Origin: Oscillospiraceae bacterium
Lineage (GTDB): Bacteria; Bacillota_A; Clostridia; Oscillospirales; Oscillospiraceae
DNA length: 55,549 bases
Assembly (NCBI GenBank): GCA_902786615.1
Contig: CADADE010000003.1
Coordinates: forward strand, 1-55,549
Direction of reading: 5' to 3'
Shown here: positions 1-55,549 of the stretch, one piece after another
Numbering within the stretch: the first letter of the stretch is position 1
Layout of the letters: each line of letters begins with the position of its first letter
Notes under the pieces: model-generated
The model's database searches: none
What the model was told of the DNA's origin: nothing
What the model saw: the letters and a program-made list of their open reading frames with translations, nothing else
Program-made: the position numbers and the translations under genes

Positions 1-1
1 C

Positions 2-439
2 ATCACCGCCTCCTCCAACATGTCCAAGGAGGACATCGACAAGGCCGTCAAGGAGGCCGAGATGTACGCCGCCGAGGACAAGAAGCGCAAGGAAGAGGTT
101 GACACCCGCAACGAGGGCGACCAGATGGCATACCAGATCGAGAAGACCCTGAATGAGATGGGCGACAAGCTTGACCCGTCCGACAAGAGCGAGGCCGAGG
201 CCAAGCTCCAGAGCCTCAAGAGCGCCCTGACCGGCACCGATTCCGCCGCCATCAAGACCGCGACCGAGGAGCTCAAGCAGGTCTTCTACAAGATCTCCGA
301 GAAGATGTACCAGGCCCAGGGCGGTCAGCCCGGCGCGGGCTTCGATCCCAGCCAGGCGGGCCAGAACCCCGGCGGCCAGGGCGGTCAGGATTACTACGAC
401 GCCGACTACACCGTCGTGGACGACGACAACAACAAGTAA
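2..439 (+). CDS. dnaK: Chaperone DnaK, C-terminal part (5' end outside window)
   Basis: This is the last 145 residues of the Hsp70 chaperone, which binds exposed hydrophobic segments of unfolded proteins in an ATP-driven cycle with DnaJ and GrpE. The frame is open from the window edge. The first residues (ITASSNMSKEDIDKAV) match the start of the helical lid of the substrate-binding domain. An amphipathic helical bundle follows, then a Gly/Gln-rich linker and the typical acidic tail ending TVVDDDNNK. The nucleotide-binding domain lies upstream of the window. dnaJ follows after 89 bp in the same direction, the usual Firmicutes order. No CIRCE operator is visible, as expected, since it would lie upstream of the operon. 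Confidence 0.96.
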   Translation: MTASSNMSKEDIDKAVKEAEMYAAEDKKRKEEVDTRNEGDQMAYQIEKTLNEMGDKLDPSDKSEAEAKLQSLKSALTGTDSAAIKTATEELKQVFYKISEKMYQAQGGQPGAGFDPSQAGQNPGGQGGQDYYDADYTVVDDDNNK

Positions 440-462
440 TCCAAGCAATTCAGATTTCAAGG

Positions 463-494
463 CTTGAGGCGGAGCAGACTTACTCCGCCTCAAG
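463..494 (+). other. Perfect 12-bp inverted repeat in the dnaK-dnaJ spacer
   Basis: CTTGAGGCGGAG at 463-474 pairs with CTCCGCCTCAAG at 483-494 around an 8-nt loop. No T-run follows on the plus strand, so it is not a standard terminator. It could act as an mRNA processing or stability element that sets the DnaK:DnaJ ratio, or as a weak attenuator. The function is inferred. Confidence 0.6.
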
Positions 495-528
495 CGTGTG
501 TCTATAGTCTATTATTTAGGAGGCCCTT

Positions 529-1656
529 ATGGCCGATAAAAGAGATTATTATGAGGTGCTGGGCGTCAAAAAGGACGCCACGGCAGACGAAATCAAAAAA
601 GCATTCAGAAAGCTGACCAAGGAGAACCACCCGGATCTGCACCCGGGCGACAAGGCCTGCGAGGAGCGCTTCAAGGAGGCCAACGAGGCCTATGAGGTGC
701 TCTCCGACGAGGAAAAGCGCCGGAAGTACGACCAGTACGGTCACGCGGCCTTTGACCCCAACGCGGGCTTCGGGGGCGGCGGCTTCGGCGATTTCAGCGG
801 CTTCGGCGGCTTCGGGGATATCTTCAGCGATATCTTCGGCGGCTTCGGCGGCTCGACGCGCTCCAACCCCAACGCGCCGCGCCGGGGCGAGAACGTGCGC
901 GCCACCGCGAACATCAGCTTTGAAGAGGCCGCCTTCGGCTGCAAGAAGGAGGTCAACATCGCCAAGGTGGAGACCTGCCCCGACTGCAAGGGCACCGGCT
1001 GCGCCCCCGGCACCACGCCGGAGATCTGCCCCGACTGCAAGGGCACCGGCCAGGTCACCGTGAACCAGCGCACCCCCTTCGGCATGATGCAGTCCAGCTC
1101 CCCCTGCTCCAAATGCCACGGCAGCGGCAAGATCATTCACCAGCCCTGCAAGAGCTGCCGGGGTCTCGGCAGCATCCACCGCCAGCACAAGATCGAGGTC
1201 AACATCCCCGCCGGTATCGACGACGGGCAGACCATCTCCAAGCCGGGCGGCGGCAATGCCGGGGTAAACGGCGGCCCCGCGGGCGATCTGCTCGTGACCG
1301 TCATCGTGCGCCCCCATCCCCGCTTTGAGCGTGACGGGACCTCCGTCCTGCTTGAGCAGGAGATCAGCTACGCCCAGGCGGCTCTCGGCTCCGAGGTGGA
1401 GGTGCCAACCCTGGACGGCAAGGTGAAGCTGAACATCCCCGAGGGGACCCAGCCCGGCGCGGTCTTCCGTCTGCGCGGCAAGGGTATCCCGTATCTGCGC
1501 GGCGGCGGGCGCGGCGACCAGTTCGTCACCGTCAATATCAAGGTGCCAAAGAACCTGACCTCTTCCCAGAAGGAGCTGCTGCGCCAGTTTGCCGCCTCCA
1601 TGGGCGAGCTGGACGGCGACGCCGGACGCGGCATCTTCGGCCGCAAGAAGAAGTAA
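529..1656 (+). CDS. dnaJ: Chaperone protein DnaJ (type I Hsp40)
   Basis: Co-chaperone that delivers unfolded clients to DnaK and stimulates its ATPase. All type I domains are present in order in 375 residues: J domain (1-70) with the HPD motif at 34-36; a Gly/Phe-rich linker (about 75-118) with repeated GFG units; a zinc-binding domain with four CxxCxGxG-type repeats (CPDCKGTG twice, [16 protein letters not shown]) from about residue 143; and the C-terminal client-binding beta domains. The length is normal for the family. The start is supported by TTAGGAGG a few bases upstream. It follows dnaK and is closed by a hairpin terminator at 1689-1735. Confidence 0.97.
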
Positions 1657-1688
1657 AGCAACAGAAAGCGATAAGAGAAAACATAAAA

Positions 1689-1735
1689 CACCGCATCGGA
1701 AAACGGCGAGTAACTGTCCCGACGCGGTGCTTTTC
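1689..1735 (+). terminator. Rho-independent terminator after dnaJ
   Basis: CACCGCATCGG (from 1689) pairs, with one mismatch, with CCGACGCGGTG (ending 1729), and is followed by a T-rich tract (CTTTTCTTG). It lies 32 bp after the dnaJ stop. Confidence 0.75.
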
Positions 1736-1741
1736 TTGTAT

Positions 1742-1805
1742 TTGCCTCCCTCAGCCGCTTGCGGCGCTGAGAGGGAGGGGGACCGCTTCAGCGGTGGAGG
1801 GAGCC
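1742..1805. repeat. 64-bp structured repeat, copy 1
   Basis: It begins TTGCCTCCCTCAGCC and ends GGTGGAGGGAGCC. A second 64-bp copy lies at 5725-5788 in the same orientation, differing at about five positions that fall in loop or bulge segments. Each copy can fold into two hairpins: CTCCCTC...GAGGGAG, and CCGCT-NN-AGCGG. The element is non-coding. It looks like a REP- or MITE-like dispersed palindromic element. The two copies bracket the blaI-blaR1 module. Confidence 0.85.
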
Positions 1806-1850
1806 AGATATCTCCCAATGTCAGAGCTTACACGCCTTTTAGTTCTCCTT

Positions 1851-4800
1851 TCAGGCAAGGGGGTCAAGGCTTGAAATCCAACTCTTCCTGCAATACACCG
1901 TCAGCACCTTTTCCATCTCCCCACAGCGCACGGTGAGCTTACAGGTTTGCGGCAGACTTCCGCTGTCGATGCAGGAGACGCGCGCGGTATCATAGCCCGT
2001 TGACTCCACGCGGAGAATGTCGGGGTGATCGGAGCCCCATGTGATCGGCGTTCCCTGACGTGTGACATCTGCCCGCAGCTCAATGGGATCGCTGGAGAAG
2101 AGCGTGAAATCAGTCTTGATCTCGGTCTCATAAAACATCACACGGATGCCCTCCGCCGTCGGCATCGGTGTGGGTGGGACAGACATATACGGCCACAAGC
2201 GCCCAAGCCCCTGTGTATCGCCCATGACGCGGGCGGCGTTGATGATCAGGGCTGTGACCTTGGGCGCGTCGTTTGGATACACGGCAAAGCAGAGAGCTTC
2301 GTCCAGGGCGGCGTAGCCCCAGACTGTGGGGCTTGCGTTGTCGAGCTGCGCGTTTTCCACATAGCGGCGGTACTGCGCGTTCATGATCTGATCCAGCTCA
2401 CGCGAGAGGAAGGTTTCCTTGTCCGGGATGTGGACATAGCTCGTTTCGTGCTTCTCGCTGGGAATGATGACAGTGAGGGGGAAAGCCATATTGTCGGCCA
2501 GAGTCTGCCAGTCGCCCTGCGCGATGGCTTTCTGCACCTCAACCAGAAAGGCGTATTCGGGGCTGTCTGCCGGAATGGCCAGGATCACGCCCTCGCCGCC
2601 GCCCTCAACGGTGCACGCGACAAGCGCATCGTCACCGCCTACGTCGTACTGCCCGTCAAGACCGTCGATGGGCGTGCCGTTCCAGGTCTTATCCCCGGAT
2701 TCGCTGAAGCGCAGGGCAGGGGAGGGGACGTCATGGATGCTACAGTCGACAAAGCGAATGCCGTCGGTTTGGAAAAACTGCGCCGCGCCCTGGCTGCACT
2801 CGTAGATCTCCGTGCGCAGAATGTCAAGGGAAGTGCACTGACTGGCCTGAATGCCGAGGATTCCGCAGCCGAAGAGACGCATTTTTTCCAGCATGACCCC
2901 GTTGCAGCTCTCAAAGCGCAGTACGCCGCCGGAGCAAGCCCCCGGCTCTTTCGTGTGGCCCGCCGTGAAGCCGCCGAGGAAGAGATTGTCACAGTCCCGG
3001 AAGAAAATCACATCTGCGTAGCGCGGGATCGCGGCAAGGGTCGTGGCCCCGGACTCGGTGTTCTTGGCCTGAATCGAAAGCCCGTTCACGTCATGGATCA
3101 CAAGCTGCGGCCCGTCAACGTTTTCCGCCCAGTAGTAATACTCCGTCCCGATCCCGCCGTAGTTTGACGCTGTCGAGAGGTCGAAGAGTTCGCCGTCCAA
3201 AATAATTGTCCGGTCGGGACCGATGGCGGAGAGCAGCTCATCCACGTTTGTTACGGAGACCGAGCCGCCCTTCGCCAGCTCCATCGAGCCAGAGATCGGG
3301 ACGGGGGCGAGGATGGCGTTCGGGTCCAGCTCCCGCAGGGTCATGGCATCAAAGGCCGCAGGCTCCAAGGCCTTGCCCTCTGCGTCGGTGGCGAAGACGC
3401 CGCCGGTATTGCCGTACCAGCCGCCGCGCAGGCGGTTGTCTGCAAAACGGCAGCCGTCCACCGTCGCGCCGTACTCGGCAAAGGCAAAAATCGCAGACTC
3501 AAAGCTGTTGTTTTGCACTTCGTTTGAGAGGAAGACGGCGTTTTTCGTGTAGCTTGTGTTCAGCAGGTACTGGGCGTCGTTGTCATGGATGCGGCAGTCG
3601 ACGACCACAAAGCCATCGGAATAGTTCGCGTCGAAGAGGTTCAGCGCGGAACCCTGATCCGGCCTCATGCCGTGGTCGTGTACGTCGCAGTTTTCCACGC
3701 GCACATTGCGGCACTGGCCCACACTCACCGCGCCGTAGCTGCATTCATAGATGTCGGAATTTCTCACCGTAAGATCACGGCAGTCGCGCGCCCGAACGCC
3801 GAGGATGCCGCAGCCGTAGAGACCGCAGCCGTCCACCGTGCAGCCCTCGCTGCCGTCAAAGTACAGCACCCCGCCTGTGCAGAAGCCGGGCTCGGTCGTG
3901 TGTCCGGCGGTGAGCGCTTCGATATGTATGCCCCGGCACCCGGAGAAGCGGAGCACGTTTGCGTAGCGCGGGACGGCGGCAAGCGTGGTTTCGCCCATGC
4001 CCGCGCCCCGAATGGTGAGGTTTTTCACGTTATGCAGCACCAGTTCAAACCCGTCATAGACCTCGTTCCAACTATAGTACGGGCTGTGGGTGTCCTCGCC
4101 GTAATTCGACGCGGTCGAGAGGTCGAAGCTGCCGGGGGCGAGCTCGATCACTGTGTCCGGCGCGATGGCGGCAAGCAGCTCGTCCACGGTGGTGACGCGC
4201 GTCTCATTATCTGCAGCAGCCGGGGCCGCCCCGGCGGTCATGCCGCAGCCCAGCAGCAGCGCCACGGTCAGCACGGCGGTAAATATGCGCGCGCCGCTTT
4301 TTTTATAGTTCATGATCTGCTCCAGTCTTTCTTTCAAATTTCTCTTCTCAGTCGAGAAGGTGGTGGCTGCTACGCCCGCGGGCAGCGCCCCGTCGGAAGC
4401 CATATTTAAAAGCGTGTTGCCGTAGGAGAGCTTTTCCGCCCGATCCATGCCGCGCAGCAGCAGCTCATCACAGCTCAGCTCACAGGCGCGGTTCAGCTCC
4501 CGGCGGATCAGCCAGGAGAGGGGGTTGAACCACTGGGTGCTGAGTACCGCCACGGCAAACCACTTGTACAGCGGATCGCGCCGACGCCAGTGCATCAGCT
4601 CATGCCGCAGGATGTTTCGCAGCAGCTCTTCGTCATAGATGCGCTCCGGCAGGGTGATGACAGGATGCAGGACGCCGAACATCAGGGGCGTCGAGTAGGC
4701 GGCGCAGCGGTAAAGCTGCGGCTTTCGCCCCGGCAGGGAGCGGTAAATCCGCCTGTCTTCCTCTGCCGCGCGGCTGAGACTCCGGCGCACCCGGGCGATG

Positions 4801-5243
4801 AAGAGCATGTAGCCTGTGAGATACCCCGCAAAACAGAGCGTTGTGCCCACAGCCCAGACAGCGGTCCAAAACGCGGAAGATTTGAGGTTGACATAATTCT
4901 TTGACGGCTTGGGTGATTGCATGGGCTGTGCGGTCGGTTCCGCTTCTTCGGAAAACGGTTCCGTCCCTGTGGCCTGGACAAAGCCCTCCGACGGCAGCTG
5001 CATGGGCTGCGCACGGGGAAGAGGATAGGCGCTGACCACGGGGCGGGAGATCTCCCGCGCGGGGCGTTCCACCGGGATAAGACCCGGCAGGGGCAGGATG
5101 AAGCGCAGCAACACCAGAAGCCAGGCGTAGTAATACACCGTGCTGGGCATTTTCTTCAAAAACACATAGCGCAGCGCCAACAGCACCAGCGCCATCGCGC
5201 TGCCGCCGAGCGTCAGGCTGAGAAAATCAAGCAGCATTGTCAC
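1851..5243 (-). CDS. blaR1: BlaR1-family M56 membrane metallopeptidase with duplicated beta-helix ectodomain
   Basis: BlaR1/MecR1 proteins are membrane zinc proteases that sense an extracellular signal and trigger inactivation of the BlaI repressor. The N-terminal part is classic: TM segments near residues 8-30, 38-55 and 127-150, the zinc motif HELMH at 214-218, a CELSCDE motif at 254-260, and a final TM at about 319-338. The ectodomain (345-1130) is not the penicillin-binding sensor of classical BlaR1. It has two paralogous right-handed beta-helix modules (about 348-620 and 655-880), both with FDLSTASNYG, TTLAA(V/I)PRYA and FTAGHT/LTAGHT-type strings, then a mixed region and an Ig-like C-terminus. 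The total of 1130 residues is almost twice the usual length. The start is GTG at 5243, overlapping the blaI TGA as GTGA; an in-frame ATG lies two codons later. The signal sensed is unknown; a glycan or wall fragment is possible. Confidence 0.88.
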   Translation of the reverse strand: MTMLLDFLSLTLGGSAMALVLLALRYVFLKKMPSTVYYYAWLLVLLRFILPLPGLIPVERPAREISRPVVSAYPLPRAQPMQLPSEGFVQATGTEPFSEEAEPTAQPMQSPKPSKNYVNLKSSAFWTAVWAVGTTLCFAGYLTGYMLFIARVRRSLSRAAEEDRRIYRSLPGRKPQLYRCAAYSTPLMFGVLHPVITLPERIYDEELLRNILRHELMHWRRRDPLYKWFAVAVLSTQWFNPLSWLIRRELNRACELSCDELLLRGMDRAEKLSYGNTLLNMASDGALPAGVAATTFSTEKRNLKERLEQIMNYKKSGARIFTAVLTVALLLGCGMTAGAAPAAADNETRVTTVDELLAAIAPDTVIELAPGSFDLSTASNYGEDTHSPYYSWNEVYDGFELVLHNVKNLTIRGAGMGETTLAAVPRYANVLRFSGCRGIHIEALTAGHTTEPGFCTGGVLYFDGSEGCTVDGCGLYGCGILGVRARDCRDLTVRNSDIYECSYGAVSVGQCRNVRVENCDVHDHGMRPDQGSALNLFDANYSDGFVVVDCRIHDNDAQYLLNTSYTKNAVFLSNEVQNNSFESAIFAFAEYGATVDGCRFADNRLRGGWYGNTGGVFATDAEGKALEPAAFDAMTLRELDPNAILAPVPISGSMELAKGGSVSVTNVDELLSAIGPDRTIILDGELFDLSTASNYGGIGTEYYYWAENVDGPQLVIHDVNGLSIQAKNTESGATTLAAIPRYADVIFFRDCDNLFLGGFTAGHTKEPGACSGGVLRFESCNGVMLEKMRLFGCGILGIQASQCTSLDILRTEIYECSQGAAQFFQTDGIRFVDCSIHDVPSPALRFSESGDKTWNGTPIDGLDGQYDVGGDDALVACTVEGGGEGVILAIPADSPEYAFLVEVQKAIAQGDWQTLADNMAFPLTVIIPSEKHETSYVHIPDKETFLSRELDQIMNAQYRRYVENAQLDNASPTVWGYAALDEALCFAVYPNDAPKVTALIINAARVMGDTQGLGRLWPYMSVPPTPMPTAEGIRVMFYETEIKTDFTLFSSDPIELRADVTRQGTPITWGSDHPDILRVESTGYDTARVSCIDSGSLPQTCKLTVRCGEMEKVLTVYCRKSWISSLDPLA

Positions 5244-5620
5244 GATTCCTCCAGCCTGAACAGATCGCGCAGCTCGTCGATGTCTGCCTGGGTCAGCCCG
5301 TCGGACCGCACCAGCGCCGCCACCAGATCCCGCGCTGAGCCGTGATAAACGCGGCTGATGAGATCATGCGTGGCCCAGTCGTTGTATTCCTTCTCGGAAA
5401 TGCGCGGGGAATAGTAAAAAACATGCCGCTTTTCCTGCCGCAGCACCCCCTTGGTGACCAGGCGGGAGATCAAGGTCTTCACGGTTGTGGCCTCCCAACC
5501 GCGGCTTTTCTGTAAGGCCTCGCGGATTTCGGTGACGGGCAGGGCGTCCCCAGCGCGCCAGAGCACCCGCATGACCTCCAGCTCGGAATCGGATATTTTC
5601 GGCGCCAGATCCTTGGACAT
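5240..5620 (-). CDS. blaI: BlaI/MecI-family winged-helix transcriptional repressor
   Basis: Dimeric winged-helix repressor normally cleaved when the partner BlaR1 is activated. The 126-residue protein starting MSKDLAPKISDSELEVM has the family signature: LEVMRVLW near the N-terminus, then WEATTVKTLISRLVTKG (recognition helix) and a wing with FYYSPRISE. The ATG at 5620 is preceded by AAGGAGG. A longer in-frame extension to 5677 would run into the operators and lacks a ribosome site. The stop overlaps the blaR1 start by 4 nt, so the pair is translationally coupled. Two TACA-type dyads in its promoter imply autorepression. No beta-lactamase gene is next to it in this window, so other targets may lie elsewhere. 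Confidence 0.92.
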   Translation of the reverse strand: MSKDLAPKISDSELEVMRVLWRAGDALPVTEIREALQKSRGWEATTVKTLISRLVTKGVLRQEKRHVFYYSPRISEKEYNDWATHDLISRVYHGSARDLVAALVRSDGLTQADIDELRDLFRLEES

Positions 5621-5643
5621 GAAGAATACCTCCTTGAAGAGAT

Positions 5644-5653
5644 TACATGTGTA
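5644..5653. promoter_or_regulatory. BlaI-type operator 1 (TACATGTGTA)
   Basis: A perfect TACA-NN-TGTA dyad, the consensus recognised by BlaI/MecI repressors. It lies just downstream of the predicted -10 of the blaI promoter, where binding would block transcription start. Its centre is 41 bp from operator 2, about four helical turns, so the two sites face the same side of the DNA. Confidence 0.8.
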
Positions 5654-5667
5654 GTCTTGATACCTAT

Positions 5668-5696
5668 ACCATAGCACAACAGACTACACTTGTCAA
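5668..5696 (-). promoter_or_regulatory. blaI-blaR1 promoter
   Basis: Minus-strand TTGACA (5691-5696), 17-bp spacer, TATGGT (5668-5673). The -35 box overlaps operator 2 and the start region overlaps operator 1, which fits autorepression. Confidence 0.75.
5685..5694. promoter_or_regulatory. BlaI-type operator 2 (TACACTTGTC)
   Basis: A near-perfect TACA-NN-TGTA dyad (last base C) overlapping the -35 box. The wider 12-nt flanks of the two operators (5645-5656 and 5682-5693) are also inverted repeats of each other. Confidence 0.75.
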
Positions 5697-5724
5697 CCCG
5701 CGGAGAGAAAAAAGATATTCTGCC

Positions 5725-5788
5725 TTGCCTCCCTCAGCCGCTTGCGGCGGAAAGAGGGAGGGGGACCGCTAAAGCGGTGGAGGGAGCC
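5725..5788. repeat. 64-bp structured repeat, copy 2
   Basis: Same length and orientation as the copy at 1742-1805, about 92 percent identical by eye. It lies upstream of the blaI promoter, so the two copies flank the repressor-sensor pair. No target-site duplication is obvious. Confidence 0.85.
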
Positions 5789-5864
5789 GGTCGATTCCCG
5801 CTGCCTAAACCTTGCGGATTATCTCAGCATCCTGCTTGGAGACATGACTGAGAATATATGAACA

Positions 5865-5903
5865 ATACCAGGGCTTGCGAAGTAAGTTCGCGAGCCCTGG
5901 TAT
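5865..5903 (-). terminator. Hairpin terminator downstream of the diguanylate cyclase gene
   Basis: ATACCAGGGCT (5865-5875) pairs with AGCCCTGGTAT (5893-5903), and an inner TGCGAA/TTCGCG extends the stem to about 17 bp. It lies about 60 bp beyond the stop of the minus-strand gene at 5962. The T-run is weak on both strands, so efficiency is uncertain. The rest of the 5621-5961 spacer holds the blaI control region and repeat copy 2. Confidence 0.55.
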
Positions 5904-5961
5904 TTGTTTAAGACGTTTTTCTTTCTCTGTATTCTTCGATCACATTAAAGCCGATTGGGTT

Positions 5962-7338
5962 TTACCGCATGTATGCCGGGGGGTTCCGGCGGTGGTGGAT
6001 GTCCTTGTTTTCGTACATGGCCTCGTCCGCGCGGACAAAGACCTCACGGAAGAGCTGATCGCCGGGGCGGTAGGCGGCGGAGCCCATGGACAGGGAAAGC
6101 TGCGCCTCCGGGTGCGCGGGGTCGGCGTTGAAGGCCGTGACGGCGTCCCGGATGGTCGGGCGTTTGGCCTCGATCTCCTCCAGCTTCATGCCGCGCAGGA
6201 TAGCGATGAATTCGTCTCCGCCGATGCGGAAGGTGTGCTCCTTCCCAAAGGTCCCCGAGATGATCTGGGCCGCGCCGCGGATGATCTGATCCCCGCAGGC
6301 GTGACCGTGCAGGTCGTTCACGATTTTGAGGTTGTCGATATCGAAGACCGCGATGCCGAAGTCGGCAGAGCCGTCCTTGATCTGCTCATTCAGGCTGCGG
6401 ATCTCCTCCTGATAGGCGTTGGTGTTGCCGACGCGCGTGAGAGAATCCGTGTAGGCCTGGCCGTGCATGTATTCAAGATAGCGCTCCAGCTCAAGCTGCA
6501 TGGCGCGCAGCTTTTCGCCCAGAGACTCCAGCTCGTCGTCGGGGTTGTCGTCCACCGACGCGGGCGCGGCCGCCGCCGCCGCGGGCGTATTGCCGACGCT
6601 TTCCTTGTAACCCTGGTTGGCGGTGATCTCCTCTGTCAGCTGATCCACGTTTTTGGCAAGCGCGGAGATATCCTTTTCCAGCGCCTTGAACTTCTGGCGC
6701 AGCTTTCTCGTGATGAGCACCATCACAAACGCGCCGACCAGAACCGAGACGATGGAGACGATGCTGACCGAGAACGTGTGCTTATGAAGCTCCCTCTCGT
6801 ACCACTCTGAGCTGAAGTCGATGCCAACGACGCCCGTAACCTTGCCCTCGGAGTCAAACACGGGGCTGAAGGTGCTGTAGAAATTGCCCCAGCGGTCCTC
6901 GGCGGGGGAGTTGTCCGCTGTGGCGACGCCCTTGCCGGCCTCGATCAGGGCATCGGTCACCAGAACCTCTTCTCCGAACTGGCCGGGATCGACGGGATCG
7001 GCGTCCATGATGAAGACATAGGCATCCTCACCGACCTGGCGCACGGCGTAGATGAATTCGATGTCCGCCTTGGTCTGAAAGACGCTCAGATGCGAGAGCT
7101 GGTCATTGTAGGCGGGAGTACCGACGTCTTCCTCCGTAAAGGAGCCGAGCATGTCCCCGTCCAGAAGACCGGCGGCGGTATTGGAGAGATCCAGCATGTT
7201 TTTCTGGATCATGGTCTTCATGGCTGCCTCGGCCTGGCGCATCATCACAAGGCCGAGAATCACATTGGCTGCAAAGAGCAGCAGCCCGACGACCACCACA
7301 TAGCGGGTAGAGAGGCTGAAGCCTCTGTGTTTTTTCAT
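5962..7338 (-). CDS. Membrane diguanylate cyclase with extracytoplasmic Cache-like sensor
   Basis: Makes cyclic di-GMP from two GTP. The 458-residue protein has TM1 (about 12-32), an extracytoplasmic sensor (33-188) with DIEFIYAVRQVGEDAYVF and FSPVFDSEGKVTGVVGIDFS as in Cache/PAS-like ligand domains, TM2 (190-210), a coiled linker with an Ala/Pro stretch (240-265), and a GGDEF domain (295-458) with an intact GGDEF motif at 373-377 and DxLT-type DSLTRVGN. No RxxD inhibitory site precedes the motif, so product inhibition may be absent. The start is set at the ATG at 7338 (MKKHRGF). A TTG nine codons upstream lacks a ribosome site. It is the last gene of the signalling cluster, 123 bp after the permease-kinase. 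The sensor resembles that of the HD-GYP protein at 33967-36078. Confidence 0.92.
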   Translation of the reverse strand: MKKHRGFSLSTRYVVVVGLLLFAANVILGLVMMRQAEAAMKTMIQKNMLDLSNTAAGLLDGDMLGSFTEEDVGTPAYNDQLSHLSVFQTKADIEFIYAVRQVGEDAYVFIMDADPVDPGQFGEEVLVTDALIEAGKGVATADNSPAEDRWGNFYSTFSPVFDSEGKVTGVVGIDFSSEWYERELHKHTFSVSIVSIVSVLVGAFVMVLITRKLRQKFKALEKDISALAKNVDQLTEEITANQGYKESVGNTPAAAAAAPASVDDNPDDELESLGEKLRAMQLELERYLEYMHGQAYTDSLTRVGNTNAYQEEIRSLNEQIKDGSADFGIAVFDIDNLKIVNDLHGHACGDQIIRGAAQIISGTFGKEHTFRIGGDEFIAILRGMKLEEIEAKRPTIRDAVTAFNADPAHPEAQLSLSMGSAAYRPGDQLFREVFVRADEAMYENKDIHHRRNPPAYMR

Positions 7339-7461
7339 AGGTTCACCACCAGTAAGCGCGGACAAGCATCGTTATCCGCTGTCATCTGCAGAACAATACA
7401 GGATTTCCCTGCTTTAGTCAAGCGCAAAAGGCCGACGGCATGGCATTTTTGCCCCTGCCGC

Positions 7462-10400
7462 TCATTCTGCCCGACGCCCGACCAGCTTGCGCAGGGTCTC
7501 ATACAGGCGATCCGGCTCCACAGGCTTGGAGAGGTGCGCGTTCATGCCCGCCTGCACCGAGTTCTGTACATCCTCGTCAAAGGCGTTGGCCGTCATGGCG
7601 ATGATGGGGATCGTTTTGGCGTCGGGGCGATCGAGCGCGCGGATGGTAGAGGCGGCCGTGAGACCGTCCATCACCGGCATGCGCACGTCCATGAGAATCG
7701 CGTCATAATAGCCCGCCGCGTGTCCGGAGAACATGTCCACTGCGATCCGGCCGTTTTCGGCATGCTCCGCCTGGATGCCCTCCATATCCAGAAGATCCGT
7801 GAGGATTTCGGCGTTGAGGTCGACGTCTTCGGCCATCAGGACGCGAAGCCCCTCGAGAGAGACGATTTCTTCCGCCTTCGCCGGTTCCGCCTTTGCGCTG
7901 GATTCGGCAATGTCGCCGCGTTTGAGCAGAATGGAATGCAGCTCGTTCAGGAGGCTGTCGGTAAAGAGCGGCTTTGAGACGATGCCCGCCACGTTGAACT
8001 TCTTTGCCGGCTCCTGAATATCGTCCCAGCTGTAGCCCGTGAGAATGATCACGGAGGTCTGCCCCCGGTCGAATTTGCGTACGCACTCGGTCAGAGCGAG
8101 ACCGTCCATCCCGGGCATGTACATGTCCGTCATGAGGATCTGATAGGGCGTGCCATTGTCCCACATTGCGCGCAGGCGGGTGAGCGCTTCGGGCGCGTCG
8201 GAGGAGACGTCGGCCTCAATGCCGATGTCGTGCAGCACAAGGCGCGCATGCTCAAGCGCAACCTCGTCATTGTCCACGACCATGATACGCAGATCCTTCG
8301 GCAGACGCTCATGCTGCTCCTTGTTGAAGCCGCGCGCGGAGGGCTGGAGCGTCACCGTCACGGTGAAGGTGGAGCCGACGCCCTTTTCGCTCTCCACATG
8401 GATCTCGCCGTTCATCATCTCCACCAGGTTCTTGGTGATGGCCATGCCGAGACCTGTGCTGCCGTAGCGGTTGGCGGCGCCGGAATCCTCCTGGGAGAAG
8501 GTGTCGAAGATCTTCGGCAGAAAGTCCTTGCTCATGCCGATGCCGGTGTCCTTCATGGTGAAGCGCAGGGTGCAGCGATCTGCGGTGCGGGCGGTCTGCT
8601 CCACCGTAAAGGTGACGCTGCCGTCCGTGGGCGTAAACTTTACGGCGTTGCCGAGGATGTTGATAAGCACCTGCTTGAGCTTCATCGAGTCGCCGATGTA
8701 GTAGTCACAGACCTGGCCGATGATATTGCACTCGTAATGAAGGCCCTTGTCCTGGCACTGGCCGTTGATGATGACGTTGATCTGATCGAGAAAATCGCGG
8801 AAGGCGAATTCTTCGCTTTTCAGGACCATTCTGCCGGACTCGATGCGGCTCATGTCCAGAATATCATTGATCAGGCCGAGAAGATGCCGCGCGCTTGCGC
8901 CGATTTTTTCCAGATGCTCCCGCGTGTGCGGGGGGAGGTCCGGCTCCTTCAGGGCGATGTTGTCAAGGCCGATGATGGCGTTCATGGGCGTGCGGATCTC
9001 ATGGCTCATGTTGGACAGGAAGCTGGTCTTGGCGCGGCTGGATTCCTCGGCAACGGCCTTTTCCTGCTCCATCTGCTTTTCGCGCCTGTGAATCGTGGTA
9101 TAGATGTTCACAAGCGTCGCCACCGAGACGACCACGAAGAGGATCTGCACAAGGCTGTTTTCCCACAGCGCGTCGCTGACGCTCTCAAGCTGCCTGTCCA
9201 CGTATTCGTCCGCCTTGAGCTGATCGAGCGCGGTATGCTCGCCGTTCTCGGCAAGCTGCGTCTCATAATAATTGTGGATGTTGGTCACGGCCTGACGCGC
9301 GGTGGCGACGGAGCTCTGCCGCATCCAGACGAGGGAGGTGAAGAGCGTGAGCGAAAGCATGACAATCCACACGATGGTGGAGCGGCCCATGGAGCGCGTC
9401 TTGTCCCGCGCAAGCAGCATGCGGAAAACGATCAGCCCCAGCACGCTCCAGAGCGCGAGAATGAGGTACGACTCACGCGAGAGCGCCGACACGGACAGTA
9501 GATTCGGAATGAGATAATACAGCAGGAAGATCAGCGAGATCACAACGCCGGAGAAGCCCGTGGCCATGACAAGCCGATTGTTTGTCTTGCGCGCAAGCTT
9601 CAGCGCGCAGGCGGAGGTGTAGGCGTAGACGATGGCCGCGCCGACCGTGGTCACGTCTACGATCCAGCCGACGGCAGTCCGGCCGAAGAGCGGGATGAAC
9701 ACGGAGACCGCGAGGATCAGAAGCGTGGCGTTTCGCGGCATGCCGTTTTTGTCAAGCTCCGAGAAATGCCTGGGCATCATGCCGTCGCGCGCCATGGCGC
9801 ACAGCAGGCGGCTTGCCGCGATGGTGTTGCCGATCAGGCCGGTAATGACGCCGCCGAGCACGGTGAGCACCAGAACGGGCGTACCCACGGGCCCCATGGC
9901 CGTGCGCACGGCGTAGAAGGTGGGGGCGGCCTCGCTGACGTCCAGCGTGTCCTTCGCGGCAATGTATTCAGGCCAGCTTTCAAAGCCCGCCGGCAGGGTC
10001 GTCGCGGCGATGACGGCCAGCAGGGAATAGGCAAGCGCGCCCGTGAGCAGGGCGGCGCCCATGATGGGCAGCGCCTTTTTCAGCGAAAAGCGAAATTCCG
10101 GCGCGGAGTGGGAGATGGACTCGAAGCCCACAAAGGCCCAGGGGGACATGGCCACTATGGTCAGGACCCCGGCGAAGGGAGACCTGCCGGGCATGAAGGG
10201 CGGCGCGAGAGATTTGAGCCCTCCCTCCAGCCGGGAGAAAACGGACACGGAGCAGACCAGCACCCCGCCGAAGAGAAGAAGCGCCATCACGATCTGCGCG
10301 CTCACGGCGGCCCTGCCGTGCAGGCACAGGAGGCTGCAGACGACCAGCGCCCCGATGGCAAGCACCAGCTCCCCGAGGTAGATGTCAAAGCCGGCGATCT

Positions 10401-10806
10401 GATAGTGCAGACCGACCTGAAAGACGTTTCCCAGCAGGAAGCGGCCGATGAGCGGCAGGGCGGTGGCGTTTGCCCAGACGATGGCCACATAGGTCAAAAG
10501 CAGAAACCATGACGCCACAAAGCCATGGTCGGCGTCAAAGCTGTTTTTGACATAGCTGAACGCGCCGCCGGCGTCCGGCCAGGCGCGCAGCATATAGTGA
10601 TAGTTCACGCCCACAAGGAGCATGATGAGCGCGCCGACGGCAATGCCGATCACCGTACCCAGCGGGCCCGCGACCGGCAGAAAGCTGTTGCCGGGCATCA
10701 TGAAAGCGCCCCAGCCCACAGCACAGCCGAAAGACAGCGCCCAGGCGCCGAGCGGCGTTATACTGTGAGGCGAGCTCGCGCCTGCTTCCCTATGAATCGT
10801 ATCCAT
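7462..10806 (-). CDS. APC-type amino acid permease fused to a hybrid histidine kinase with two receivers
   Basis: A probable transceptor of 1114 residues. Residues 15-470 form a complete APC-superfamily permease with about 12 TM helices and the N-terminal GCAVGWGAFMMPGNS substrate loop. TM13 (about 478-495), a short external loop (496-553) and TM14 (554-571) follow. The kinase has HisKA with SHEIRTP (phosphoacceptor H602), an N box (NILGNAVKF), G boxes DTGIGM and GSTGLGM, then REC1 (acceptor D894 in TDMYMPGMDG) and REC2 (D1040 in MDVRMPVMDG). The start is the ATG at 10806, preceded by AAGAAGG; a TTG at 10818 abuts that site. It follows the HPt gene by 50 bp. CbrA-type kinases carry an SLC5 transporter in the same way, but this one uses the APC fold. 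The substrate is unknown. Confidence 0.93.
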   Translation of the reverse strand: MDTIHREAGASSPHSITPLGAWALSFGCAVGWGAFMMPGNSFLPVAGPLGTVIGIAVGALIMLLVGVNYHYMLRAWPDAGGAFSYVKNSFDADHGFVASWFLLLTYVAIVWANATALPLIGRFLLGNVFQVGLHYQIAGFDIYLGELVLAIGALVVCSLLCLHGRAAVSAQIVMALLLFGGVLVCSVSVFSRLEGGLKSLAPPFMPGRSPFAGVLTIVAMSPWAFVGFESISHSAPEFRFSLKKALPIMGAALLTGALAYSLLAVIAATTLPAGFESWPEYIAAKDTLDVSEAAPTFYAVRTAMGPVGTPVLVLTVLGGVITGLIGNTIAASRLLCAMARDGMMPRHFSELDKNGMPRNATLLILAVSVFIPLFGRTAVGWIVDVTTVGAAIVYAYTSACALKLARKTNNRLVMATGFSGVVISLIFLLYYLIPNLLSVSALSRESYLILALWSVLGLIVFRMLLARDKTRSMGRSTIVWIVMLSLTLFTSLVWMRQSSVATARQAVTNIHNYYETQLAENGEHTALDQLKADEYVDRQLESVSDALWENSLVQILFVVVSVATLVNIYTTIHRREKQMEQEKAVAEESSRAKTSFLSNMSHEIRTPMNAIIGLDNIALKEPDLPPHTREHLEKIGASARHLLGLINDILDMSRIESGRMVLKSEEFAFRDFLDQINVIINGQCQDKGLHYECNIIGQVCDYYIGDSMKLKQVLINILGNAVKFTPTDGSVTFTVEQTARTADRCTLRFTMKDTGIGMSKDFLPKIFDTFSQEDSGAANRYGSTGLGMAITKNLVEMMNGEIHVESEKGVGSTFTVTVTLQPSARGFNKEQHERLPKDLRIMVVDNDEVALEHARLVLHDIGIEADVSSDAPEALTRLRAMWDNGTPYQILMTDMYMPGMDGLALTECVRKFDRGQTSVIILTGYSWDDIQEPAKKFNVAGIVSKPLFTDSLLNELHSILLKRGDIAESSAKAEPAKAEEIVSLEGLRVLMAEDVDLNAEILTDLLDMEGIQAEHAENGRIAVDMFSGHAAGYYDAILMDVRMPVMDGLTAASTIRALDRPDAKTIPIIAMTANAFDEDVQNSVQAGMNAHLSKPVEPDRLYETLRKLVGRRAE

Positions 10807-10856
10807 TCCGTGAATCAACCTTCTTATCTGAAACTGTCAAAAACAGAAAAGTAAGC

Positions 10857-11225
10857 TCAGCCCTGTGCGTACTGCTCGATCCCGGCGACGGTGCGCTTGT
10901 ACATGGCGTCAATGTCGGCGAGCATGGCCTTGATCTCTTCGTCGCTGTGCTTTCTCTGATTGCCGGGGCGGAATTCCTCCGTAATGAGACCGACAGCCTC
11001 GGAAAGCTTGTCAAAGCCCATGTTGGCGCATACGCCCTTCATGGCGTGGGCGCTCTCAAAAAGCCGGGTGGGATCCATACTCTCGCCCGCCGCCATCAGG
11101 GTGTCGTTCAGGCCGCCGGCGGGGAATTTGCGCACATAGCGGTCGATCAGCTTATCCATTCTCATAATCTGTACAGCGTGGTCATAGTTGCCGTCAACCA
11201 GGGCGTAGAGTTCCTGCAGTGTCAT
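10857..11225 (-). CDS. Free-standing HPt phosphotransfer protein
   Basis: A 122-residue histidine phosphotransfer protein that shuttles phosphate between receiver domains. The four-helix bundle has the signature FESAHAMKGVCANMGF, placing the phosphoacceptor at H60 with the usual K63 and G64. Its ATG overlaps the stop of the upstream REC-GGDEF-EAL gene by 4 nt (ATGA), so the two are translationally coupled. It lies between that regulator and a hybrid kinase, which makes it the likely hub linking both kinases of the cluster. The sequence does not show which receivers it serves. Confidence 0.9.
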   Translation of the reverse strand: MTLQELYALVDGNYDHAVQIMRMDKLIDRYVRKFPAGGLNDTLMAAGESMDPTRLFESAHAMKGVCANMGFDKLSEAVGLITEEFRPGNQRKHSDEEIKAMLADIDAMYKRTVAGIEQYAQG

Positions 11226-12925
11226 GATAGTCTCTCCTTTTTCGCTTCAATTTCTTTTTCAATCAGTTTTTCAAAATCCGCCGCCGGGAGCGGGCGGGAA
11301 AAGTAGTAACCCTGTACGTAGTCGCAATCGGCGTTCCGCAGCAGCTGGAGCTGGTGCTCGGTCTCCACGCCCTCGGCCACAACGGGGACCTTGAGATAAC
11401 GGGCGATGTCCAGGATCAGCTCCACCAGGCGGAAGTCGCGGTCGTCCTTTTCTACGTTCTGGATAAAATTCATATCCATTTTCAGCACGTCGATGGGCAG
11501 CTTCGAGATGGTGTTGAGCGAGGAGTAGCCGGAGCCGAAGTCATCCATCTCAATCTCAAAGCCGAGGTTTCGAAGCTGTTGGATGACGGAGACAAGCTGC
11601 TCGGCGTCGTCCGTGTAGGCAGACTCGGTCACCTCCAGCTTAAAGTCCTTCATGGAAAGACCGTTTTCCTCCATCAGCTTCAAAAGCTCTTTCTCGAGGC
11701 CGGGATCAAAGACCTCCGTGCGTGAGAGGTTGACGGACACGGCCACGGTCACGCCGTATTCTTCACGCCAGGCGGCGACCTGCCGGGCCGCCTCCTCCCA
11801 GACGTAGCGATCCACCATGTGGATGAGGCCGTTTTTTTCGAAGAGCGGGATGAAATCCCCGGGGCTGATGAAGCCAAGCTCGGGGTGGACCCAGCGCACC
11901 AGCGCCTCGGCGCTGTTCAGGCGCGGGGGGTTGCACTGAATATCATATTTGGGCTGATAATAGACATGAAACTGCCGCTCCTCCACAGCCTGGCGCAGAT
12001 CGTTGAGAAGGCGCTGGGAGTAGATCTCCCGTTTATACATGTCCTCGTTGTAGATCATCAGGTGGGTCTTGTAGCTGCCGCGCACCAGGTTGCAGGCCGT
12101 GCGCGCCCGGTCAAAGAGCATGACGAGGGATACGTTCTCACTGCCGGGGCATACGCCCATGCGCAGCCGGACGGAGACGCGCGGGGACAGCTCGTTCACC
12201 CTGCGCTGGAAGAACTGGAGCACCGCGTGGTAATCCTCACAGTGCAGGCAGTAGATATCAAAGCGGTCGGCGTCCTCGCGGCAGGCGATCCCCTCCGTCC
12301 CGCGCAGAAACTCCTTGATGGCGTCGCTGAGGGCGCGCAGCGCGCTGTCGCCGAATTCGCGGCCGTTCAGGTCGTTGACGGAGTGAAAGCGCTCAAAATT
12401 GATGACCACGGCGTCCATGGTCCATTGCGGATGATAGCGCTTGATCTGATCGGCATACTCAAAGAAGAAGCCCCAGTTATAAAGCCCTGTCAGCGGGTCG
12501 CGCTCGGCTGCGCGGATGAGGCGGCGGCCCTCGCTCAGTTCGATGATCCTGGCGACGCGGGCCAGAATGATCTCGTGCATGTCAAAGGGCTTGGTGATGA
12601 AATCCGCCGCGCCGAGCTGCAGGGCGCGCAGCTCCGCGTCCTTCTCGGCGGTGAGCACGATGACGGGGATGCGGCGCAGCTGCTCGTCCGCCCGCATGCG
12701 CGAAAGCACCTCAAATCCGTCCATCACCGGCATCATCAAATCGAGCAGCACAATGGAGAGGCTTTTCACATGCTCCCGGATAACGTCCAGCGCCTCCGCC
12801 CCGTTTTCGGCGTAGAGCACGTCGTAATCGTTCTCCAGAATCATGCCCAGAATATCACGGTTGAGCTCCTGATCCTCCACCACCAGCACCTGGCGGCGGA
12901 GCTGGATATGTTCCGACTGAATCAT
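11222..12925 (-). CDS. Response regulator REC-GGDEF(degenerate)-EAL, c-di-GMP phosphodiesterase
   Basis: Predicted to degrade c-di-GMP under phosphorelay control. In 567 residues: REC (11-125) with phosphoacceptor D62 in LLDLMMPVMDG; a GGDEF-like domain (about 150-300) in which the catalytic motif is replaced by DADRF, so cyclase activity is unlikely; and an EAL domain (about 315-560) with the catalytic set visible (EALVRW, VSVNLSR, LEVTES, DDFGSGYSSLN, LKMD, AEGVET, YVQGYYFS). The ATG at 12925 is preceded by AGGAGG; the longer frame to 13009 would overlap the upstream kinase. The HPt gene overlaps its stop and the kinase lies 44 bp upstream. The degenerate GGDEF may act as a GTP-sensing regulatory domain, as known in some EAL proteins; that is inference. 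Confidence 0.93.
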   Translation of the reverse strand: MIQSEHIQLRRQVLVVEDQELNRDILGMILENDYDVLYAENGAEALDVIREHVKSLSIVLLDLMMPVMDGFEVLSRMRADEQLRRIPVIVLTAEKDAELRALQLGAADFITKPFDMHEIILARVARIIELSEGRRLIRAAERDPLTGLYNWGFFFEYADQIKRYHPQWTMDAVVINFERFHSVNDLNGREFGDSALRALSDAIKEFLRGTEGIACREDADRFDIYCLHCEDYHAVLQFFQRRVNELSPRVSVRLRMGVCPGSENVSLVMLFDRARTACNLVRGSYKTHLMIYNEDMYKREIYSQRLLNDLRQAVEERQFHVYYQPKYDIQCNPPRLNSAEALVRWVHPELGFISPGDFIPLFEKNGLIHMVDRYVWEEAARQVAAWREEYGVTVAVSVNLSRTEVFDPGLEKELLKLMEENGLSMKDFKLEVTESAYTDDAEQLVSVIQQLRNLGFEIEMDDFGSGYSSLNTISKLPIDVLKMDMNFIQNVEKDDRDFRLVELILDIARYLKVPVVAEGVETEHQLQLLRNADCDYVQGYYFSRPLPAADFEKLIEKEIEAKKERLS

Positions 12926-12969
12926 TCTATTCCTCCTGAGAAGGCGACAGCCCTCTCTGCAAGTCATAA

Positions 12970-14451
<1,482 letters not shown>

Positions 14452-14510
14452 GGGGCATTCTCCATTGCATGACCAAAATGAACAAGAAGCCTATAAAAAT
14501 TCTATCCTAC

Positions 14511-14539
14511 AGTATAAAATAGAAAGGGGAAAAGTGCAA
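14511..14539 (-). promoter_or_regulatory. Predicted promoter of the signalling cluster
   Basis: Minus strand TTGCAC (14534-14539), 17-bp spacer, TATACT (14511-14516), about 60 bp before the kinase ATG. The -35 is a weak match. Confidence 0.5.
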
Positions 14540-14588
14540 GGCTTTTTTCCTGAAACTGCCGTATAAATACGGTTCCCCGATCAAAAGC

Positions 14589-14630
14589 AGCAGCCCCGCC
14601 AGACGTCTGAAAACGCCTGTCGGGGCTGCT
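14589..14630 (-). terminator. Terminator after metA
   Basis: AGCAGCCCCG (14589-14598) pairs exactly with CGGGGCTGCT (14621-14630). On the minus strand the stem starts just beyond the metA stop and is followed by GCTTTTG. Confidence 0.75.
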
Positions 14631-14632
14631 TT

Positions 14633-15559
14633 TTACCGCAGCGGCTCGATGGTTTCAATGTCGTAGGGGGTAGACTGGTAGACAAAGTAGTTGAGCCAGT
14701 TCATGTACAGGAGATTGGCGTGGCTGCGCCAGGTGACCATGGGCGCCTTTTGGGGATCGTCGTCCTGGAAATAGTTCTCCGGGATATGGGGGTCAAGGCC
14801 CTGGCTCAGATCGCGCAGGTACTCGTTCTTGAGCGTGTCCGCGTCATATTCGGAGTGGCCCGTGATGAAGATCTGCCGCCCGCCCTCCGTCGCGGCGGCG
14901 TAGAGCCCCGCCTTCTCGGACACGGCGAGGATCTTGAGCTTGTCGCAGGCCATCACATCCTCCAGCGCGACCGTGGTGTTGCGGGAGTGGGGGACCATGA
15001 AGCAGTCGTCAAAGCCGCGCATCAGCATGGACGAGCGGCGCACCACCCAATGCGGGTACACGCCCGAGAGCTTCTCCGGCAGGGCAATCTTCTGAATCCC
15101 GTAGTGGTAATAGAGAGCCGCCTGCGCCGCCCAGCAGATGTGAAAGGTGCTGTGCACATGGGTCTTTGTCCACTCCATAATCGTGCAGAGCTCCTGCCAG
15201 TAATCCACCTGCTCAAAGGACATCTTCTCCACCGGCGCGCCGGTGATGACCATTCCGTCAAAGTAGCGGTCCTTCACATGGTCAAAATCCGTGTAGAATT
15301 TCAGCATATGCTCCGGCGCGGTGTTGCGCCCGACATAGCTGCTGGTCTGCATCAGCTCCAGCTCCACCTGCAAAGGGGTATTGCTCAAAAGCCTTGACAG
15401 CTGCGTCTCGGTGGCGATCTTCGTCGGCATCAGGTTCAAAAGCAGCACCTGCAGCGGGCGGATGTCCTGGGTCATGGCCCGCCTCTCCGTCATGACGAAG
15501 ATGTTCTCGCTCTCAAGCACCTGGGTCGCCGGGAGCTGATTGGGTATCTTGATCGGCAT
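14633..15559 (-). CDS. metA: Homoserine O-acetyltransferase (MetA family)
   Basis: Activates homoserine for methionine synthesis. Residue numbering matches the known MetA enzymes exactly: catalytic C142 (in FHICWAAQ), H235 and E237 (in TGHSEYD). Residue 111, in TGAPVEKM, is Glu. In this family Glu at 111 goes with acetyl-CoA use and Gly with succinyl-CoA, so acetylation is predicted despite the common name homoserine O-succinyltransferase. The ATG at 15559 (MPIKIPNQLPA) has AGGAGG upstream; the frame extends 14 codons further without a ribosome site. The length of 308 residues is normal. It lies 56 bp after metY, which uses its product, and a terminator follows. Confidence 0.96.
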   Translation of the reverse strand: MPIKIPNQLPATQVLESENIFVMTERRAMTQDIRPLQVLLLNLMPTKIATETQLSRLLSNTPLQVELELMQTSSYVGRNTAPEHMLKFYTDFDHVKDRYFDGMVITGAPVEKMSFEQVDYWQELCTIMEWTKTHVHSTFHICWAAQAALYYHYGIQKIALPEKLSGVYPHWVVRRSSMLMRGFDDCFMVPHSRNTTVALEDVMACDKLKILAVSEKAGLYAAATEGGRQIFITGHSEYDADTLKNEYLRDLSQGLDPHIPENYFQDDDPQKAPMVTWRSHANLLYMNWLNYFVYQSTPYDIETIEPLR

Positions 15560-15615
15560 TTTGTGCCTCCTGGATGTTTGCGATGAAAGCGGCGCTTCCA
15601 TCGCAAAAAATGAAT

Positions 15616-16884
15616 TTAGGAAAGAGCGTTGTCGATGTCGGCGATGAGGTCCGCCGCGTCCTCCAGGCCGCAGGAGTAGCGGATCAGATCCGGGGAAACC
15701 CCGGCGGCGGCAAGCTCCGCGTCCGACATCTGGCGGTGGGTGCTGCTCGCGGGATGGAGGGTGCAGGTCCTGGCGTCGGCCACATGGGTTTCGATGGCGG
15801 CGATCCGCAGCCGACCCATGAAGCGCTCCGCCGCGGCGCGCCCGCCCTTGACGCCGAAGCTCACCACGCCGCAGGTGCCGTTCGGCATGTATTTGCGCGC
15901 AAGCTCATAATAGCGGTCGCCTTCCAGACCGGGGTAGGTCACCCACGCGACGCGGGGATCGTTTTTCAGAAACTGCGCGACCTTCAGGCCGTTTTCACAG
16001 TGGCGTGCCATGCGCACATGCAGGCTCTCAAGACCGAGGTTCAGATAAAAGGCGTTCTGCGGGGACTGGATGGAGCCAAAGTCGCGCATGAGCTGGGCCG
16101 TGGCCTTGGTGATGAAAGCGCCGCCGAGACCAAAGCGCTCGGTATAGGTCACGCCGTGATAGCTCTCATCCGGGGTGCAAAGCCCGGCAAAGCGCTCGGG
16201 GTACTTCGTCCAGTCGAATTTGCCGCTGTCCACGATCGCGCCGCCGACGCTCACGCCGTGCCCGTCGATATACTTGGTGGTGGAGTGGGTCACAATGTCC
16301 GCGCCCCACTCGAAGGGACGGCAGTTGACGGGCGTGGCGAAGGTATTGTCCACGATGAGCGGGACGCCATGCGCATGAGCAGCCTTTGCAAAGCGCTCAA
16401 TATCCAGTACGGTCAGGGCCGGGTTTGCGATGGTCTCGCCGAAGACGGCCTTGGTGTTGGGGCGGAAAGCGGCCTCCAGCTCCTCGTCCGTGCAGTCGGG
16501 GGAGACAAAGGTGAAGTCAATGCCCATGCGCTTCATGGTCACGGCAAAGAGATTATAGGTGCCGCCGTAGATGCTGGAGCTGGAGACGACATGGTCCCCG
16601 CAGGAGGCAATATTGAAAACGGAATAGAAGTTTGCCGCCTGGCCGGAGCTTGTGAGCATGCCGGCCGTGCCCCCCTCCAGCGCCGCGATCTTGGCGGCGA
16701 CGTAGTCGTTGGTGGGGTTTTGCAGACGGGTATAGAAATAACCGCTGGCCTCCAGGTCAAAGAGCTTTCCCATCTCGGCGCTGGTGGCGTATTTGAAGGT
16801 CGTACTCTGTACGATCGGGATCTGGCGCGGCTCGCCGTTTCCGGGCGTATAGCCGCCCTGGACGCATGTGGTGCCGATACTCAT
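15616..16884 (-). CDS. metY: O-acetylhomoserine sulfhydrylase (MetY)
   Basis: PLP enzyme that makes homocysteine from O-acetylhomoserine and sulfide. The 422-residue length is typical of MetY rather than of cystathionine gamma-synthase (about 380). The PLP lysine is K204 in HSTTKYIDGHG. Other family segments are TSSGQAANFYS, SSSIYGGTYNLF, VDNTFATP and the C-terminal SCGLEDAADLIADI. The ATG at 16884 is preceded by GGAAGGGA. It is the first gene of the metY-metA operon under a near-consensus promoter, with a small hairpin in the leader. No SAM-I (S-box) riboswitch is evident, so control may be by a repressor. Confidence 0.95.
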   Translation of the reverse strand: MSIGTTCVQGGYTPGNGEPRQIPIVQSTTFKYATSAEMGKLFDLEASGYFYTRLQNPTNDYVAAKIAALEGGTAGMLTSSGQAANFYSVFNIASCGDHVVSSSSIYGGTYNLFAVTMKRMGIDFTFVSPDCTDEELEAAFRPNTKAVFGETIANPALTVLDIERFAKAAHAHGVPLIVDNTFATPVNCRPFEWGADIVTHSTTKYIDGHGVSVGGAIVDSGKFDWTKYPERFAGLCTPDESYHGVTYTERFGLGGAFITKATAQLMRDFGSIQSPQNAFYLNLGLESLHVRMARHCENGLKVAQFLKNDPRVAWVTYPGLEGDRYYELARKYMPNGTCGVVSFGVKGGRAAAERFMGRLRIAAIETHVADARTCTLHPASSTHRQMSDAELAAAGVSPDLIRYSCGLEDAADLIADIDNALS

Positions 16885-16903
16885 GGTTCATTCATCCCTT
16901 CCG

Positions 16904-16931
16904 CATGCGCTCGCATGACAGAGAGCGCATG
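16904..16931 (-). promoter_or_regulatory. Inverted repeat in the metY leader
   Basis: CATGCGCTC (16904-16912) and GAGCGCATG (16923-16931) are exact 9-bp inverted repeats with a 10-nt loop, lying between the predicted start of transcription and the ribosome site. It could be a repressor operator or an RNA hairpin. There is no T-run. Confidence 0.5.
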
Positions 16932-16951
16932 ATCAATTGATACTGTCAGAG

Positions 16952-16980
16952 ATTTTAGCAATTTAACGCGCTGTTGTCAA
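16952..16980 (-). promoter_or_regulatory. metY-metA promoter
   Basis: Minus strand TTGACA (16975-16980), 17-bp spacer, TAAAAT (16952-16957): a near-consensus sigma-A promoter. Confidence 0.8.
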
Positions 16981-17132
16981 TGCGCAGGCGCCGACCAAAA
17001 TGAATAACTACGCGCTTTTGTTGAAAAGCGATCAAAACCGGACGGAATGGTCAAAACAAAATGTCAGCATTGCAGAAAGTGCCGCAAAATCCGATTTTCA
17101 ATAAAATTAGTCTACAAAAAGGAAAAAGACTA

Positions 17133-17141
17133 TGATATAAT
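17133..17141 (+). promoter_or_regulatory. Extended -10 promoter of the HD-GYP gene
   Basis: TGATATAAT is an extended -10 (TGnTATAAT) about 47 bp before the ATG at 17188. No good -35 is seen. The region 16885-17187 otherwise holds only the divergent metY control region. Confidence 0.6.
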
Positions 17142-17187
17142 AAAAAAGATTATGCGATCCGGAAGGATCTGGAAGGATAAAAATGCT

Positions 17188-18441
17188 ATGTTCAAAAAGC
17201 TGAAAGAGACCTGGGCGATGCTCAATCGCTCCATCTATACCGGAGAGCGATTGGAGCAGAACCTTCGCGCTCTCTCGTATGTGAGCATAGTGACGGCGGC
17301 GTTGGGGCTGCTGCTCACGGTGTATAATGTCTTTTCCGGGGAAAAGATCATGCTGCTCGCCTCGATCAACACCCTGCTCGGCGGTCTTGGCTGCTGGTAC
17401 TGCGCCGCCGTGCTGAAAAACAGGGAGGCCGCGGCGGTGATCCCCACGACCTTCTGCGCGATCGTCTTCACCATCTACACCGTTTTCGGTCTCGGGCACG
17501 GGACGGCCATGCTCTGGTCGATCCTGATGCCCATCGGCCTGTGCTACTTTGTGAGCGTCAAATACGGCATCATCCTCTCCGCTTACTATTCGCTGATGTT
17601 TATAGTGGTGTTCTATACGCCCCTGCAGGCACGCATGGCCCAGTATTACTCAGAGGCGTTTATGATGCGCTTCCCGCTGCTTTTTCTGACCCTCACGCTC
17701 TTCACGGCCATCGCCATGATCCAGTATCACCGTGTGTCCCTCCTGGAGCTTGACTATCAGGAGGAGCTGAGCCGTGAGGTCGAAAAGCAGACCCACGTCG
17801 CCAAGGAGCGGGCGCAGAGTTTTGAAACCCTGAGCCGCGAGATCGTTGAGACGCTCGCCGTCACCATCGACGCGAAGGACCGGTACACCAACGGTCACTC
17901 CTTCCGCGTGGCCCGGTATTCGACGGCGCTTGCCGGAAAGCTTGGCTGGGGCGAGGAGGACATTAAGATGCTGGGCGGGGAAGCGCTGCTGCATGACATC
18001 GGGAAAATCGGCGTCCCGGATGCGGTGCTGAACAAGCCCGGGCGGCTCACCGATGAGGAATTCAAAATCATCCAATCCCACACGACGGTGGGCGATACGA
18101 TCCTGAAGCAATCGGGCAGCCTGACGAATGCGGCGCTGGTGGCCCGCCATCATCATGAGCGCTATGACGGTCACGGTTATCCGGACGGCCTGAAAGGGGA
18201 GAGCATCCCCCTGCACGCGCGCCTTGTCGCCATCGCGGACGCCTACGACGCCATGCGCTCGGACCGTATTTACAGAAAGGGCCTGCCCGCAGACGTGATC
18301 CGCGGAGAGATGATCAAAGGGCGCGGCACCCAGTTTGACCCGAAACTGCTGGACGAATTCATGCAGCTGATGGATACAAGCATTCTCGATGAAATCGCGG
18401 AGAGCGACGTCTTCCGGTGGAGCGAGCCGGAATCGGCATGA
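17188..18441 (+). CDS. HD-GYP domain protein with polytopic membrane sensor
   Basis: Predicted c-di-GMP phosphodiesterase of 417 residues. The N-terminal part has about six TM helices (roughly 30-180) with short loops, resembling a MASE-type membrane sensor. A coiled segment (185-215) leads into the HD-GYP domain (about 216-405) with HD at 269-270 (LLHDIGKIGVPD), HHHERYDGHGYPDGLKG (GYP 330-332) and ADAYDAMRSDR. All residues expected for activity appear present. The ATG at 17188 has GGAAGG upstream; the longer frame to 17047 spans the promoter. Its stop overlaps the start of the next gene by 4 nt, tying it to the SpoT-like HD/kinase fusion. Confidence 0.92.
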   Translation: MFKKLKETWAMLNRSIYTGERLEQNLRALSYVSIVTAALGLLLTVYNVFSGEKIMLLASINTLLGGLGCWYCAAVLKNREAAAVIPTTFCAIVFTIYTVFGLGHGTAMLWSILMPIGLCYFVSVKYGIILSAYYSLMFIVVFYTPLQARMAQYYSEAFMMRFPLLFLTLTLFTAIAMIQYHRVSLLELDYQEELSREVEKQTHVAKERAQSFETLSREIVETLAVTIDAKDRYTNGHSFRVARYSTALAGKLGWGEEDIKMLGGEALLHDIGKIGVPDAVLNKPGRLTDEEFKIIQSHTTVGDTILKQSGSLTNAALVARHHHERYDGHGYPDGLKGESIPLHARLVAIADAYDAMRSDRIYRKGLPADVIRGEMIKGRGTQFDPKLLDEFMQLMDTSILDEIAESDVFRWSEPESA

Positions 18442-19937
18442 AAACAGGTGATATGATGGATTTGATAGAAGAGGCCATACTCTATGCCACGGTTTTACAC
18501 CAGGGGAAGGAGCGAAAGAGCATTCCCTACATCCTGCATCCGCTGGAGGTGGCGCAGATCCTGTCGACCATGACGGACGACCGGGAGATCATCACGGCCG
18601 GGATCCTCCACGGCGTGGTGGAGAATGCCGGCGGAACGCTGGATGAAATCCAAAAACGCTTCGGCGAAAGGGTCGCCCTTCTGGTTGAGTCCGCCACGGA
18701 GCCTGTCGTTGCGGGCGATGATACACAGAGCTGGAAAAGGCGGAAGGAGCAGTCCCTGCTCAAGCTGAAAAACAGTGAGGATATCGGCGTCGAGATGCTG
18801 TGGCTTGCCGACAAGCTTGCCAATATCCGCTCTCTTGCCAGAGATTACAGCGAGCACGGAGAGAACGTCTGGGCTTCGCTTCATCAGAAAGACCCCGCCA
18901 TGAACTGCTGGTACTACCGCACGACGGCGGAATATGTGGAGCTTGAGCTGAACAGAACGGGCGCATATAAGGAGCTGATCAAGCACATCAATTATCTCTG
19001 GCCAGGCACGTTCCCGCCCGAAAAGACGCGCTACCGGAAGTATAAGGAAGTCTCCGTCGAGGGCTGCCGCCTGCTCGGCAGCGGCAAAAAGGGCATGGTT
19101 TACCGCTATGACGATGAGCTGATCATCAAGGTCTATAAGCGGAACAACACCTACCGCGACGTGGAGCGGGAGATCGCGCAGAGCCGCCGTGCCTTTGTTT
19201 TGGGGATTCCCACGGCGATATCCTTCGGCATCGTGTCTGTGGGGGAGAGCTACGGCGCCATCTACGAGCTGGTGGATTCCGAACCCCTTTCCACCTATAT
19301 TGCGGGAAACCCCCACGATCTGGACTATTATGCCGGGGTCATGGCGGAGCTGGCCCGAACCATTCACGCCACCGAGGCGGAGGAAAACGACTGCTTCCCG
19401 GATGTGCGGGAGCGATTCCGGGCATATATCCGAAACGGTCTGGAACACAGCGACAGGGAGCTGGCAACGGAGTGCCTGCGCCTGATCGACAGCATGCCGG
19501 ACACAAGGCACCTCACGCACGGCGACTTTCACTCAAGCAACGTCTTCCTGCAAAACGCGCAGCCCATGATGATCGATATGGACCGGCTTGCCATGGGGGA
19601 TCCGATTTTCGAGCTCGGCGATCTGTATCTCTATTACGGGATACACGCAAAAGAGGACCCGGACGGCACAGAACCCTACCTGGGGATATCCAACGGGCTG
19701 TGCAGCCGCTTTTTCAGCCTTTTTATGCGGCATTATCTGCAAACGGAGGACGAAGCGCGCATCCGGGAGGTGACGGATCAGGCGACCCTGCTCGGAAATC
19801 TGCGGCTATTCAACCGCTATTGGAAGTCCGGCAGACCGACGCAGGAGCAGCAGACGGAGCTGGACGCGCTGCTCGTTGAGATCAGAGAACTCCTCGGGCG
19901 TGTGGATCGCCTCGGCATCGGGCAAAACCAAACATAA
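18438..19937 (+). CDS. Degenerate SpoT-like HD domain fused to an aminoglycoside/choline-kinase-fold domain
   Basis: A 499-residue fusion. Residues 1-180 match the (p)ppGpp hydrolase HD domain of RelA/SpoT (RKSIPYILHPLEVAQIL, ADKLANIRSL), but the metal motif HD is HG (H58-G59, in ILHGVVEN) and the downstream ED is EN (E62-N63). Two acidic residues needed for hydrolysis are therefore missing, while H34 and D125 remain. Residues 205-490 are an APH/choline-kinase-type phosphotransferase: a Gly-rich loop (LLGSGKKGMVY), K (IIKVYKR), catalytic LTHGDFHSSNV and metal IDMDRLAMGDP, which look intact. The ATG at 18438 overlaps the HD-GYP stop (ATGA); a second candidate ATG is at 18453. It may bind a guanine nucleotide to control a kinase. 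Substrates are unknown. Confidence 0.85.
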   Translation: MKTGDMMDLIEEAILYATVLHQGKERKSIPYILHPLEVAQILSTMTDDREIITAGILHGVVENAGGTLDEIQKRFGERVALLVESATEPVVAGDDTQSWKRRKEQSLLKLKNSEDIGVEMLWLADKLANIRSLARDYSEHGENVWASLHQKDPAMNCWYYRTTAEYVELELNRTGAYKELIKHINYLWPGTFPPEKTRYRKYKEVSVEGCRLLGSGKKGMVYRYDDELIIKVYKRNNTYRDVEREIAQSRRAFVLGIPTAISFGIVSVGESYGAIYELVDSEPLSTYIAGNPHDLDYYAGVMAELARTIHATEAEENDCFPDVRERFRAYIRNGLEHSDRELATECLRLIDSMPDTRHLTHGDFHSSNVFLQNAQPMMIDMDRLAMGDPIFELGDLYLYYGIHAKEDPDGTEPYLGISNGLCSRFFSLFMRHYLQTEDEARIREVTDQATLLGNLRLFNRYWKSGRPTQEQQTELDALLVEIRELLGRVDRLGIGQNQT

Positions 19938-19940
19938 CAA

Positions 19941-19983
19941 AAAGGACCTTCGTCCGCGCTTGAACGCCGGACGAAGGTCCTTT
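19941..19983. terminator. Bidirectional terminator between convergent genes
   Basis: AAAGGACCTTCGTCCG (19941-19956) pairs exactly with CGGACGAAGGTCCTTT (19968-19983). It has A/T tracts on both sides and serves the plus-strand fusion gene and the minus-strand PepSY gene. Confidence 0.85.
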
Positions 19984-20005
19984 CCGCTATGTGTGCGATT
20001 ATTCT

Positions 20006-20269
20006 TTAGTCGAAGTCTCTCTCGAAACCGAGAACTTTGCCGTTCTCGGCGTTGATCTTGTACTCGTACTCGAAGCCGCCGTGGTAGAACTTGATCTCCC
20101 AGACCTTGCAGCCTCTCTCAAAGTCCATCTCGGCGTTCTTGAGGAAGTCGAGCTGATCCTTCGAGAGCTGTGCGTGCTCGAGCGCCTTGGCCAGCGCCTC
20201 ATCCTGCGAGATGGTGCCGCCTGCAACCTGTTCCAGTTCCGTATCATTGAGCTTGTTGATGTTATCCAT
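20006..20269 (-). CDS. Small PepSY-domain protein with bacteriocin-type double-glycine leader
   Basis: An 87-residue protein. Residues 1-18 read MDNINKLNDTELEQVAGG, a typical double-glycine leader (LxxxELExVxGG) as cleaved and exported by C39-peptidase ABC transporters. The rest is one PepSY domain: SQDEALAKALEHA, then KVWEIKFYHGGFEYEYKINA and NGKVLGFERDFD. PepSY domains are usually secreted by Sec and can inhibit peptidases. A GG leader on one is unusual. GGAG lies 9 nt before the ATG at 20269 and only 3 nt before an ATG at 20275, so the shorter start is preferred. No C39 transporter lies in this window. It follows the large secreted protein by 81 bp on the same strand. Function is unknown. 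Confidence 0.85.
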   Translation of the reverse strand: MDNINKLNDTELEQVAGGTISQDEALAKALEHAQLSKDQLDFLKNAEMDFERGCKVWEIKFYHGGFEYEYKINAENGKVLGFERDFD

Positions 20270-20350
20270 TTTCATTTTCTCCTTTTTTGTTGAAGTTTGT
20301 TTTTTTGTTCCTTGTGAGCCTATCTTAGCACACGAAGCATCACACAAACG

Positions 20351-23300
20351 TCACACATCAGGGAAGGTCCTGACAAAGACGAAACCGTTATTCTCGTCGC
20401 AGAGGTATTTTGCCAGGCTGTCTTCCGGCGCGAAGATGTACAGATTCGAGCAGCCGTCGAGAGCCGTCGGCGTAAACTTGGTGGTAGGGGAGTGGACTAT
20501 CACCTGCTTGAGCGCGGTGCAGTTCTTGAAGGCGTCGGGATAGACCCAATCGCAGGCCGCCGGGATCTCGACGGACTTCATCGGCACGCCCTCAAAGGCG
20601 GAAGTTTCGATGTTTGCCGTGCCCGCGGGGAGCCTGAAGTCGATGGTCTTGGGGGCCCAGCCGGCGGTCAGCGTCATGTCGAAGCCCACCGTCGAGTTGA
20701 AGTCATAGGGCTTGCTCCAATAGAACCAGCCGAGGAAGGTCGCGTCGGGCATGGTCGGGTCGGTCTTCGGGCGCGGGATGCGGTCGCCCACGGCGAGGCC
20801 GGTCACTTCTTCCATTGTGTCCGTACTGCCGTTGAGATCAAAGTACACGGTGATAAACGGGCCTTCGGCTACTGTGACCTCCGTGTCCGGGCTTGCGTAG
20901 TGGTTATCGTCGGCGGCCATGCGCACAAGGAAAATACCCGGTTCAACGTAGACCTTTTCCGCGTAGGCCAGGGTGTAAGCGCCGTCGTTTGCCTTGTTGC
21001 GGTACTCCATCGCGCGGGCGGTGAGACCCTGGATGATGCCGTCGCCGGAATTGCGTCTGGTTTCGCTGCGGGTGAAGAGCTTGGCGGCGTCGGGCGCGGT
21101 CTGGGCGGCCTTGTCGATGATGACCTGCTTGCTGCCGCCGACGGCGTTGGTGCCGTCCGTCACATAATAGTAAACCGTATGGGTGCCCGCCGTAGCCGGC
21201 TGGTTCTTGAGCGCGGTCATGCCGTCGGTCTGGTAATTGTCCCTGGTCAGCGCCTTTGTGGTGCTGTAGTAGGCGGTTGCGCCCTGCGGCACGGTCAGCT
21301 CGATATTGAAGCCCGCATAGGTGGCCTCGTCGCTGAATACGCCGTATTTGTCTTTTGCCACGACAGTGAAGGCGCTTTCGGTTACGGTATATTTTCCTTC
21401 GCGCGTCGTAATTTTATAGTTCGGGTTCGGCTTGTTGACTGTCACGGTGATCGGATATTCACCGGCGGCGTTCTCGTTGGCAGTGGTGGTAATCGTGTAA
21501 GGGGCCGGGTCATCGTCGAGCGAGCCGACGTAGAACAGATCGCCGGACACAAGGCCGCTGACGGTGTAGCTGAGCTCGGCCAGATTAGAACCGACCTGGG
21601 TGGCCGCGTCGACGCCGGAAACCGTGACCGGCTTCCTGGCGATCGTGGAGTCAACAAAGAGCTGACTGCTGTCTTCACTGTCGCCGGAGAGCTTGTAATA
21701 CACCTTGTAGCTGCCGGCGTCCTTGGCGGTGGGGATCGTGCTGACCCACTGGCCGGTCTCTCCGAGCCTGTAGAGTATCGTGCCGTCGCCCGTGGAGCCC
21801 GATGTTACAAGAGCCTGCTCCTTGCCGCTGTAGACGAGATCCTTGATCGCAGCCGGGGGAGTGACGCCGTAGCTGGTCACCTTCACGGAAGCTTCCGTGT
21901 ACACGCTTTCAAGGCCGTCCAGGAGCTGGAAGCGATAGACGGCATTGCCGTTGAGGGTGGGAAGCGCCGGACTGGTGACGGTGTTATCTTCATTGGCGGT
22001 GATCGTATAGCTCAGATCCGGGGTAGCGCCGTTGCCCTGGAAAACCAGCACATAGTAGCGCACGCCCTGTGCGGCGGGATCGGCGGTCTCCGCCTTGAGC
22101 TTCCAGCTTACCGTGCCGCCGGCGGCGCCGTACTGTACGGTGGGATTAACGCTGATCTTCTCGCAGGCAACGTGCGTCCAGGTATTGTCGACCTTTGCGC
22201 CGTTGTAGATATCCGTCAGACCCGCCGTGTCGGTGAGGCTGCCCTGGGTCTGGAGGTTAGCCTCCAGGATGATCTTGTTTGCAACGCTGCCGGAGTTTTC
22301 CATCGCGGCGAAGTTGTACAGCCCGTTGAGACTGATGCTGCCGCTGTTTTGGAACTGGCCAAAGTTATCGACACAGATATCGTAGGCGAGATCGGTCGGG
22401 ACGACCGGGATCAGTGTGCCGAGATTGCCGTTGCCGACGATGTCCACCTGCGCGGAGGCAATATTGCCCGCGTTTGCAAGCGATGCCCCGGGATAGTTGG
22501 TAAAGTAAACCGCGATGGGGCGCTCAAAGCCGATGCGCTGCTCCATGATGAGAGCAGACCAGGACACCTGCACGGGGATCATGGCCTCGTCCACCGCGCA
22601 GAGGTACATGCTGCCGTTTGCGGTGTTTTCCAGGGTGCCGTAGTTTTCCAGGAAGCCGGGGGCCAGCACAAGGTCGCCGTTGTTGATGAAGGAGGCGCTG
22701 GTCTTGCCTTCCTCGCCGTTGGAGAAGTAACCCATGCGCACGCCCGACTGGGTCACATCGTCCTTCCAGGCGACCTGAATGCCCTTGTGGTAGGTAAACT
22801 TGCCCTTGTCCGGGTCGTTGGAGGTGAGGGTCTCGTTATAGCGCCCGTTGTTCTCAAGGGTGCCGAGATTGTACAGGCCGCCGTAGGCGACGAGGGAGCC
22901 GTTGTTGATGAGCTTGCCGCCCGCCTCAATGTGCAACTCCGCCGCCTTTATGTCGCGGATGGCGGGGGCAGCGGGATCAATGGGCTTGCCTTCGGTACCC
23001 TCGATGGAGATGACACCGTTGTTTTCGATTTCGCCGCCGTCCGCAATGGTGATGAGACCCACGTCATAGGTTGTGGGCGTGGTGCTGCCGCCCTCGGTCG
23101 GGGCGACGGAGGCGGCGTCATATTCCACCTCCACCTGGCAGGTCTCGTCGATGATGAGCTTGCCGCCGCGGCCAATATACATTCTGGCGTTGTTGCCCAC
23201 GGCCAGCTCCGCGCCGGTGGTGTTGAAGCCGTCCATGAGCTTCAGGGTGCCGTTTTCCACCGTCAGCGCCGCAGCGCCGCTCGACTGGTGGTTTGCGATC

Positions 23301-24415
23301 TGGATATCAAAGCTGTTCACGTCGAAGATCACCGTGCGGCCGCCGTCAACGCGCAGCCCCTCAAGCACGGGAACCTCGCAGATCATCTTGATGGGCGTGT
23401 TGTCGTACGCGGACCAGCCCATGGCCTTGCGCAGGGACCAGAATTCCGCGGCGCTGCCGTTGGGGCCGGGGTGAATGATCTCAATTTCCAGATCATTGCC
23501 CTTGACGGTGTAGGTGTTGACCTTGGCGCCCGGGGCCTTGGTCTCGTCATAAAACTTGTTCATGACATCCTGTGCATGAGTGGTCGCGGTGGATTGAGGA
23601 TCGTAGTCCAGCGTGGGGTTATAGTCCGCCGTCTGGTCTATGTAGAACTTGAGCTTGAAGTCGGCGTTCTGCGCGGCGGTGGCGCTGCCGGTGTCCGCGC
23701 CCGCAACCAGGGTGCCGGAGGAATAGACGATCACATCCACATAGGGGGTGCTTGTGTCATTGCCTTCCGCATCCTTCATGGAAACGGCGTTATTATCAAT
23801 GGCGTAGACGGCGGACTTGTTGCCCATGGCCTCGGAAAAGCTGCCTCTCCCGGGGTTTTTGCTGTCGTTGTATTTTTCGTAGAGCAGGGAAGCCATCAGG
23901 GCCTTGTTGCCCTCCTGCTTGACGTGCAGATAGCTGCCCGCAGGCGCGTCCTTAATGAGCTCGCTCACGTCCACGCGGATGAGGAAATAGCTTCCGTCAA
24001 AGCCGGACATTTTCTGGTGCCAGGTGCCGTCCACGCCCTGCTCGCTGATGATACTGTAGCGGAAGTAGCTGTAGGGCGGATAGAGCGTGCCGCCCGACAG
24101 CGGCGTATAGGATGTGGGGCCGGTCTTCACCTCATAGGGGACCGCCGCGCCCATGATGATGGCCGGGGATTCGGTGGTCGGCGCGGTGAGGATGTTCTTG
24201 TTCAGGCTGGGGATGCCGATGGTGGCGTCTGCAATATCCGCATCTGCGGGGCTGGCCTGTACATAGTACACGCCGGGGTAAGCGCCGCTGTTATTCGACG
24301 CCGCATCCAGGGTGTACATGTCGGCATGTGCGGGCGCGGCATGGAAAGCGAAGCATACCGCAAGGGCCATCAGCACCAAAAAGAGACTGAGCGCCGATTG
24401 TTTCGTTTTTACCAT
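20351..24415 (-). CDS. Large secreted multidomain surface protein (MBG/InlB-repeat/BspA-LRR)
   Basis: A 1354-residue exported protein of adhesin type. Sec signal peptide at 1-32 (MVKTKQSALSLFLVLMALAV, cleavage near AHA-DM). A unique N-terminal region of about 350 residues follows, then a beta-rich repetitive region (about 360-760) with phrases such as GGKLIINEGGKLINNG-like GG-x-I/L-x-N-N-G, suggesting a beta-solenoid. After that come Ig/MBG-like modules (about 790-1130, e.g. VYSGKEQALV), an InlB/Flg_new repeat (VYFDLNGSTDTMEEV...FLGWFYW) and a BspA-type leucine-rich repeat at the end. No LPxTG, SLH or choline-binding anchor is seen, so it is shed or held non-covalently. The ATG at 24415 has AAGGAG upstream. 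The small PepSY gene lies just downstream. Confidence 0.85.
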   Translation of the reverse strand: MVKTKQSALSLFLVLMALAVCFAFHAAPAHADMYTLDAASNNSGAYPGVYYVQASPADADIADATIGIPSLNKNILTAPTTESPAIIMGAAVPYEVKTGPTSYTPLSGGTLYPPYSYFRYSIISEQGVDGTWHQKMSGFDGSYFLIRVDVSELIKDAPAGSYLHVKQEGNKALMASLLYEKYNDSKNPGRGSFSEAMGNKSAVYAIDNNAVSMKDAEGNDTSTPYVDVIVYSSGTLVAGADTGSATAAQNADFKLKFYIDQTADYNPTLDYDPQSTATTHAQDVMNKFYDETKAPGAKVNTYTVKGNDLEIEIIHPGPNGSAAEFWSLRKAMGWSAYDNTPIKMICEVPVLEGLRVDGGRTVIFDVNSFDIQIANHQSSGAAALTVENGTLKLMDGFNTTGAELAVGNNARMYIGRGGKLIIDETCQVEVEYDAASVAPTEGGSTTPTTYDVGLITIADGGEIENNGVISIEGTEGKPIDPAAPAIRDIKAAELHIEAGGKLINNGSLVAYGGLYNLGTLENNGRYNETLTSNDPDKGKFTYHKGIQVAWKDDVTQSGVRMGYFSNGEEGKTSASFINNGDLVLAPGFLENYGTLENTANGSMYLCAVDEAMIPVQVSWSALIMEQRIGFERPIAVYFTNYPGASLANAGNIASAQVDIVGNGNLGTLIPVVPTDLAYDICVDNFGQFQNSGSISLNGLYNFAAMENSGSVANKIILEANLQTQGSLTDTAGLTDIYNGAKVDNTWTHVACEKISVNPTVQYGAAGGTVSWKLKAETADPAAQGVRYYVLVFQGNGATPDLSYTITANEDNTVTSPALPTLNGNAVYRFQLLDGLESVYTEASVKVTSYGVTPPAAIKDLVYSGKEQALVTSGSTGDGTILYRLGETGQWVSTIPTAKDAGSYKVYYKLSGDSEDSSQLFVDSTIARKPVTVSGVDAATQVGSNLAELSYTVSGLVSGDLFYVGSLDDDPAPYTITTTANENAAGEYPITVTVNKPNPNYKITTREGKYTVTESAFTVVAKDKYGVFSDEATYAGFNIELTVPQGATAYYSTTKALTRDNYQTDGMTALKNQPATAGTHTVYYYVTDGTNAVGGSKQVIIDKAAQTAPDAAKLFTRSETRRNSGDGIIQGLTARAMEYRNKANDGAYTLAYAEKVYVEPGIFLVRMAADDNHYASPDTEVTVAEGPFITVYFDLNGSTDTMEEVTGLAVGDRIPRPKTDPTMPDATFLGWFYWSKPYDFNSTVGFDMTLTAGWAPKTIDFRLPAGTANIETSAFEGVPMKSVEIPAACDWVYPDAFKNCTALKQVIVHSPTTKFTPTALDGCSNLYIFAPEDSLAKYLCDENNGFVFVRTFPDV

Positions 24416-24432
24416 AAGCTCACTCCTTTTAA

Positions 24433-24444
24433 AATAGTATATCA
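24433..24444 (-). promoter_or_regulatory. Extended -10 upstream of the large secreted protein gene
   Basis: Minus-strand TGATATACT (-10 TATACT at 24436-24441) lies about 20 bp before the AAGGAG ribosome site. No clear -35. Confidence 0.45.
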
Positions 24445-24557
24445 TGTTGTTACATCATACCATTCTGATTATAAATCCCCAAAATGCATTTTGCAAGGAA
24501 TATTTCTGCATATGCAAGCTCTTTTTGCGCGCGCATATCCGAAGACCTGACAGAAGA

Positions 24558-24609
24558 GCAGCCCGGCGTGCACCGTTCCCATGAACAGGGGAGGGGCCCG
24601 CCGGGCTGC
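24558..24609 (-). terminator. Hairpin after the aldo/keto reductase gene
   Basis: GCAGCCCGGCG (24558-24568) pairs exactly with CGCCGGGCTGC (24599-24609). On the minus strand it starts 7 bp after the reductase stop and is followed by TCTTCTGTC, a weak U-tract. Confidence 0.6.
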
Positions 24610-24615
24610 TTACGA

Positions 24616-25803
24616 TTATTTGGATTTGCGGAACATAAAGGCGCGTGCAGCCTGAATGGCAAGCTTGTAGGGCAGGGGGCGCAGCGCGCGGTCGGCCTCC
24701 TGCAGCTTGTCCCGGATCGGGATGTTCTGCGGGCAGTGCTGCTCGCACTTGCCGCAGCGGATGCACTGGGTGGCGAAGGCCGGTTCCTTCGTCAGCCCCA
24801 CGGTCTGGATAAACTGGCTGCGCCCGGCGCTCTTCGACTCGGAAAACATGGTGTTATAGCTGCGGAAAATGCCGGGGATGTCCACGCCCTTGGGACAGGG
24901 CATGCAGTAACGGCAGCCGGTGCAGCCGACCTTTTCCTTCTCGCGGATCGCACGCTTGACCTTTTCCAGCGTTTCAAAATCCGCCTCGGTGAAAGCGCCC
25001 GCCGTCGCCTCACTTGCCGTGCGGCAGTTTGCCTCCACCATCTCCACAGAGTTCATGCCGGACAAAACGACCGTGACCTCCGGCTGATTGTAGAGCCAGC
25101 GCAGACCCCATTCCGCCGGACTCCAGCTGCGGCCGCTCTGCCTCATGGCCACCTTTGCGGCCTCGGGCAGCATGCTGACAAGCTTTCCGCCCCGCAGCGG
25201 CTCCATGATCATCACCGCAAGCCCCTTAGCCGCGGCGGCCTGCAAACCGGCCTTGCCCGCCTGCGCGACCTCGTCCAGATAGTTATACTGGATCTGGCAG
25301 AAATCCCAGTCGTAATCCTCCAGGATTTTCAGGAAATTCTCGGTGTTTCCGTGGTAGGAAAAGCCGATATTGCGGATCGCGCCGCTCTGCTTTTTCTCCT
25401 CGATCCAATCCAGAATCCCGACCTTTTTGAGCTTTTCCCACATGGCTACATCGGTCAGATGGTGCATGAGATAATAGTCCACATAGTCCGTGCGCAGGCG
25501 GCTCAGCTCCTCGTTGAAATAGCGATCCAGCGCCGCGCGGTTCCTGATCAGGTACTGGGGCAGCTTGGTCGCAAGATGGATCTTGTCGCGCATGTGGTTG
25601 CGCTCGAATATTTCGCCGACGGCGGCCTCGCTGCCGGGGTAGATATAGGCGGTGTCATAGTAATTGACCCCGGCCTGATAAGCAGCCATCAGCTCCTTTT
25701 CAGCCTTGTCGATGTCAATGCCGCTGCCCTTTCTGGTAAATCGCATGCAGCCGTAGCCCAGAATGCTCAGTTCGTTTCCTTTTCGGTCTTTTCTGTATTG
25801 CAT
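24616..25803 (-). CDS. Aldo/keto reductase with C-terminal 2x[4Fe-4S] ferredoxin domain
   Basis: A 395-residue oxidoreductase of a type common in anaerobes. The AKR barrel (1-280) has GYGCMRF, the catalytic Asp/Tyr in NYYDTAYIYPGSE, Lys in LATKLP and His in YYLMHHL. The C-terminal domain (about 290-395) holds two cluster motifs, CTGCRYCMPCPKGV and CIRCGKCEQHCPQNIP, so electrons are probably relayed through iron-sulfur clusters instead of, or besides, NAD(P)H. The start MQYRKDRKGNELS at 25803 has GGAGG seven bases upstream; the longer frame would run back through the tRNA gene. A promoter lies at 25864-25892. The physiological substrate cannot be told. Confidence 0.93.
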   Translation of the reverse strand: MQYRKDRKGNELSILGYGCMRFTRKGSGIDIDKAEKELMAAYQAGVNYYDTAYIYPGSEAAVGEIFERNHMRDKIHLATKLPQYLIRNRAALDRYFNEELSRLRTDYVDYYLMHHLTDVAMWEKLKKVGILDWIEEKKQSGAIRNIGFSYHGNTENFLKILEDYDWDFCQIQYNYLDEVAQAGKAGLQAAAAKGLAVMIMEPLRGGKLVSMLPEAAKVAMRQSGRSWSPAEWGLRWLYNQPEVTVVLSGMNSVEMVEANCRTASEATAGAFTEADFETLEKVKRAIREKEKVGCTGCRYCMPCPKGVDIPGIFRSYNTMFSESKSAGRSQFIQTVGLTKEPAFATQCIRCGKCEQHCPQNIPIRDKLQEADRALRPLPYKLAIQAARAFMFRKSK

Positions 25804-25863
25804 ATAAATGCCTCCGTTCATCACCGCCGCACCGGAATCGCTGGCGGCTATATACCCACTTTC

Positions 25864-25892
25864 ATGATAGCAGATAAGAAAAGCGTTGTAAA
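25864..25892 (-). promoter_or_regulatory. Aldo/keto reductase promoter
   Basis: Minus strand TTTACA (25887-25892), 17-bp spacer, TATCAT (25864-25869). Both boxes are 5 of 6 to consensus. It sits just after the tRNA terminator. Confidence 0.65.
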
Positions 25893-25897
25893 GACAG

Positions 25898-25931
25898 CAA
25901 AAAGGCTTGATTTCCAAAGAAATCAAGCCTT
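25898..25931 (-). terminator. Terminator of the tRNA-Ala gene
   Basis: AAGGCTTGATTTC (25902-25914) pairs exactly with GAAATCAAGCCTT (25919-25931). On the minus strand the stem is followed by a run of Ts. Confidence 0.85.
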
Positions 25932-25940
25932 TCATGTTCC

Positions 25941-26016
<76 letters not shown>

Positions 26017-26029
26017 GTGAACAAGATGT

Positions 26030-26058
26030 ATATTACCAGAAGCATCCTGAAATGTCAA
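26030..26058 (-). promoter_or_regulatory. tRNA-Ala promoter
   Basis: Minus strand TTGACA (26053-26058), 17-bp spacer, TAATAT (26030-26035), ending 14 bp before the tRNA 5' end. Confidence 0.75.
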
Positions 26059-26152
26059 GAAGAAATTTTCGGATTAAAAATATTTTTCAGAGAAGGCTGA
26101 AAACGGCACCGCAGTCATCAAAAAACGTGCTGTACCTTTCCGGGATTCGTGT

Positions 26153-26158
26153 TATAAT
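26153..26158 (+). promoter_or_regulatory. -10 box of the alpha/beta hydrolase gene
   Basis: A perfect TATAAT, 52 bp before the ATG. The -35 is not convincing. Confidence 0.45.
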
Positions 26159-26209
26159 AAGCATAATTATTGACGAAACATCAAAGCGCGAAAAGCGGGG
26201 GAGAGGACT

Positions 26210-26896
26210 ATGTTTATCACAGTGAACGGGATCAGGCTCTACTATGAAAAATACGGCGAGGGGAGACCGCTCGTCATGCTGCACGGTAACGGGGAAGACT
26301 GCACGATCTTCGACAGGGCCTGGCCGATCCTGGAAAAACGCTTCTGCTGCTACCTGGTCGATTCCCGCTCGCACGGGCAGAGTGAGGAAGGGGAGCTTCA
26401 CTATGAGACCATGGCGAAGGACATGCGCTGCTTTCTCGATATGCTCGATTTGCGCGATGTGATCTTTTACGGTTTCAGCGACGGCGGGATCGTCGGCCTT
26501 CTGACGGCGGCCGAAACGGACCGCATCAGCACCCTCATTATCAGCGGCGCCAATCTCGACCCCATGGGCGTGAGCTTCTGGACGCGCTCGAAGGTCTGGC
26601 TCTCCTGGTTCAGGACGGGGGACCCGAAGCTGCGGCTCATGCTGGATGAGCCGCATATCACGGATGATATCCTCGCAAAAATCAGGGCGAACACGCTGGT
26701 GCTCGCGGGCAGTGACGATCTGATCAGGGAGGAGCAGACCAGGCACATCGCAGAGATGATCCGGGGCGCAGAGCTCCAAATCCTCGAAGGGGAAGACCAC
26801 GGCTCCTATATTGTGCATTGCGATAAAATTGCCAATCTGATCATAGATTATTGCCGACAAACCACGGATGTAGTGCAAAATGGCGAAAAAATTTAA
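26210..26896 (+). CDS. Alpha/beta-hydrolase fold protein
   Basis: A 228-residue cytoplasmic hydrolase. The family features are clear: oxyanion segment VMLHGNGED (22-30), nucleophile elbow GFSDGG with Ser at 90, acid in AGSDDLI (D169 or D170) and His at 197 in GEDHGSY. There is almost no cap insertion, so it is a minimal member. It has no signal peptide. The start is supported by GGGGAGAGG before the ATG at 26210. It stands alone between the tRNA and the symporter. Ester, lactone or peptide substrates are all possible and the sequence does not decide. Confidence 0.9.
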   Translation: MFITVNGIRLYYEKYGEGRPLVMLHGNGEDCTIFDRAWPILEKRFCCYLVDSRSHGQSEEGELHYETMAKDMRCFLDMLDLRDVIFYGFSDGGIVGLLTAAETDRISTLIISGANLDPMGVSFWTRSKVWLSWFRTGDPKLRLMLDEPHITDDILAKIRANTLVLAGSDDLIREEQTRHIAEMIRGAELQILEGEDHGSYIVHCDKIANLIIDYCRQTTDVVQNGEKI

Positions 26897-26912
26897 AGTG
26901 TGTTCATATTTA

Positions 26913-26940
26913 TTGATTTTTATGAAAAATAGTGTATACT
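26913..26940 (+). promoter_or_regulatory. Promoter of the NSS symporter gene
   Basis: TTGATT (26913-26918), 16-bp spacer, TATACT (26935-26940), about 28 bp before the ATG. Confidence 0.65.
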
Positions 26941-26968
26941 GTGACCATTATCTCCATAAGAGAGGTGT

Positions 26969-28315
26969 ATGATATTGAATAACGAAAGAGAAAGACTCGG
27001 CAGCCGTTTAGGCTTCATCATGCTGAGCGCGGGCTGCGCCATCGGCTGCGGCAACGTGTGGAAGTTCCCGTGGATGACCGGTCAGTACGGCGGCGGCGGC
27101 TTCGTACTGGTGTACGTGCTGTGCCTGCTCCTGCTCGGCCTGCCCTCCATGACCATGGAATTTGCCATGGGCCGCGCCTCCCAGGCAAGCCCCGTCAAGA
27201 TGTACCAGAAGCTGGAGAAGCCCGGCCAGAAATGGCATATCCACGGCTACCTGTGCCTGCTGGGCAATGTCGCGCTGATGGCCTTCTACACGGTCGTCAC
27301 CGGCTGGATGATGTACTACTTTGTGAAGTTCCTCATCGGCAGCACCGCAGACCTCGGCTTCGTCAACATGATCACCAACCCCACCGTGAACGTGGTCTAC
27401 CTCGCCATCGCCGTTGTCCTCGGCTTCGGCGTGCTGAGCTTTGACCTGCAGGGCGGCCTGGAGCGCGTAACCAAATACATGATGGTTGCGCTGCTGATCC
27501 TGATGCTCGTGCTGGCTTTCCACAGCGCAACGCTCGACGGCGCGAAGGCAGGTCTCTCCTTCTATCTCGTGCCTGATTTCTCCAAAATCAACGGTCAGGT
27601 CATTGTCGGCGCGATGAACCAGGCGTTCTTTACCCTGTCCATCGGCATCGGCTCCATGGCCATTTTCGGCAGCTACATCGGCAAGGATCGCACCCTGCTG
27701 GGCGAGTCCGTAAACGTGATCTGCCTGGATACCTTCGTTGCGATCATGGCGGGCTTCATCATCTTCCCGGCCTGCTTCACCTATGACATCACGCCGGGTG
27801 CCGGCCCCGCTCTGCTCTTCGACACCATGGCCACCGTGTTCCTGAACATGGCTGGCGGCCGCCTCTGGGGCACGCTGTTCTTCCTGTTCATGGTCTTCGC
27901 CGCTTTCTCCACCGAGCTTGCGGTGTTTGAAAACATTCTCGCCTGCGTGCGTGAGCTGACCGGTTGGAGCCGTCCGAAGGGCTGCGTCGTGTGCGGCATC
28001 GGCATCTTCCTGCTGGCCCTGACCACCGCTCTCGGCTACAGCAAGTTCTCCTTCCAGCCCTTTGCCGAAGGCTCGGCATGGCTCGACTTCTGGGACTTCA
28101 TCGTCAGCACGAACCTGCTGCCCATCGGCGCGCTGGTCTTCTCCATCTTCTGCTGCTACAAAATCGGCTGGGGCTGGGATAAGTTCATCGCCGAGGCAAA
28201 CGAAGGCAAGGGCCTCAAGGTGCAGGGCTGGATGCAGCCGATCTTCAAGTACTTCGTCCCGGTCTGCGTCGCGGCGCTGTACATCTACGGTCTCGCCACC
28301 TTCGCCTGGAAATAA
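26969..28315 (+). CDS. Sodium-dependent neurotransmitter/amino-acid symporter (NSS/SNF family)
   Basis: A 448-residue membrane transporter with about 11 TM helices, like bacterial LeuT/MhsT-type proteins. The N-terminus has the diagnostic TM1 segment GSRLGFIMLSAGCAIGCGNV followed by WKFPW, whose unwound region binds substrate and sodium. TM6-8 regions with SIGIGSMAIFGSYIG are also recognisable. NSS transporters import amino acids or related amines with Na+. The exact substrate cannot be read. The ATG at 26969 has AGAGGTG upstream; a TTG two codons later is an alternative. It is monocistronic, with its own promoter and a terminator at 28334-28359. Confidence 0.93.
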   Translation: MILNNERERLGSRLGFIMLSAGCAIGCGNVWKFPWMTGQYGGGGFVLVYVLCLLLLGLPSMTMEFAMGRASQASPVKMYQKLEKPGQKWHIHGYLCLLGNVALMAFYTVVTGWMMYYFVKFLIGSTADLGFVNMITNPTVNVVYLAIAVVLGFGVLSFDLQGGLERVTKYMMVALLILMLVLAFHSATLDGAKAGLSFYLVPDFSKINGQVIVGAMNQAFFTLSIGIGSMAIFGSYIGKDRTLLGESVNVICLDTFVAIMAGFIIFPACFTYDITPGAGPALLFDTMATVFLNMAGGRLWGTLFFLFMVFAAFSTELAVFENILACVRELTGWSRPKGCVVCGIGIFLLALTTALGYSKFSFQPFAEGSAWLDFWDFIVSTNLLPIGALVFSIFCCYKIGWGWDKFIAEANEGKGLKVQGWMQPIFKYFVPVCVAALYIYGLATFAWK

Positions 28316-28333
28316 TGCAACAGTAATCAAAAG

Positions 28334-28359
28334 CGCAGGGCTTCACGGCCCTGCGTTTT
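28334..28359 (+). terminator. Terminator of the symporter gene
   Basis: CGCAGGGC (28334-28341) pairs with GCCCTGCG (28348-28355), followed by TTTT. Confidence 0.8.
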
Positions 28360-28373
28360 CCATCAGCTTTCAT

Positions 28374-28403
28374 AAAAAACGGGACTGGGAGAATTCCCAG
28401 TCC
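28374..28403 (-). terminator. Terminator of the flavodiiron gene
   Basis: GGACTGGGA (28382-28390) pairs with TCCCAGTCC (28395-28403). On the minus strand it is followed by CGTTTTTT. Confidence 0.85.
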
Positions 28404-28423
28404 TGTTGCGTATTCCATGCAGA

Positions 28424-30424
28424 TTACTGCTCTGCCGGGGAGAAATCGTCCCGGCCGTGCTTGCAGAGGGGACAGACATAATCGGCGGGCAGCTCGCCCT
28501 CGCAGGGCTCGAAGTGACCGCAGATGTTGCAGACGTAGCCCTTCTGCTTGGGCTTGGCATTGGGCACCACATGCTCAAAATCGTCTCTGCCGTGCTTGCA
28601 GAGGGGGCAGACAAAGTCGGCGGGCAGCTCCGCGCCCTCATAGACATAACCGCAGATCTTGCAGACCCAGCATTCCTTCTGCTCAGGCGCGGGGTTCTTC
28701 TTGGGCTTGATGTGGGCGTGGTAGTAGTCGTAGGTGCAGGAGGGAGCGGAGGAGAGAAGCTTTGCTTCGACCACATTGGCGATAAAGAGCATCTGGGTCT
28801 CAAGCTCCCGGGTCTCCACAACCTCGCAGGAGAGGACGGCGTTGGTGTACTCGGGGATGTAACGGACACCGTTTGCGGTCCGGTCGTCGTAGGAGACGTC
28901 GGCAAACTTGTCCACATCGCGCCCGCTCTGGAAACCGAAACGCGGGAACAGGCTGTAGGGCGCATCCTCGGTGAGGATGGAGACATTGAAGCGTCCGGCC
29001 TTCATCACCATGTCGCAGGTGTGATTTTTCTTGATGACGGAGATGGTGACGACCTTGGGATCGCCGGAGCCGACCTGACAGGCGGTGTTGATGATGCAGC
29101 CGTAATCCCGGCCGTCGGCATTGGTGGTCAGCACCTCAACGCCGTAGCTGAGCTTGTTGAAGGCTTTCTTGTCCACCTCGCCGGTCTTGACCGTCTGGGC
29201 GGCGGGGGCGGCGGCGACGGGCTTGGGAGCAAGCTCGTCCGCGAGGGTCTGGGCCAGCGCTTCGATCTCATCCATCTGCCCCTCGTTCAGCGCGGATTTG
29301 AGGGAAATCTTCTGATCGTAGAACTCGAAGCCCTTGAGACCGGAGAGGATCTCGCCCATGACCTTGCCGGATGTGGCGGCCCAGGAGCCGTTTTCGATCA
29401 GCGCGACCTTGCGGTTCTGGAGATTATGGGCGGCGATGTCGTGCAGCAGATTCTCCATCGTCACAAACACACCGGCGTTATAGGTGGTGGCGGCAAAGAC
29501 CAGATGGCTGCAGCGGAAGGCGTCGGAGACGATATAGCTTGCGGGGGTGACGGAGGTGTCGTACATGCGCACCTTGACGCCCTTCTCGCAGAGCCGGGCT
29601 GCGAGGATGTTGGCGGCGTTCTCGGTGTGACCGTAGACGGAGGCATAGGCGATCAGGACGCTCTTTTCCTCGGGGACATAGCTGGACCAGAGCAGGTACT
29701 TTTCAAGGTAATCGCCGAAGTGACTGCGCCAGACAAAACCGTGCAGCGGGCAGACATAGTCAATGTCCAGCTTCGCGGCCTTTTTCAGCACGGCCTGCAC
29801 CTGGGGGCCGTATTTGCCCACAATGTTGGTGTAGTAGCGGCGGGCCTCGTCAACGTACTCGGAGAAAAAGTCCACCTCATCGGCAAAGAGGCGGCCGTTG
29901 AGCGCGCCGAAGGTGCCGAAGGCGTCGGCGGTGAAGAGCGTCTTCGCCGTCGTGTCATAGGTCATCATCACCTCGGGCCAGTGCACCATGGGAGCCATCA
30001 CGAAGGTGAAGCTGTGACGGCCGGAGGAAAAGCTGTCGCCCTCCTTGACAAGCTGGACGCGCCCGGACAGATCCATCGGGAAAAACTGCGCCAGCATGGT
30101 CTTGATCTTGGCGTTGCAGATGACGGTGGCTTCGGGGTAGCGCTGCAGCACCAGCTCCAGCGTGGCGGCGTGGTCAGGCTCCATATGGTGTACCACCAGA
30201 TAGTCGAGGGGTCTGCCGCCCAGCTCGTGCGCCAGGTTTTCGAGGAACACGCCGTAAACGGCCTTGTCCACGGTGTCGAAGAGCACCGTCTTCTCATCCA
30301 GCAGCAGGTAGGAGTTATAGGAAACGCCGTCGGGGACGCCGTACACACCCTCAAAGAAGGGGAGACGACGGTCGTCCGCACCGACCCAGATCAGATCGTC
30401 TGTGACTTTTCTTGTGCAATACAT
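28424..30424 (-). CDS. Flavodiiron protein with flavin reductase and two rubredoxin domains
   Basis: A 666-residue oxygen- and/or NO-reducing protein that protects anaerobes. Domains in order: metallo-beta-lactamase-like diiron domain (1-250) with all six ligands visible (H80, E82, D84 in HHMEPDH, H148, D167, H228); flavodoxin domain (255-400) with YASVYGHTENAA; flavin-reductase-like domain (about 430-590); and two rubredoxins (about 605-635 and 637-666), each with CxxCG and CPLCKHGRDDF. The fused reductase and rubredoxins would make it a self-contained NAD(P)H-to-O2/NO chain. CPLCKHG has Lys where rubredoxins usually have Gly after the second CxxC. The ATG at 30424 has AAGGAG upstream. It has its own promoter and terminator. 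Confidence 0.95.
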   Translation of the reverse strand: MYCTRKVTDDLIWVGADDRRLPFFEGVYGVPDGVSYNSYLLLDEKTVLFDTVDKAVYGVFLENLAHELGGRPLDYLVVHHMEPDHAATLELVLQRYPEATVICNAKIKTMLAQFFPMDLSGRVQLVKEGDSFSSGRHSFTFVMAPMVHWPEVMMTYDTTAKTLFTADAFGTFGALNGRLFADEVDFFSEYVDEARRYYTNIVGKYGPQVQAVLKKAAKLDIDYVCPLHGFVWRSHFGDYLEKYLLWSSYVPEEKSVLIAYASVYGHTENAANILAARLCEKGVKVRMYDTSVTPASYIVSDAFRCSHLVFAATTYNAGVFVTMENLLHDIAAHNLQNRKVALIENGSWAATSGKVMGEILSGLKGFEFYDQKISLKSALNEGQMDEIEALAQTLADELAPKPVAAAPAAQTVKTGEVDKKAFNKLSYGVEVLTTNADGRDYGCIINTACQVGSGDPKVVTISVIKKNHTCDMVMKAGRFNVSILTEDAPYSLFPRFGFQSGRDVDKFADVSYDDRTANGVRYIPEYTNAVLSCEVVETRELETQMLFIANVVEAKLLSSAPSCTYDYYHAHIKPKKNPAPEQKECWVCKICGYVYEGAELPADFVCPLCKHGRDDFEHVVPNAKPKQKGYVCNICGHFEPCEGELPADYVCPLCKHGRDDFSPAEQ

Positions 30425-30467
30425 AGGCTGTTCTCCTTTTTGTTATTCTGTGGTCGTGGATAATTCT

Positions 30468-30496
30468 ATTATACGTGCCGCAGCGCCAACGCGCAA
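30468..30496 (-). promoter_or_regulatory. Promoter of the flavodiiron gene
   Basis: Minus strand TATAAT (30468-30473) with TTGCGC 17 bp upstream (30491-30496). The -10 is perfect and the -35 weak. Confidence 0.6.
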
Positions 30497-30550
30497 GAGG
30501 GAAAAACGAGAGGCCAGAGAATAATCGAAGCCGTGCGGGTGCGGGATTTC

Positions 30551-30579
30551 TTGCAATTCCTGCCCTCATGTATTAAAAT
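30551..30579 (+). promoter_or_regulatory. Promoter of the histidine phosphatase-ATPase pair
   Basis: TTGCAA (30551-30556), 17-bp spacer, TAAAAT (30574-30579), about 30 bp before the ATG at 30611. Confidence 0.65.
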
Positions 30580-30610
30580 AGAAAAAACGAACGGGGGAGG
30601 GTGACGAAAC

Positions 30611-31342
30611 ATGAGGCTGCTGATCATTCGCCACGGAGAGCCGGACTACGAACACGACGATCTGACTGAGGTCGGACGGCGGGAGGCGGAATGCCTTGCC
30701 GAACGCATAGCGCCTATGAAGGTCACGGAATATTTTGTCTCCCCGCTGGGCAGGGCGAAAGCGACTGCCGCGCCGACGCTGAGAAAAGCGGGACGGCAGG
30801 CCACGGAATACGACTGGCTGCGGGAGCTCTCGATCCCGGTCGCCCGGCCGGACAAAAACGGGGAGAAAAGCCGCGTCCCCTGGGACTGGCTGCCCCAGGA
30901 CTGGCTGCGGGATTCGCGCCTGCGCTCGGCGGAGCACTGGATGGAAAACGAGGTCATGCAGGGCGGCAGCGTAGGGGAGGCCTGCGCGCATGTGACGCGG
31001 GAGTTTGACGCACTGCTGGCCCGATACGGCTATGAGCGCGACGGGCTTCTCTATCGCGCGGTCAGGCCGAATGAGGAGACGCTGGTCTTCTTCTGCCATC
31101 TGGGGCTGGGCTGCGCGCTGATGAGCCATCTGATGAACTGCTCGCCCATGGTGCTGTGGCAGGGGACCGCCATCGCGCCGAGCTCGGTATCGGTGCTGAA
31201 TACGGAGGAGCGGCGGCCCGGGATCGCGGTCTTCCGCGCGGCGTCCATCGGGGATGTGTCCCATCTCTATGCCGCGGGGCTTGCGCCCTCTTTCGCCGCC
31301 CGCTTCTGCGAGACCTATGGCAACGGCGACCGGGTGGACTGA
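30611..31342 (+). CDS. Histidine phosphatase superfamily protein
   Basis: A 243-residue member of the phosphoglycerate-mutase-like family, which forms a phosphohistidine intermediate. The N-terminal motif is LLIIRHGEPDYE with catalytic H8. The Arg in SPLGRAKATA and the second His in FFCHLGLGCAL are in the expected places. A Trp-rich insert around residues 90-110 (VPWDWLPQDWLRD) is a subfamily feature. The substrate is unknown; small sugar phosphates and nucleotides are typical. The start has GGGGGAGG upstream. The MsmX-type ATPase gene follows 26 bp later on the same strand, so they probably share a transcript. Confidence 0.88.
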   Translation: MRLLIIRHGEPDYEHDDLTEVGRREAECLAERIAPMKVTEYFVSPLGRAKATAAPTLRKAGRQATEYDWLRELSIPVARPDKNGEKSRVPWDWLPQDWLRDSRLRSAEHWMENEVMQGGSVGEACAHVTREFDALLARYGYERDGLLYRAVRPNEETLVFFCHLGLGCALMSHLMNCSPMVLWQGTAIAPSSVSVLNTEERRPGIAVFRAASIGDVSHLYAAGLAPSFAARFCETYGNGDRVD

Positions 31343-31368
31343 TCAAAAGAAAGAAAAGGGAGAAAAGC

Positions 31369-32550
31369 ATGGCTACAGTCAGTTTACATAATGTTAGAAA
31401 GATATACCCCTACGCCACCCTGATGGAGCGGCGCAAGCAGCGCGACGCCAAGGGTCTCGCGCCCAAGCGCACGAACCTGCAGATTACGGACGAGGGGGTC
31501 GTAGCGGTACAGGCCTTCAATATCGACATTGCCGACAAGGAATTCATCGTCCTGGTCGGCCCCTCCGGCTGCGGAAAATCCACCACCCTGCGCATGATCG
31601 CCGGGTTGGAGGAGATTTCCGACGGGGAACTTTATATCGACGGAAAGCTCATGAACTTCGTCGATTCCAAGGAGCGGGACATCTCCATGGTCTTCCAGAA
31701 CTATGCCCTTTTCCCGCATATGACGGTGTATGAGAACATGGCTTTCCCCCTGACTCTGCGGCATGAGCGGCGGGACGTTATCGACAAAAAGGTGCGCGAG
31801 GCGGCGGAGATCCTGGACATCACCGATTATCTCGACCGCAAGCCCAAGGCGCTCTCCGGCGGCCAGCGCCAGCGTGTGGCCATCGGCCGCGCCATTGTCC
31901 GGGCCCCGAAGGTCATGCTCATGGACGAGCCGCTCTCCAACCTCGACGCGAAGCTGCGCAACGAAATGCGCGCGGAAATCATCAAGCTGCGCAAGCGCAT
32001 CAATACGACCTTTATCTATGTCACCCACGACCAGACCGAGGCCATGACCCTGGGCGACCGCATCGTCATCATGCGCGACGGCTACATCCAGCAGATCGGC
32101 ACGCCCCAGGAGGTGTTCAACCACCCGGCAAATCTCTTTGTGGCGGGCTTTATCGGCATGCCCGTCATGAACTTCTTCGATGCGGAGCTGATCCGCACGG
32201 GCGATAAATACAGCGTGGAGCTGGACGGTTGGCGCGTCCCGCTGAGTGAAAAAAAGCATGCGCGGCTGCTGGAGAAGAATGTACAGGGCGGGCCTGTTAT
32301 CCTCGGCGTGCGGCCGGAGCATACCATGCTCTGGCAGGAGGGCGGCGTTCTCGCCCGCGTGGATGTGTGCGAGATGATGGGCTCCTCGGTGCATCTGCAT
32401 GTCAGGGCTGCGGGGAAGGACGCGATCATCGTCGTCCCGGTGCTGGACTCTGAGGAGAGCTATGAACCCGGCGAGACGGTGCGCTTCCGCTTTGCAGGCA
32501 GCTCCGCCCATCTCTTCGACCGGGAGACCGGCAAAAACCTGGAGTGGTAA
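31369..32550 (+). CDS. ABC transporter ATP-binding protein, MsmX/UgpC/MalK type
   Basis: A 393-residue ATPase of sugar ABC importers. The nucleotide-binding domain has Walker A GPSGCGKST (64-72), Q-loop VFQNYALFPH, signature LSGGQRQR, Walker B VMLMDEP and the switch His in VTHDQTEAM. The C-terminal MalK-like regulatory domain (about 270-393) has GVRPEH. No permease or binding protein is nearby, so it fits the orphan multitask ATPase that energises several sugar importers in Firmicutes. An insertion of about 29 residues (15-43) after KIYPYA is not part of the minimal fold. The ATG at 31369 has AAGGGAG upstream. A terminator follows. Confidence 0.93.
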   Translation: MATVSLHNVRKIYPYATLMERRKQRDAKGLAPKRTNLQITDEGVVAVQAFNIDIADKEFIVLVGPSGCGKSTTLRMIAGLEEISDGELYIDGKLMNFVDSKERDISMVFQNYALFPHMTVYENMAFPLTLRHERRDVIDKKVREAAEILDITDYLDRKPKALSGGQRQRVAIGRAIVRAPKVMLMDEPLSNLDAKLRNEMRAEIIKLRKRINTTFIYVTHDQTEAMTLGDRIVIMRDGYIQQIGTPQEVFNHPANLFVAGFIGMPVMNFFDAELIRTGDKYSVELDGWRVPLSEKKHARLLEKNVQGGPVILGVRPEHTMLWQEGGVLARVDVCEMMGSSVHLHVRAAGKDAIIVVPVLDSEESYEPGETVRFRFAGSSAHLFDRETGKNLEW

Positions 32551-32579
32551 TAAAATACATCGAAAACAGGAGACAAAAA

Positions 32580-32615
32580 AGGACGACCACACCGCTTGTG
32601 TGATCGTCCTTTTTC
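32580..32615. terminator. Bidirectional terminator between convergent genes
   Basis: AGGACGA and CACAC segments pair with GTGTG and TCGTCCT around a CGCTT loop, with A-run before and T-run after. It serves the ATPase gene (plus) and the bactofilin-like gene (minus). Confidence 0.85.
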
Positions 32616-32621
32616 GACGGA

Positions 32622-33935
32622 TTATTTCGCTTTGGCAGCCGCAGCCGGAACGGGCACGGCGGAAGCCTTTTTCTTTTTCTTGCCGAGCATACGCGTGAGC
32701 ACGCCGAGGGCGAGGGGAACCGTCACCACGGAGGCGGCGAACTTAATGCCGGGGATCAGGCTCACGATTCGCCAGACAAGCAGGCCGATGGGCAGCTCCG
32801 CCTGGTAATTGGGCGTGCGCTTGAGAAGCTTGCGCCAGATCAGCACGCCGAGGAAGAAGCCGAGGAAGACAGGCGCGGTAATGATGGCGGCAATGTAGAG
32901 GAAGAGCAGCACGAGGGCGGGGCGCAGGCCGATGCCGGTGATCATCAGGATGATAACAGCAATGGGAAGCGCCAGCAAAACCGCAAAGCCGATGCCGAAG
33001 ACAGCGGCATATTTGCCGAGATCAGCGCCGGCATAGTCCTTGTCCAGCTTTTCCCACAGCGGGGTGAGCCACAGGAGGGCAAAAGCCAGCAGAACCAGAC
33101 CCACATAGGAGAAGAGCCAGCCCTTGACTCTTCCGAAGAAAGAGGGGCGGGAGGCCGGAGCGGGCTCGGAGGACTGCGGGGACTGAATGGTCTGAAGAGG
33201 CTGCGCGGTCTGCGCGGGCGCTGCGGTCTCGACAGGCACGGCAGAGGCAGCGGGTTCGGCAGGGGTGCCGGACTGCGCGGGTTCGGCAGGTTCAGCGGAC
33301 GCGGCAGGCTGCGCAGGCGCGGCAGTCTGCGCGGGCTGGGCGCTGACGGCGCTCACGGGAGAGCCTTCGCTGCCGTCGCTGTAAGTAGAGGCCGCAGCGA
33401 GAAGATCAGCGGGGGCGGTGATTTTTGCGCTGCTGTTGTAGCGCAGCGTGCCGCCGATTTCCGCGTCGCTTGCGATCTGAATCTCGTCGGCTTTAAGCAA
33501 TACGTCTCCGCCGATCTTGCCGGAGATGAGGACGGATTTACCGCCGAAATACAGGTCACGTCCGACGCTGCCGCTCAGATTCAGGCGGTTGCCGAGGGCG
33601 ATCAGATCGCGCTCGACGCTGCCGGTAACGCCAAGGGTGGCGCCGACGACAAAAGCGTCACGGCCGCATGTGCCGTTGAGCGCGACATTGTTGCCGCCTA
33701 TAACGGCATATTCGCTGCCGCCGTCGACACTGACGGAGGCGCCGGCAGAGAAGAGAATACCGCGCACATCGGCGCTGCTGACAGGATTGCGGCCCGCGAG
33801 AAGCACGGTGGCGTCATGCTCGCCGGAAAAGGGCGTGTTATCCGTGGCAAATTCCACGGCGGCAAAGGCCGCGGGGGAGAAGGACAGGAGCAGGATCAAA
33901 ACCAGCAGGAGCGAGAGAAGACGATTCATTTTCAT
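32622..33935 (-). CDS. Secreted bactofilin-like beta-helix domain joined to a polytopic membrane anchor
   Basis: A 437-residue protein with an unusual plan. Signal peptide 1-25 (LLSLLLVLILLLSFSPAAFA). Then a domain (about 28-185) with short regular turns such as GRDAFVVGATLGVTG, ERDLIALGNRLNLSG and GRDLYFGGKSVLISG, the GxDxxxGG-type rhythm of bactofilin / polymer-forming beta-helices. A Pro/Ala/Gln/Glu-rich linker (about 190-275) follows, then four hydrophobic segments (about 285-430) and a Lys/Ala-rich tail. Bactofilins are normally cytoplasmic, whereas this one would lie outside the membrane. The ATG at 33935 has AGGAGG upstream. It lies 31 bp after the HD-GYP gene and is probably co-transcribed. 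A role in envelope scaffolding is inference. Confidence 0.82.
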   Translation of the reverse strand: MKMNRLLSLLLVLILLLSFSPAAFAAVEFATDNTPFSGEHDATVLLAGRNPVSSADVRGILFSAGASVSVDGGSEYAVIGGNNVALNGTCGRDAFVVGATLGVTGSVERDLIALGNRLNLSGSVGRDLYFGGKSVLISGKIGGDVLLKADEIQIASDAEIGGTLRYNSSAKITAPADLLAAASTYSDGSEGSPVSAVSAQPAQTAAPAQPAASAEPAEPAQSGTPAEPAASAVPVETAAPAQTAQPLQTIQSPQSSEPAPASRPSFFGRVKGWLFSYVGLVLLAFALLWLTPLWEKLDKDYAGADLGKYAAVFGIGFAVLLALPIAVIILMITGIGLRPALVLLFLYIAAIITAPVFLGFFLGVLIWRKLLKRTPNYQAELPIGLLVWRIVSLIPGIKFAASVVTVPLALGVLTRMLGKKKKKASAVPVPAAAAKAK

Positions 33936-33966
33936 GGGAAAACCTCCTATTAAAATAAATAATAAC

Positions 33967-36078
33967 TCAGTACTCGCGTTCGTTTTTGATGTTGGCGGCT
34001 TCGGCAATGGCGCGCGCTTCCTCCTGACACTCCAGAAAAGCGTTCACCACAGCCGGGTCAAAATGGGTTCCGGATTCCTCGCGGATGATGCTGAGCGCTT
34101 TTTCCACAGGGAAGCCCTCCTTATAGCTGCGCTTGGATACCAGCGCGTCGTACACATCCGCCACTGCCATGACGCGGGCGGAGAGAGGGATTTCCTCTCC
34201 CTTGAGCCCGTAGGGATAGCCCTTGCCGTCCCAGCGCTCATGATGATAGAGCGTGAGCTTCTTCGCTTCGTTGAGATAGTGGGAATCGCCCGCCACCAGC
34301 TCGATGGCGCTGTCGATGATTTCTCCGCCTGCCACCGTGTGCTGTTTCATGACGGCAAACTCCTCTTCCGTCAGCTTCCCGGGCTTGTTGAGCAGAGCGT
34401 CCGGTACCTGGATCTTACCGACGTCGTGAAGCGGCGCGCTGCTGACCACATCTTCGATGTATTCGTCTGTCAGTAGCTCGGGATGCTCGCCGCGCTCACG
34501 CATTTTGCTGAGGATGAGGTGTACATAGGCTGCGGTGTTGCGCACATGGTTGCCCGTACATTTGTCGCGGCTTTCCACCATATCGGCCAGCACCATAATC
34601 AGGCCGCTCTGCAGGCGGGTGATCTGCTCGTTTTTCTTTTGAATGTCGCTGATGTTTTCCACAACCTCTTTCGTGGTGGAGGCTATGGCGTGGTACAGGT
34701 TTTCAATTTCATCGCCGGTATTGATCTGCAGCGCCTCAATACCCGCGAGACCTTCCCGATGCGCGTTTTCACTTCTGCGGGCGAAGGCCGCGGTTGCGGC
34801 GGCGATGCTGTTGATGGGACGGATCACGTGCTTATCGGCAACCCAGATGCTGAGGACTGCCACCAGCAGGGAAAAGCCAAGGAAGAGGGAAATCATCTCA
34901 ACCTGGAAAACACGCTCCGTTGCGCGCAGCCTCGGCATCGAAATATCCACGCCCACATAGCACTGGCACTGACCGTTCGAATCGAAAACCGGGAGATATA
35001 CCGACAGGAGCCAGCCAAATTTTTCGTTGGAGATGATGGGGTCGATGTTCCCGCCCTTCAGGAGAGTGGGAACGACGTCCATAAAGGCCTCGTCAAATTC
35101 AATGAGCTCGCCCGGATCGCTGCCGGGACCGGCGGCGGTGTCGGGGTCAAAAACCACATGGCAGCCGTCCTCACGGATCTGATAGACATAAACGTAGTCA
35201 ATTTCGTCCGAGCTCTCCACAATTCTGGAGAGCGTTTTCTCCGTTTCACCGTAGCCCTCTGCGGCCTCGCCCTTCTCCAGGAACTCCGGCACACGGTCCC
35301 CGTCAATGGAGGAGACTGCGATCCGCGCCGCGCTGTATGCAAGGTTTGCGTTCTCCTTCATGATGGAGCCCCGGAACAGGGAGAGGGTAATGCCGGTGAC
35401 CGCAATGGCGACGATCAGCATCACGCCTGAGATGAGAAGCATGACCTTCGTGCGCAGGGAGAGCTTGCGGACGGTATTCTCCTGCGCGAGCAGGGTTACG
35501 CGATCCTGTTCAAAGGAATCCACCAGCGATTTCGGAAGCAGGCGCAGGATCAAAATGACAAGAAGCAGCGAGAAGAACTTGTCCGCCAGATCCAGCAGAA
35601 AATCCGAAACGATCTGTGTCAGGAAAGGCGATGCGCCGCTTCCGAGAAGACGCAGGGCAAAGGCGCTGCCGGTATAGACGCTCCCGTTCAAAAACCACGT
35701 GAGCACCGACCCGATCACACCGCCGACAAAAGCAAGGCACAGCAGGACTGCAAGCATGTGCGGGAGACGCCGCAGCCAGCCCCGGCGGACAAAGAACGCC
35801 GTCACAAAGGCAAGCAGAACATTGATGGGGATATAATACACGGAGCTCAGATCCCAGAAGCCCTTGATGAGATTTGTAAAGAAACCCGTAATGACGCCCG
35901 GTACGATGCCGCCGACCGCAGCGGCCAGAATGGTGCCGACGCTGTCAAAATAAAGGGAAAGGCCCAGCCTGGAGGCGCAAAAGGATCCAAGAACATTGAT
36001 CAAAATGCAGATCAGGCAAAAAAGGATGCGATTCGTGTCGCGTTTCTGCTGTAAATCTTTGTCCGATAACGGAATCAT
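33967..36078 (-). CDS. HD-GYP phosphodiesterase with ECF-S-like membrane domain, Cache sensor and HAMP
   Basis: A 703-residue predicted c-di-GMP phosphodiesterase. Residues 17-180 form about five or six TM helices resembling an ECF-transporter S component (FDSVGTILAAAVGGIVPGV...). TM at 212-232, an extracytoplasmic Cache-like sensor (240-390; IDYVYVYQIREDG, YLPVFDSNGQCQCYVGVDIS), TM at 393-414, HAMP (415-475), then HD-GYP (490-690) with HD at 551-552 (APLHDVGKIQVPD) and HHERWDGKGYPYGLKG. The ATG at 36078 has GGAAGG upstream; the longer frame runs through the promoter. The sensor resembles that of the diguanylate cyclase at 5962-7338, so both may read the same ligand. The bactofilin-like gene follows in the operon. 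Confidence 0.92.
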   Translation of the reverse strand: MIPLSDKDLQQKRDTNRILFCLICILINVLGSFCASRLGLSLYFDSVGTILAAAVGGIVPGVITGFFTNLIKGFWDLSSVYYIPINVLLAFVTAFFVRRGWLRRLPHMLAVLLCLAFVGGVIGSVLTWFLNGSVYTGSAFALRLLGSGASPFLTQIVSDFLLDLADKFFSLLLVILILRLLPKSLVDSFEQDRVTLLAQENTVRKLSLRTKVMLLISGVMLIVAIAVTGITLSLFRGSIMKENANLAYSAARIAVSSIDGDRVPEFLEKGEAAEGYGETEKTLSRIVESSDEIDYVYVYQIREDGCHVVFDPDTAAGPGSDPGELIEFDEAFMDVVPTLLKGGNIDPIISNEKFGWLLSVYLPVFDSNGQCQCYVGVDISMPRLRATERVFQVEMISLFLGFSLLVAVLSIWVADKHVIRPINSIAAATAAFARRSENAHREGLAGIEALQINTGDEIENLYHAIASTTKEVVENISDIQKKNEQITRLQSGLIMVLADMVESRDKCTGNHVRNTAAYVHLILSKMRERGEHPELLTDEYIEDVVSSAPLHDVGKIQVPDALLNKPGKLTEEEFAVMKQHTVAGGEIIDSAIELVAGDSHYLNEAKKLTLYHHERWDGKGYPYGLKGEEIPLSARVMAVADVYDALVSKRSYKEGFPVEKALSIIREESGTHFDPAVVNAFLECQEEARAIAEAANIKNEREY

Positions 36079-36195
36079 AGCGAAACATCCTTCCAAAAAT
36101 ATGTAATAAAAAAGCGGGCAACGCTTCTGCTCCGCAAAGCCGAAACAGAACCCCGTCTGATTATTATAATAGTAAATAATATCCAATGATATATC

Positions 36196-36224
36196 AATCT
36201 AACACACAAAACAGACCTTGTCAA
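36196..36224 (-). promoter_or_regulatory. Promoter of the HD-GYP/bactofilin-like operon
   Basis: Minus strand TTGACA (36219-36224), 17-bp spacer, TAGATT (36196-36201). Confidence 0.7.
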
Positions 36225-36285
36225 TTAGAAACTCGATCTATTTGAGAGGAAAAAGAGACACAAAGAAAAGAATATTTATTTTTAC

Positions 36286-36314
36286 TGGACAGGGGAATCG
36301 GCTTGTGTTACAAT
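36286..36314 (+). promoter_or_regulatory. Upstream promoter in the 36079-36486 spacer
   Basis: TGGACA (36286-36291), 17-bp spacer, TACAAT (36309-36314). It would start a transcript about 165 nt upstream of the helical-repeat gene. The spacer after it holds a possible 20-codon ORF (ATG near 36334) with no ribosome site, which I do not call. Confidence 0.55.
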
Positions 36315-36433
36315 GACTTATGTTAATGATATTATGGAGCGTAATTTCTACAGGTTCAGCCGGAGGAACGCTTTGCCTTTTCTTAGCTTTTCTTAAAAAT
36401 GACAAACAGTTTGCAGAAATGACACAATTCATG

Positions 36434-36442
36434 TGTTATAAT
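36434..36442 (+). promoter_or_regulatory. Extended -10 promoter of the helical-repeat gene
   Basis: TGTTATAAT (TGnTATAAT) about 45 bp before the ATG at 36487. Confidence 0.6.
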
Positions 36443-36486
36443 TACTTTCAGTAAATCCATTGCATTGCAATAAAGGAGATGTACAT

Positions 36487-39231
36487 ATGAAAACCAGGAG
36501 CGTCGTCCATATTCTGAGCATTTTGCTGCTTGTTGCACTGCTGTGCGCAATTGCACCGGCGGCTTTTGCCGAGGGTGGGAATCATCACGGCCCGCGGCAG
36601 GCAGACCCCTACGCCTTGAGCGCGCCCGAAAGCGCTGCTGCAGCCACGAAGGAGCAGCTGCTTGTCGATTATATTTCGTGCATCATGGCCGCCGACAAGG
36701 CACAGAGCCGGGATGCACAGGAGGCTTATCTTGCCGAGGCCGAGGGGCTTTGGTATGTCTATTCCGATATGCTGCGCAGCCAGTGGGTTGAGGAACCGGC
36801 AGCGGAGAAACTCGCTTATGCCGAGCCTTCCGTACAGGCTCCCGCTTCAGCGGAGGATCCTGAATACATGCGCCAGCAGATGCTGACCTATTTCCTGCTG
36901 TATATGGATGCGGCAGAGAAGGAGCAGAATCCCGAAGCCAGAAACGCGCTTTACCTGGAAGCGCAGCAGCTTTGGAATATCTATATGAGCATGGTGCTCG
37001 CACCCGAGGATCCCTATGCCATGCCGCAGGAGCGGACCGCGGCAGTGGAAATGGACCCTGTCGAACTGCGCCAGCAGACGCTGACCTATTATCTGCTCTA
37101 TCTTGACGCAGCCAAAAAAGCAGTTGATCCCCAGGTGAAAGCGGAGCTTGCTGCCGAGGCGGAGGAGCTTTTGGATATTTACCTGAATCTGGCATATGAA
37201 GAAGCGATGCCGACGATGACCACGGAAGCGTCGGCGGTCGAAATGGATCCCGATTTTATTCGTACGAATCTGCTGAATTACTATCTGCAGTTCGTCAACG
37301 CAGCCAAGTATGAGCGTGACCCCTATGCAAAAGCAGAGCTTGCCGCCGAGGCGGAGGAGCTTTGGGATCTCTACATCGACATGGTAATCTCCTGTCTGCA
37401 GCAAGAAGCTGATATGCAGAATCAGACTGCGGCGATAGATCCTGTCGAGCTGCGTCCGGGACTTCTGACCTATTATCTTCTGTACGCAGAAGCTGCGGAC
37501 GAGGCAAGCGATCCGTATGTCAAAGAACAGCTTGCCGCCGAAGCGGAGAAACTGTGGAACACCTATCTCTGCACGGTTTTCATGATGACCGACCAGGAGT
37601 CGAATCAGTGCGCGTCCCAGGGTAAGCCGGATATATATCTGGACAATGCCGCACCCGACAATTCCCAGAGCGAGCCGGCTCCCGAAATACAGCCTGATGC
37701 TCAGCCTGTGATCGGCTTGCCGAATCCCTGGACCATGACGAACTCACGGGAAGAGGCTGAGATGATCTCCGGCATCGAGCTGCGTATGCCTGCGGACGAG
37801 CAGATGCCGAGGGGCTTTGTTCTCAAAAACTATCGTGCCATGGACGGTACGATCGAGGCCGACTACTCCAACGGGGAAGAGTATATGGTACTGCGCGCCT
37901 CCGTGAATGAGGAGGGCTATTATCTCTCCGGAGATTACAATAAGTACAGCAGACAGTGGGAAGAGAACGTCAAGGGGCTGCGCGTTGATTGCCTCGGCGA
38001 CGGCGAAAAGACCAACGTCGCCACCTATACCCGCGGCAATGTGGCTTTCTCGGTGACTGTCGCCGCCGGCAGAGAAGGCGCTGGACTGACGGTGGATGAG
38101 CTGCATACCATCGTGCTTGGCGCCCAGGCTCGGCCTGTCGTGGAGACGCAATCTGCCGGAATGATCGTCGGCGCGGACGAGGCGACGGACATCGTCCCAA
38201 TGGAAGAGCAGCCCGCTGATGCGTCTGAAGCCGTGGAAGCTGCGCCCGCAGAGGACAACGGCGGCTATGTGATCCACTATACCTACAGCTATACCGATGA
38301 AAACGGCACCCGCGAGGAGTCCGGCACCTGGAATGTGCCGCTGAATGAGGTCTGCTCCTTTAATATGCAGACACTGATCAATGAGCTGATGAACGGCAGT
38401 CAGGAGCATTTTGCCTCCCCTGCGAAGCCTGAGACCTCCGCAGAGCCTGAGATCTCCGCAGAGCCTGAGACCCCGGCGGAACTTTCTGCGCCCGAAGCTG
38501 CGGAAGCGCCCGTTGACCCCGCTGTTGTGACAAGCACGGAGTACGCGCTTGTGATCAGCGACCCTTTTGTTGTGGATGCACAGCACAAGCCTGTCCGCCT
38601 GGTCCGTATTGGCGAAACCAACATGGGCGACTTCTGCGCTGACGCTTACCGTGTGCAGGGCGGAGCCGATATCGGTATCGTGGATTCCGGCGCGATCTGC
38701 GCCAACATCAATGCCGGAGAGATCAGCGACAGCGACATTAAGGGGATCTTCCCGTACGGAGACGAGCTTTGCGTGATCGAAGCCAGCGGCCAGCAGATCC
38801 TGGATGCGCTGGAATGGGGCAGCAGAGCGGTGCCGCAGGAATTCGGCGGCTTTCTCCAGGTTTCCGGCCTGAGCTATGAGATCCATGATTATATCCCGAG
38901 CGGCTGCCTCTTTGATGAAAATGATCAGCTTGCCGGCGTCGTCGGTGAACGCCGCGTGAAAAATGTCATGGTCGGCAAGGAGCCGCTGGACCCGGCAGCA
39001 ATCTACACGGTTGCCGGTCCCAACTTCCTGCTGCTTGAAAACGGCGCCGGGAATACGGCTTTCCAGGGCGCGAGACTGCTCAGGGAGCATGTCAAGGCTG
39101 ATACTCAGGTTTTGCTTGATTATCTCATCGACAATCTCAACGGACAGATCGGTGCGGAATATGCCGATCCCTATGGTCAGGGACGTATCGTGGTTTTTGA
39201 CCGTGCCCCCGCTGTCGCTGCGCAGGGCTGA
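36487..39231 (+). CDS. Secreted protein with five helical repeats and an isolated 5'-nucleotidase C-terminal domain
   Basis: A 914-residue exported protein. Signal peptide 1-28 (ending PAAFA). Five repeats of about 45 residues, spaced about 65 apart (near 56-100, 127-172, 193-238, 257-303, 321-366), with the pattern LLTYYLLYxDAAxxxxDPxxKAELAAEAEELWDIY, each a predicted helical hairpin. A central domain of unknown type (about 400-560) and a Pro/Glu-rich linker follow. The C-terminal part (about 675-905) matches the 5_nucleotid_C substrate-binding domain (IGETNMGDFCADAYR, DIGIVDSGAI, IFPYGDELCVIEASGQQI, YTVAGPNFLL). The metallophosphatase half that normally precedes it is absent, so nucleotidase activity is not expected. 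The ATG at 36487 has AAAGGAG. It is monocistronic. It may bind nucleotides or a wall ligand; this is inference. Confidence 0.85.
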   Translation: MKTRSVVHILSILLLVALLCAIAPAAFAEGGNHHGPRQADPYALSAPESAAAATKEQLLVDYISCIMAADKAQSRDAQEAYLAEAEGLWYVYSDMLRSQWVEEPAAEKLAYAEPSVQAPASAEDPEYMRQQMLTYFLLYMDAAEKEQNPEARNALYLEAQQLWNIYMSMVLAPEDPYAMPQERTAAVEMDPVELRQQTLTYYLLYLDAAKKAVDPQVKAELAAEAEELLDIYLNLAYEEAMPTMTTEASAVEMDPDFIRTNLLNYYLQFVNAAKYERDPYAKAELAAEAEELWDLYIDMVISCLQQEADMQNQTAAIDPVELRPGLLTYYLLYAEAADEASDPYVKEQLAAEAEKLWNTYLCTVFMMTDQESNQCASQGKPDIYLDNAAPDNSQSEPAPEIQPDAQPVIGLPNPWTMTNSREEAEMISGIELRMPADEQMPRGFVLKNYRAMDGTIEADYSNGEEYMVLRASVNEEGYYLSGDYNKYSRQWEENVKGLRVDCLGDGEKTNVATYTRGNVAFSVTVAAGREGAGLTVDELHTIVLGAQARPVVETQSAGMIVGADEATDIVPMEEQPADASEAVEAAPAEDNGGYVIHYTYSYTDENGTREESGTWNVPLNEVCSFNMQTLINELMNGSQEHFASPAKPETSAEPEISAEPETPAELSAPEAAEAPVDPAVVTSTEYALVISDPFVVDAQHKPVRLVRIGETNMGDFCADAYRVQGGADIGIVDSGAICANINAGEISDSDIKGIFPYGDELCVIEASGQQILDALEWGSRAVPQEFGGFLQVSGLSYEIHDYIPSGCLFDENDQLAGVVGERRVKNVMVGKEPLDPAAIYTVAGPNFLLLENGAGNTAFQGARLLREHVKADTQVLLDYLIDNLNGQIGAEYADPYGQGRIVVFDRAPAVAAQG

Positions 39232-39280
39232 GAGGGAAGTACCCCGAGTTCACTGTAAAAATCGAGAAAAACAATTCATA

Positions 39281-39316
39281 AAAAGGCGCTGTCCCAAAAT
39301 CGGGACAGCGCCTTTT
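39281..39316. terminator. Bidirectional terminator
   Basis: AAAAGGCGCTGTCCC (39281-39295) pairs exactly with GGGACAGCGCCTTTT (39302-39316), between convergent genes. Confidence 0.88.
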
Positions 39317-39334
39317 CCATGATCGGGTGAAAGA

Positions 39335-40258
39335 TTATTTGAGAGAAACGGCTTTTCTTGCGCCGGCGAGAATATCCTCCAGGGTCATGCCCATGATCTT
39401 GCGCAGATAGGGGAGTCTGCCAACCTCGCCGAAGCGGTCGGGAACGCCGATGCCGACGGCGGGGATCTTTTCCTCCGCCAGCGCCTCAAGCACGGCGGAG
39501 TGCAAACCGCCGATGATATTGTGGTTGTCGATGTTCAGCACAGCCCCGGTCTTGCGTGCGGCGGCAATGACGCCCTCGCGGTCGATAGGCTTGATGGTGT
39601 GGACGTTGACGACCTCGCACTCAATGCCCTCAGCTTTCAAGATGTCGGCTGCGTCCAGCGCGTCCTTGGTCAAAAAGCCGGAGACAAAGATCGTCAGATC
39701 CCGGCCTTCACGCATGGTGTCGACCTTGAAGAGATCAAACCTGTAATCCTCGGGGAAAATGTCGGGCAGCACCTTGCGGAAGAGCCGCAGATAAACAGGC
39801 CCTTCATAGGCGCTGATCACGGGCATGGCCGCGCGAAGCTGCACGGTGTCGGCAGGCTCGACAATCACAATATTGGGGACGGAGCGCAGAACGCCGATAT
39901 CCTCCATGCTCATATGCGTGCCGCCGTTAAGCTGAGCCGTGATGCCGGGATCTGAGCCCACGATCTTGACATTCTGTTTGGCATAGCAGATGGAAATGGC
40001 GATCTGATCGCAGTTGCGGCGGGTGACGAAGGGTGTAAAGGATTCCATCCAGGGCTTGAAGCCGTAGCTTGCAAGGCCTGCGGCGATGGAAGCCATGTTC
40101 TGTTCGGCAATGCCGCAGTTGTACATCTGCTTCGGGAAGCGGTCATAGAGCTTGCGCGTGCCGTGTGAGCCTGCAAGGTCGGCGTCAAGGACAATGACAC
40201 GGGGATCCTTTTCCATCATTTCCGCCAGACATGCGGCGTAAACCTGTCTCATTTCCAT
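39335..40258 (-). CDS. Transketolase, C-terminal subunit
   Basis: A 307-residue pyrimidine-binding plus C-terminal half of a split transketolase, which moves two-carbon units between sugar phosphates in the non-oxidative pentose phosphate pathway. Family segments: VLDADLAGSHGTRKL, YNCGIAEQNMASIAAGLA (with the conserved Glu that activates ThDP), GSDPGITAQLNGGTHMSMEDI and the C-terminal VNVHTIKPID. The start at 40258 has AGGGGGGAA upstream; MRQVYAA two codons later is an alternative. It lies 3 bp after the N-terminal subunit gene, so expression is coupled. Split forms are common in Firmicutes and archaea. It could be specialised for another sugar. Confidence 0.94.
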   Translation of the reverse strand: MEMRQVYAACLAEMMEKDPRVIVLDADLAGSHGTRKLYDRFPKQMYNCGIAEQNMASIAAGLASYGFKPWMESFTPFVTRRNCDQIAISICYAKQNVKIVGSDPGITAQLNGGTHMSMEDIGVLRSVPNIVIVEPADTVQLRAAMPVISAYEGPVYLRLFRKVLPDIFPEDYRFDLFKVDTMREGRDLTIFVSGFLTKDALDAADILKAEGIECEVVNVHTIKPIDREGVIAAARKTGAVLNIDNHNIIGGLHSAVLEALAEEKIPAVGIGVPDRFGEVGRLPYLRKIMGMTLEDILAGARKAVSLK

Positions 40259-40261
40259 CTC

Positions 40262-41092
40262 TTATTCCCCCCTGATCTCCGCGATGGCGGCTTTTACCTG
40301 TTCGGCGTTGAGATTGGTGCTGTGGCTGCCGACCTTGAGATCGGCGATCCACTGAACTCCGCAGCCCTTGAGGGTGTGGAGGATCACCATGGTGGGCCTG
40401 CCGCTGCCGATGCCGAGCCTGGCATGCTTGACGGCGGCGGAGACCTGCTCGACGTCGTTGCCGTCCTCCACGTCGATCACATTCCAGCCGAAGGCGGCCC
40501 ATTTGTCGCCGAGCGGCGCGAGATCGCAGATGTTTTCTACTGCGTCGTCGATCTGATAGCCGTTGTAATCCGTAAAGGCAATGAGGTTATCCAGCTTCTT
40601 GGCCGCAGCGAACATGGCAGCCTCCCAAACCTGTCCCTCCTGACTTTCGCCGTCGCCGATCAAAGTGTAGATCGTGGCGCCGTCTTCGGAAAGCTTGGAG
40701 CCGAGCGCGGCGCCCAGGGCGCAGGAGAAACCCTGACCCAGAGAGCCGGTGGTCATATCAACGCCGGGCGTATGGTGCATGTCGCAGTGGCTGGGCAGAT
40801 CGGAGCCGTCGTCGTTGAGCGTGAGCAGCTTCTCCCGGTCAAAATAGCCGCGGTTTGCAAGAGCCGCATAAATCGCGGGGCCTGCATGACCCTTGGAGCA
40901 GATAAAACGATCGCGGCCGGGCATTGCGGGGTCCTTGGGGTCGATGTTCATCTCCTCAAAATACAGCACGGCCAGCAGCTCCACAATGGACAGGGAGCCG
41001 CCGATATGGCCGACGCCTACATGCCCGATGCTGGTGACAATATCACAGCGGATGTCTTTGCAGATCTCTTTCAAGTCACGGTTCAATTCCAT
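40262..41092 (-). CDS. Transketolase, N-terminal (ThDP pyrophosphate-binding) subunit
   Basis: A 276-residue partner of the adjacent C-terminal subunit. The ThDP/Mg motif starts at GDGESQEGQVWEAA and ends with NGYQID; the N-terminal IGHVGVGHIGGSLS and FICSKGHAGPAIYAAL are typical. The ATG at 41092 (MELNRDLKEI) has GGGAGG upstream; the open frame extends another 108 codons through the promoter and is not coding there. It has a strong promoter at 41163-41191 and diverges from the RpiB-type isomerase gene, suggesting a shared pentose-phosphate role. Confidence 0.94.
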   Translation of the reverse strand: MELNRDLKEICKDIRCDIVTSIGHVGVGHIGGSLSIVELLAVLYFEEMNIDPKDPAMPGRDRFICSKGHAGPAIYAALANRGYFDREKLLTLNDDGSDLPSHCDMHHTPGVDMTTGSLGQGFSCALGAALGSKLSEDGATIYTLIGDGESQEGQVWEAAMFAAAKKLDNLIAFTDYNGYQIDDAVENICDLAPLGDKWAAFGWNVIDVEDGNDVEQVSAAVKHARLGIGSGRPTMVILHTLKGCGVQWIADLKVGSHSTNLNAEQVKAAIAEIRGE

Positions 41093-41162
41093 GCCCTCCC
41101 AAACAATGTTAGAGTTATTTCTGCGTAAAGTTCTCTGTTTTACGGGTTGCCTGGTTTTAGTT

Positions 41163-41191
41163 AGTCTATTATTTGGGTCGATCTTTGTCAA
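41163..41191 (-). promoter_or_regulatory. Promoter of the split transketolase operon
   Basis: Minus strand TTGACA (41186-41191), 17-bp spacer, TAGACT (41163-41168). Confidence 0.7.
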
Positions 41192-41321
41192 TATGCATAT
41201 GGAACAAAAATGGAAATTCAAAATGCTGTCGCGTCCTGCACTTCTTACACAATCTGTTGTGCTTTTTGCAAAAACGTGGTATTGTATAAGCGCATCATAA
41301 ATTTGAGAGGAGAAATCCGAC

Positions 41322-41957
41322 ATGAAAATCGCACTCATCAACGAAAACAGCCAGGCCGCAAAGAACAGCCTGATCGAAGAGACACTCCGCAAGGTTGTGG
41401 AGCCCATGGGCCACACGGTGGATAACTACGGCATGTACGCCGCGGACGACGCCTGCCAGCTCACCTATGTCCAGTGCGGCCTGCTGGCCTCCATCCTGCT
41501 CAATACCGGCGCTGCCGACTATGTAGTCACCGGCTGCGGCACCGGCGAGGGCGCCATGCTCGCCTGCAACAGCTTCCCCGGCGTCCTCTGCGGTCACCTG
41601 GTTGACCCGTCCGACGGGTATATGTTTGCCCAGATCAACGACGGCAACTGCGTCGCCCTGCCTTTTGCCAAGGACTTCGGCTGGGGCGCCGAGCTCAAGC
41701 TGGAGATGATCTTCCGCCAGCTCTTCGGCTTCGGCCACGGCAACGGCTACCCCAAGGAGCGCGTGGTTCCCGAACAGCGCAACAAGAAGATCCTCGACGG
41801 CGTCAAGGCCCTGACCTACCGCCCGCTGCTGGACATCCTGAAGGATCTGGACAGGGATTTTGTCAAGGGCACCATCGGCGGCGCGCACTTTGCCGAGCTT
41901 TTCTATCCCAACTGCAAGGACGCCGCAATCGCAGATTTCCTGAAAAGCCTCTCCTGA
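41322..41957 (+). CDS. RpiB/LacA/LacB-family sugar-phosphate isomerase
   Basis: A 211-residue aldose-ketose isomerase of the RpiB/LacAB fold. It has MKIALINENSQAAKN, VVTGCGTGEGAMLACNSFPGV (the catalytic CGTG loop) and a long C-terminal extension relative to classical RpiB (about 145-150 residues). It could interconvert ribose 5-phosphate and ribulose 5-phosphate or a related sugar phosphate; divergence from transketolase favours pentose phosphates. The ATG has GAGAGGAGA upstream. A small membrane protein follows 18 bp downstream. The active-site assignment is from motif only. Confidence 0.88.
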   Translation: MKIALINENSQAAKNSLIEETLRKVVEPMGHTVDNYGMYAADDACQLTYVQCGLLASILLNTGAADYVVTGCGTGEGAMLACNSFPGVLCGHLVDPSDGYMFAQINDGNCVALPFAKDFGWGAELKLEMIFRQLFGFGHGNGYPKERVVPEQRNKKILDGVKALTYRPLLDILKDLDRDFVKGTIGGAHFAELFYPNCKDAAIADFLKSLS

Positions 41958-41975
41958 TTCCCATTAACAGGAAGC

Positions 41976-42533
41976 ATGAAGAGCGGAAGGAAAAGCAAAT
42001 ACAGCGGCAGCTTCCGGCTTGCCTTCTGCAGCCTTATGGCGGCGCTCGGCGTCGTACTGATGATGACGGGCGGCCTCATCCCGGTGATGACCTATTGCTC
42101 GCCGCTGCTGGCGGGAGTGCTGCTCATTCCCGCCCGGCGCGAGTGCGGCGTCAAATGGGCCTGGCTTGTCTGGCTTGTGACAGCGGCGCTCTCCCTGGTC
42201 CTGAGCGCGGATAAAGAGGCCGCTTTCTTCTACGTTTTCGTGGGGTATTACCCGCTCATCAAGCGCGGCGTGGACCGCATCAGGCCGAAGCTCCTGGGCT
42301 TCGCGGCAAAGCTTTTGTTCTTTGCGTGCGCCATGGGACTCATGTATGGCATGATTTGGTTTGTGTTCGGCCTCGACATCGGCATGGAAGAGCTGGAGGA
42401 GCTTGGCAAGGCCGCCGCTGCCGCGTTTTTTGCCGTGCTGCTGGTCTCCCTGATGATTTACGACCTTGCCCTCGGCAATCTTGCGATTCTGTACGAATAC
42501 AGGCTGCGCCCCCACCTGCCGGGAATCAAGTAG
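41976..42533 (+). CDS. Conserved hypothetical polytopic membrane protein
   Basis: A 185-residue protein with about five TM helices (near 14-36, 40-56, 62-80, 108-132, 142-166) and a basic N-terminus (MKSGRKSKYSG). Its pattern of short helices with a small-residue-rich first helix (MAALGVVLMMTGGLIP) resembles small substrate-binding membrane proteins such as ECF S components, but no signature is decisive. It starts 18 bp after the isomerase gene in the same direction, so it is probably in the same transcript. There is no clear AGGAGG (AACAGGAAGC is the nearest). Function unknown. Confidence 0.75.
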   Translation: MKSGRKSKYSGSFRLAFCSLMAALGVVLMMTGGLIPVMTYCSPLLAGVLLIPARRECGVKWAWLVWLVTAALSLVLSADKEAAFFYVFVGYYPLIKRGVDRIRPKLLGFAAKLLFFACAMGLMYGMIWFVFGLDIGMEELEELGKAAAAAFFAVLLVSLMIYDLALGNLAILYEYRLRPHLPGIK

Positions 42534-42546
42534 TTGACGGAAACCT

Positions 42547-42600
42547 GTTGACATAATACGGATAACGCAACACAGCAAACATAATAAGGTTGACATAATA
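42547..42600. repeat. Pair of 12-bp direct repeats (GTTGACATAATA)
   Basis: Exact copies at 42547-42558 and 42589-42600, 42 bp apart (four helical turns), between the membrane-protein gene and the terminator. Each contains TTGACA. Function unknown. Confidence 0.6.
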
Positions 42601-42630
42601 AACAAAGCCGCCCGCATGGGCGGCTTTGTT
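42601..42630. terminator. Bidirectional terminator
   Basis: AACAAAGCCGCCC (42601-42613) pairs exactly with GGGCGGCTTTGTT (42618-42630), between convergent genes. Confidence 0.85.
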
Positions 42631-43415
42631 TATTTGAGGCTGCGATAGTCCTCCGCCTCACTGATGCTGTCGGGCGGGAAGAACTCCTCCACGGGGAAGT
42701 GGATGCGGCTGAAGAGCGTGCAGGGATCGTCCGTGATGGTGCCGGGGCACTCCTTTTCCGGCAGATAGTAATCGTAGGCCGGGACGACGAACTGGCTGTC
42801 ACGCTCGAGGCGAATGATACTGAACTGTCCGACGGTGGCAAACCAGCGGCGCGCGGTGTCGTTGAAGACCAGCTTTTCCGTGAAAAAGCGGCGGATTGCG
42901 TCCGGGATGCTGCGATGCTCCAGCTCGGTTGCGATCACGGTCTCGGCGTCGCTGATGCGGCAGTGCAGGCAGATGGGATCTACGGCGCTCACCACGGCCA
43001 CCGGCAGGTCGTCGCCGCCCTCCGCGGCGCCGTCGGAGCTGAAGGTGCGCACGCTTCCCACGCTGCCGAAGAGCATGACGCGCTTGTCAAACACGCACAG
43101 CCCCGTGACGGTCTGGGCGGCGGGGAAGGTCTCGCCGCTCACGGCGTAGAAATAGGTGCAGTCCACGGTGTAGTAGCCGCGGTTGAAGCTAACCGGCTCC
43201 ACGCTCACGTCCACGCTCAGAAGCTGGGCGCTTTTCGGGCGGATGCTCAGGGCGTTTTCTATGTAGCTCTGGGAACTCTCTGTGGGATAGACGCGCAGAT
43301 CGTCCACGCAGTCTTTGTCGCGGCAGCTGTCGAAGATCTTGCGCGTATTGACGCATACGGCTTCCCGAATGGACGCCGGGCTTTCCTTCGGCCCGGCCGT
43401 AACTCTGTCGGCCAT
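42630..43415 (-). CDS. Unrecognised conserved clostridial-type protein
   Basis: A 261-residue soluble protein that I cannot assign. The N-terminal segment has a Cys pattern, AVCVNTRKIFDSCRDKDCVDDLRVYP, that I associate with clostridial proteins of unknown role. A beta-rich body follows (DVSVEPVSFNRGYYTVDCTYFY, ICLHCRISDAE). No signal peptide or TM is seen. The ATG at 43415 (MADRVTAG) has AGGAGG upstream; the frame extends 21 codons further without support. It is divergent from DUF4364 and stands alone before a terminator. Spore-coat or metal/redox roles could fit the cysteines but nothing here proves either. Confidence 0.75.
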   Translation of the reverse strand: MADRVTAGPKESPASIREAVCVNTRKIFDSCRDKDCVDDLRVYPTESSQSYIENALSIRPKSAQLLSVDVSVEPVSFNRGYYTVDCTYFYAVSGETFPAAQTVTGLCVFDKRVMLFGSVGSVRTFSSDGAAEGGDDLPVAVVSAVDPICLHCRISDAETVIATELEHRSIPDAIRRFFTEKLVFNDTARRWFATVGQFSIIRLERDSQFVVPAYDYYLPEKECPGTITDDPCTLFSRIHFPVEEFFPPDSISEAEDYRSLK

Positions 43416-43485
43416 ACAGATACCTCCTGTTGATTGGGATTCATTACAGTGTATGCAAAAGGGGCGGCGTCGTGCCAAAAAAGTC

Positions 43486-43514
43486 TTGAAATGAAAGGGG
43501 GCGGTGTGTATAAT
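43486..43514 (+). promoter_or_regulatory. Promoter of the DUF4364 gene
   Basis: TTGAAA (43486-43491), 17-bp spacer, TATAAT (43509-43514). Confidence 0.75.
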
Positions 43515-43546
43515 ATAATAGTTATTGATGAAAAGGGGGCAGGAAC

Positions 43547-44071
43547 ATGGACCGTCTCGGCTTTATTCATGAGGAACTGGATATCAAGATCCTGATCCTT
43601 TTTATCCTGCGCCGCCTGCCCGGCGTTGTGGACCCGACCGAGCTGAGCGACCTCTGCCGCTCCTGCGACGACGGCTTCGGCTATTTCGATTATACCGAGT
43701 GCCTGGCGGAGCTCATCGAAAACGGCCTCATCGCCGAGAGTGAGGAGGGCTTCAGCATCACGGAAAAGGGCGCAAAGAATGTGGATCTTGTGGAGACCAG
43801 CATTCCCTATTCCGTGCGCACCAAGGCCGTCAAGCTTCTCACGCCGCTGCGGGACCGTCTGCGCCGCCTTGCCATGATCAAGGCCGGGCATCACCTGGAA
43901 AAGGACGGCTGCTATGTCAATCTCGCCATGTCCGACGGCGAGGGGGATGTGATCCGCCTGCAGCTTTTATGCGGGGGAGAGGAGCAGGCCAAAAAAATCG
44001 AGAAGAACTTCCGCAAAAGCGCGGAGAGCTATTATCAGCGTATCGTGGAAATGCTGAGCGAAGGAAAATAA
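43547..44071 (+). CDS. DUF4364 family protein (winged-helix type)
   Basis: A 174-residue cytoplasmic protein of a family typical of Clostridia. The N-terminal half (about 10-75) looks like a winged helix: ELDIKILILFILRRLPG, YFDYTECLAELIENGLIAES, then SITEKGAKNV as the wing. The C-terminal half is basic and helical. A DNA-binding or regulatory role is likely but no target is known. The ATG follows AAGGGGGC. It lies 99 bp before asnA on the same strand. The spacer has a GTTTCGC...GCGAAAC inverted repeat without a T-run, so read-through into asnA is plausible. Confidence 0.82.
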   Translation: MDRLGFIHEELDIKILILFILRRLPGVVDPTELSDLCRSCDDGFGYFDYTECLAELIENGLIAESEEGFSITEKGAKNVDLVETSIPYSVRTKAVKLLTPLRDRLRRLAMIKAGHHLEKDGCYVNLAMSDGEGDVIRLQLLCGGEEQAKKIEKNFRKSAESYYQRIVEMLSEGK

Positions 44072-44170
44072 TTGAATTGCCGTTTCGCCCGTCCCCTGCG
44101 GGGAAACCGCGAAACATGGCGAGTAATAAAAGCCCGGCATTCTGCATCTATTCCAACGGAGGCGATATAT

Positions 44171-45184
44171 ATGCATACATTCATCCCCGAGGGCTATCAG
44201 AGCCTGCTGTCCATTTATGACACCCAGAAGGCCATCAGTCTGCTCAAGCGCATCTTTGCCGATAATCTCGGCGCGAAGCTGGATCTTTACCGGGTCTCGG
44301 CCCCGCTTTTCGTGGACGAGAACTCCGGCCTGAACGACAATCTCAACGGCTATGAGCGGCCGGTCTCCTTCGATATCCTGCACGCCGACGCACGGGCCGA
44401 GGTGGTGCAGTCGCTTGCCAAGTGGAAGCGCCTTGCCCTCAAGCGCTACGGCTTCTGGCCGGGCAAGGGCATTTATACCGATATGAACGCCATACGCCGC
44501 GATGAGGACGAGCTGGACAACATGCACTCGGTCTACGTGGACCAGTGGGACTGGGAAAAGGTCATCCTGCCGGAGAACCGGAACCTTGACTATCTCAAGC
44601 TCACCGTCATGGATATCGTCACCGCCATCTGCGACACGCAGAGCACCATGCAGGCGATCTACCCGCAGCTCGCCGTGCTGCCGAAGCTCGAAAAGCGCGT
44701 GAGCTTTGTCACGACCCAGCAGCTGGAGGACATGTATCCCGCTCTCACGCCCAAGCAGCGCGAGAACGCCTATGTGAAAGAGCACAGGACCGTCTTCATC
44801 ATCGGCATCGGCAAGACGCTCAAATCCGGCCAAAAGCACGACGGCCGCGCCCCCGACTATGACGACTGGGATCTCAACGGCGACATCATGGTCTGGGACG
44901 ATCTGCTGGGCTGCGCCATGGAGCTTTCCTCCATGGGCATCCGCGTCGATCCCGCCTCGCTTGACCGTCAGCTCACCCTCGCGGGCTGCGACGACCGGCG
45001 GCAGCTTCCTTATCACAAGGCGCTGCTGGCAGGAGAGCTTCCGCTGACCATCGGCGGCGGCGTCGGACAGTCCCGCGTGTCGATGCTGCTTCTCGGCAAG
45101 GCCCACATCGGCGAGGTACAGGCATCCATCTGGGATACCGAGACCCAGGAGATCTGTGAAAAGGCCGGCGTCATGCTGCTGTAA
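44171..45184 (+). CDS. asnA: Aspartate-ammonia ligase (asparagine synthetase A)
   Basis: A 337-residue ammonia-dependent asparagine synthetase, related to class II aminoacyl-tRNA synthetases. Near full-length family identity is visible: YDTQKAISLLKRIFADNL, ENSGLNDNLNGYERPVSFD, HSVYVDQWDWEKV, ICDTQSTMQAI and the ATP-site segment TIGGGVGQSRVSMLLLGKAH. The ATG at 44171 (MHTFIPEGYQS) has ACGGAGG upstream; the upstream open frame is the spacer. A terminator follows. It would make asparagine from aspartate, ammonia and ATP in the cytoplasm. Confidence 0.97.
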   Translation: MHTFIPEGYQSLLSIYDTQKAISLLKRIFADNLGAKLDLYRVSAPLFVDENSGLNDNLNGYERPVSFDILHADARAEVVQSLAKWKRLALKRYGFWPGKGIYTDMNAIRRDEDELDNMHSVYVDQWDWEKVILPENRNLDYLKLTVMDIVTAICDTQSTMQAIYPQLAVLPKLEKRVSFVTTQQLEDMYPALTPKQRENAYVKEHRTVFIIGIGKTLKSGQKHDGRAPDYDDWDLNGDIMVWDDLLGCAMELSSMGIRVDPASLDRQLTLAGCDDRRQLPYHKALLAGELPLTIGGGVGQSRVSMLLLGKAHIGEVQASIWDTETQEICEKAGVMLL

Positions 45185-45192
45185 TTTCCATT

Positions 45193-45224
45193 GAAAATCC
45201 ACGGACAAAGCTCCGTGGATTTTC
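45193..45224. terminator. Bidirectional terminator
   Basis: GAAAATCCACGGA (45193-45205) pairs exactly with TCCGTGGATTTTC (45212-45224), between asnA and the DUF4830 gene. Confidence 0.87.
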
Positions 45225-45228
45225 GATG

Positions 45229-45711
45229 CTATTTTGCTGTCGGACTCGGGCCGGGGCCGGCCTCCGTGCGGCTCAGCCCGTGCATGAAGCCGTTGACCGC
45301 GGTGGAGTGCACGTCTCCCGCGATGACCTTGCCGTCCTGCAGATAGAGGGAGACAATGACCTTTCCCTCGCCGCCGGGATAGTTTTTTACGTCATAGCAG
45401 TACTGCCTGCAGCTCTCGCCGAGGTGCTTGTTCAGATCGTAGCCCTGCCGGAGCTGTATCTTGTTGTATTGGGCCATGATGCCCTCCAGCTTCTGGGGAA
45501 CCAGCACGCTGCGGAAGCTTTCGCTGTCCGGGTCGATTTCCCAGCCGAGAGATTTGAGGTAGGCTTCCCGGCCCTCTGTCGTGTTGAGATCAAGCGGCTT
45601 TTCGTTTCCGAAAACGCTGCGCGCCGTCAGGATCAGCAGCAGGATGATGCCGCAGATCAGAATCCATGTCAGCGCCTTTTTTCGCGTGAATCCCCTGGTG
45701 TTCTGTGCCAT
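45229..45711 (-). CDS. DUF4830 domain membrane-anchored protein
   Basis: A 160-residue protein with one N-terminal TM helix (ALTWILICGIILLLILTA), which should place the rest outside the membrane. The external part matches DUF4830: NTTEGREAYLKSLGWEID, SVLVPQKLEGIMAQYNKIQ, RQGYDLNKHLGE, then a beta-rich end. Two cysteines (SCRQYC) may form a disulfide. The ATG at 45711 is chosen because GGAGAAGG precedes it; an ATG four codons upstream has no ribosome site. It diverges from the pseudouridine synthase gene. The function of the family is unknown. Confidence 0.82.
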   Translation of the reverse strand: MAQNTRGFTRKKALTWILICGIILLLILTARSVFGNEKPLDLNTTEGREAYLKSLGWEIDPDSESFRSVLVPQKLEGIMAQYNKIQLRQGYDLNKHLGESCRQYCYDVKNYPGGEGKVIVSLYLQDGKVIAGDVHSTAVNGFMHGLSRTEAGPGPSPTAK

Positions 45712-45836
45712 AGCCTTCTCCATTCCGCCGCGCTGATTTCGTGAGCGCGGCCTAAGCGCGGCAGATCGCGGCCGCCTCCGTAGAACATACTATTCCGCAG
45801 ACACGCGCACTATGACCTTCTGAAAGGAGCTTCCCC

Positions 45837-46562
45837 ATGACCATGATGAGACTGGACAGACTGCTCTCGGAGCTCGGTGTCGCTTCCAGGAGCGAGCTGC
45901 GGCAAATCATCCGCAGCGGCCGCGTCAGTGTGGACGGACAGACGGTCACAGCCCCGGAAAGGCGGGTCGATCCCGAGGGGCAAAGCGTCTGCCTGGACGG
46001 GAGCGCCCTGTGTCTGCGGCGCTTTCGCTATTTCATGATGGATAAGCCCGCGGGCGTTCTGAGCGTCACGGAGGATCGCAGACAGGAAACGGTTCTGGAC
46101 CTTCTCCCACCGGAGCTCAGGCGTCTCGGCCTCTTTCCGGTCGGCAGGCTGGACAAGGATACCAGCGGCCTGCTGCTTCTCACAAACGACGGCGAGTTTG
46201 CCCACCGCGTCATTTCCCCGAAATCCGGCGTGGAAAAGCGTTACCGCGCCGAGGTGGAGGGCGTCCCAAATGAGGAGGACGTACAAGCCTTTGCCGCGGG
46301 GATCGTGCTTGCCGACGGGACACAGTGCCTGCCGGCAAGGCTGGAGATCACCGGGGAAAGCTTCTGCTTTGTGACGGTGATGGAAGGGAAGTACCACCAG
46401 GTCAAGCGCATGCTCGCCGCCCGGGGAAAGCCGGTAACGGCCCTTCGCAGACTCTCCGTCGGAGCGCTGACAATGCCGGAAAATCTGACGCCGGGCGGGA
46501 TCCGGGAGCTTGCGGAGAATGATTTGTGCAAGGTGTTGAGGGATTATCCTATCGGCAATTAG
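45837..46562 (+). CDS. Pseudouridine synthase, RsuA/RluB family
   Basis: A 241-residue enzyme that isomerises a uridine in rRNA. An S4 RNA-binding domain (4-50; RLDRLLSELGVASRSELRQI) precedes the catalytic domain, with GRLDKDTSGLLLLTNDG holding the catalytic Asp, and EGKYHQVKRMLAARGKPV near the C-terminus. The size and single S4 domain fit RsuA (16S U516) or a close paralogue; which rRNA site cannot be told. The ATG has AAAGGAGC upstream. It appears monocistronic. Confidence 0.93.
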   Translation: MTMMRLDRLLSELGVASRSELRQIIRSGRVSVDGQTVTAPERRVDPEGQSVCLDGSALCLRRFRYFMMDKPAGVLSVTEDRRQETVLDLLPPELRRLGLFPVGRLDKDTSGLLLLTNDGEFAHRVISPKSGVEKRYRAEVEGVPNEEDVQAFAAGIVLADGTQCLPARLEITGESFCFVTVMEGKYHQVKRMLAARGKPVTALRRLSVGALTMPENLTPGGIRELAENDLCKVLRDYPIGN

Positions 46563-46649
46563 TCGAAAAAAATCTGGATTTGTCGGATGCTTTTTGAGCG
46601 TTAGCGACACAAAGCAAAAAAAATTCACAAAAAAACCGTATTGTTTCTA

Positions 46650-46678
46650 TTGATAATTACATAAAAAAGCGTTATTAT
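46650..46678 (+). promoter_or_regulatory. Promoter of the cdaR-like/ftsEX region
   Basis: TTGATA (46650-46655), 17-bp spacer, TATTAT (46673-46678). It implies a leader of about 175 nt before the next ATG. Confidence 0.72.
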
Positions 46679-46684
46679 GGTAGG

Positions 46685-46861
46685 CGACGCATTGAACAGG
46701 AGCTGTCAGGCCCCAGGGGACATTTGACAAATTGCTCAAAATCCGGCGATCTGCCGGATACAGGGGCAGAAACCCGGGCCGCAAAAGAGAGTATTGAAAC
46801 GCCGCGCGCTGCCAAAAGGAGAGGGCCGCGCAGAAAAGCGGCAGAATGGGAGAGAGAAAGC
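46685..46861 (+). other. Long structured leader of the CdaR-type regulator gene
   Basis: Non-coding between the promoter and the ATG at 46862. A perfect hairpin ATCCGGC-gatct-GCCGGAT (46742-46760) and a CTGCC...GGCAG pairing near 46812-46845 suggest folded RNA. An in-frame open stretch from a TTG at 46724 has no ribosome site and low-complexity Arg-rich translation, so I do not take it as coding. No known riboswitch motif is recognised. Confidence 0.45.
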
Positions 46862-47953
46862 ATGTCCAGCAGAATATTTCAGAATGTGATCATTCAGATG
46901 AAAGACGCGGTGGACAGGACCATCGGCGTTGTGGACGAGCAGGGATTTGTCGTGGCCAGCAGCGAGCTTGCCATGATCGGGTCAAGACTGGACGACTTCC
47001 ACCTGTATGAGTTTGACGGGAGTGAACGGCCCGTCACCACCGGGGCGAGGACCTATTATGCCCTGTATTCCCCCGGGGCCAAGTTCGACTACGCCGCCTT
47101 CGCGGAGGGGACCGACGCGCTCAGCCGCACGATCTGCGCCATCTCCGCCGTCGCCTTTAACGAGGCGAAGAACAACTATGAGGAAAAGCACAACAAGGCT
47201 GCCTTTATCAAGAACATCATCTCCGACAATATTCTGCCCGGCGACGTGTATGTGCGCGCCAAGGAGCTGCACTTCGTGACGGACGAGCCGCGCGTCGTGC
47301 TGCTGGTGCGCCAGATGGAAAACCCGGACGTGGCCGCGGTGGAGGCGATCCAGCGCATCTTCCCGGACCGGCAGAAGGATTTTGTCCTCAACATCAACGA
47401 GACGGATATTGTCCTTGTCAAGGCGCTGCCGAACGCCAACTGCCCTGAGGAGGTGCAGAAGGTCGCCCGCAGCATCGAGACCACCCTTCAGGAGGAGCTC
47501 GGCATCAAGTCCGTCATCGGCGTGAGCACCAACGCCCGCCATCTGCGCGAGCTTGCAGATAAATATAAAGAAGCCCAGGTCGCCATCGACGTCGGCCGGG
47601 TGTTTGAAAGCGAAAAAACCATCATCAACTATGAAAGCCTGGGCCTCGGGCGCATCATCTATCAGCTCCCGACCACCCTGTGTGAGATGTTCCTGAACGA
47701 GGTTTTCAAGAAAAACCCCATCGAAACCCTGGATGAGGATACGCTGGAGACCATCAACCGCTTCTTTGAGAATAACCTCAACGTCTCCGAGACCTCGAGA
47801 AAGCTCTATGTCCACCGCAACACGCTGGTTTACCGTCTGGAGAAGATCAAGAAAATGACCGGCCTTGACCTGCGGGAATTTGACCACGCCATCGTGTTCA
47901 AGGTGGCCATGATGGTCAAGCAGTATCTTGATTCGCTTAACAACAAGTATTAA
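46862..47953 (+). CDS. CdaR/PucR-type transcriptional regulator
   Basis: A 363-residue regulator. The N-terminal part (1-135) resembles the sugar-diacid recognition domain (IIQMKDAVDRTIGVVDEQGF). A GGDEF-like fold middle region (about 150-270) follows. The C-terminal PucR helix-turn-helix is clear: FFENNLNVSETSRKLYVHRN followed by TLVYRLEKIKKMTGLDL. Members of this family often respond to small carboxylates, but in this position, directly upstream of ftsEX, it may serve as a regulator of envelope genes; that is inference. The ATG at 46862 has GGGAGAGA upstream. ftsE follows 73 bp later. Confidence 0.9.
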   Translation: MSSRIFQNVIIQMKDAVDRTIGVVDEQGFVVASSELAMIGSRLDDFHLYEFDGSERPVTTGARTYYALYSPGAKFDYAAFAEGTDALSRTICAISAVAFNEAKNNYEEKHNKAAFIKNIISDNILPGDVYVRAKELHFVTDEPRVVLLVRQMENPDVAAVEAIQRIFPDRQKDFVLNINETDIVLVKALPNANCPEEVQKVARSIETTLQEELGIKSVIGVSTNARHLRELADKYKEAQVAIDVGRVFESEKTIINYESLGLGRIIYQLPTTLCEMFLNEVFKKNPIETLDEDTLETINRFFENNLNVSETSRKLYVHRNTLVYRLEKIKKMTGLDLREFDHAIVFKVAMMVKQYLDSLNNKY

Positions 47954-48026
47954 GCGCCCGTTCAGCGCCGCGTGCTAAAATGTATGGCACGATTCGGCTT
48001 TTACCCTATGTGGAGGATTATTTACC

Positions 48027-48713
48027 ATGGTATTAATGCAGAACGTGCGTAAGGTTTATGAGAGCAGCAATACCGTTGCTCTCGATAACGTGAGCCTTAC
48101 CATCGACGACGGTGAATTTGTTTTTCTTGTCGGTCCCTCCGGCTCCGGCAAAACGACGCTCATGAAGCTCATCACCGGCGAGGTGCGCCCCACCTCCGGC
48201 AAGGTGGTGGTCAACGATTTTGACATGGGCACCATCAAACGCCGGAAGCTCCCGAAAATGCGCAGGACGCTCGGCGTGGTGTTCCAGGATTACCGCCTGA
48301 TCGAGAACATGAACGTTTACGACAATGTGGCCTTCGCCATGCGCGTCGTGGGCGCGCCCAACCGTGAGATCCGCACGCGCGTGCCTTACATATTGGAGCT
48401 GGTCGGCCTGGAAGGCCGCGAGAAGAGAATGCCGGGTGAGCTCTCCGGCGGTGAGCAGCAGCGTGTCGCCATCGCGCGCGCTCTGGTCAACAGCCCGCGC
48501 ATGATCGTCGCGGACGAGCCGACCGGAAATCTCGATCCCGTGCGCAGCCTGGAGCTGATGCTCCTGCTGGAAAAAATCAACGAAATGGGTACCACGGTCG
48601 TGGTCGTTACCCATGAAAAAGAGCTGGTCAACGCTTTCTCCAAGCGTGTCATCACCATTGACTGCGGCGAGAAGACCGGCGACAGCTCGGAAGGAGGGTA
48701 TTACGGCATATGA
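48027..48713 (+). CDS. ftsE: Cell division ATP-binding protein FtsE
   Basis: A 228-residue ABC ATPase that works with FtsX at the division site or lateral wall to switch on peptidoglycan hydrolases. Walker A GPSGSGKTT, signature LSGGEQQRVAIARAL, Walker B MIVADEPTGNLDP and switch His VVVTHEKEL are all intact. The typical FtsE lines VYESSNTVALDNVSLTI and FMRVVG-like AFAMRVVGAPNREI are present. The ATG has TGGAGG upstream. The stop overlaps the ftsX start by 4 nt (ATGA). Confidence 0.97.
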   Translation: MVLMQNVRKVYESSNTVALDNVSLTIDDGEFVFLVGPSGSGKTTLMKLITGEVRPTSGKVVVNDFDMGTIKRRKLPKMRRTLGVVFQDYRLIENMNVYDNVAFAMRVVGAPNREIRTRVPYILELVGLEGREKRMPGELSGGEQQRVAIARALVNSPRMIVADEPTGNLDPVRSLELMLLLEKINEMGTTVVVVTHEKELVNAFSKRVITIDCGEKTGDSSEGGYYGI

Positions 48714-49588
48714 GACTGGGCTACCTGATTCGGGAGGGCTTCCGAAGCATCACGACCCACGGCTTTATGTCCTTTGCCACGGTCGCTATCATCGTGGCCT
48801 GCCTGATCATTATGGGCAGCTTCTCCATGCTGTCCTTGAATATTGACAAGCTGATCGACCAGCTGGAGGATCAGAACGAGATCATCGTATTTGTGGATGA
48901 GTCTTTGTCGGATGAAGCGTCGGCGCGGGATCTGCAGCGCAACATTGAAGCGGTGGACAATGTCGCGTCTGTGGAGTTTGTTTCCCGCGAGCAGGCGATG
49001 GACACCTTCATGAGCAAGTATGACTCCTCTCTGATGGAGGGGATTGACGCGGGCGTCTTCCGTCACCGCTTTGTTGTGCGCCTCAACGATATCTCCAAAA
49101 TGTCCCAGACCAAGTCGGATCTGGAAACGATCCGCGGCGTGGCCAAGGTCAACGCCCATCTGGACTATGCCAAGAGATTCGTGACCATCCGCAGGGTCGT
49201 CACGCTCGTGTCCATGGTGCTGATCGTGATGCTGGTGTTCGTTTCCTTTTTCATCATGTCCAACACCATCAAGCTTGCCACCTTTGGCCGACGGGAGGAG
49301 ATCGCCATCATGAAAATGGTGGGCGCAACCAACAGCTTCATCCGTCTGCCCTTCGTGGTGGAGGGCCTGACGCTCGGCATGCTGGGCGGCGCGATCGCGT
49401 TTCTCGCCATGTGGGGCCTTTATAATCTGGTTACCGGCCATGTCGTGGGCTCCATAACGGGCTCGCTTTTCAACGTGATCCCGTTTCGTGACGTCGCCCT
49501 TCCCGTCTTCGTCGTTTTCATGGGGGTCGGCATTCTGGTCGGCGTCTTCGGCGGCGTCAACGCAATCAAGAATTATCTGAAGGTCTGA
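48710..49588 (+). CDS. ftsX: Cell division protein FtsX
   Basis: A 292-residue membrane partner of FtsE: an N-terminal cytoplasmic stretch, TM1 (about 20-42), an extracytoplasmic domain (about 45-160) that in the family contacts hydrolase coiled coils, and three further TMs (about 165-190, 215-240, 260-285). Family motifs: REGFRSITTHGFMSFATVAI, FVSREQAMDTF, GRREEIAIMKMVGATNSFIR. Its gene overlaps ftsE, and two coiled-coil/LytM peptidase genes follow, the probable partners regulated through FtsX. Confidence 0.96.
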   Translation: MRLGYLIREGFRSITTHGFMSFATVAIIVACLIIMGSFSMLSLNIDKLIDQLEDQNEIIVFVDESLSDEASARDLQRNIEAVDNVASVEFVSREQAMDTFMSKYDSSLMEGIDAGVFRHRFVVRLNDISKMSQTKSDLETIRGVAKVNAHLDYAKRFVTIRRVVTLVSMVLIVMLVFVSFFIMSNTIKLATFGRREEIAIMKMVGATNSFIRLPFVVEGLTLGMLGGAIAFLAMWGLYNLVTGHVVGSITGSLFNVIPFRDVALPVFVVFMGVGILVGVFGGVNAIKNYLKV

Positions 49589-49622
49589 TACTACCTGTGA
49601 TAGTACTGGAGCAAAACAGTTT

Positions 49623-50969
49623 ATGAAACGAAAAAAAGCATTATCCGTTATTGCGATCCTGCTGGCGGCGCTGATGCTGCTGTCGCTTGTGGTCAGCGTG
49701 ATCCCGCTGCGGGCTTACGCGGACGAGTTGGATGAGCTGGCGGCGCTGCGCGCCAGAAAAGAAGAGCTGACATACCAGGTGCAGGAAATCAAGGAGCGGA
49801 TCATAGGCCTGCAGGAGACGCAGGCCAACGTCCTTGAACAGAAGGCCGCCCTGGAAGAGCAAAACCGCCTTGCGGAAGAACAGCTTGCGGTGATCGACGA
49901 GGAGATCAGGGAATACGAAGGGCTGATCCGCAGCAAGGGCGAGGAAGTGGATGAGGCGAAGAACCGCGAAAACTTCCAGCGTGAGCGCTATCGCACCCGC
50001 GTGCGCGCCATGGAGGAGAGCGGCGGCTACAACATCCTGGCTCTGGTGCTGCAGTCTGAAAACTTCTCCCAGCTTATTACCGCCTTTGATGATATGGGCG
50101 AAATCATGGAGAGCGACAAGCAGCTGCAGCGCGACTATGAGGAGGCTCGTGAGGAGACCGAGGAGGTCAAGGCGCAGTACGAACAGGAGAAATCCGTCTA
50201 CGAGGACAAGCAGAACGAGCTGCGCGGCGAGCAGGCCGAAATCCTGGCGGACGTTCAGCGGGCAGAGGATCTGCTGAATGAGCTGCAGGAGGAGATCGCG
50301 AAGGCGGTCGTAGAATACAAGGAAGCGCAGCTTGCCCAGGAATCCGCGGCGGCTGCCATAGCCAATACCATTGCAAGCTATAATGCACGCAAGGCGTCCG
50401 CTCAGGCTGTTGAGCAGGCCAAGGCGCAGGTGCAGGGCATGATGCAGGCAAATCTGGAGGCGGTTGCCTCCGGATACGGCCCCGTCTTCACCGAGGAGCA
50501 GATCCAGCAGGCCGTGCAGGAGGCTGACGTGAGCTACGCTTCCGCCAGTCAGGAGAGCGGCTTTCAATGGCCTCTCCCGTGCAGCTCCAGGGTCACCAGC
50601 CGCTACGGAAACCGCAGCGATCCCTTTACCGGGGAGACGCGTTATCACAGCGGCATTGACATCGACGGCTTCGGCAACGACGGCGCCCCCGTGGTGGCCG
50701 CGGCCTCCGGCGAAGTCATCACCGCCTCATATGACAGCTCCTACGGCAATTATGTCATTATCGACCACGGCGGCACCTCTACGGTGTATGCGCATATGTC
50801 GGGGCTTGCGGTTTCGTACGGACAGACGGTGAGCCAGGGACAAACGATCGGTTATGTTGGCGCTACCGGCCGCGCCACCGGCACGCACCTCCATTTTGAG
50901 GTTTACGTCGGTGACAGCAGGGTAGACCCGGCCCAGTATTTCTCCAACATCTCTTACTATAACTGCTGA
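49623..50969 (+). CDS. Secreted coiled-coil M23 (LytM) peptidoglycan hydrolase, FtsEX partner 1
   Basis: A 448-residue exported protein: signal peptide (1-33, ending RAYA), a long coiled coil (about 35-285), then a LytM/M23 domain (about 318-440). The zinc and catalytic residues are intact: HSGID (H and D), YAHM (H) and HLHFEV (H-x-H), with RYGNRSDPFTGE at the entry. It resembles EnvC in plan, but E. coli EnvC has lost its catalytic residues while this one keeps them, so it should cut peptidoglycan itself under FtsEX control. The ATG follows GGAGCAAAACAGTTT, a rather long spacing. It is 34 bp after ftsX. Confidence 0.93.
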   Translation: MKRKKALSVIAILLAALMLLSLVVSVIPLRAYADELDELAALRARKEELTYQVQEIKERIIGLQETQANVLEQKAALEEQNRLAEEQLAVIDEEIREYEGLIRSKGEEVDEAKNRENFQRERYRTRVRAMEESGGYNILALVLQSENFSQLITAFDDMGEIMESDKQLQRDYEEAREETEEVKAQYEQEKSVYEDKQNELRGEQAEILADVQRAEDLLNELQEEIAKAVVEYKEAQLAQESAAAAIANTIASYNARKASAQAVEQAKAQVQGMMQANLEAVASGYGPVFTEEQIQQAVQEADVSYASASQESGFQWPLPCSSRVTSRYGNRSDPFTGETRYHSGIDIDGFGNDGAPVVAAASGEVITASYDSSYGNYVIIDHGGTSTVYAHMSGLAVSYGQTVSQGQTIGYVGATGRATGTHLHFEVYVGDSRVDPAQYFSNISYYNC

Positions 50970-51039
50970 ACTCAGCAAGCAATCCACGCAAAACGAAAGG
51001 GTCGCCGCAGGGCGGCCGCGGTTTGACTCCGCCGCTGAT

Positions 51040-52335
51040 ATGAAGAGAAAGATAAGATCACGGCAGACTAAGCTGCTCTGCCTTCTCCTTTGTGCCTGCA
51101 TGTTAGGCGCTCTGCTCCCCGCCGGTGCCTCGGCGGAGGTTTCCCAGGACGAGCTGGATTCCCTGCGCGCCCAGCGCCAGGCAATCCAGGCCCAGCGTGA
51201 AGCAAAACAGGCGGAGATTGACGCGCTGACGGAAAACGCGGTCGGCATTCTGGTACAGAAGCGCGCCCTGGATGAGCGCAACATGTTCACCATGCAGCAG
51301 ATCCAGCTCAACAATGAGGAGATCGCCCTGTATGATCGGATGATCGCCGATAAGGAGCGGGAGGTGCTCAACGCGCAGGAGCTGGAGCAGGAGCAGCTGT
51401 TGCGCTATCGCGCCCGCGTGCGCGCTATGGAGGAAAACGGTACACTCAGCTATCTGTCCCTGCTCCTCAAGTCCGACAGTCTGGGCGAGATGCTCACCGC
51501 CATGGATGACGTGGGCGAAATCATGCAGCGCGACAGAGAGCTTGAGGATAATTACATTCATGCCCGCGAGAACTCCGAGGAGGTCAAGGCGGAGTATGAA
51601 ACCTACCAGGCCGAGATCAATGGAAAGCAGGACGCGCTGCGCGAGGAGCAGGAAAAGCTCCAGGCGGAAATTGACGAGGCGTCCAACCTGCTCCTGGGTC
51701 TCCAGGCGGATTATACAAACAGGCAGGCGGAAATCGCGGAAATCGCAGCCCAGGAGGACGCCACCAATATGGCCATCTCCGTTCTGGTTGCAAAGCTTGA
51801 GGCTGAGCGCGCCGCGGAAGCAGCGGCCGCAGCCGCAGCTGCCGCTGCAGCGTCCGGGGAAGGCGACAGCGGCGGTGGCGGAAGCGTCGACAGCGGCGCC
51901 GCTGCCTATGCGACCGGCTCCTTTGTTTTCCCGGTGGCGTCCTATTCTTACATCTCCAGCCGCTTTGGCGAGCGTATCCACCCCATTACGGGAGAGCTGA
52001 AAAACCACAACGGCATGGACATCGCCTCCAACATGGGCACCACGGTCTATGCCGCGGACGGCGGCAGGGTCGTGCTGGCCGAATGGTACGGCGGCTATGG
52101 CAACTGCATCATGATCGAGCACGGCAACGGCTATAAGACGCTCTACGGCCACCTCTCCGTGATCGGCGTCCGCAACGGGCAGACGGTCAGCCAGGGCGAG
52201 GCGATCGGCCAGGTAGGCAGCACCGGCAACTCGACCGGTCCCCATCTGCATTTTGAGGTGTATCTGAACGGCGGACGCATTGATCCGGAGCAGTTTTACT
52301 CCGGCCTGATCATTTCGTCAGACGCTGGTGTTTGA
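51040..52335 (+). CDS. Secreted coiled-coil M23 (LytM) peptidoglycan hydrolase, FtsEX partner 2
   Basis: A 431-residue paralogue of the preceding gene: signal peptide (1-30, ending GASA), coiled coil (about 32-265), an Ala/Gly-rich linker (about 265-290) and a LytM domain (about 300-425) with intact HNGMD, YGHLS and HLHFEV. Shared phrases in the coiled coil (RYR.RVRAMEE, ...DD.GEIM) show duplication. No convincing ribosome site precedes the ATG at 51040, so translation may be weak, or coupled to the upstream gene through the short GC-rich spacer. Two active hydrolases under one FtsEX suggest division of labour, for example septal and side wall; that is inference. Confidence 0.92.
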   Translation: MKRKIRSRQTKLLCLLLCACMLGALLPAGASAEVSQDELDSLRAQRQAIQAQREAKQAEIDALTENAVGILVQKRALDERNMFTMQQIQLNNEEIALYDRMIADKEREVLNAQELEQEQLLRYRARVRAMEENGTLSYLSLLLKSDSLGEMLTAMDDVGEIMQRDRELEDNYIHARENSEEVKAEYETYQAEINGKQDALREEQEKLQAEIDEASNLLLGLQADYTNRQAEIAEIAAQEDATNMAISVLVAKLEAERAAEAAAAAAAAAAASGEGDSGGGGSVDSGAAAYATGSFVFPVASYSYISSRFGERIHPITGELKNHNGMDIASNMGTTVYAADGGRVVLAEWYGGYGNCIMIEHGNGYKTLYGHLSVIGVRNGQTVSQGEAIGQVGSTGNSTGPHLHFEVYLNGGRIDPEQFYSGLIISSDAGV

Positions 52336-52345
52336 CCATTAAAAA

Positions 52346-52372
52346 GCCGGGCGGTCGCTTTGACTGCCCGGC
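52346..52372 (-). other. GC-rich hairpin with terminator polarity opposite to the genes
   Basis: GCCGGGC (52346-52352) pairs with GCCCGGC (52366-52372). On the plus strand it is followed by As, on the minus strand by TTTTTAAT. It thus looks like a minus-strand terminator inside a plus-strand operon. Confidence 0.6.
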
Positions 52373-52410
52373 AAAAAATGATTGTTGATTCCATTTTTCG
52401 GAGGAACTCT

Positions 52411-53655
52411 ATGAGGCTCGGAGCAAGAATCCTGCAGGCTCTCCTGCGCTTTATTTCGGCCATTCTCAATATCCCCGTCCGGCTGAAGTTTGTCATCCTG
52501 ACGCTGGTGCTGGCATGCGGCGGCGTTTACTGGTACACGCACCGCAGCATGCTGGACGCGGTCGGCGGGAAAAACGAATATGACGAGGCCATGCGCTATA
52601 TCGAGATCAAAAACGTGGTGGATAAACGCTTTATTGACCCGGTCGACCGCAACACCCTCGGCGATAATGCCGCCGCCGCGATCATCGCGGGCCTCGGCGA
52701 TAAGTGGAGCTACTACATGTCGCCCAATGAGTACAAGGCATACCAGCTCAGCTCCACCAATGAATACTCCGGCATCGGAATGGCTATCCTCAAGGAGGAG
52801 GGCGGCGGCTTTGAGGTGATCTCTGTCAATATGGATTCGCCTGCCGCCTGGGCCGGACTCACAGCGGGAGACGTCATCACGAGCGTTGACGAGATCGATC
52901 TCACCGACAAGACCCTGGATGAGGCGCGAAAGCTCATCCGCTCCCGGCTCAATACCAAATTCGTCCTCGGCATCGGCAAGGGCCGGCGGGAGATCGAGGT
53001 CGACTGCAGCGGCGTTTACAGAAGCTCCGTGAGCTGCCGCCTTGAGAAGACCATGGCCGGCTATGTGCAGATCAAAAACTTTGAAGCCGGCACGGCGCAG
53101 GACGCCATTGACGGCATCGAGGGGCTGCTCAATCAGGGAGCTGTCGCCCTGTGCATCGACCTGCGTGGCAATCCCGGCGGACTGGATACCGAGGTTGCGG
53201 CGTTCCTGGATTACCTGCTGCCGAGCGGCAGACTCTTTATCATGCAGAATAAGAACGGCAGACAGGAGATCACCGAATCGGACGGCATGTGCATCCAGCT
53301 TCCCATGTGCGTGCTCATTGACGCCACTACCTTCAGCGAGGCGGAGGTCTGCGCCGCAGCCCTGCAGGAGTTCCAGTGGGGCACCCTGATTGGGGAGCCG
53401 ACTACCGGAAAAACCAGGACCCAGGAGACCATCGCCCTTTCCGACGGCAGCGCCATCCGCCTTTCCACCGGCACCTATCTCACCGGCAGCGGCGTGGACA
53501 TCAGCGCCCGAGGCGGCGTCTCGCCGTCTTACATCATGCATAACTCCGATCCCAGCGCCACCGGCACCACCGCCGGCACCACCGGCGACAGCTCCGGCAG
53601 CGGCGTCACCTCGAACGATGAACAGCTCATGTACGCCCTCAAGCTTTTGAGTTGA
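52411..53655 (+). CDS. S41-family carboxyl-terminal processing protease
   Basis: A 414-residue membrane-anchored protease: an N-terminal TM (about 26-42), a PDZ domain (about 115-195; GIGMAILKEEGGGFEVISVN) and an S41 catalytic domain (about 210-390). The catalytic dyad is S309 (TTFSEAEV) and K334 (EPTTGKTRTQ), 25 residues apart as in Prc. DLRGNPGGLDT is the usual structural motif. The Ser site has lost the SASASE consensus but keeps the Ser. The C-terminal tail is Thr/Gly/Ser-rich. The ATG at 52411 has CGGAGG. It follows the two M23 hydrolases by 75 bp and could process them; that is inference. The greA promoter overlaps its stop codon. Confidence 0.94.
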   Translation: MRLGARILQALLRFISAILNIPVRLKFVILTLVLACGGVYWYTHRSMLDAVGGKNEYDEAMRYIEIKNVVDKRFIDPVDRNTLGDNAAAAIIAGLGDKWSYYMSPNEYKAYQLSSTNEYSGIGMAILKEEGGGFEVISVNMDSPAAWAGLTAGDVITSVDEIDLTDKTLDEARKLIRSRLNTKFVLGIGKGRREIEVDCSGVYRSSVSCRLEKTMAGYVQIKNFEAGTAQDAIDGIEGLLNQGAVALCIDLRGNPGGLDTEVAAFLDYLLPSGRLFIMQNKNGRQEITESDGMCIQLPMCVLIDATTFSEAEVCAAALQEFQWGTLIGEPTTGKTRTQETIALSDGSAIRLSTGTYLTGSGVDISARGGVSPSYIMHNSDPSATGTTAGTTGDSSGSGVTSNDEQLMYALKLLS

Positions 53656-53680
53656 CAGGGAAGGGCAAAAACAATATAAT
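53652..53680 (+). promoter_or_regulatory. Perfect consensus sigma-A promoter of greA-lysS
   Basis: TTGACA (53652-53657), 17-bp spacer, TATAAT (53675-53680). Both boxes and the spacing match the full consensus. It overlaps the stop of the S41 protease gene. Confidence 0.85.
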
Positions 53681-53693
53681 CTATCCTGCTTAT

Positions 53694-53709
53694 CCGGCAG
53701 AACTGCCGG
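53694..53709 (+). promoter_or_regulatory. Leader hairpin at the 5' end of the greA transcript
   Basis: CCGGCAG (53694-53700) pairs exactly with CTGCCGG (53703-53709) around AA, about 8 nt after the predicted transcription start. It may stabilise the mRNA or cause an early pause. Confidence 0.55.
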
Positions 53710-53769
53710 GAGAGCAAATGATAAAAGAATACTATTTTCAAATACATGCGGCAGAAGGAGAACGACATT

Positions 53770-54261
53770 ATGGCTACGAATGCAAGCAGATTCAAAATGA
53801 GTCAGGAGCGCCTTGACGCAATCAAGGAAGAGCTCTACTACCTGGAGACCGTCCGCGAGAAAGAGGTTTCGGAGCTGATCAAGGAGGCCAGAAGCTTTGG
53901 CGACCTGTCCGAGAACAGCGAGTACGACGAGGCCAAGACCGAGCAGGGCAAGCTCTATTCCAAGATTGCCGAGCTCAAGGTCCTCATCGAGAATGCCGAG
54001 ATCGTCGAGAAGGGCGAGGAGGACGCGCCCAAGGGCGCCGTCACCCTCGGCAGCATCGTTCGTGTTCTGGACGTGGAATTTGACGAGGAAGAGACCTATG
54101 AGATTGTCGGCTCCCAGGAGGCAAATCCCAAGGAAGGCCGCATCTCCGACGACTCCCCGGTTGGCCGCGCCCTGCACAGCCACCGTGCCGGCGATACCGT
54201 TTCCGTCGCCGCTCCTGCCGGTGAGATCAAGCTGAAGATCCTCTCTGTGGAAAATAAGTAA
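53770..54261 (+). CDS. greA: Transcription elongation factor GreA
   Basis: A 163-residue factor that enters the RNA polymerase secondary channel and stimulates transcript cleavage in backtracked complexes. The N-terminal coiled coil carries the acidic tip (ARSFGDLSENSEYDEAKTEQ), with the conserved D and E residues that coordinate the second Mg. The C-terminal globular domain has SIVRVLDVEF, ISDDSPVGRAL and AGEIKLKILSVE. The ATG at 53770 (MATNASRF) has AAGGAG upstream; an ATG eight codons earlier is less likely. lysS follows 16 bp later, a common Firmicutes order. Confidence 0.97.
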   Translation: MATNASRFKMSQERLDAIKEELYYLETVREKEVSELIKEARSFGDLSENSEYDEAKTEQGKLYSKIAELKVLIENAEIVEKGEEDAPKGAVTLGSIVRVLDVEFDEEETYEIVGSQEANPKEGRISDDSPVGRALHSHRAGDTVSVAAPAGEIKLKILSVENK

Positions 54262-54277
54262 TCGGAGTTAGCTGAAC

Positions 54278-55549
54278 ATGAGCGAAGAGAGAAACAATCA
54301 ACAGGCTCCTGAGATGGAGCTTTCCGAGATCCTGCAGGTCAGGCGCGATAAGCTTGCCGCTTTGCAGCAGGAGGGGCGCGATCCCTTCCGGCAGACAAAG
54401 TTCAGCCGCACTGCCTGGTCTCAGGAGATCAAGGACAATTACGACGCCTTTGAGGAAAAGCAGGTTTCCGTGGCCGGGCGTATCATGTCCAAGCGCGGCA
54501 TGGGAAAGGCTATCTTCTGCCATATCAAGGACGACAAGGGCCTCATTCAGCTCTATGTCCGCTCTGACGCTGTGAGCGAGACCGAGTTTGCCGATTTCCG
54601 CAAGTATGATATCGGCGATATCATCGGTGTGGGCGGCTATGTTTTCAAGACCAAGACGGGCGAGATTTCCGTTCATGTCCAGTCCGTCGTGCTGCTTTCC
54701 AAGTCCCTGCGTCCGCTGCCCGAGAAGTTCCACGGCATGACCAATACGGAGCTCAAGTACCGCCAGCGCTACGTTGACCTGATGGTCAACGACGACAGCC
54801 GCCGCAATTTTGAGATCCGCTCCCGCTTCATCTCCTATGTCCGCCGCTATCTGGACGGGCGCGGCTACATGGAGGTCGAGACCCCGGTCCTCAATACCAT
54901 CTCCGGCGGCGCGACCGCGAGACCCTTTATCACACACCACAATACCCTTGATATCGACATGTTCCTGCGCATCGCCACCGAGCTGAACCTCAAGCGCCTC
55001 ATCGTCGGCGGCATCGAGCGCGTGTATGAGATCGGCCGTATCTTCCGCAACGAGGGAATGGATACCCGCCACAACCCCGAGTTTACCTCTGTCGAGCTGT
55101 ACGAGGCTTACGCCGATTTCCACGACATGATGGATCTGTTTGAAGAGCTCCTGTCCGGTGCGGCTATGGAGATCCTCGGCACCTATGACGTGGAGTGGCT
55201 GGGACAAAAGGTCAGCCTGGCCCCCGGCTTCCGCCGCCTTACCATGGCCGAAGCCGTGAAGGAGTATCTCGGCGTCGACTTCATGAGCATCACGGACGAC
55301 GCGGAAGCGGTCGCCGCGGCGAAGGCCGTCGGCGTCGATATGGACAAGGTGGAGCCCACCTGGGGCCACGCGCTCTATGAGTGCTTTGACCAGAAGGTGG
55401 AGGAGAAGATGATCCAGCCGACCTTCATCACCATGCACCCGGTGGACGTCTCGCCCCTTGCCAAGCGCAGCCCGAAGGACCCGCGCCTGACCGAGCGCTT
55501 CGAGCTCTTCATCTGCTGCAGCGAGATGGGCAACGCCTTCTCCGAGCTC
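54278..55549 (+). CDS. lysS: Lysyl-tRNA synthetase, class II (3' end outside window)
   Basis: The first 424 residues of LysRS, which charges tRNA-Lys. The frame stays open to the window edge. The N-terminal OB-fold anticodon-binding domain (about 50-150; VAGRIMSKRGMGKAIFCHI) is followed by the catalytic core: motif 1 region (FISYVRRYLDGRGYMEVETP), LRIATELNLKRLIVGG and motif 2 (IGRIFRNEGMDTRHNPEF). Motif 3 and the C-terminus lie beyond 55549. The start ATG at 54278 (MSEERNNQQAPEME) has CGGAG about 10 nt upstream. It is co-transcribed with greA from the consensus promoter at 53652-53680. Confidence 0.97.
   Translation, partial: MSEERNNQQAPEMELSEILQVRRDKLAALQQEGRDPFRQTKFSRTAWSQEIKDNYDAFEEKQVSVAGRIMSKRGMGKAIFCHIKDDKGLIQLYVRSDAVSETEFADFRKYDIGDIIGVGGYVFKTKTGEISVHVQSVVLLSKSLRPLPEKFHGMTNTELKYRQRYVDLMVNDDSRRNFEIRSRFISYVRRYLDGRGYMEVETPVLNTISGGATARPFITHHNTLDIDMFLRIATELNLKRLIVGGIERVYEIGRIFRNEGMDTRHNPEFTSVELYEAYADFHDMMDLFEELLSGAAMEILGTYDVEWLGQKVSLAPGFRRLTMAEAVKEYLGVDFMSITDDAEAVAAAKAVGVDMDKVEPTWGHALYECFDQKVEEKMIQPTFITMHPVDVSPLAKRSPKDPRLTERFELFICCSEMGNAFSEL

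Follow-up and report, generated by a model that had tools for sequence, protein, structure and literature searches.

A putative sensor kinase built on an APC-type permease, and a bacterial family of related fusions with modular outputs

Introduction

The closest described counterparts of the protein reported here are CbrA and MxtR/CrbS of Pseudomonas and Vibrio, in which a LeuT-fold transporter likewise lies N-terminal to a histidine kinase (excerpts of PMC7096432 and PMC13022988). According to both excerpts CbrA is a histidine transporter; that of PMC13022988 terms it a rare transporter-kinase and describes how its sensing connects to signalling as long unclear. No activity of CbrA was significantly affected by its substrate (excerpt of PMC7096432), so a transporter-kinase fusion is in itself no proof of gating. 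The transporter of CbrA and CrbS belongs to SLC5 and its linkers are STAC and PAS domains, whereas our fusion carries an APC-family permease joined to the kinase by two predicted membrane helices and an outer hairpin. The partners described for SLC5-STAC kinases, in the partial accounts cited here, are separate response regulators. In Actinobacteria, SSS domains are also combined with HATPase, GAF and PP2C_SIG (excerpt of PMC7918813), a precedent for a transporter input with several kinds of output; GGDEF or EAL outputs go unmentioned in that excerpt.

Other transport folds serve the same end. In Ks-Amt5 a transport protein is the input of a histidine kinase without a PAS, HAMP or STAC linker, and kinase phosphorylation is coupled to ammonium; it differs from our fusion in its trimeric ammonium transporter fold and is presented as one protein (excerpt of PMC5764959). 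The 5TMR/S-component sensor kinases likewise use a transporter fold, although it is that of an S-component and not of an APC-kind secondary transporter (excerpt of PMC11109136). In yeast, the amino acid permease fold of Gap1 acts as a nutrient receptor (excerpt of PMC3166329). The arginine/agmatine antiporter AdiC and other APC/SLC7 proteins share with our fusion the fold and several pocket positions in TM1, TM3, TM6 and TM10, but AdiC has no signalling domain. Yeast Ssy1 is a permease-type amino acid sensor; both it and Gap1 are eukaryotic and, unlike our protein, are not known to carry a fused kinase. In full-text literature searches, with subscription papers mostly outside their scope, none of the matches listed described a family of APC-kinase or APC-GGDEF fusions.

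Results

The fusion gene

The window analysed here is a stretch of 55,549 nucleotides from an Oscillospiraceae bacterium, probably of rumen origin, and the parts given with coordinates below lie on its minus strand. The APC-HK-REC-REC fusion occupies 7462..10806 as a single frame of 1114 aa, running from an ATG at 10806 to 7462 without an internal stop; the plus-strand reading of the same interval is interrupted by stops, and the initial annotation had named no strand. A TTG lies upstream, at 10818. Pfam matches AA_permease_2 to residues 18-452 (E 7.6e-22), AA_permease to residues 29-454, HisKA to residues 592-658 (8833..9033), HATPase_c to residues 705-821 (8344..8694) and Response_reg to two stretches, receiver 1 (7918..8286) and receiver 2 (7492..7842). 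The proposed union of permease, HisKA-HATPase and two receivers in one frame is thus real. At E 0.001, neither an SLC5/SSS nor an ammonium transporter domain was matched in the membrane half, the AA_permease families being the only Pfam matches there.

The HisKA and HATPase boxes are intact. The phospho-acceptor H602 (9001-9003), N720, the G1 and G2 glycines, D894 of receiver 1 and D1040 of receiver 2 are invariant across 49 aligned proteins. The assertion that every kinase and receiver motif is intact therefore holds for these catalytic residues but not for residue 846, the second acidic position of receiver 1, where the window has Asn and at least 90% of the 49 aligned rows have the usual Asp. 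Pairwise alignment gives receiver 2 an identity of 67% with the receiver of a neighbouring HK-REC kinase but of 22% with receiver 1.

The permease half and the adapter

The permease core (9397..10761, residues 16-470) appears complete: PF13520 is matched above cut-off over profile positions 3-420 of 427, the predicted fold is complete and the pocket is conserved. The structural prediction called for in the initial annotation gave, for residues 1-595, a LeuT-type core in which TM1 and TM6 are broken, by which we recognize an APC fold, and two more long helices. The full-length model (pTM 0.55) retains the TM1 break and has TM6 as a single helix, 221-233.

At 16 positions mapped from a list of what we take to be the AdiC pocket residues, the mean frequency of the top residue is 0.863, against 0.657 for membrane positions (155 rows: the window, 120 listed homologues and 34 loci). 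About one in 10,000 random position sets matched this mean, which may in part stem from folding constraints near the broken helices. In a wider comparison of 360 proteins among the matches listed, W32, G33, N113, W223, G227 and E229 are a single residue wherever aligned, one row being gapped at W32 and G33. These proteins come from three search lists and are grouped by source list rather than by their own domains; P0106 and P0244 are short, and some GGDEF-list proteins bear receivers or EAL. Position 229 is Glu in all 360 of these signalling proteins and Asp in 22 of 24 stand-alone permeases, a set from which L047 was excluded. Similarly, a TM8 pocket position is N or M in signalling proteins and F in stand-alone relatives, and a TM1 Pro has become Thr in 115/121 GGDEF-list and 116/120 GGDEF-REC-GGDEF-EAL-list proteins among the matches listed. 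Signalling permeases nonetheless retain the TM1 and TM6 motifs common to stand-alone relatives. By alignment, AdiC Ser26 corresponds to Trp and AdiC Trp293, the Trp that stacks on arginine, to Asn in the fusion. A TM5 lysine is a trait of proton-coupled APC transporters. We read the permease pocket as a ligand sensor, with binding putative.

Two extra membrane helices between permease and kinase, as originally suggested, are predicted both from hydrophobic stretches and from the models. TM13 (9316..9381, residues ~476-497) falls within a helix, 477-521, of the model of residues 1-595. An outer helical hairpin follows in the models (9151..9315, residues ~498-552), and TM14 (9088..9150, residues ~553-573) forms, in the full-length model, part of a helix spanning 526-620 that is continuous with the first kinase helix. 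This linker, a helix-hairpin-helix in the models, matched no further family of the Pfam library used, which may lack a STAC model.

A family with several outputs

Permease and kinase domains occur together in 119 of the best 120 of 1606 homologues, and because the layout is so widely shared the fusion is not due to chance. The top homologue is 98% identical; at this identity there is a cluster of seven sequences on four contigs with the same layout as our fusion, and this cluster, with the many diverged homologues of the same layout, rules out a frameshift or a chimaeric contig. A break at the junction in related genomes had been named as evidence against the fusion: one locus, L032, is split between permease and kinase, and its near relative L008 is intact. 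Other splits fall within the kinase (L026) or within the permease (L072 and one of two L048 genes). Among 77 loci, counted with split genes left unmended, permease and kinase, whole or cut, share one frame in 47, and 24 carry a permease of stand-alone length; of the remaining six, contig ends truncate L030, L073 and L075, the gene is split in L032 and broken in L076, and L077 has no permease match. L089 was left out (wrong frame chosen), and L088, L092 and further neighbours of L090 lay outside the study.

The unit of permease, TM13 and TM14 is fused to histidine kinases, to GGDEF domains and to GGDEF-REC-GGDEF-EAL arrays, with the input N-terminal and the output C-terminal. The transporter half thus recurs on other signalling outputs and so looks like a reusable sensor. 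In L079, L082 and L085 it is fused to a REC-GGDEF-EAL part 47-48% identical to the separate REC-GGDEF-EAL protein of the window. Not all members resemble ordinary kinases, since in short, mostly tandem proteins of Selenomonas and Anaerovibrio the ATPase patterns were mostly not matched (G2 0/16, G1 4/16). A quick tree supports the signalling side at no more than 88, with an unsure root and long branches for L047 (stand-alone) and L080 (very long). No relative was found in the viral contigs scanned. Where sources give names, these are mostly "amino acid permease".

Gene neighbourhood

The gene order is HK-REC, REC-(motif-less GGDEF)-EAL, Hpt, fusion and GGDEF. The HK-REC kinase (12970..14451) has a hydrophobic N-terminus and is a conserved neighbour. 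The REC-GGDEF-EAL protein (11222..13009) probably starts later than the listed GTG, because relatives align from about residue 29; it has lost the GGDEF motif and retains the EAL, DDFG, EGVE and QG patterns. In 18 such separate proteins the counts are EAL 18, DDFG 18, QG 18, EGVE 13 and GG[DE]E[FY] 0. The Hpt protein (10857..11225, 122 aa) has an HAxKG motif, and the GGDEF protein downstream of the fusion (5962..7365), with its motif intact, belongs to a cluster that occurs as a neighbour in seven loci, the window included. Kinase, receiver, Hpt and terminal receiver with their phospho-sites are therefore all present in the window, and these neighbours are predicted to form a phosphorelay to c-di-GMP turnover. 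The initial annotation had passed over the Hpt and REC-EAL genes, the second hybrid kinase and the GGDEF gene, which make the pathway readable.

An Hpt gene lies within 600 bp upstream in 18 of 19 two-receiver fusions but in one of 18 one-receiver fusions (Fisher p 2e-8, without correction for kinship). Both automatic counts gave L049 one receiver, but it is entered here with two on account of its length and its kinship to L004; L004 itself is cut by a contig end, and the comparison covers frames of at least 880 aa, leaving aside tandem pairs and cut genes. Not every fusion has such relay partners, since L081, with two receivers, and 17/18 one-receiver fusions lack an Hpt gene within this distance upstream. 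In L036 and L046 an Hpt gene lies elsewhere in the locus on the opposite strand, and L024 has an apparent in-chain Hpt (E 1.4e-4; 22.4 bits, slightly below the Pfam cut-off of 24.6). Upstream in the window are methionine genes, a link unconserved across loci, with a MetA relative only in L002 (cut) and L075. No riboswitch reached gathering score in the window or four loci, and one tRNA was found.

Discussion

The sequence and models give good support to a sensor kinase whose input is a complete APC permease. Sequence or models show the domains, the retained catalytic residues, the order of the genes, the likeness of the receivers, the conserved pocket and the modular swapping of outputs; ligand binding, coupling, the direction of phosphoflow and the physiological output are what we infer. 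In our proposal, to which we give about two chances in three, sensing falls to the permease half: a small solute from outside the cell, amino acid or amine-like, would bind in the APC pocket between broken TM1 and TM6, and the change of conformation that follows would move TM13 and TM14. TM14 is predicted to leave the outer hairpin, cross the membrane and continue unbroken into the first kinase helix, which bears H602, so this change would alter autophosphorylation. Phosphate would then pass from H602 to receiver 2, to the separate Hpt and to the receiver of the REC-GGDEF-EAL protein, changing c-di-GMP breakdown, with receiver 1 intermediate or regulatory. The neighbouring HK-REC kinase may feed the same Hpt, and the GGDEF protein behind the fusion may supply the opposite activity.

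The initial annotation had gone further, proposing that an APC-based protein senses amino acid flux directly. Fold, pocket, conservation and the three outputs support the APC-based sensor well; as for flux, binding without transport fits equally well, and the ligand is perhaps not an amino acid. A permease fold that, like non-transporting permease-type sensors, keeps ligand binding but has lost transport, a reading compatible with the sensing part of our proposal, is a serious contender to which we nevertheless incline somewhat less than even: the fixed pocket differences at position 229 and in TM8, and the frequent TM1 Thr of the cyclase-bearing proteins, speak for it, whereas the complete core, the retained TM1 and TM6 motifs and the transport retained by CbrA (excerpt of PMC7096432) speak against it. 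As for the ligand alone, a choline/ethanolamine-type amine or other small solute is a tentative possibility. Members of a helix-turn-helix nucleotidyltransferase gene cluster occur in 15/24 stand-alone permease loci, directly upstream in 5/5 checked with Pfam, and one product, the single case compared, matches the CTP:phosphocholine cytidylyltransferase 1jyk (E 4.8e-24). With such a gene beside many stand-alone relatives the ligand does not have to be an amino acid, and the Asn at the AdiC W293 position fits this. Yet the nearest curated models, though matched far below cut-off, are amino acid transporters (TIGR00909, BcaP), and the window has its upstream methionine genes, unconserved as that link is. 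The stand-alone L091 locus has MurJ and TarF-like genes nearby, which are uninformative on substrate.

The remaining readings take the sensing role from the permease. A membrane-loop-membrane arrangement is a usual layout among sensor kinases, so the permease might be a mere anchor and the outer hairpin the sensor. The hairpin is, however, the least conserved part (0.35, 155 rows) and has 26-30 residues rather than ~56 in 8/35 aligned rows, and a near-invariant pocket would be needless in an anchor; we consider this reading very improbable. Signalling might also run in reverse, the kinase or c-di-GMP state governing transport, as the title of a fold match, KimA with c-di-AMP, points to an APC-fold transporter that binds a cytosolic second messenger. 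To this too we give little credence, as the input-helix-output layout recurs with three different outputs and relay partners adjoin.

The APC fusion family is a real, widespread and new form of transporter-kinase sensor with modular outputs. We lean towards the broader view that the APC fold with TM13, hairpin and TM14 is a general bacterial input module for histidine kinases, diguanylate cyclases and cyclase-phosphodiesterase hybrids, and that bacteria have several paralogues, differing in pocket residues (N or M in TM8) and sometimes side by side, that read different solutes into one c-di-GMP pool. Such a large family couples one transporter-like input to several outputs that are easily read, as phosphate and c-di-GMP, and its natural paralogues with different outputs offer a direct test of whether a LeuT-fold transport cycle or ligand binding alone drives the signal. 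Our analysis also points to solute-sensing, permease-shaped receptors as a means by which some bacteria of the rumen and gut may set their level of c-di-GMP.

Results

That a permease, a kinase and two receivers share one frame, as the initial annotation proposed, was borne out by the 1114-aa product read on the minus strand from 10806 to 7462, in which Pfam places AA_permease_2 at residues 18-452, HisKA at 592-658, HATPase_c at 705-821 and two receivers in the C-terminal part. The APC permease-kinase fusion is real. A search with it, in which scoring was limited to the 7996 candidates with the most shared words, returned 1606 homologous proteins. Permease and kinase domains occur together in 119/120 listed proteins, the top match being 98% identical; the sole exception, P0100, combines a permease with GGDEF. 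Most of these 120 have no source name, and those that do are mostly called "amino acid permease". The closest genome loci, at 82% identity, lie in rumen bins labelled Ruminococcaceae.

The kinase motifs were followed by pattern search. Among 36 hybrids of at least 880 aa, G1 was found in 36, G2 in 36, H in 33 and N in 30, with at least one receiver Asp motif in every protein. The corresponding figures for 16 short APC-HK frames, mostly Selenomonas/Anaerovibrio tandem pairs (loci L037-L043, L045 and L048), were 4, 0, 12 and 8, and from these patterns the short tandem pairs may work as degenerate partners. A CheB-containing cluster gene is close to 7/9 tandem loci, confirmed by Pfam in L041 only and in the non-tandem L044.

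The genome scan yielded 77 loci, comprising 47 fused, 24 stand-alone and 6 cut, split or unassigned. By record name, fused members occur in Oscillospiraceae/Ruminococcaceae, Lachnospiraceae, Selenomonadaceae and one Eggerthellaceae, among others, and further in Synergistales, one Anaerolineaceae and one Verrucomicrobia bin; since many source genomes are metagenome bins, isolated odd placements could be binning errors. Counted whatever their output domains, frames of more than 650 aa holding a permease match were present in 7/60 genomes around one host genome, G001, itself included (E <= 1e-30), and in 5/291 genomes of a class draw that also included it (E <= 1e-80). G001 encodes four related permeases in open frames of 1118, 747, 1487 and 492 aa, the second being APC-GGDEF and the third APC-GGDEF-REC-GGDEF-EAL. 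In the two non-HK classes, GGDEF accompanies the permease in 120/120 listed proteins (of 776) and 119/120 listed (of 1344). In a quick tree, signalling permeases fell on one side and stand-alone ones on the other (support 88), the GGDEF label changing at least twice; the two signalling-side rows labelled "alone" come from L030, which is cut, and L032, which is split.

The operon in the window runs HK-REC, REC-GGDEF-EAL, Hpt, fusion, GGDEF protein, and adjacent frames, as listed, share 40 and 4 bases or are separated by 50 and 96 bases; the 40-base overlap probably vanishes with the true start, because an early GTG is listed and relatives align from about residue 29. At L087 (genome G037), HK-REC, REC-GGDEF-EAL, Hpt, APC-HK-REC-REC, APC-GGDEF-REC-GGDEF-EAL and APC-GGDEF follow one another on one strand, so that three consecutive, differing APC-fused signalling genes occupy L087:4333-14350. 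The separate Hpt proteins retain HxxKG (21/21), and the separate REC-GGDEF-EAL proteins have GG[DE]E[FY] in 0/18, EAL, DDFG and QG each in 18/18 and EGVE in 13/18. An Hpt gene lies no more than 600 bp upstream of 18/19 two-receiver fusions (exception L081) but of only 1/18 one-receiver fusions (L022), L049 being placed with the two-receiver fusions by its length and kinship to L004 and L024 being counted with neither group; the p value of 2e-8 overstates independence because the loci are related. In a Synergistales bin, L024:9980-13456 joins APC-HK-REC and a probable Hpt, just below the Pfam cut-off, in one chain. Receiver 2 of the fusion is 67% identical to the receiver of the neighbouring HK-REC, and the kinase cores are 47% identical, which is consistent with the two proteins sharing one Hpt.

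Elsewhere in the window, a 1130-aa protein (1851-5243, minus strand) joins a BlaR1-type M56 peptidase sensor with a right-handed beta-helix region and adjoins a small repressor-like gene (5240-5677, minus), which we take to be BlaI; relatives of this pair adjoin the operon in L001, L002, L003 and L027. Two proteins with Pfam HD_5/HD domains (17047-18441, plus; 33967-36186, minus), presumably HD-GYP-like, are possible further c-di-GMP phosphodiesterases, and one 506-aa frame (18417-19937, plus) combines a Pfam HD_4 domain with an APH (phosphotransferase) domain. The operon is immediately preceded on its own strand by genes (14633-16884, minus) for homoserine O-succinyltransferase and for a Cys/Met PLP enzyme; this methionine-gene linkage was not conserved among the loci compared.

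Discussion

What might the permease half bind? Its closest curated models are amino acid transporters, with scores far under cut-off. In an alignment at 25% identity, where individual positions may shift by one, S26, G27, G100, W202, G206, E208, W293 and Y365 of the arginine/agmatine antiporter AdiC correspond to W32, G33, N113, W223, G227, E229, N327 and Y394 of the fusion. We take these AdiC residues to line the pocket. PMC5809530 names G100 as the equivalent of LeuT V104. Across 155 rows, mean top-residue frequency was 0.863 at 16 mapped pocket positions versus 0.657 at membrane positions, a pocket value reached by about 1 in 10,000 random position sets, and 0.35 in the outer hairpin. Position E229 is Glu in 360/360 listed signalling proteins but Asp in 22/24 stand-alone relatives; position N327 is Asn in 117/119 of the HK list and 120/121 of the GGDEF list, Met in 119/120 of the GGDEF-REC-GGDEF-EAL list, with Phe there in 23/24 stand-alone relatives. 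Such class-specific residues suggest that ligands differ by class. A helix-turn-helix nucleotidyltransferase is a common neighbour of the stand-alone relatives (15/24 loci): among six loci checked by Pfam, the permease directly follows such a gene in L050, L056, L059, L062 and L070, and its place is taken by an ATP-grasp gene in L063. The single nucleotidyltransferase compared, that of L053, is LicC-like, resembling CTP:phosphocholine cytidylyltransferase.

Pocket and kinase are both highly conserved, the hairpin varies, and one input is set on several outputs. The most economical interpretation is a receptor with a permease fold, in which occupancy of the pocket would be relayed via TM13/TM14. 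The hairpin, variable in sequence, nevertheless has preferred lengths (medians per list: 56, 49 and 50), with 26-30 residues in 8/35 aligned rows and 39-54 in a few. TM6 is unbroken in a second structure model of the fusion. The permease half may plausibly also transport. Transport was shown for CbrA but none of its activities was significantly affected by histidine (PMC7096432), whereas Ks-Amt5 couples ammonium to phosphorylation (PMC5764959); either outcome is possible for the fusion.

In the literature searched, we found no description of the APC version, of the GGDEF and GGDEF-REC-GGDEF-EAL variants or of the three-sensor gene row. The transporter-kinase principle itself is already known from CbrA and Amt5, and PMC7918813 mentions SSS domains with another output (PP2C). 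To this principle the APC family adds a further member, and there is a case for regarding it as a general new input module.
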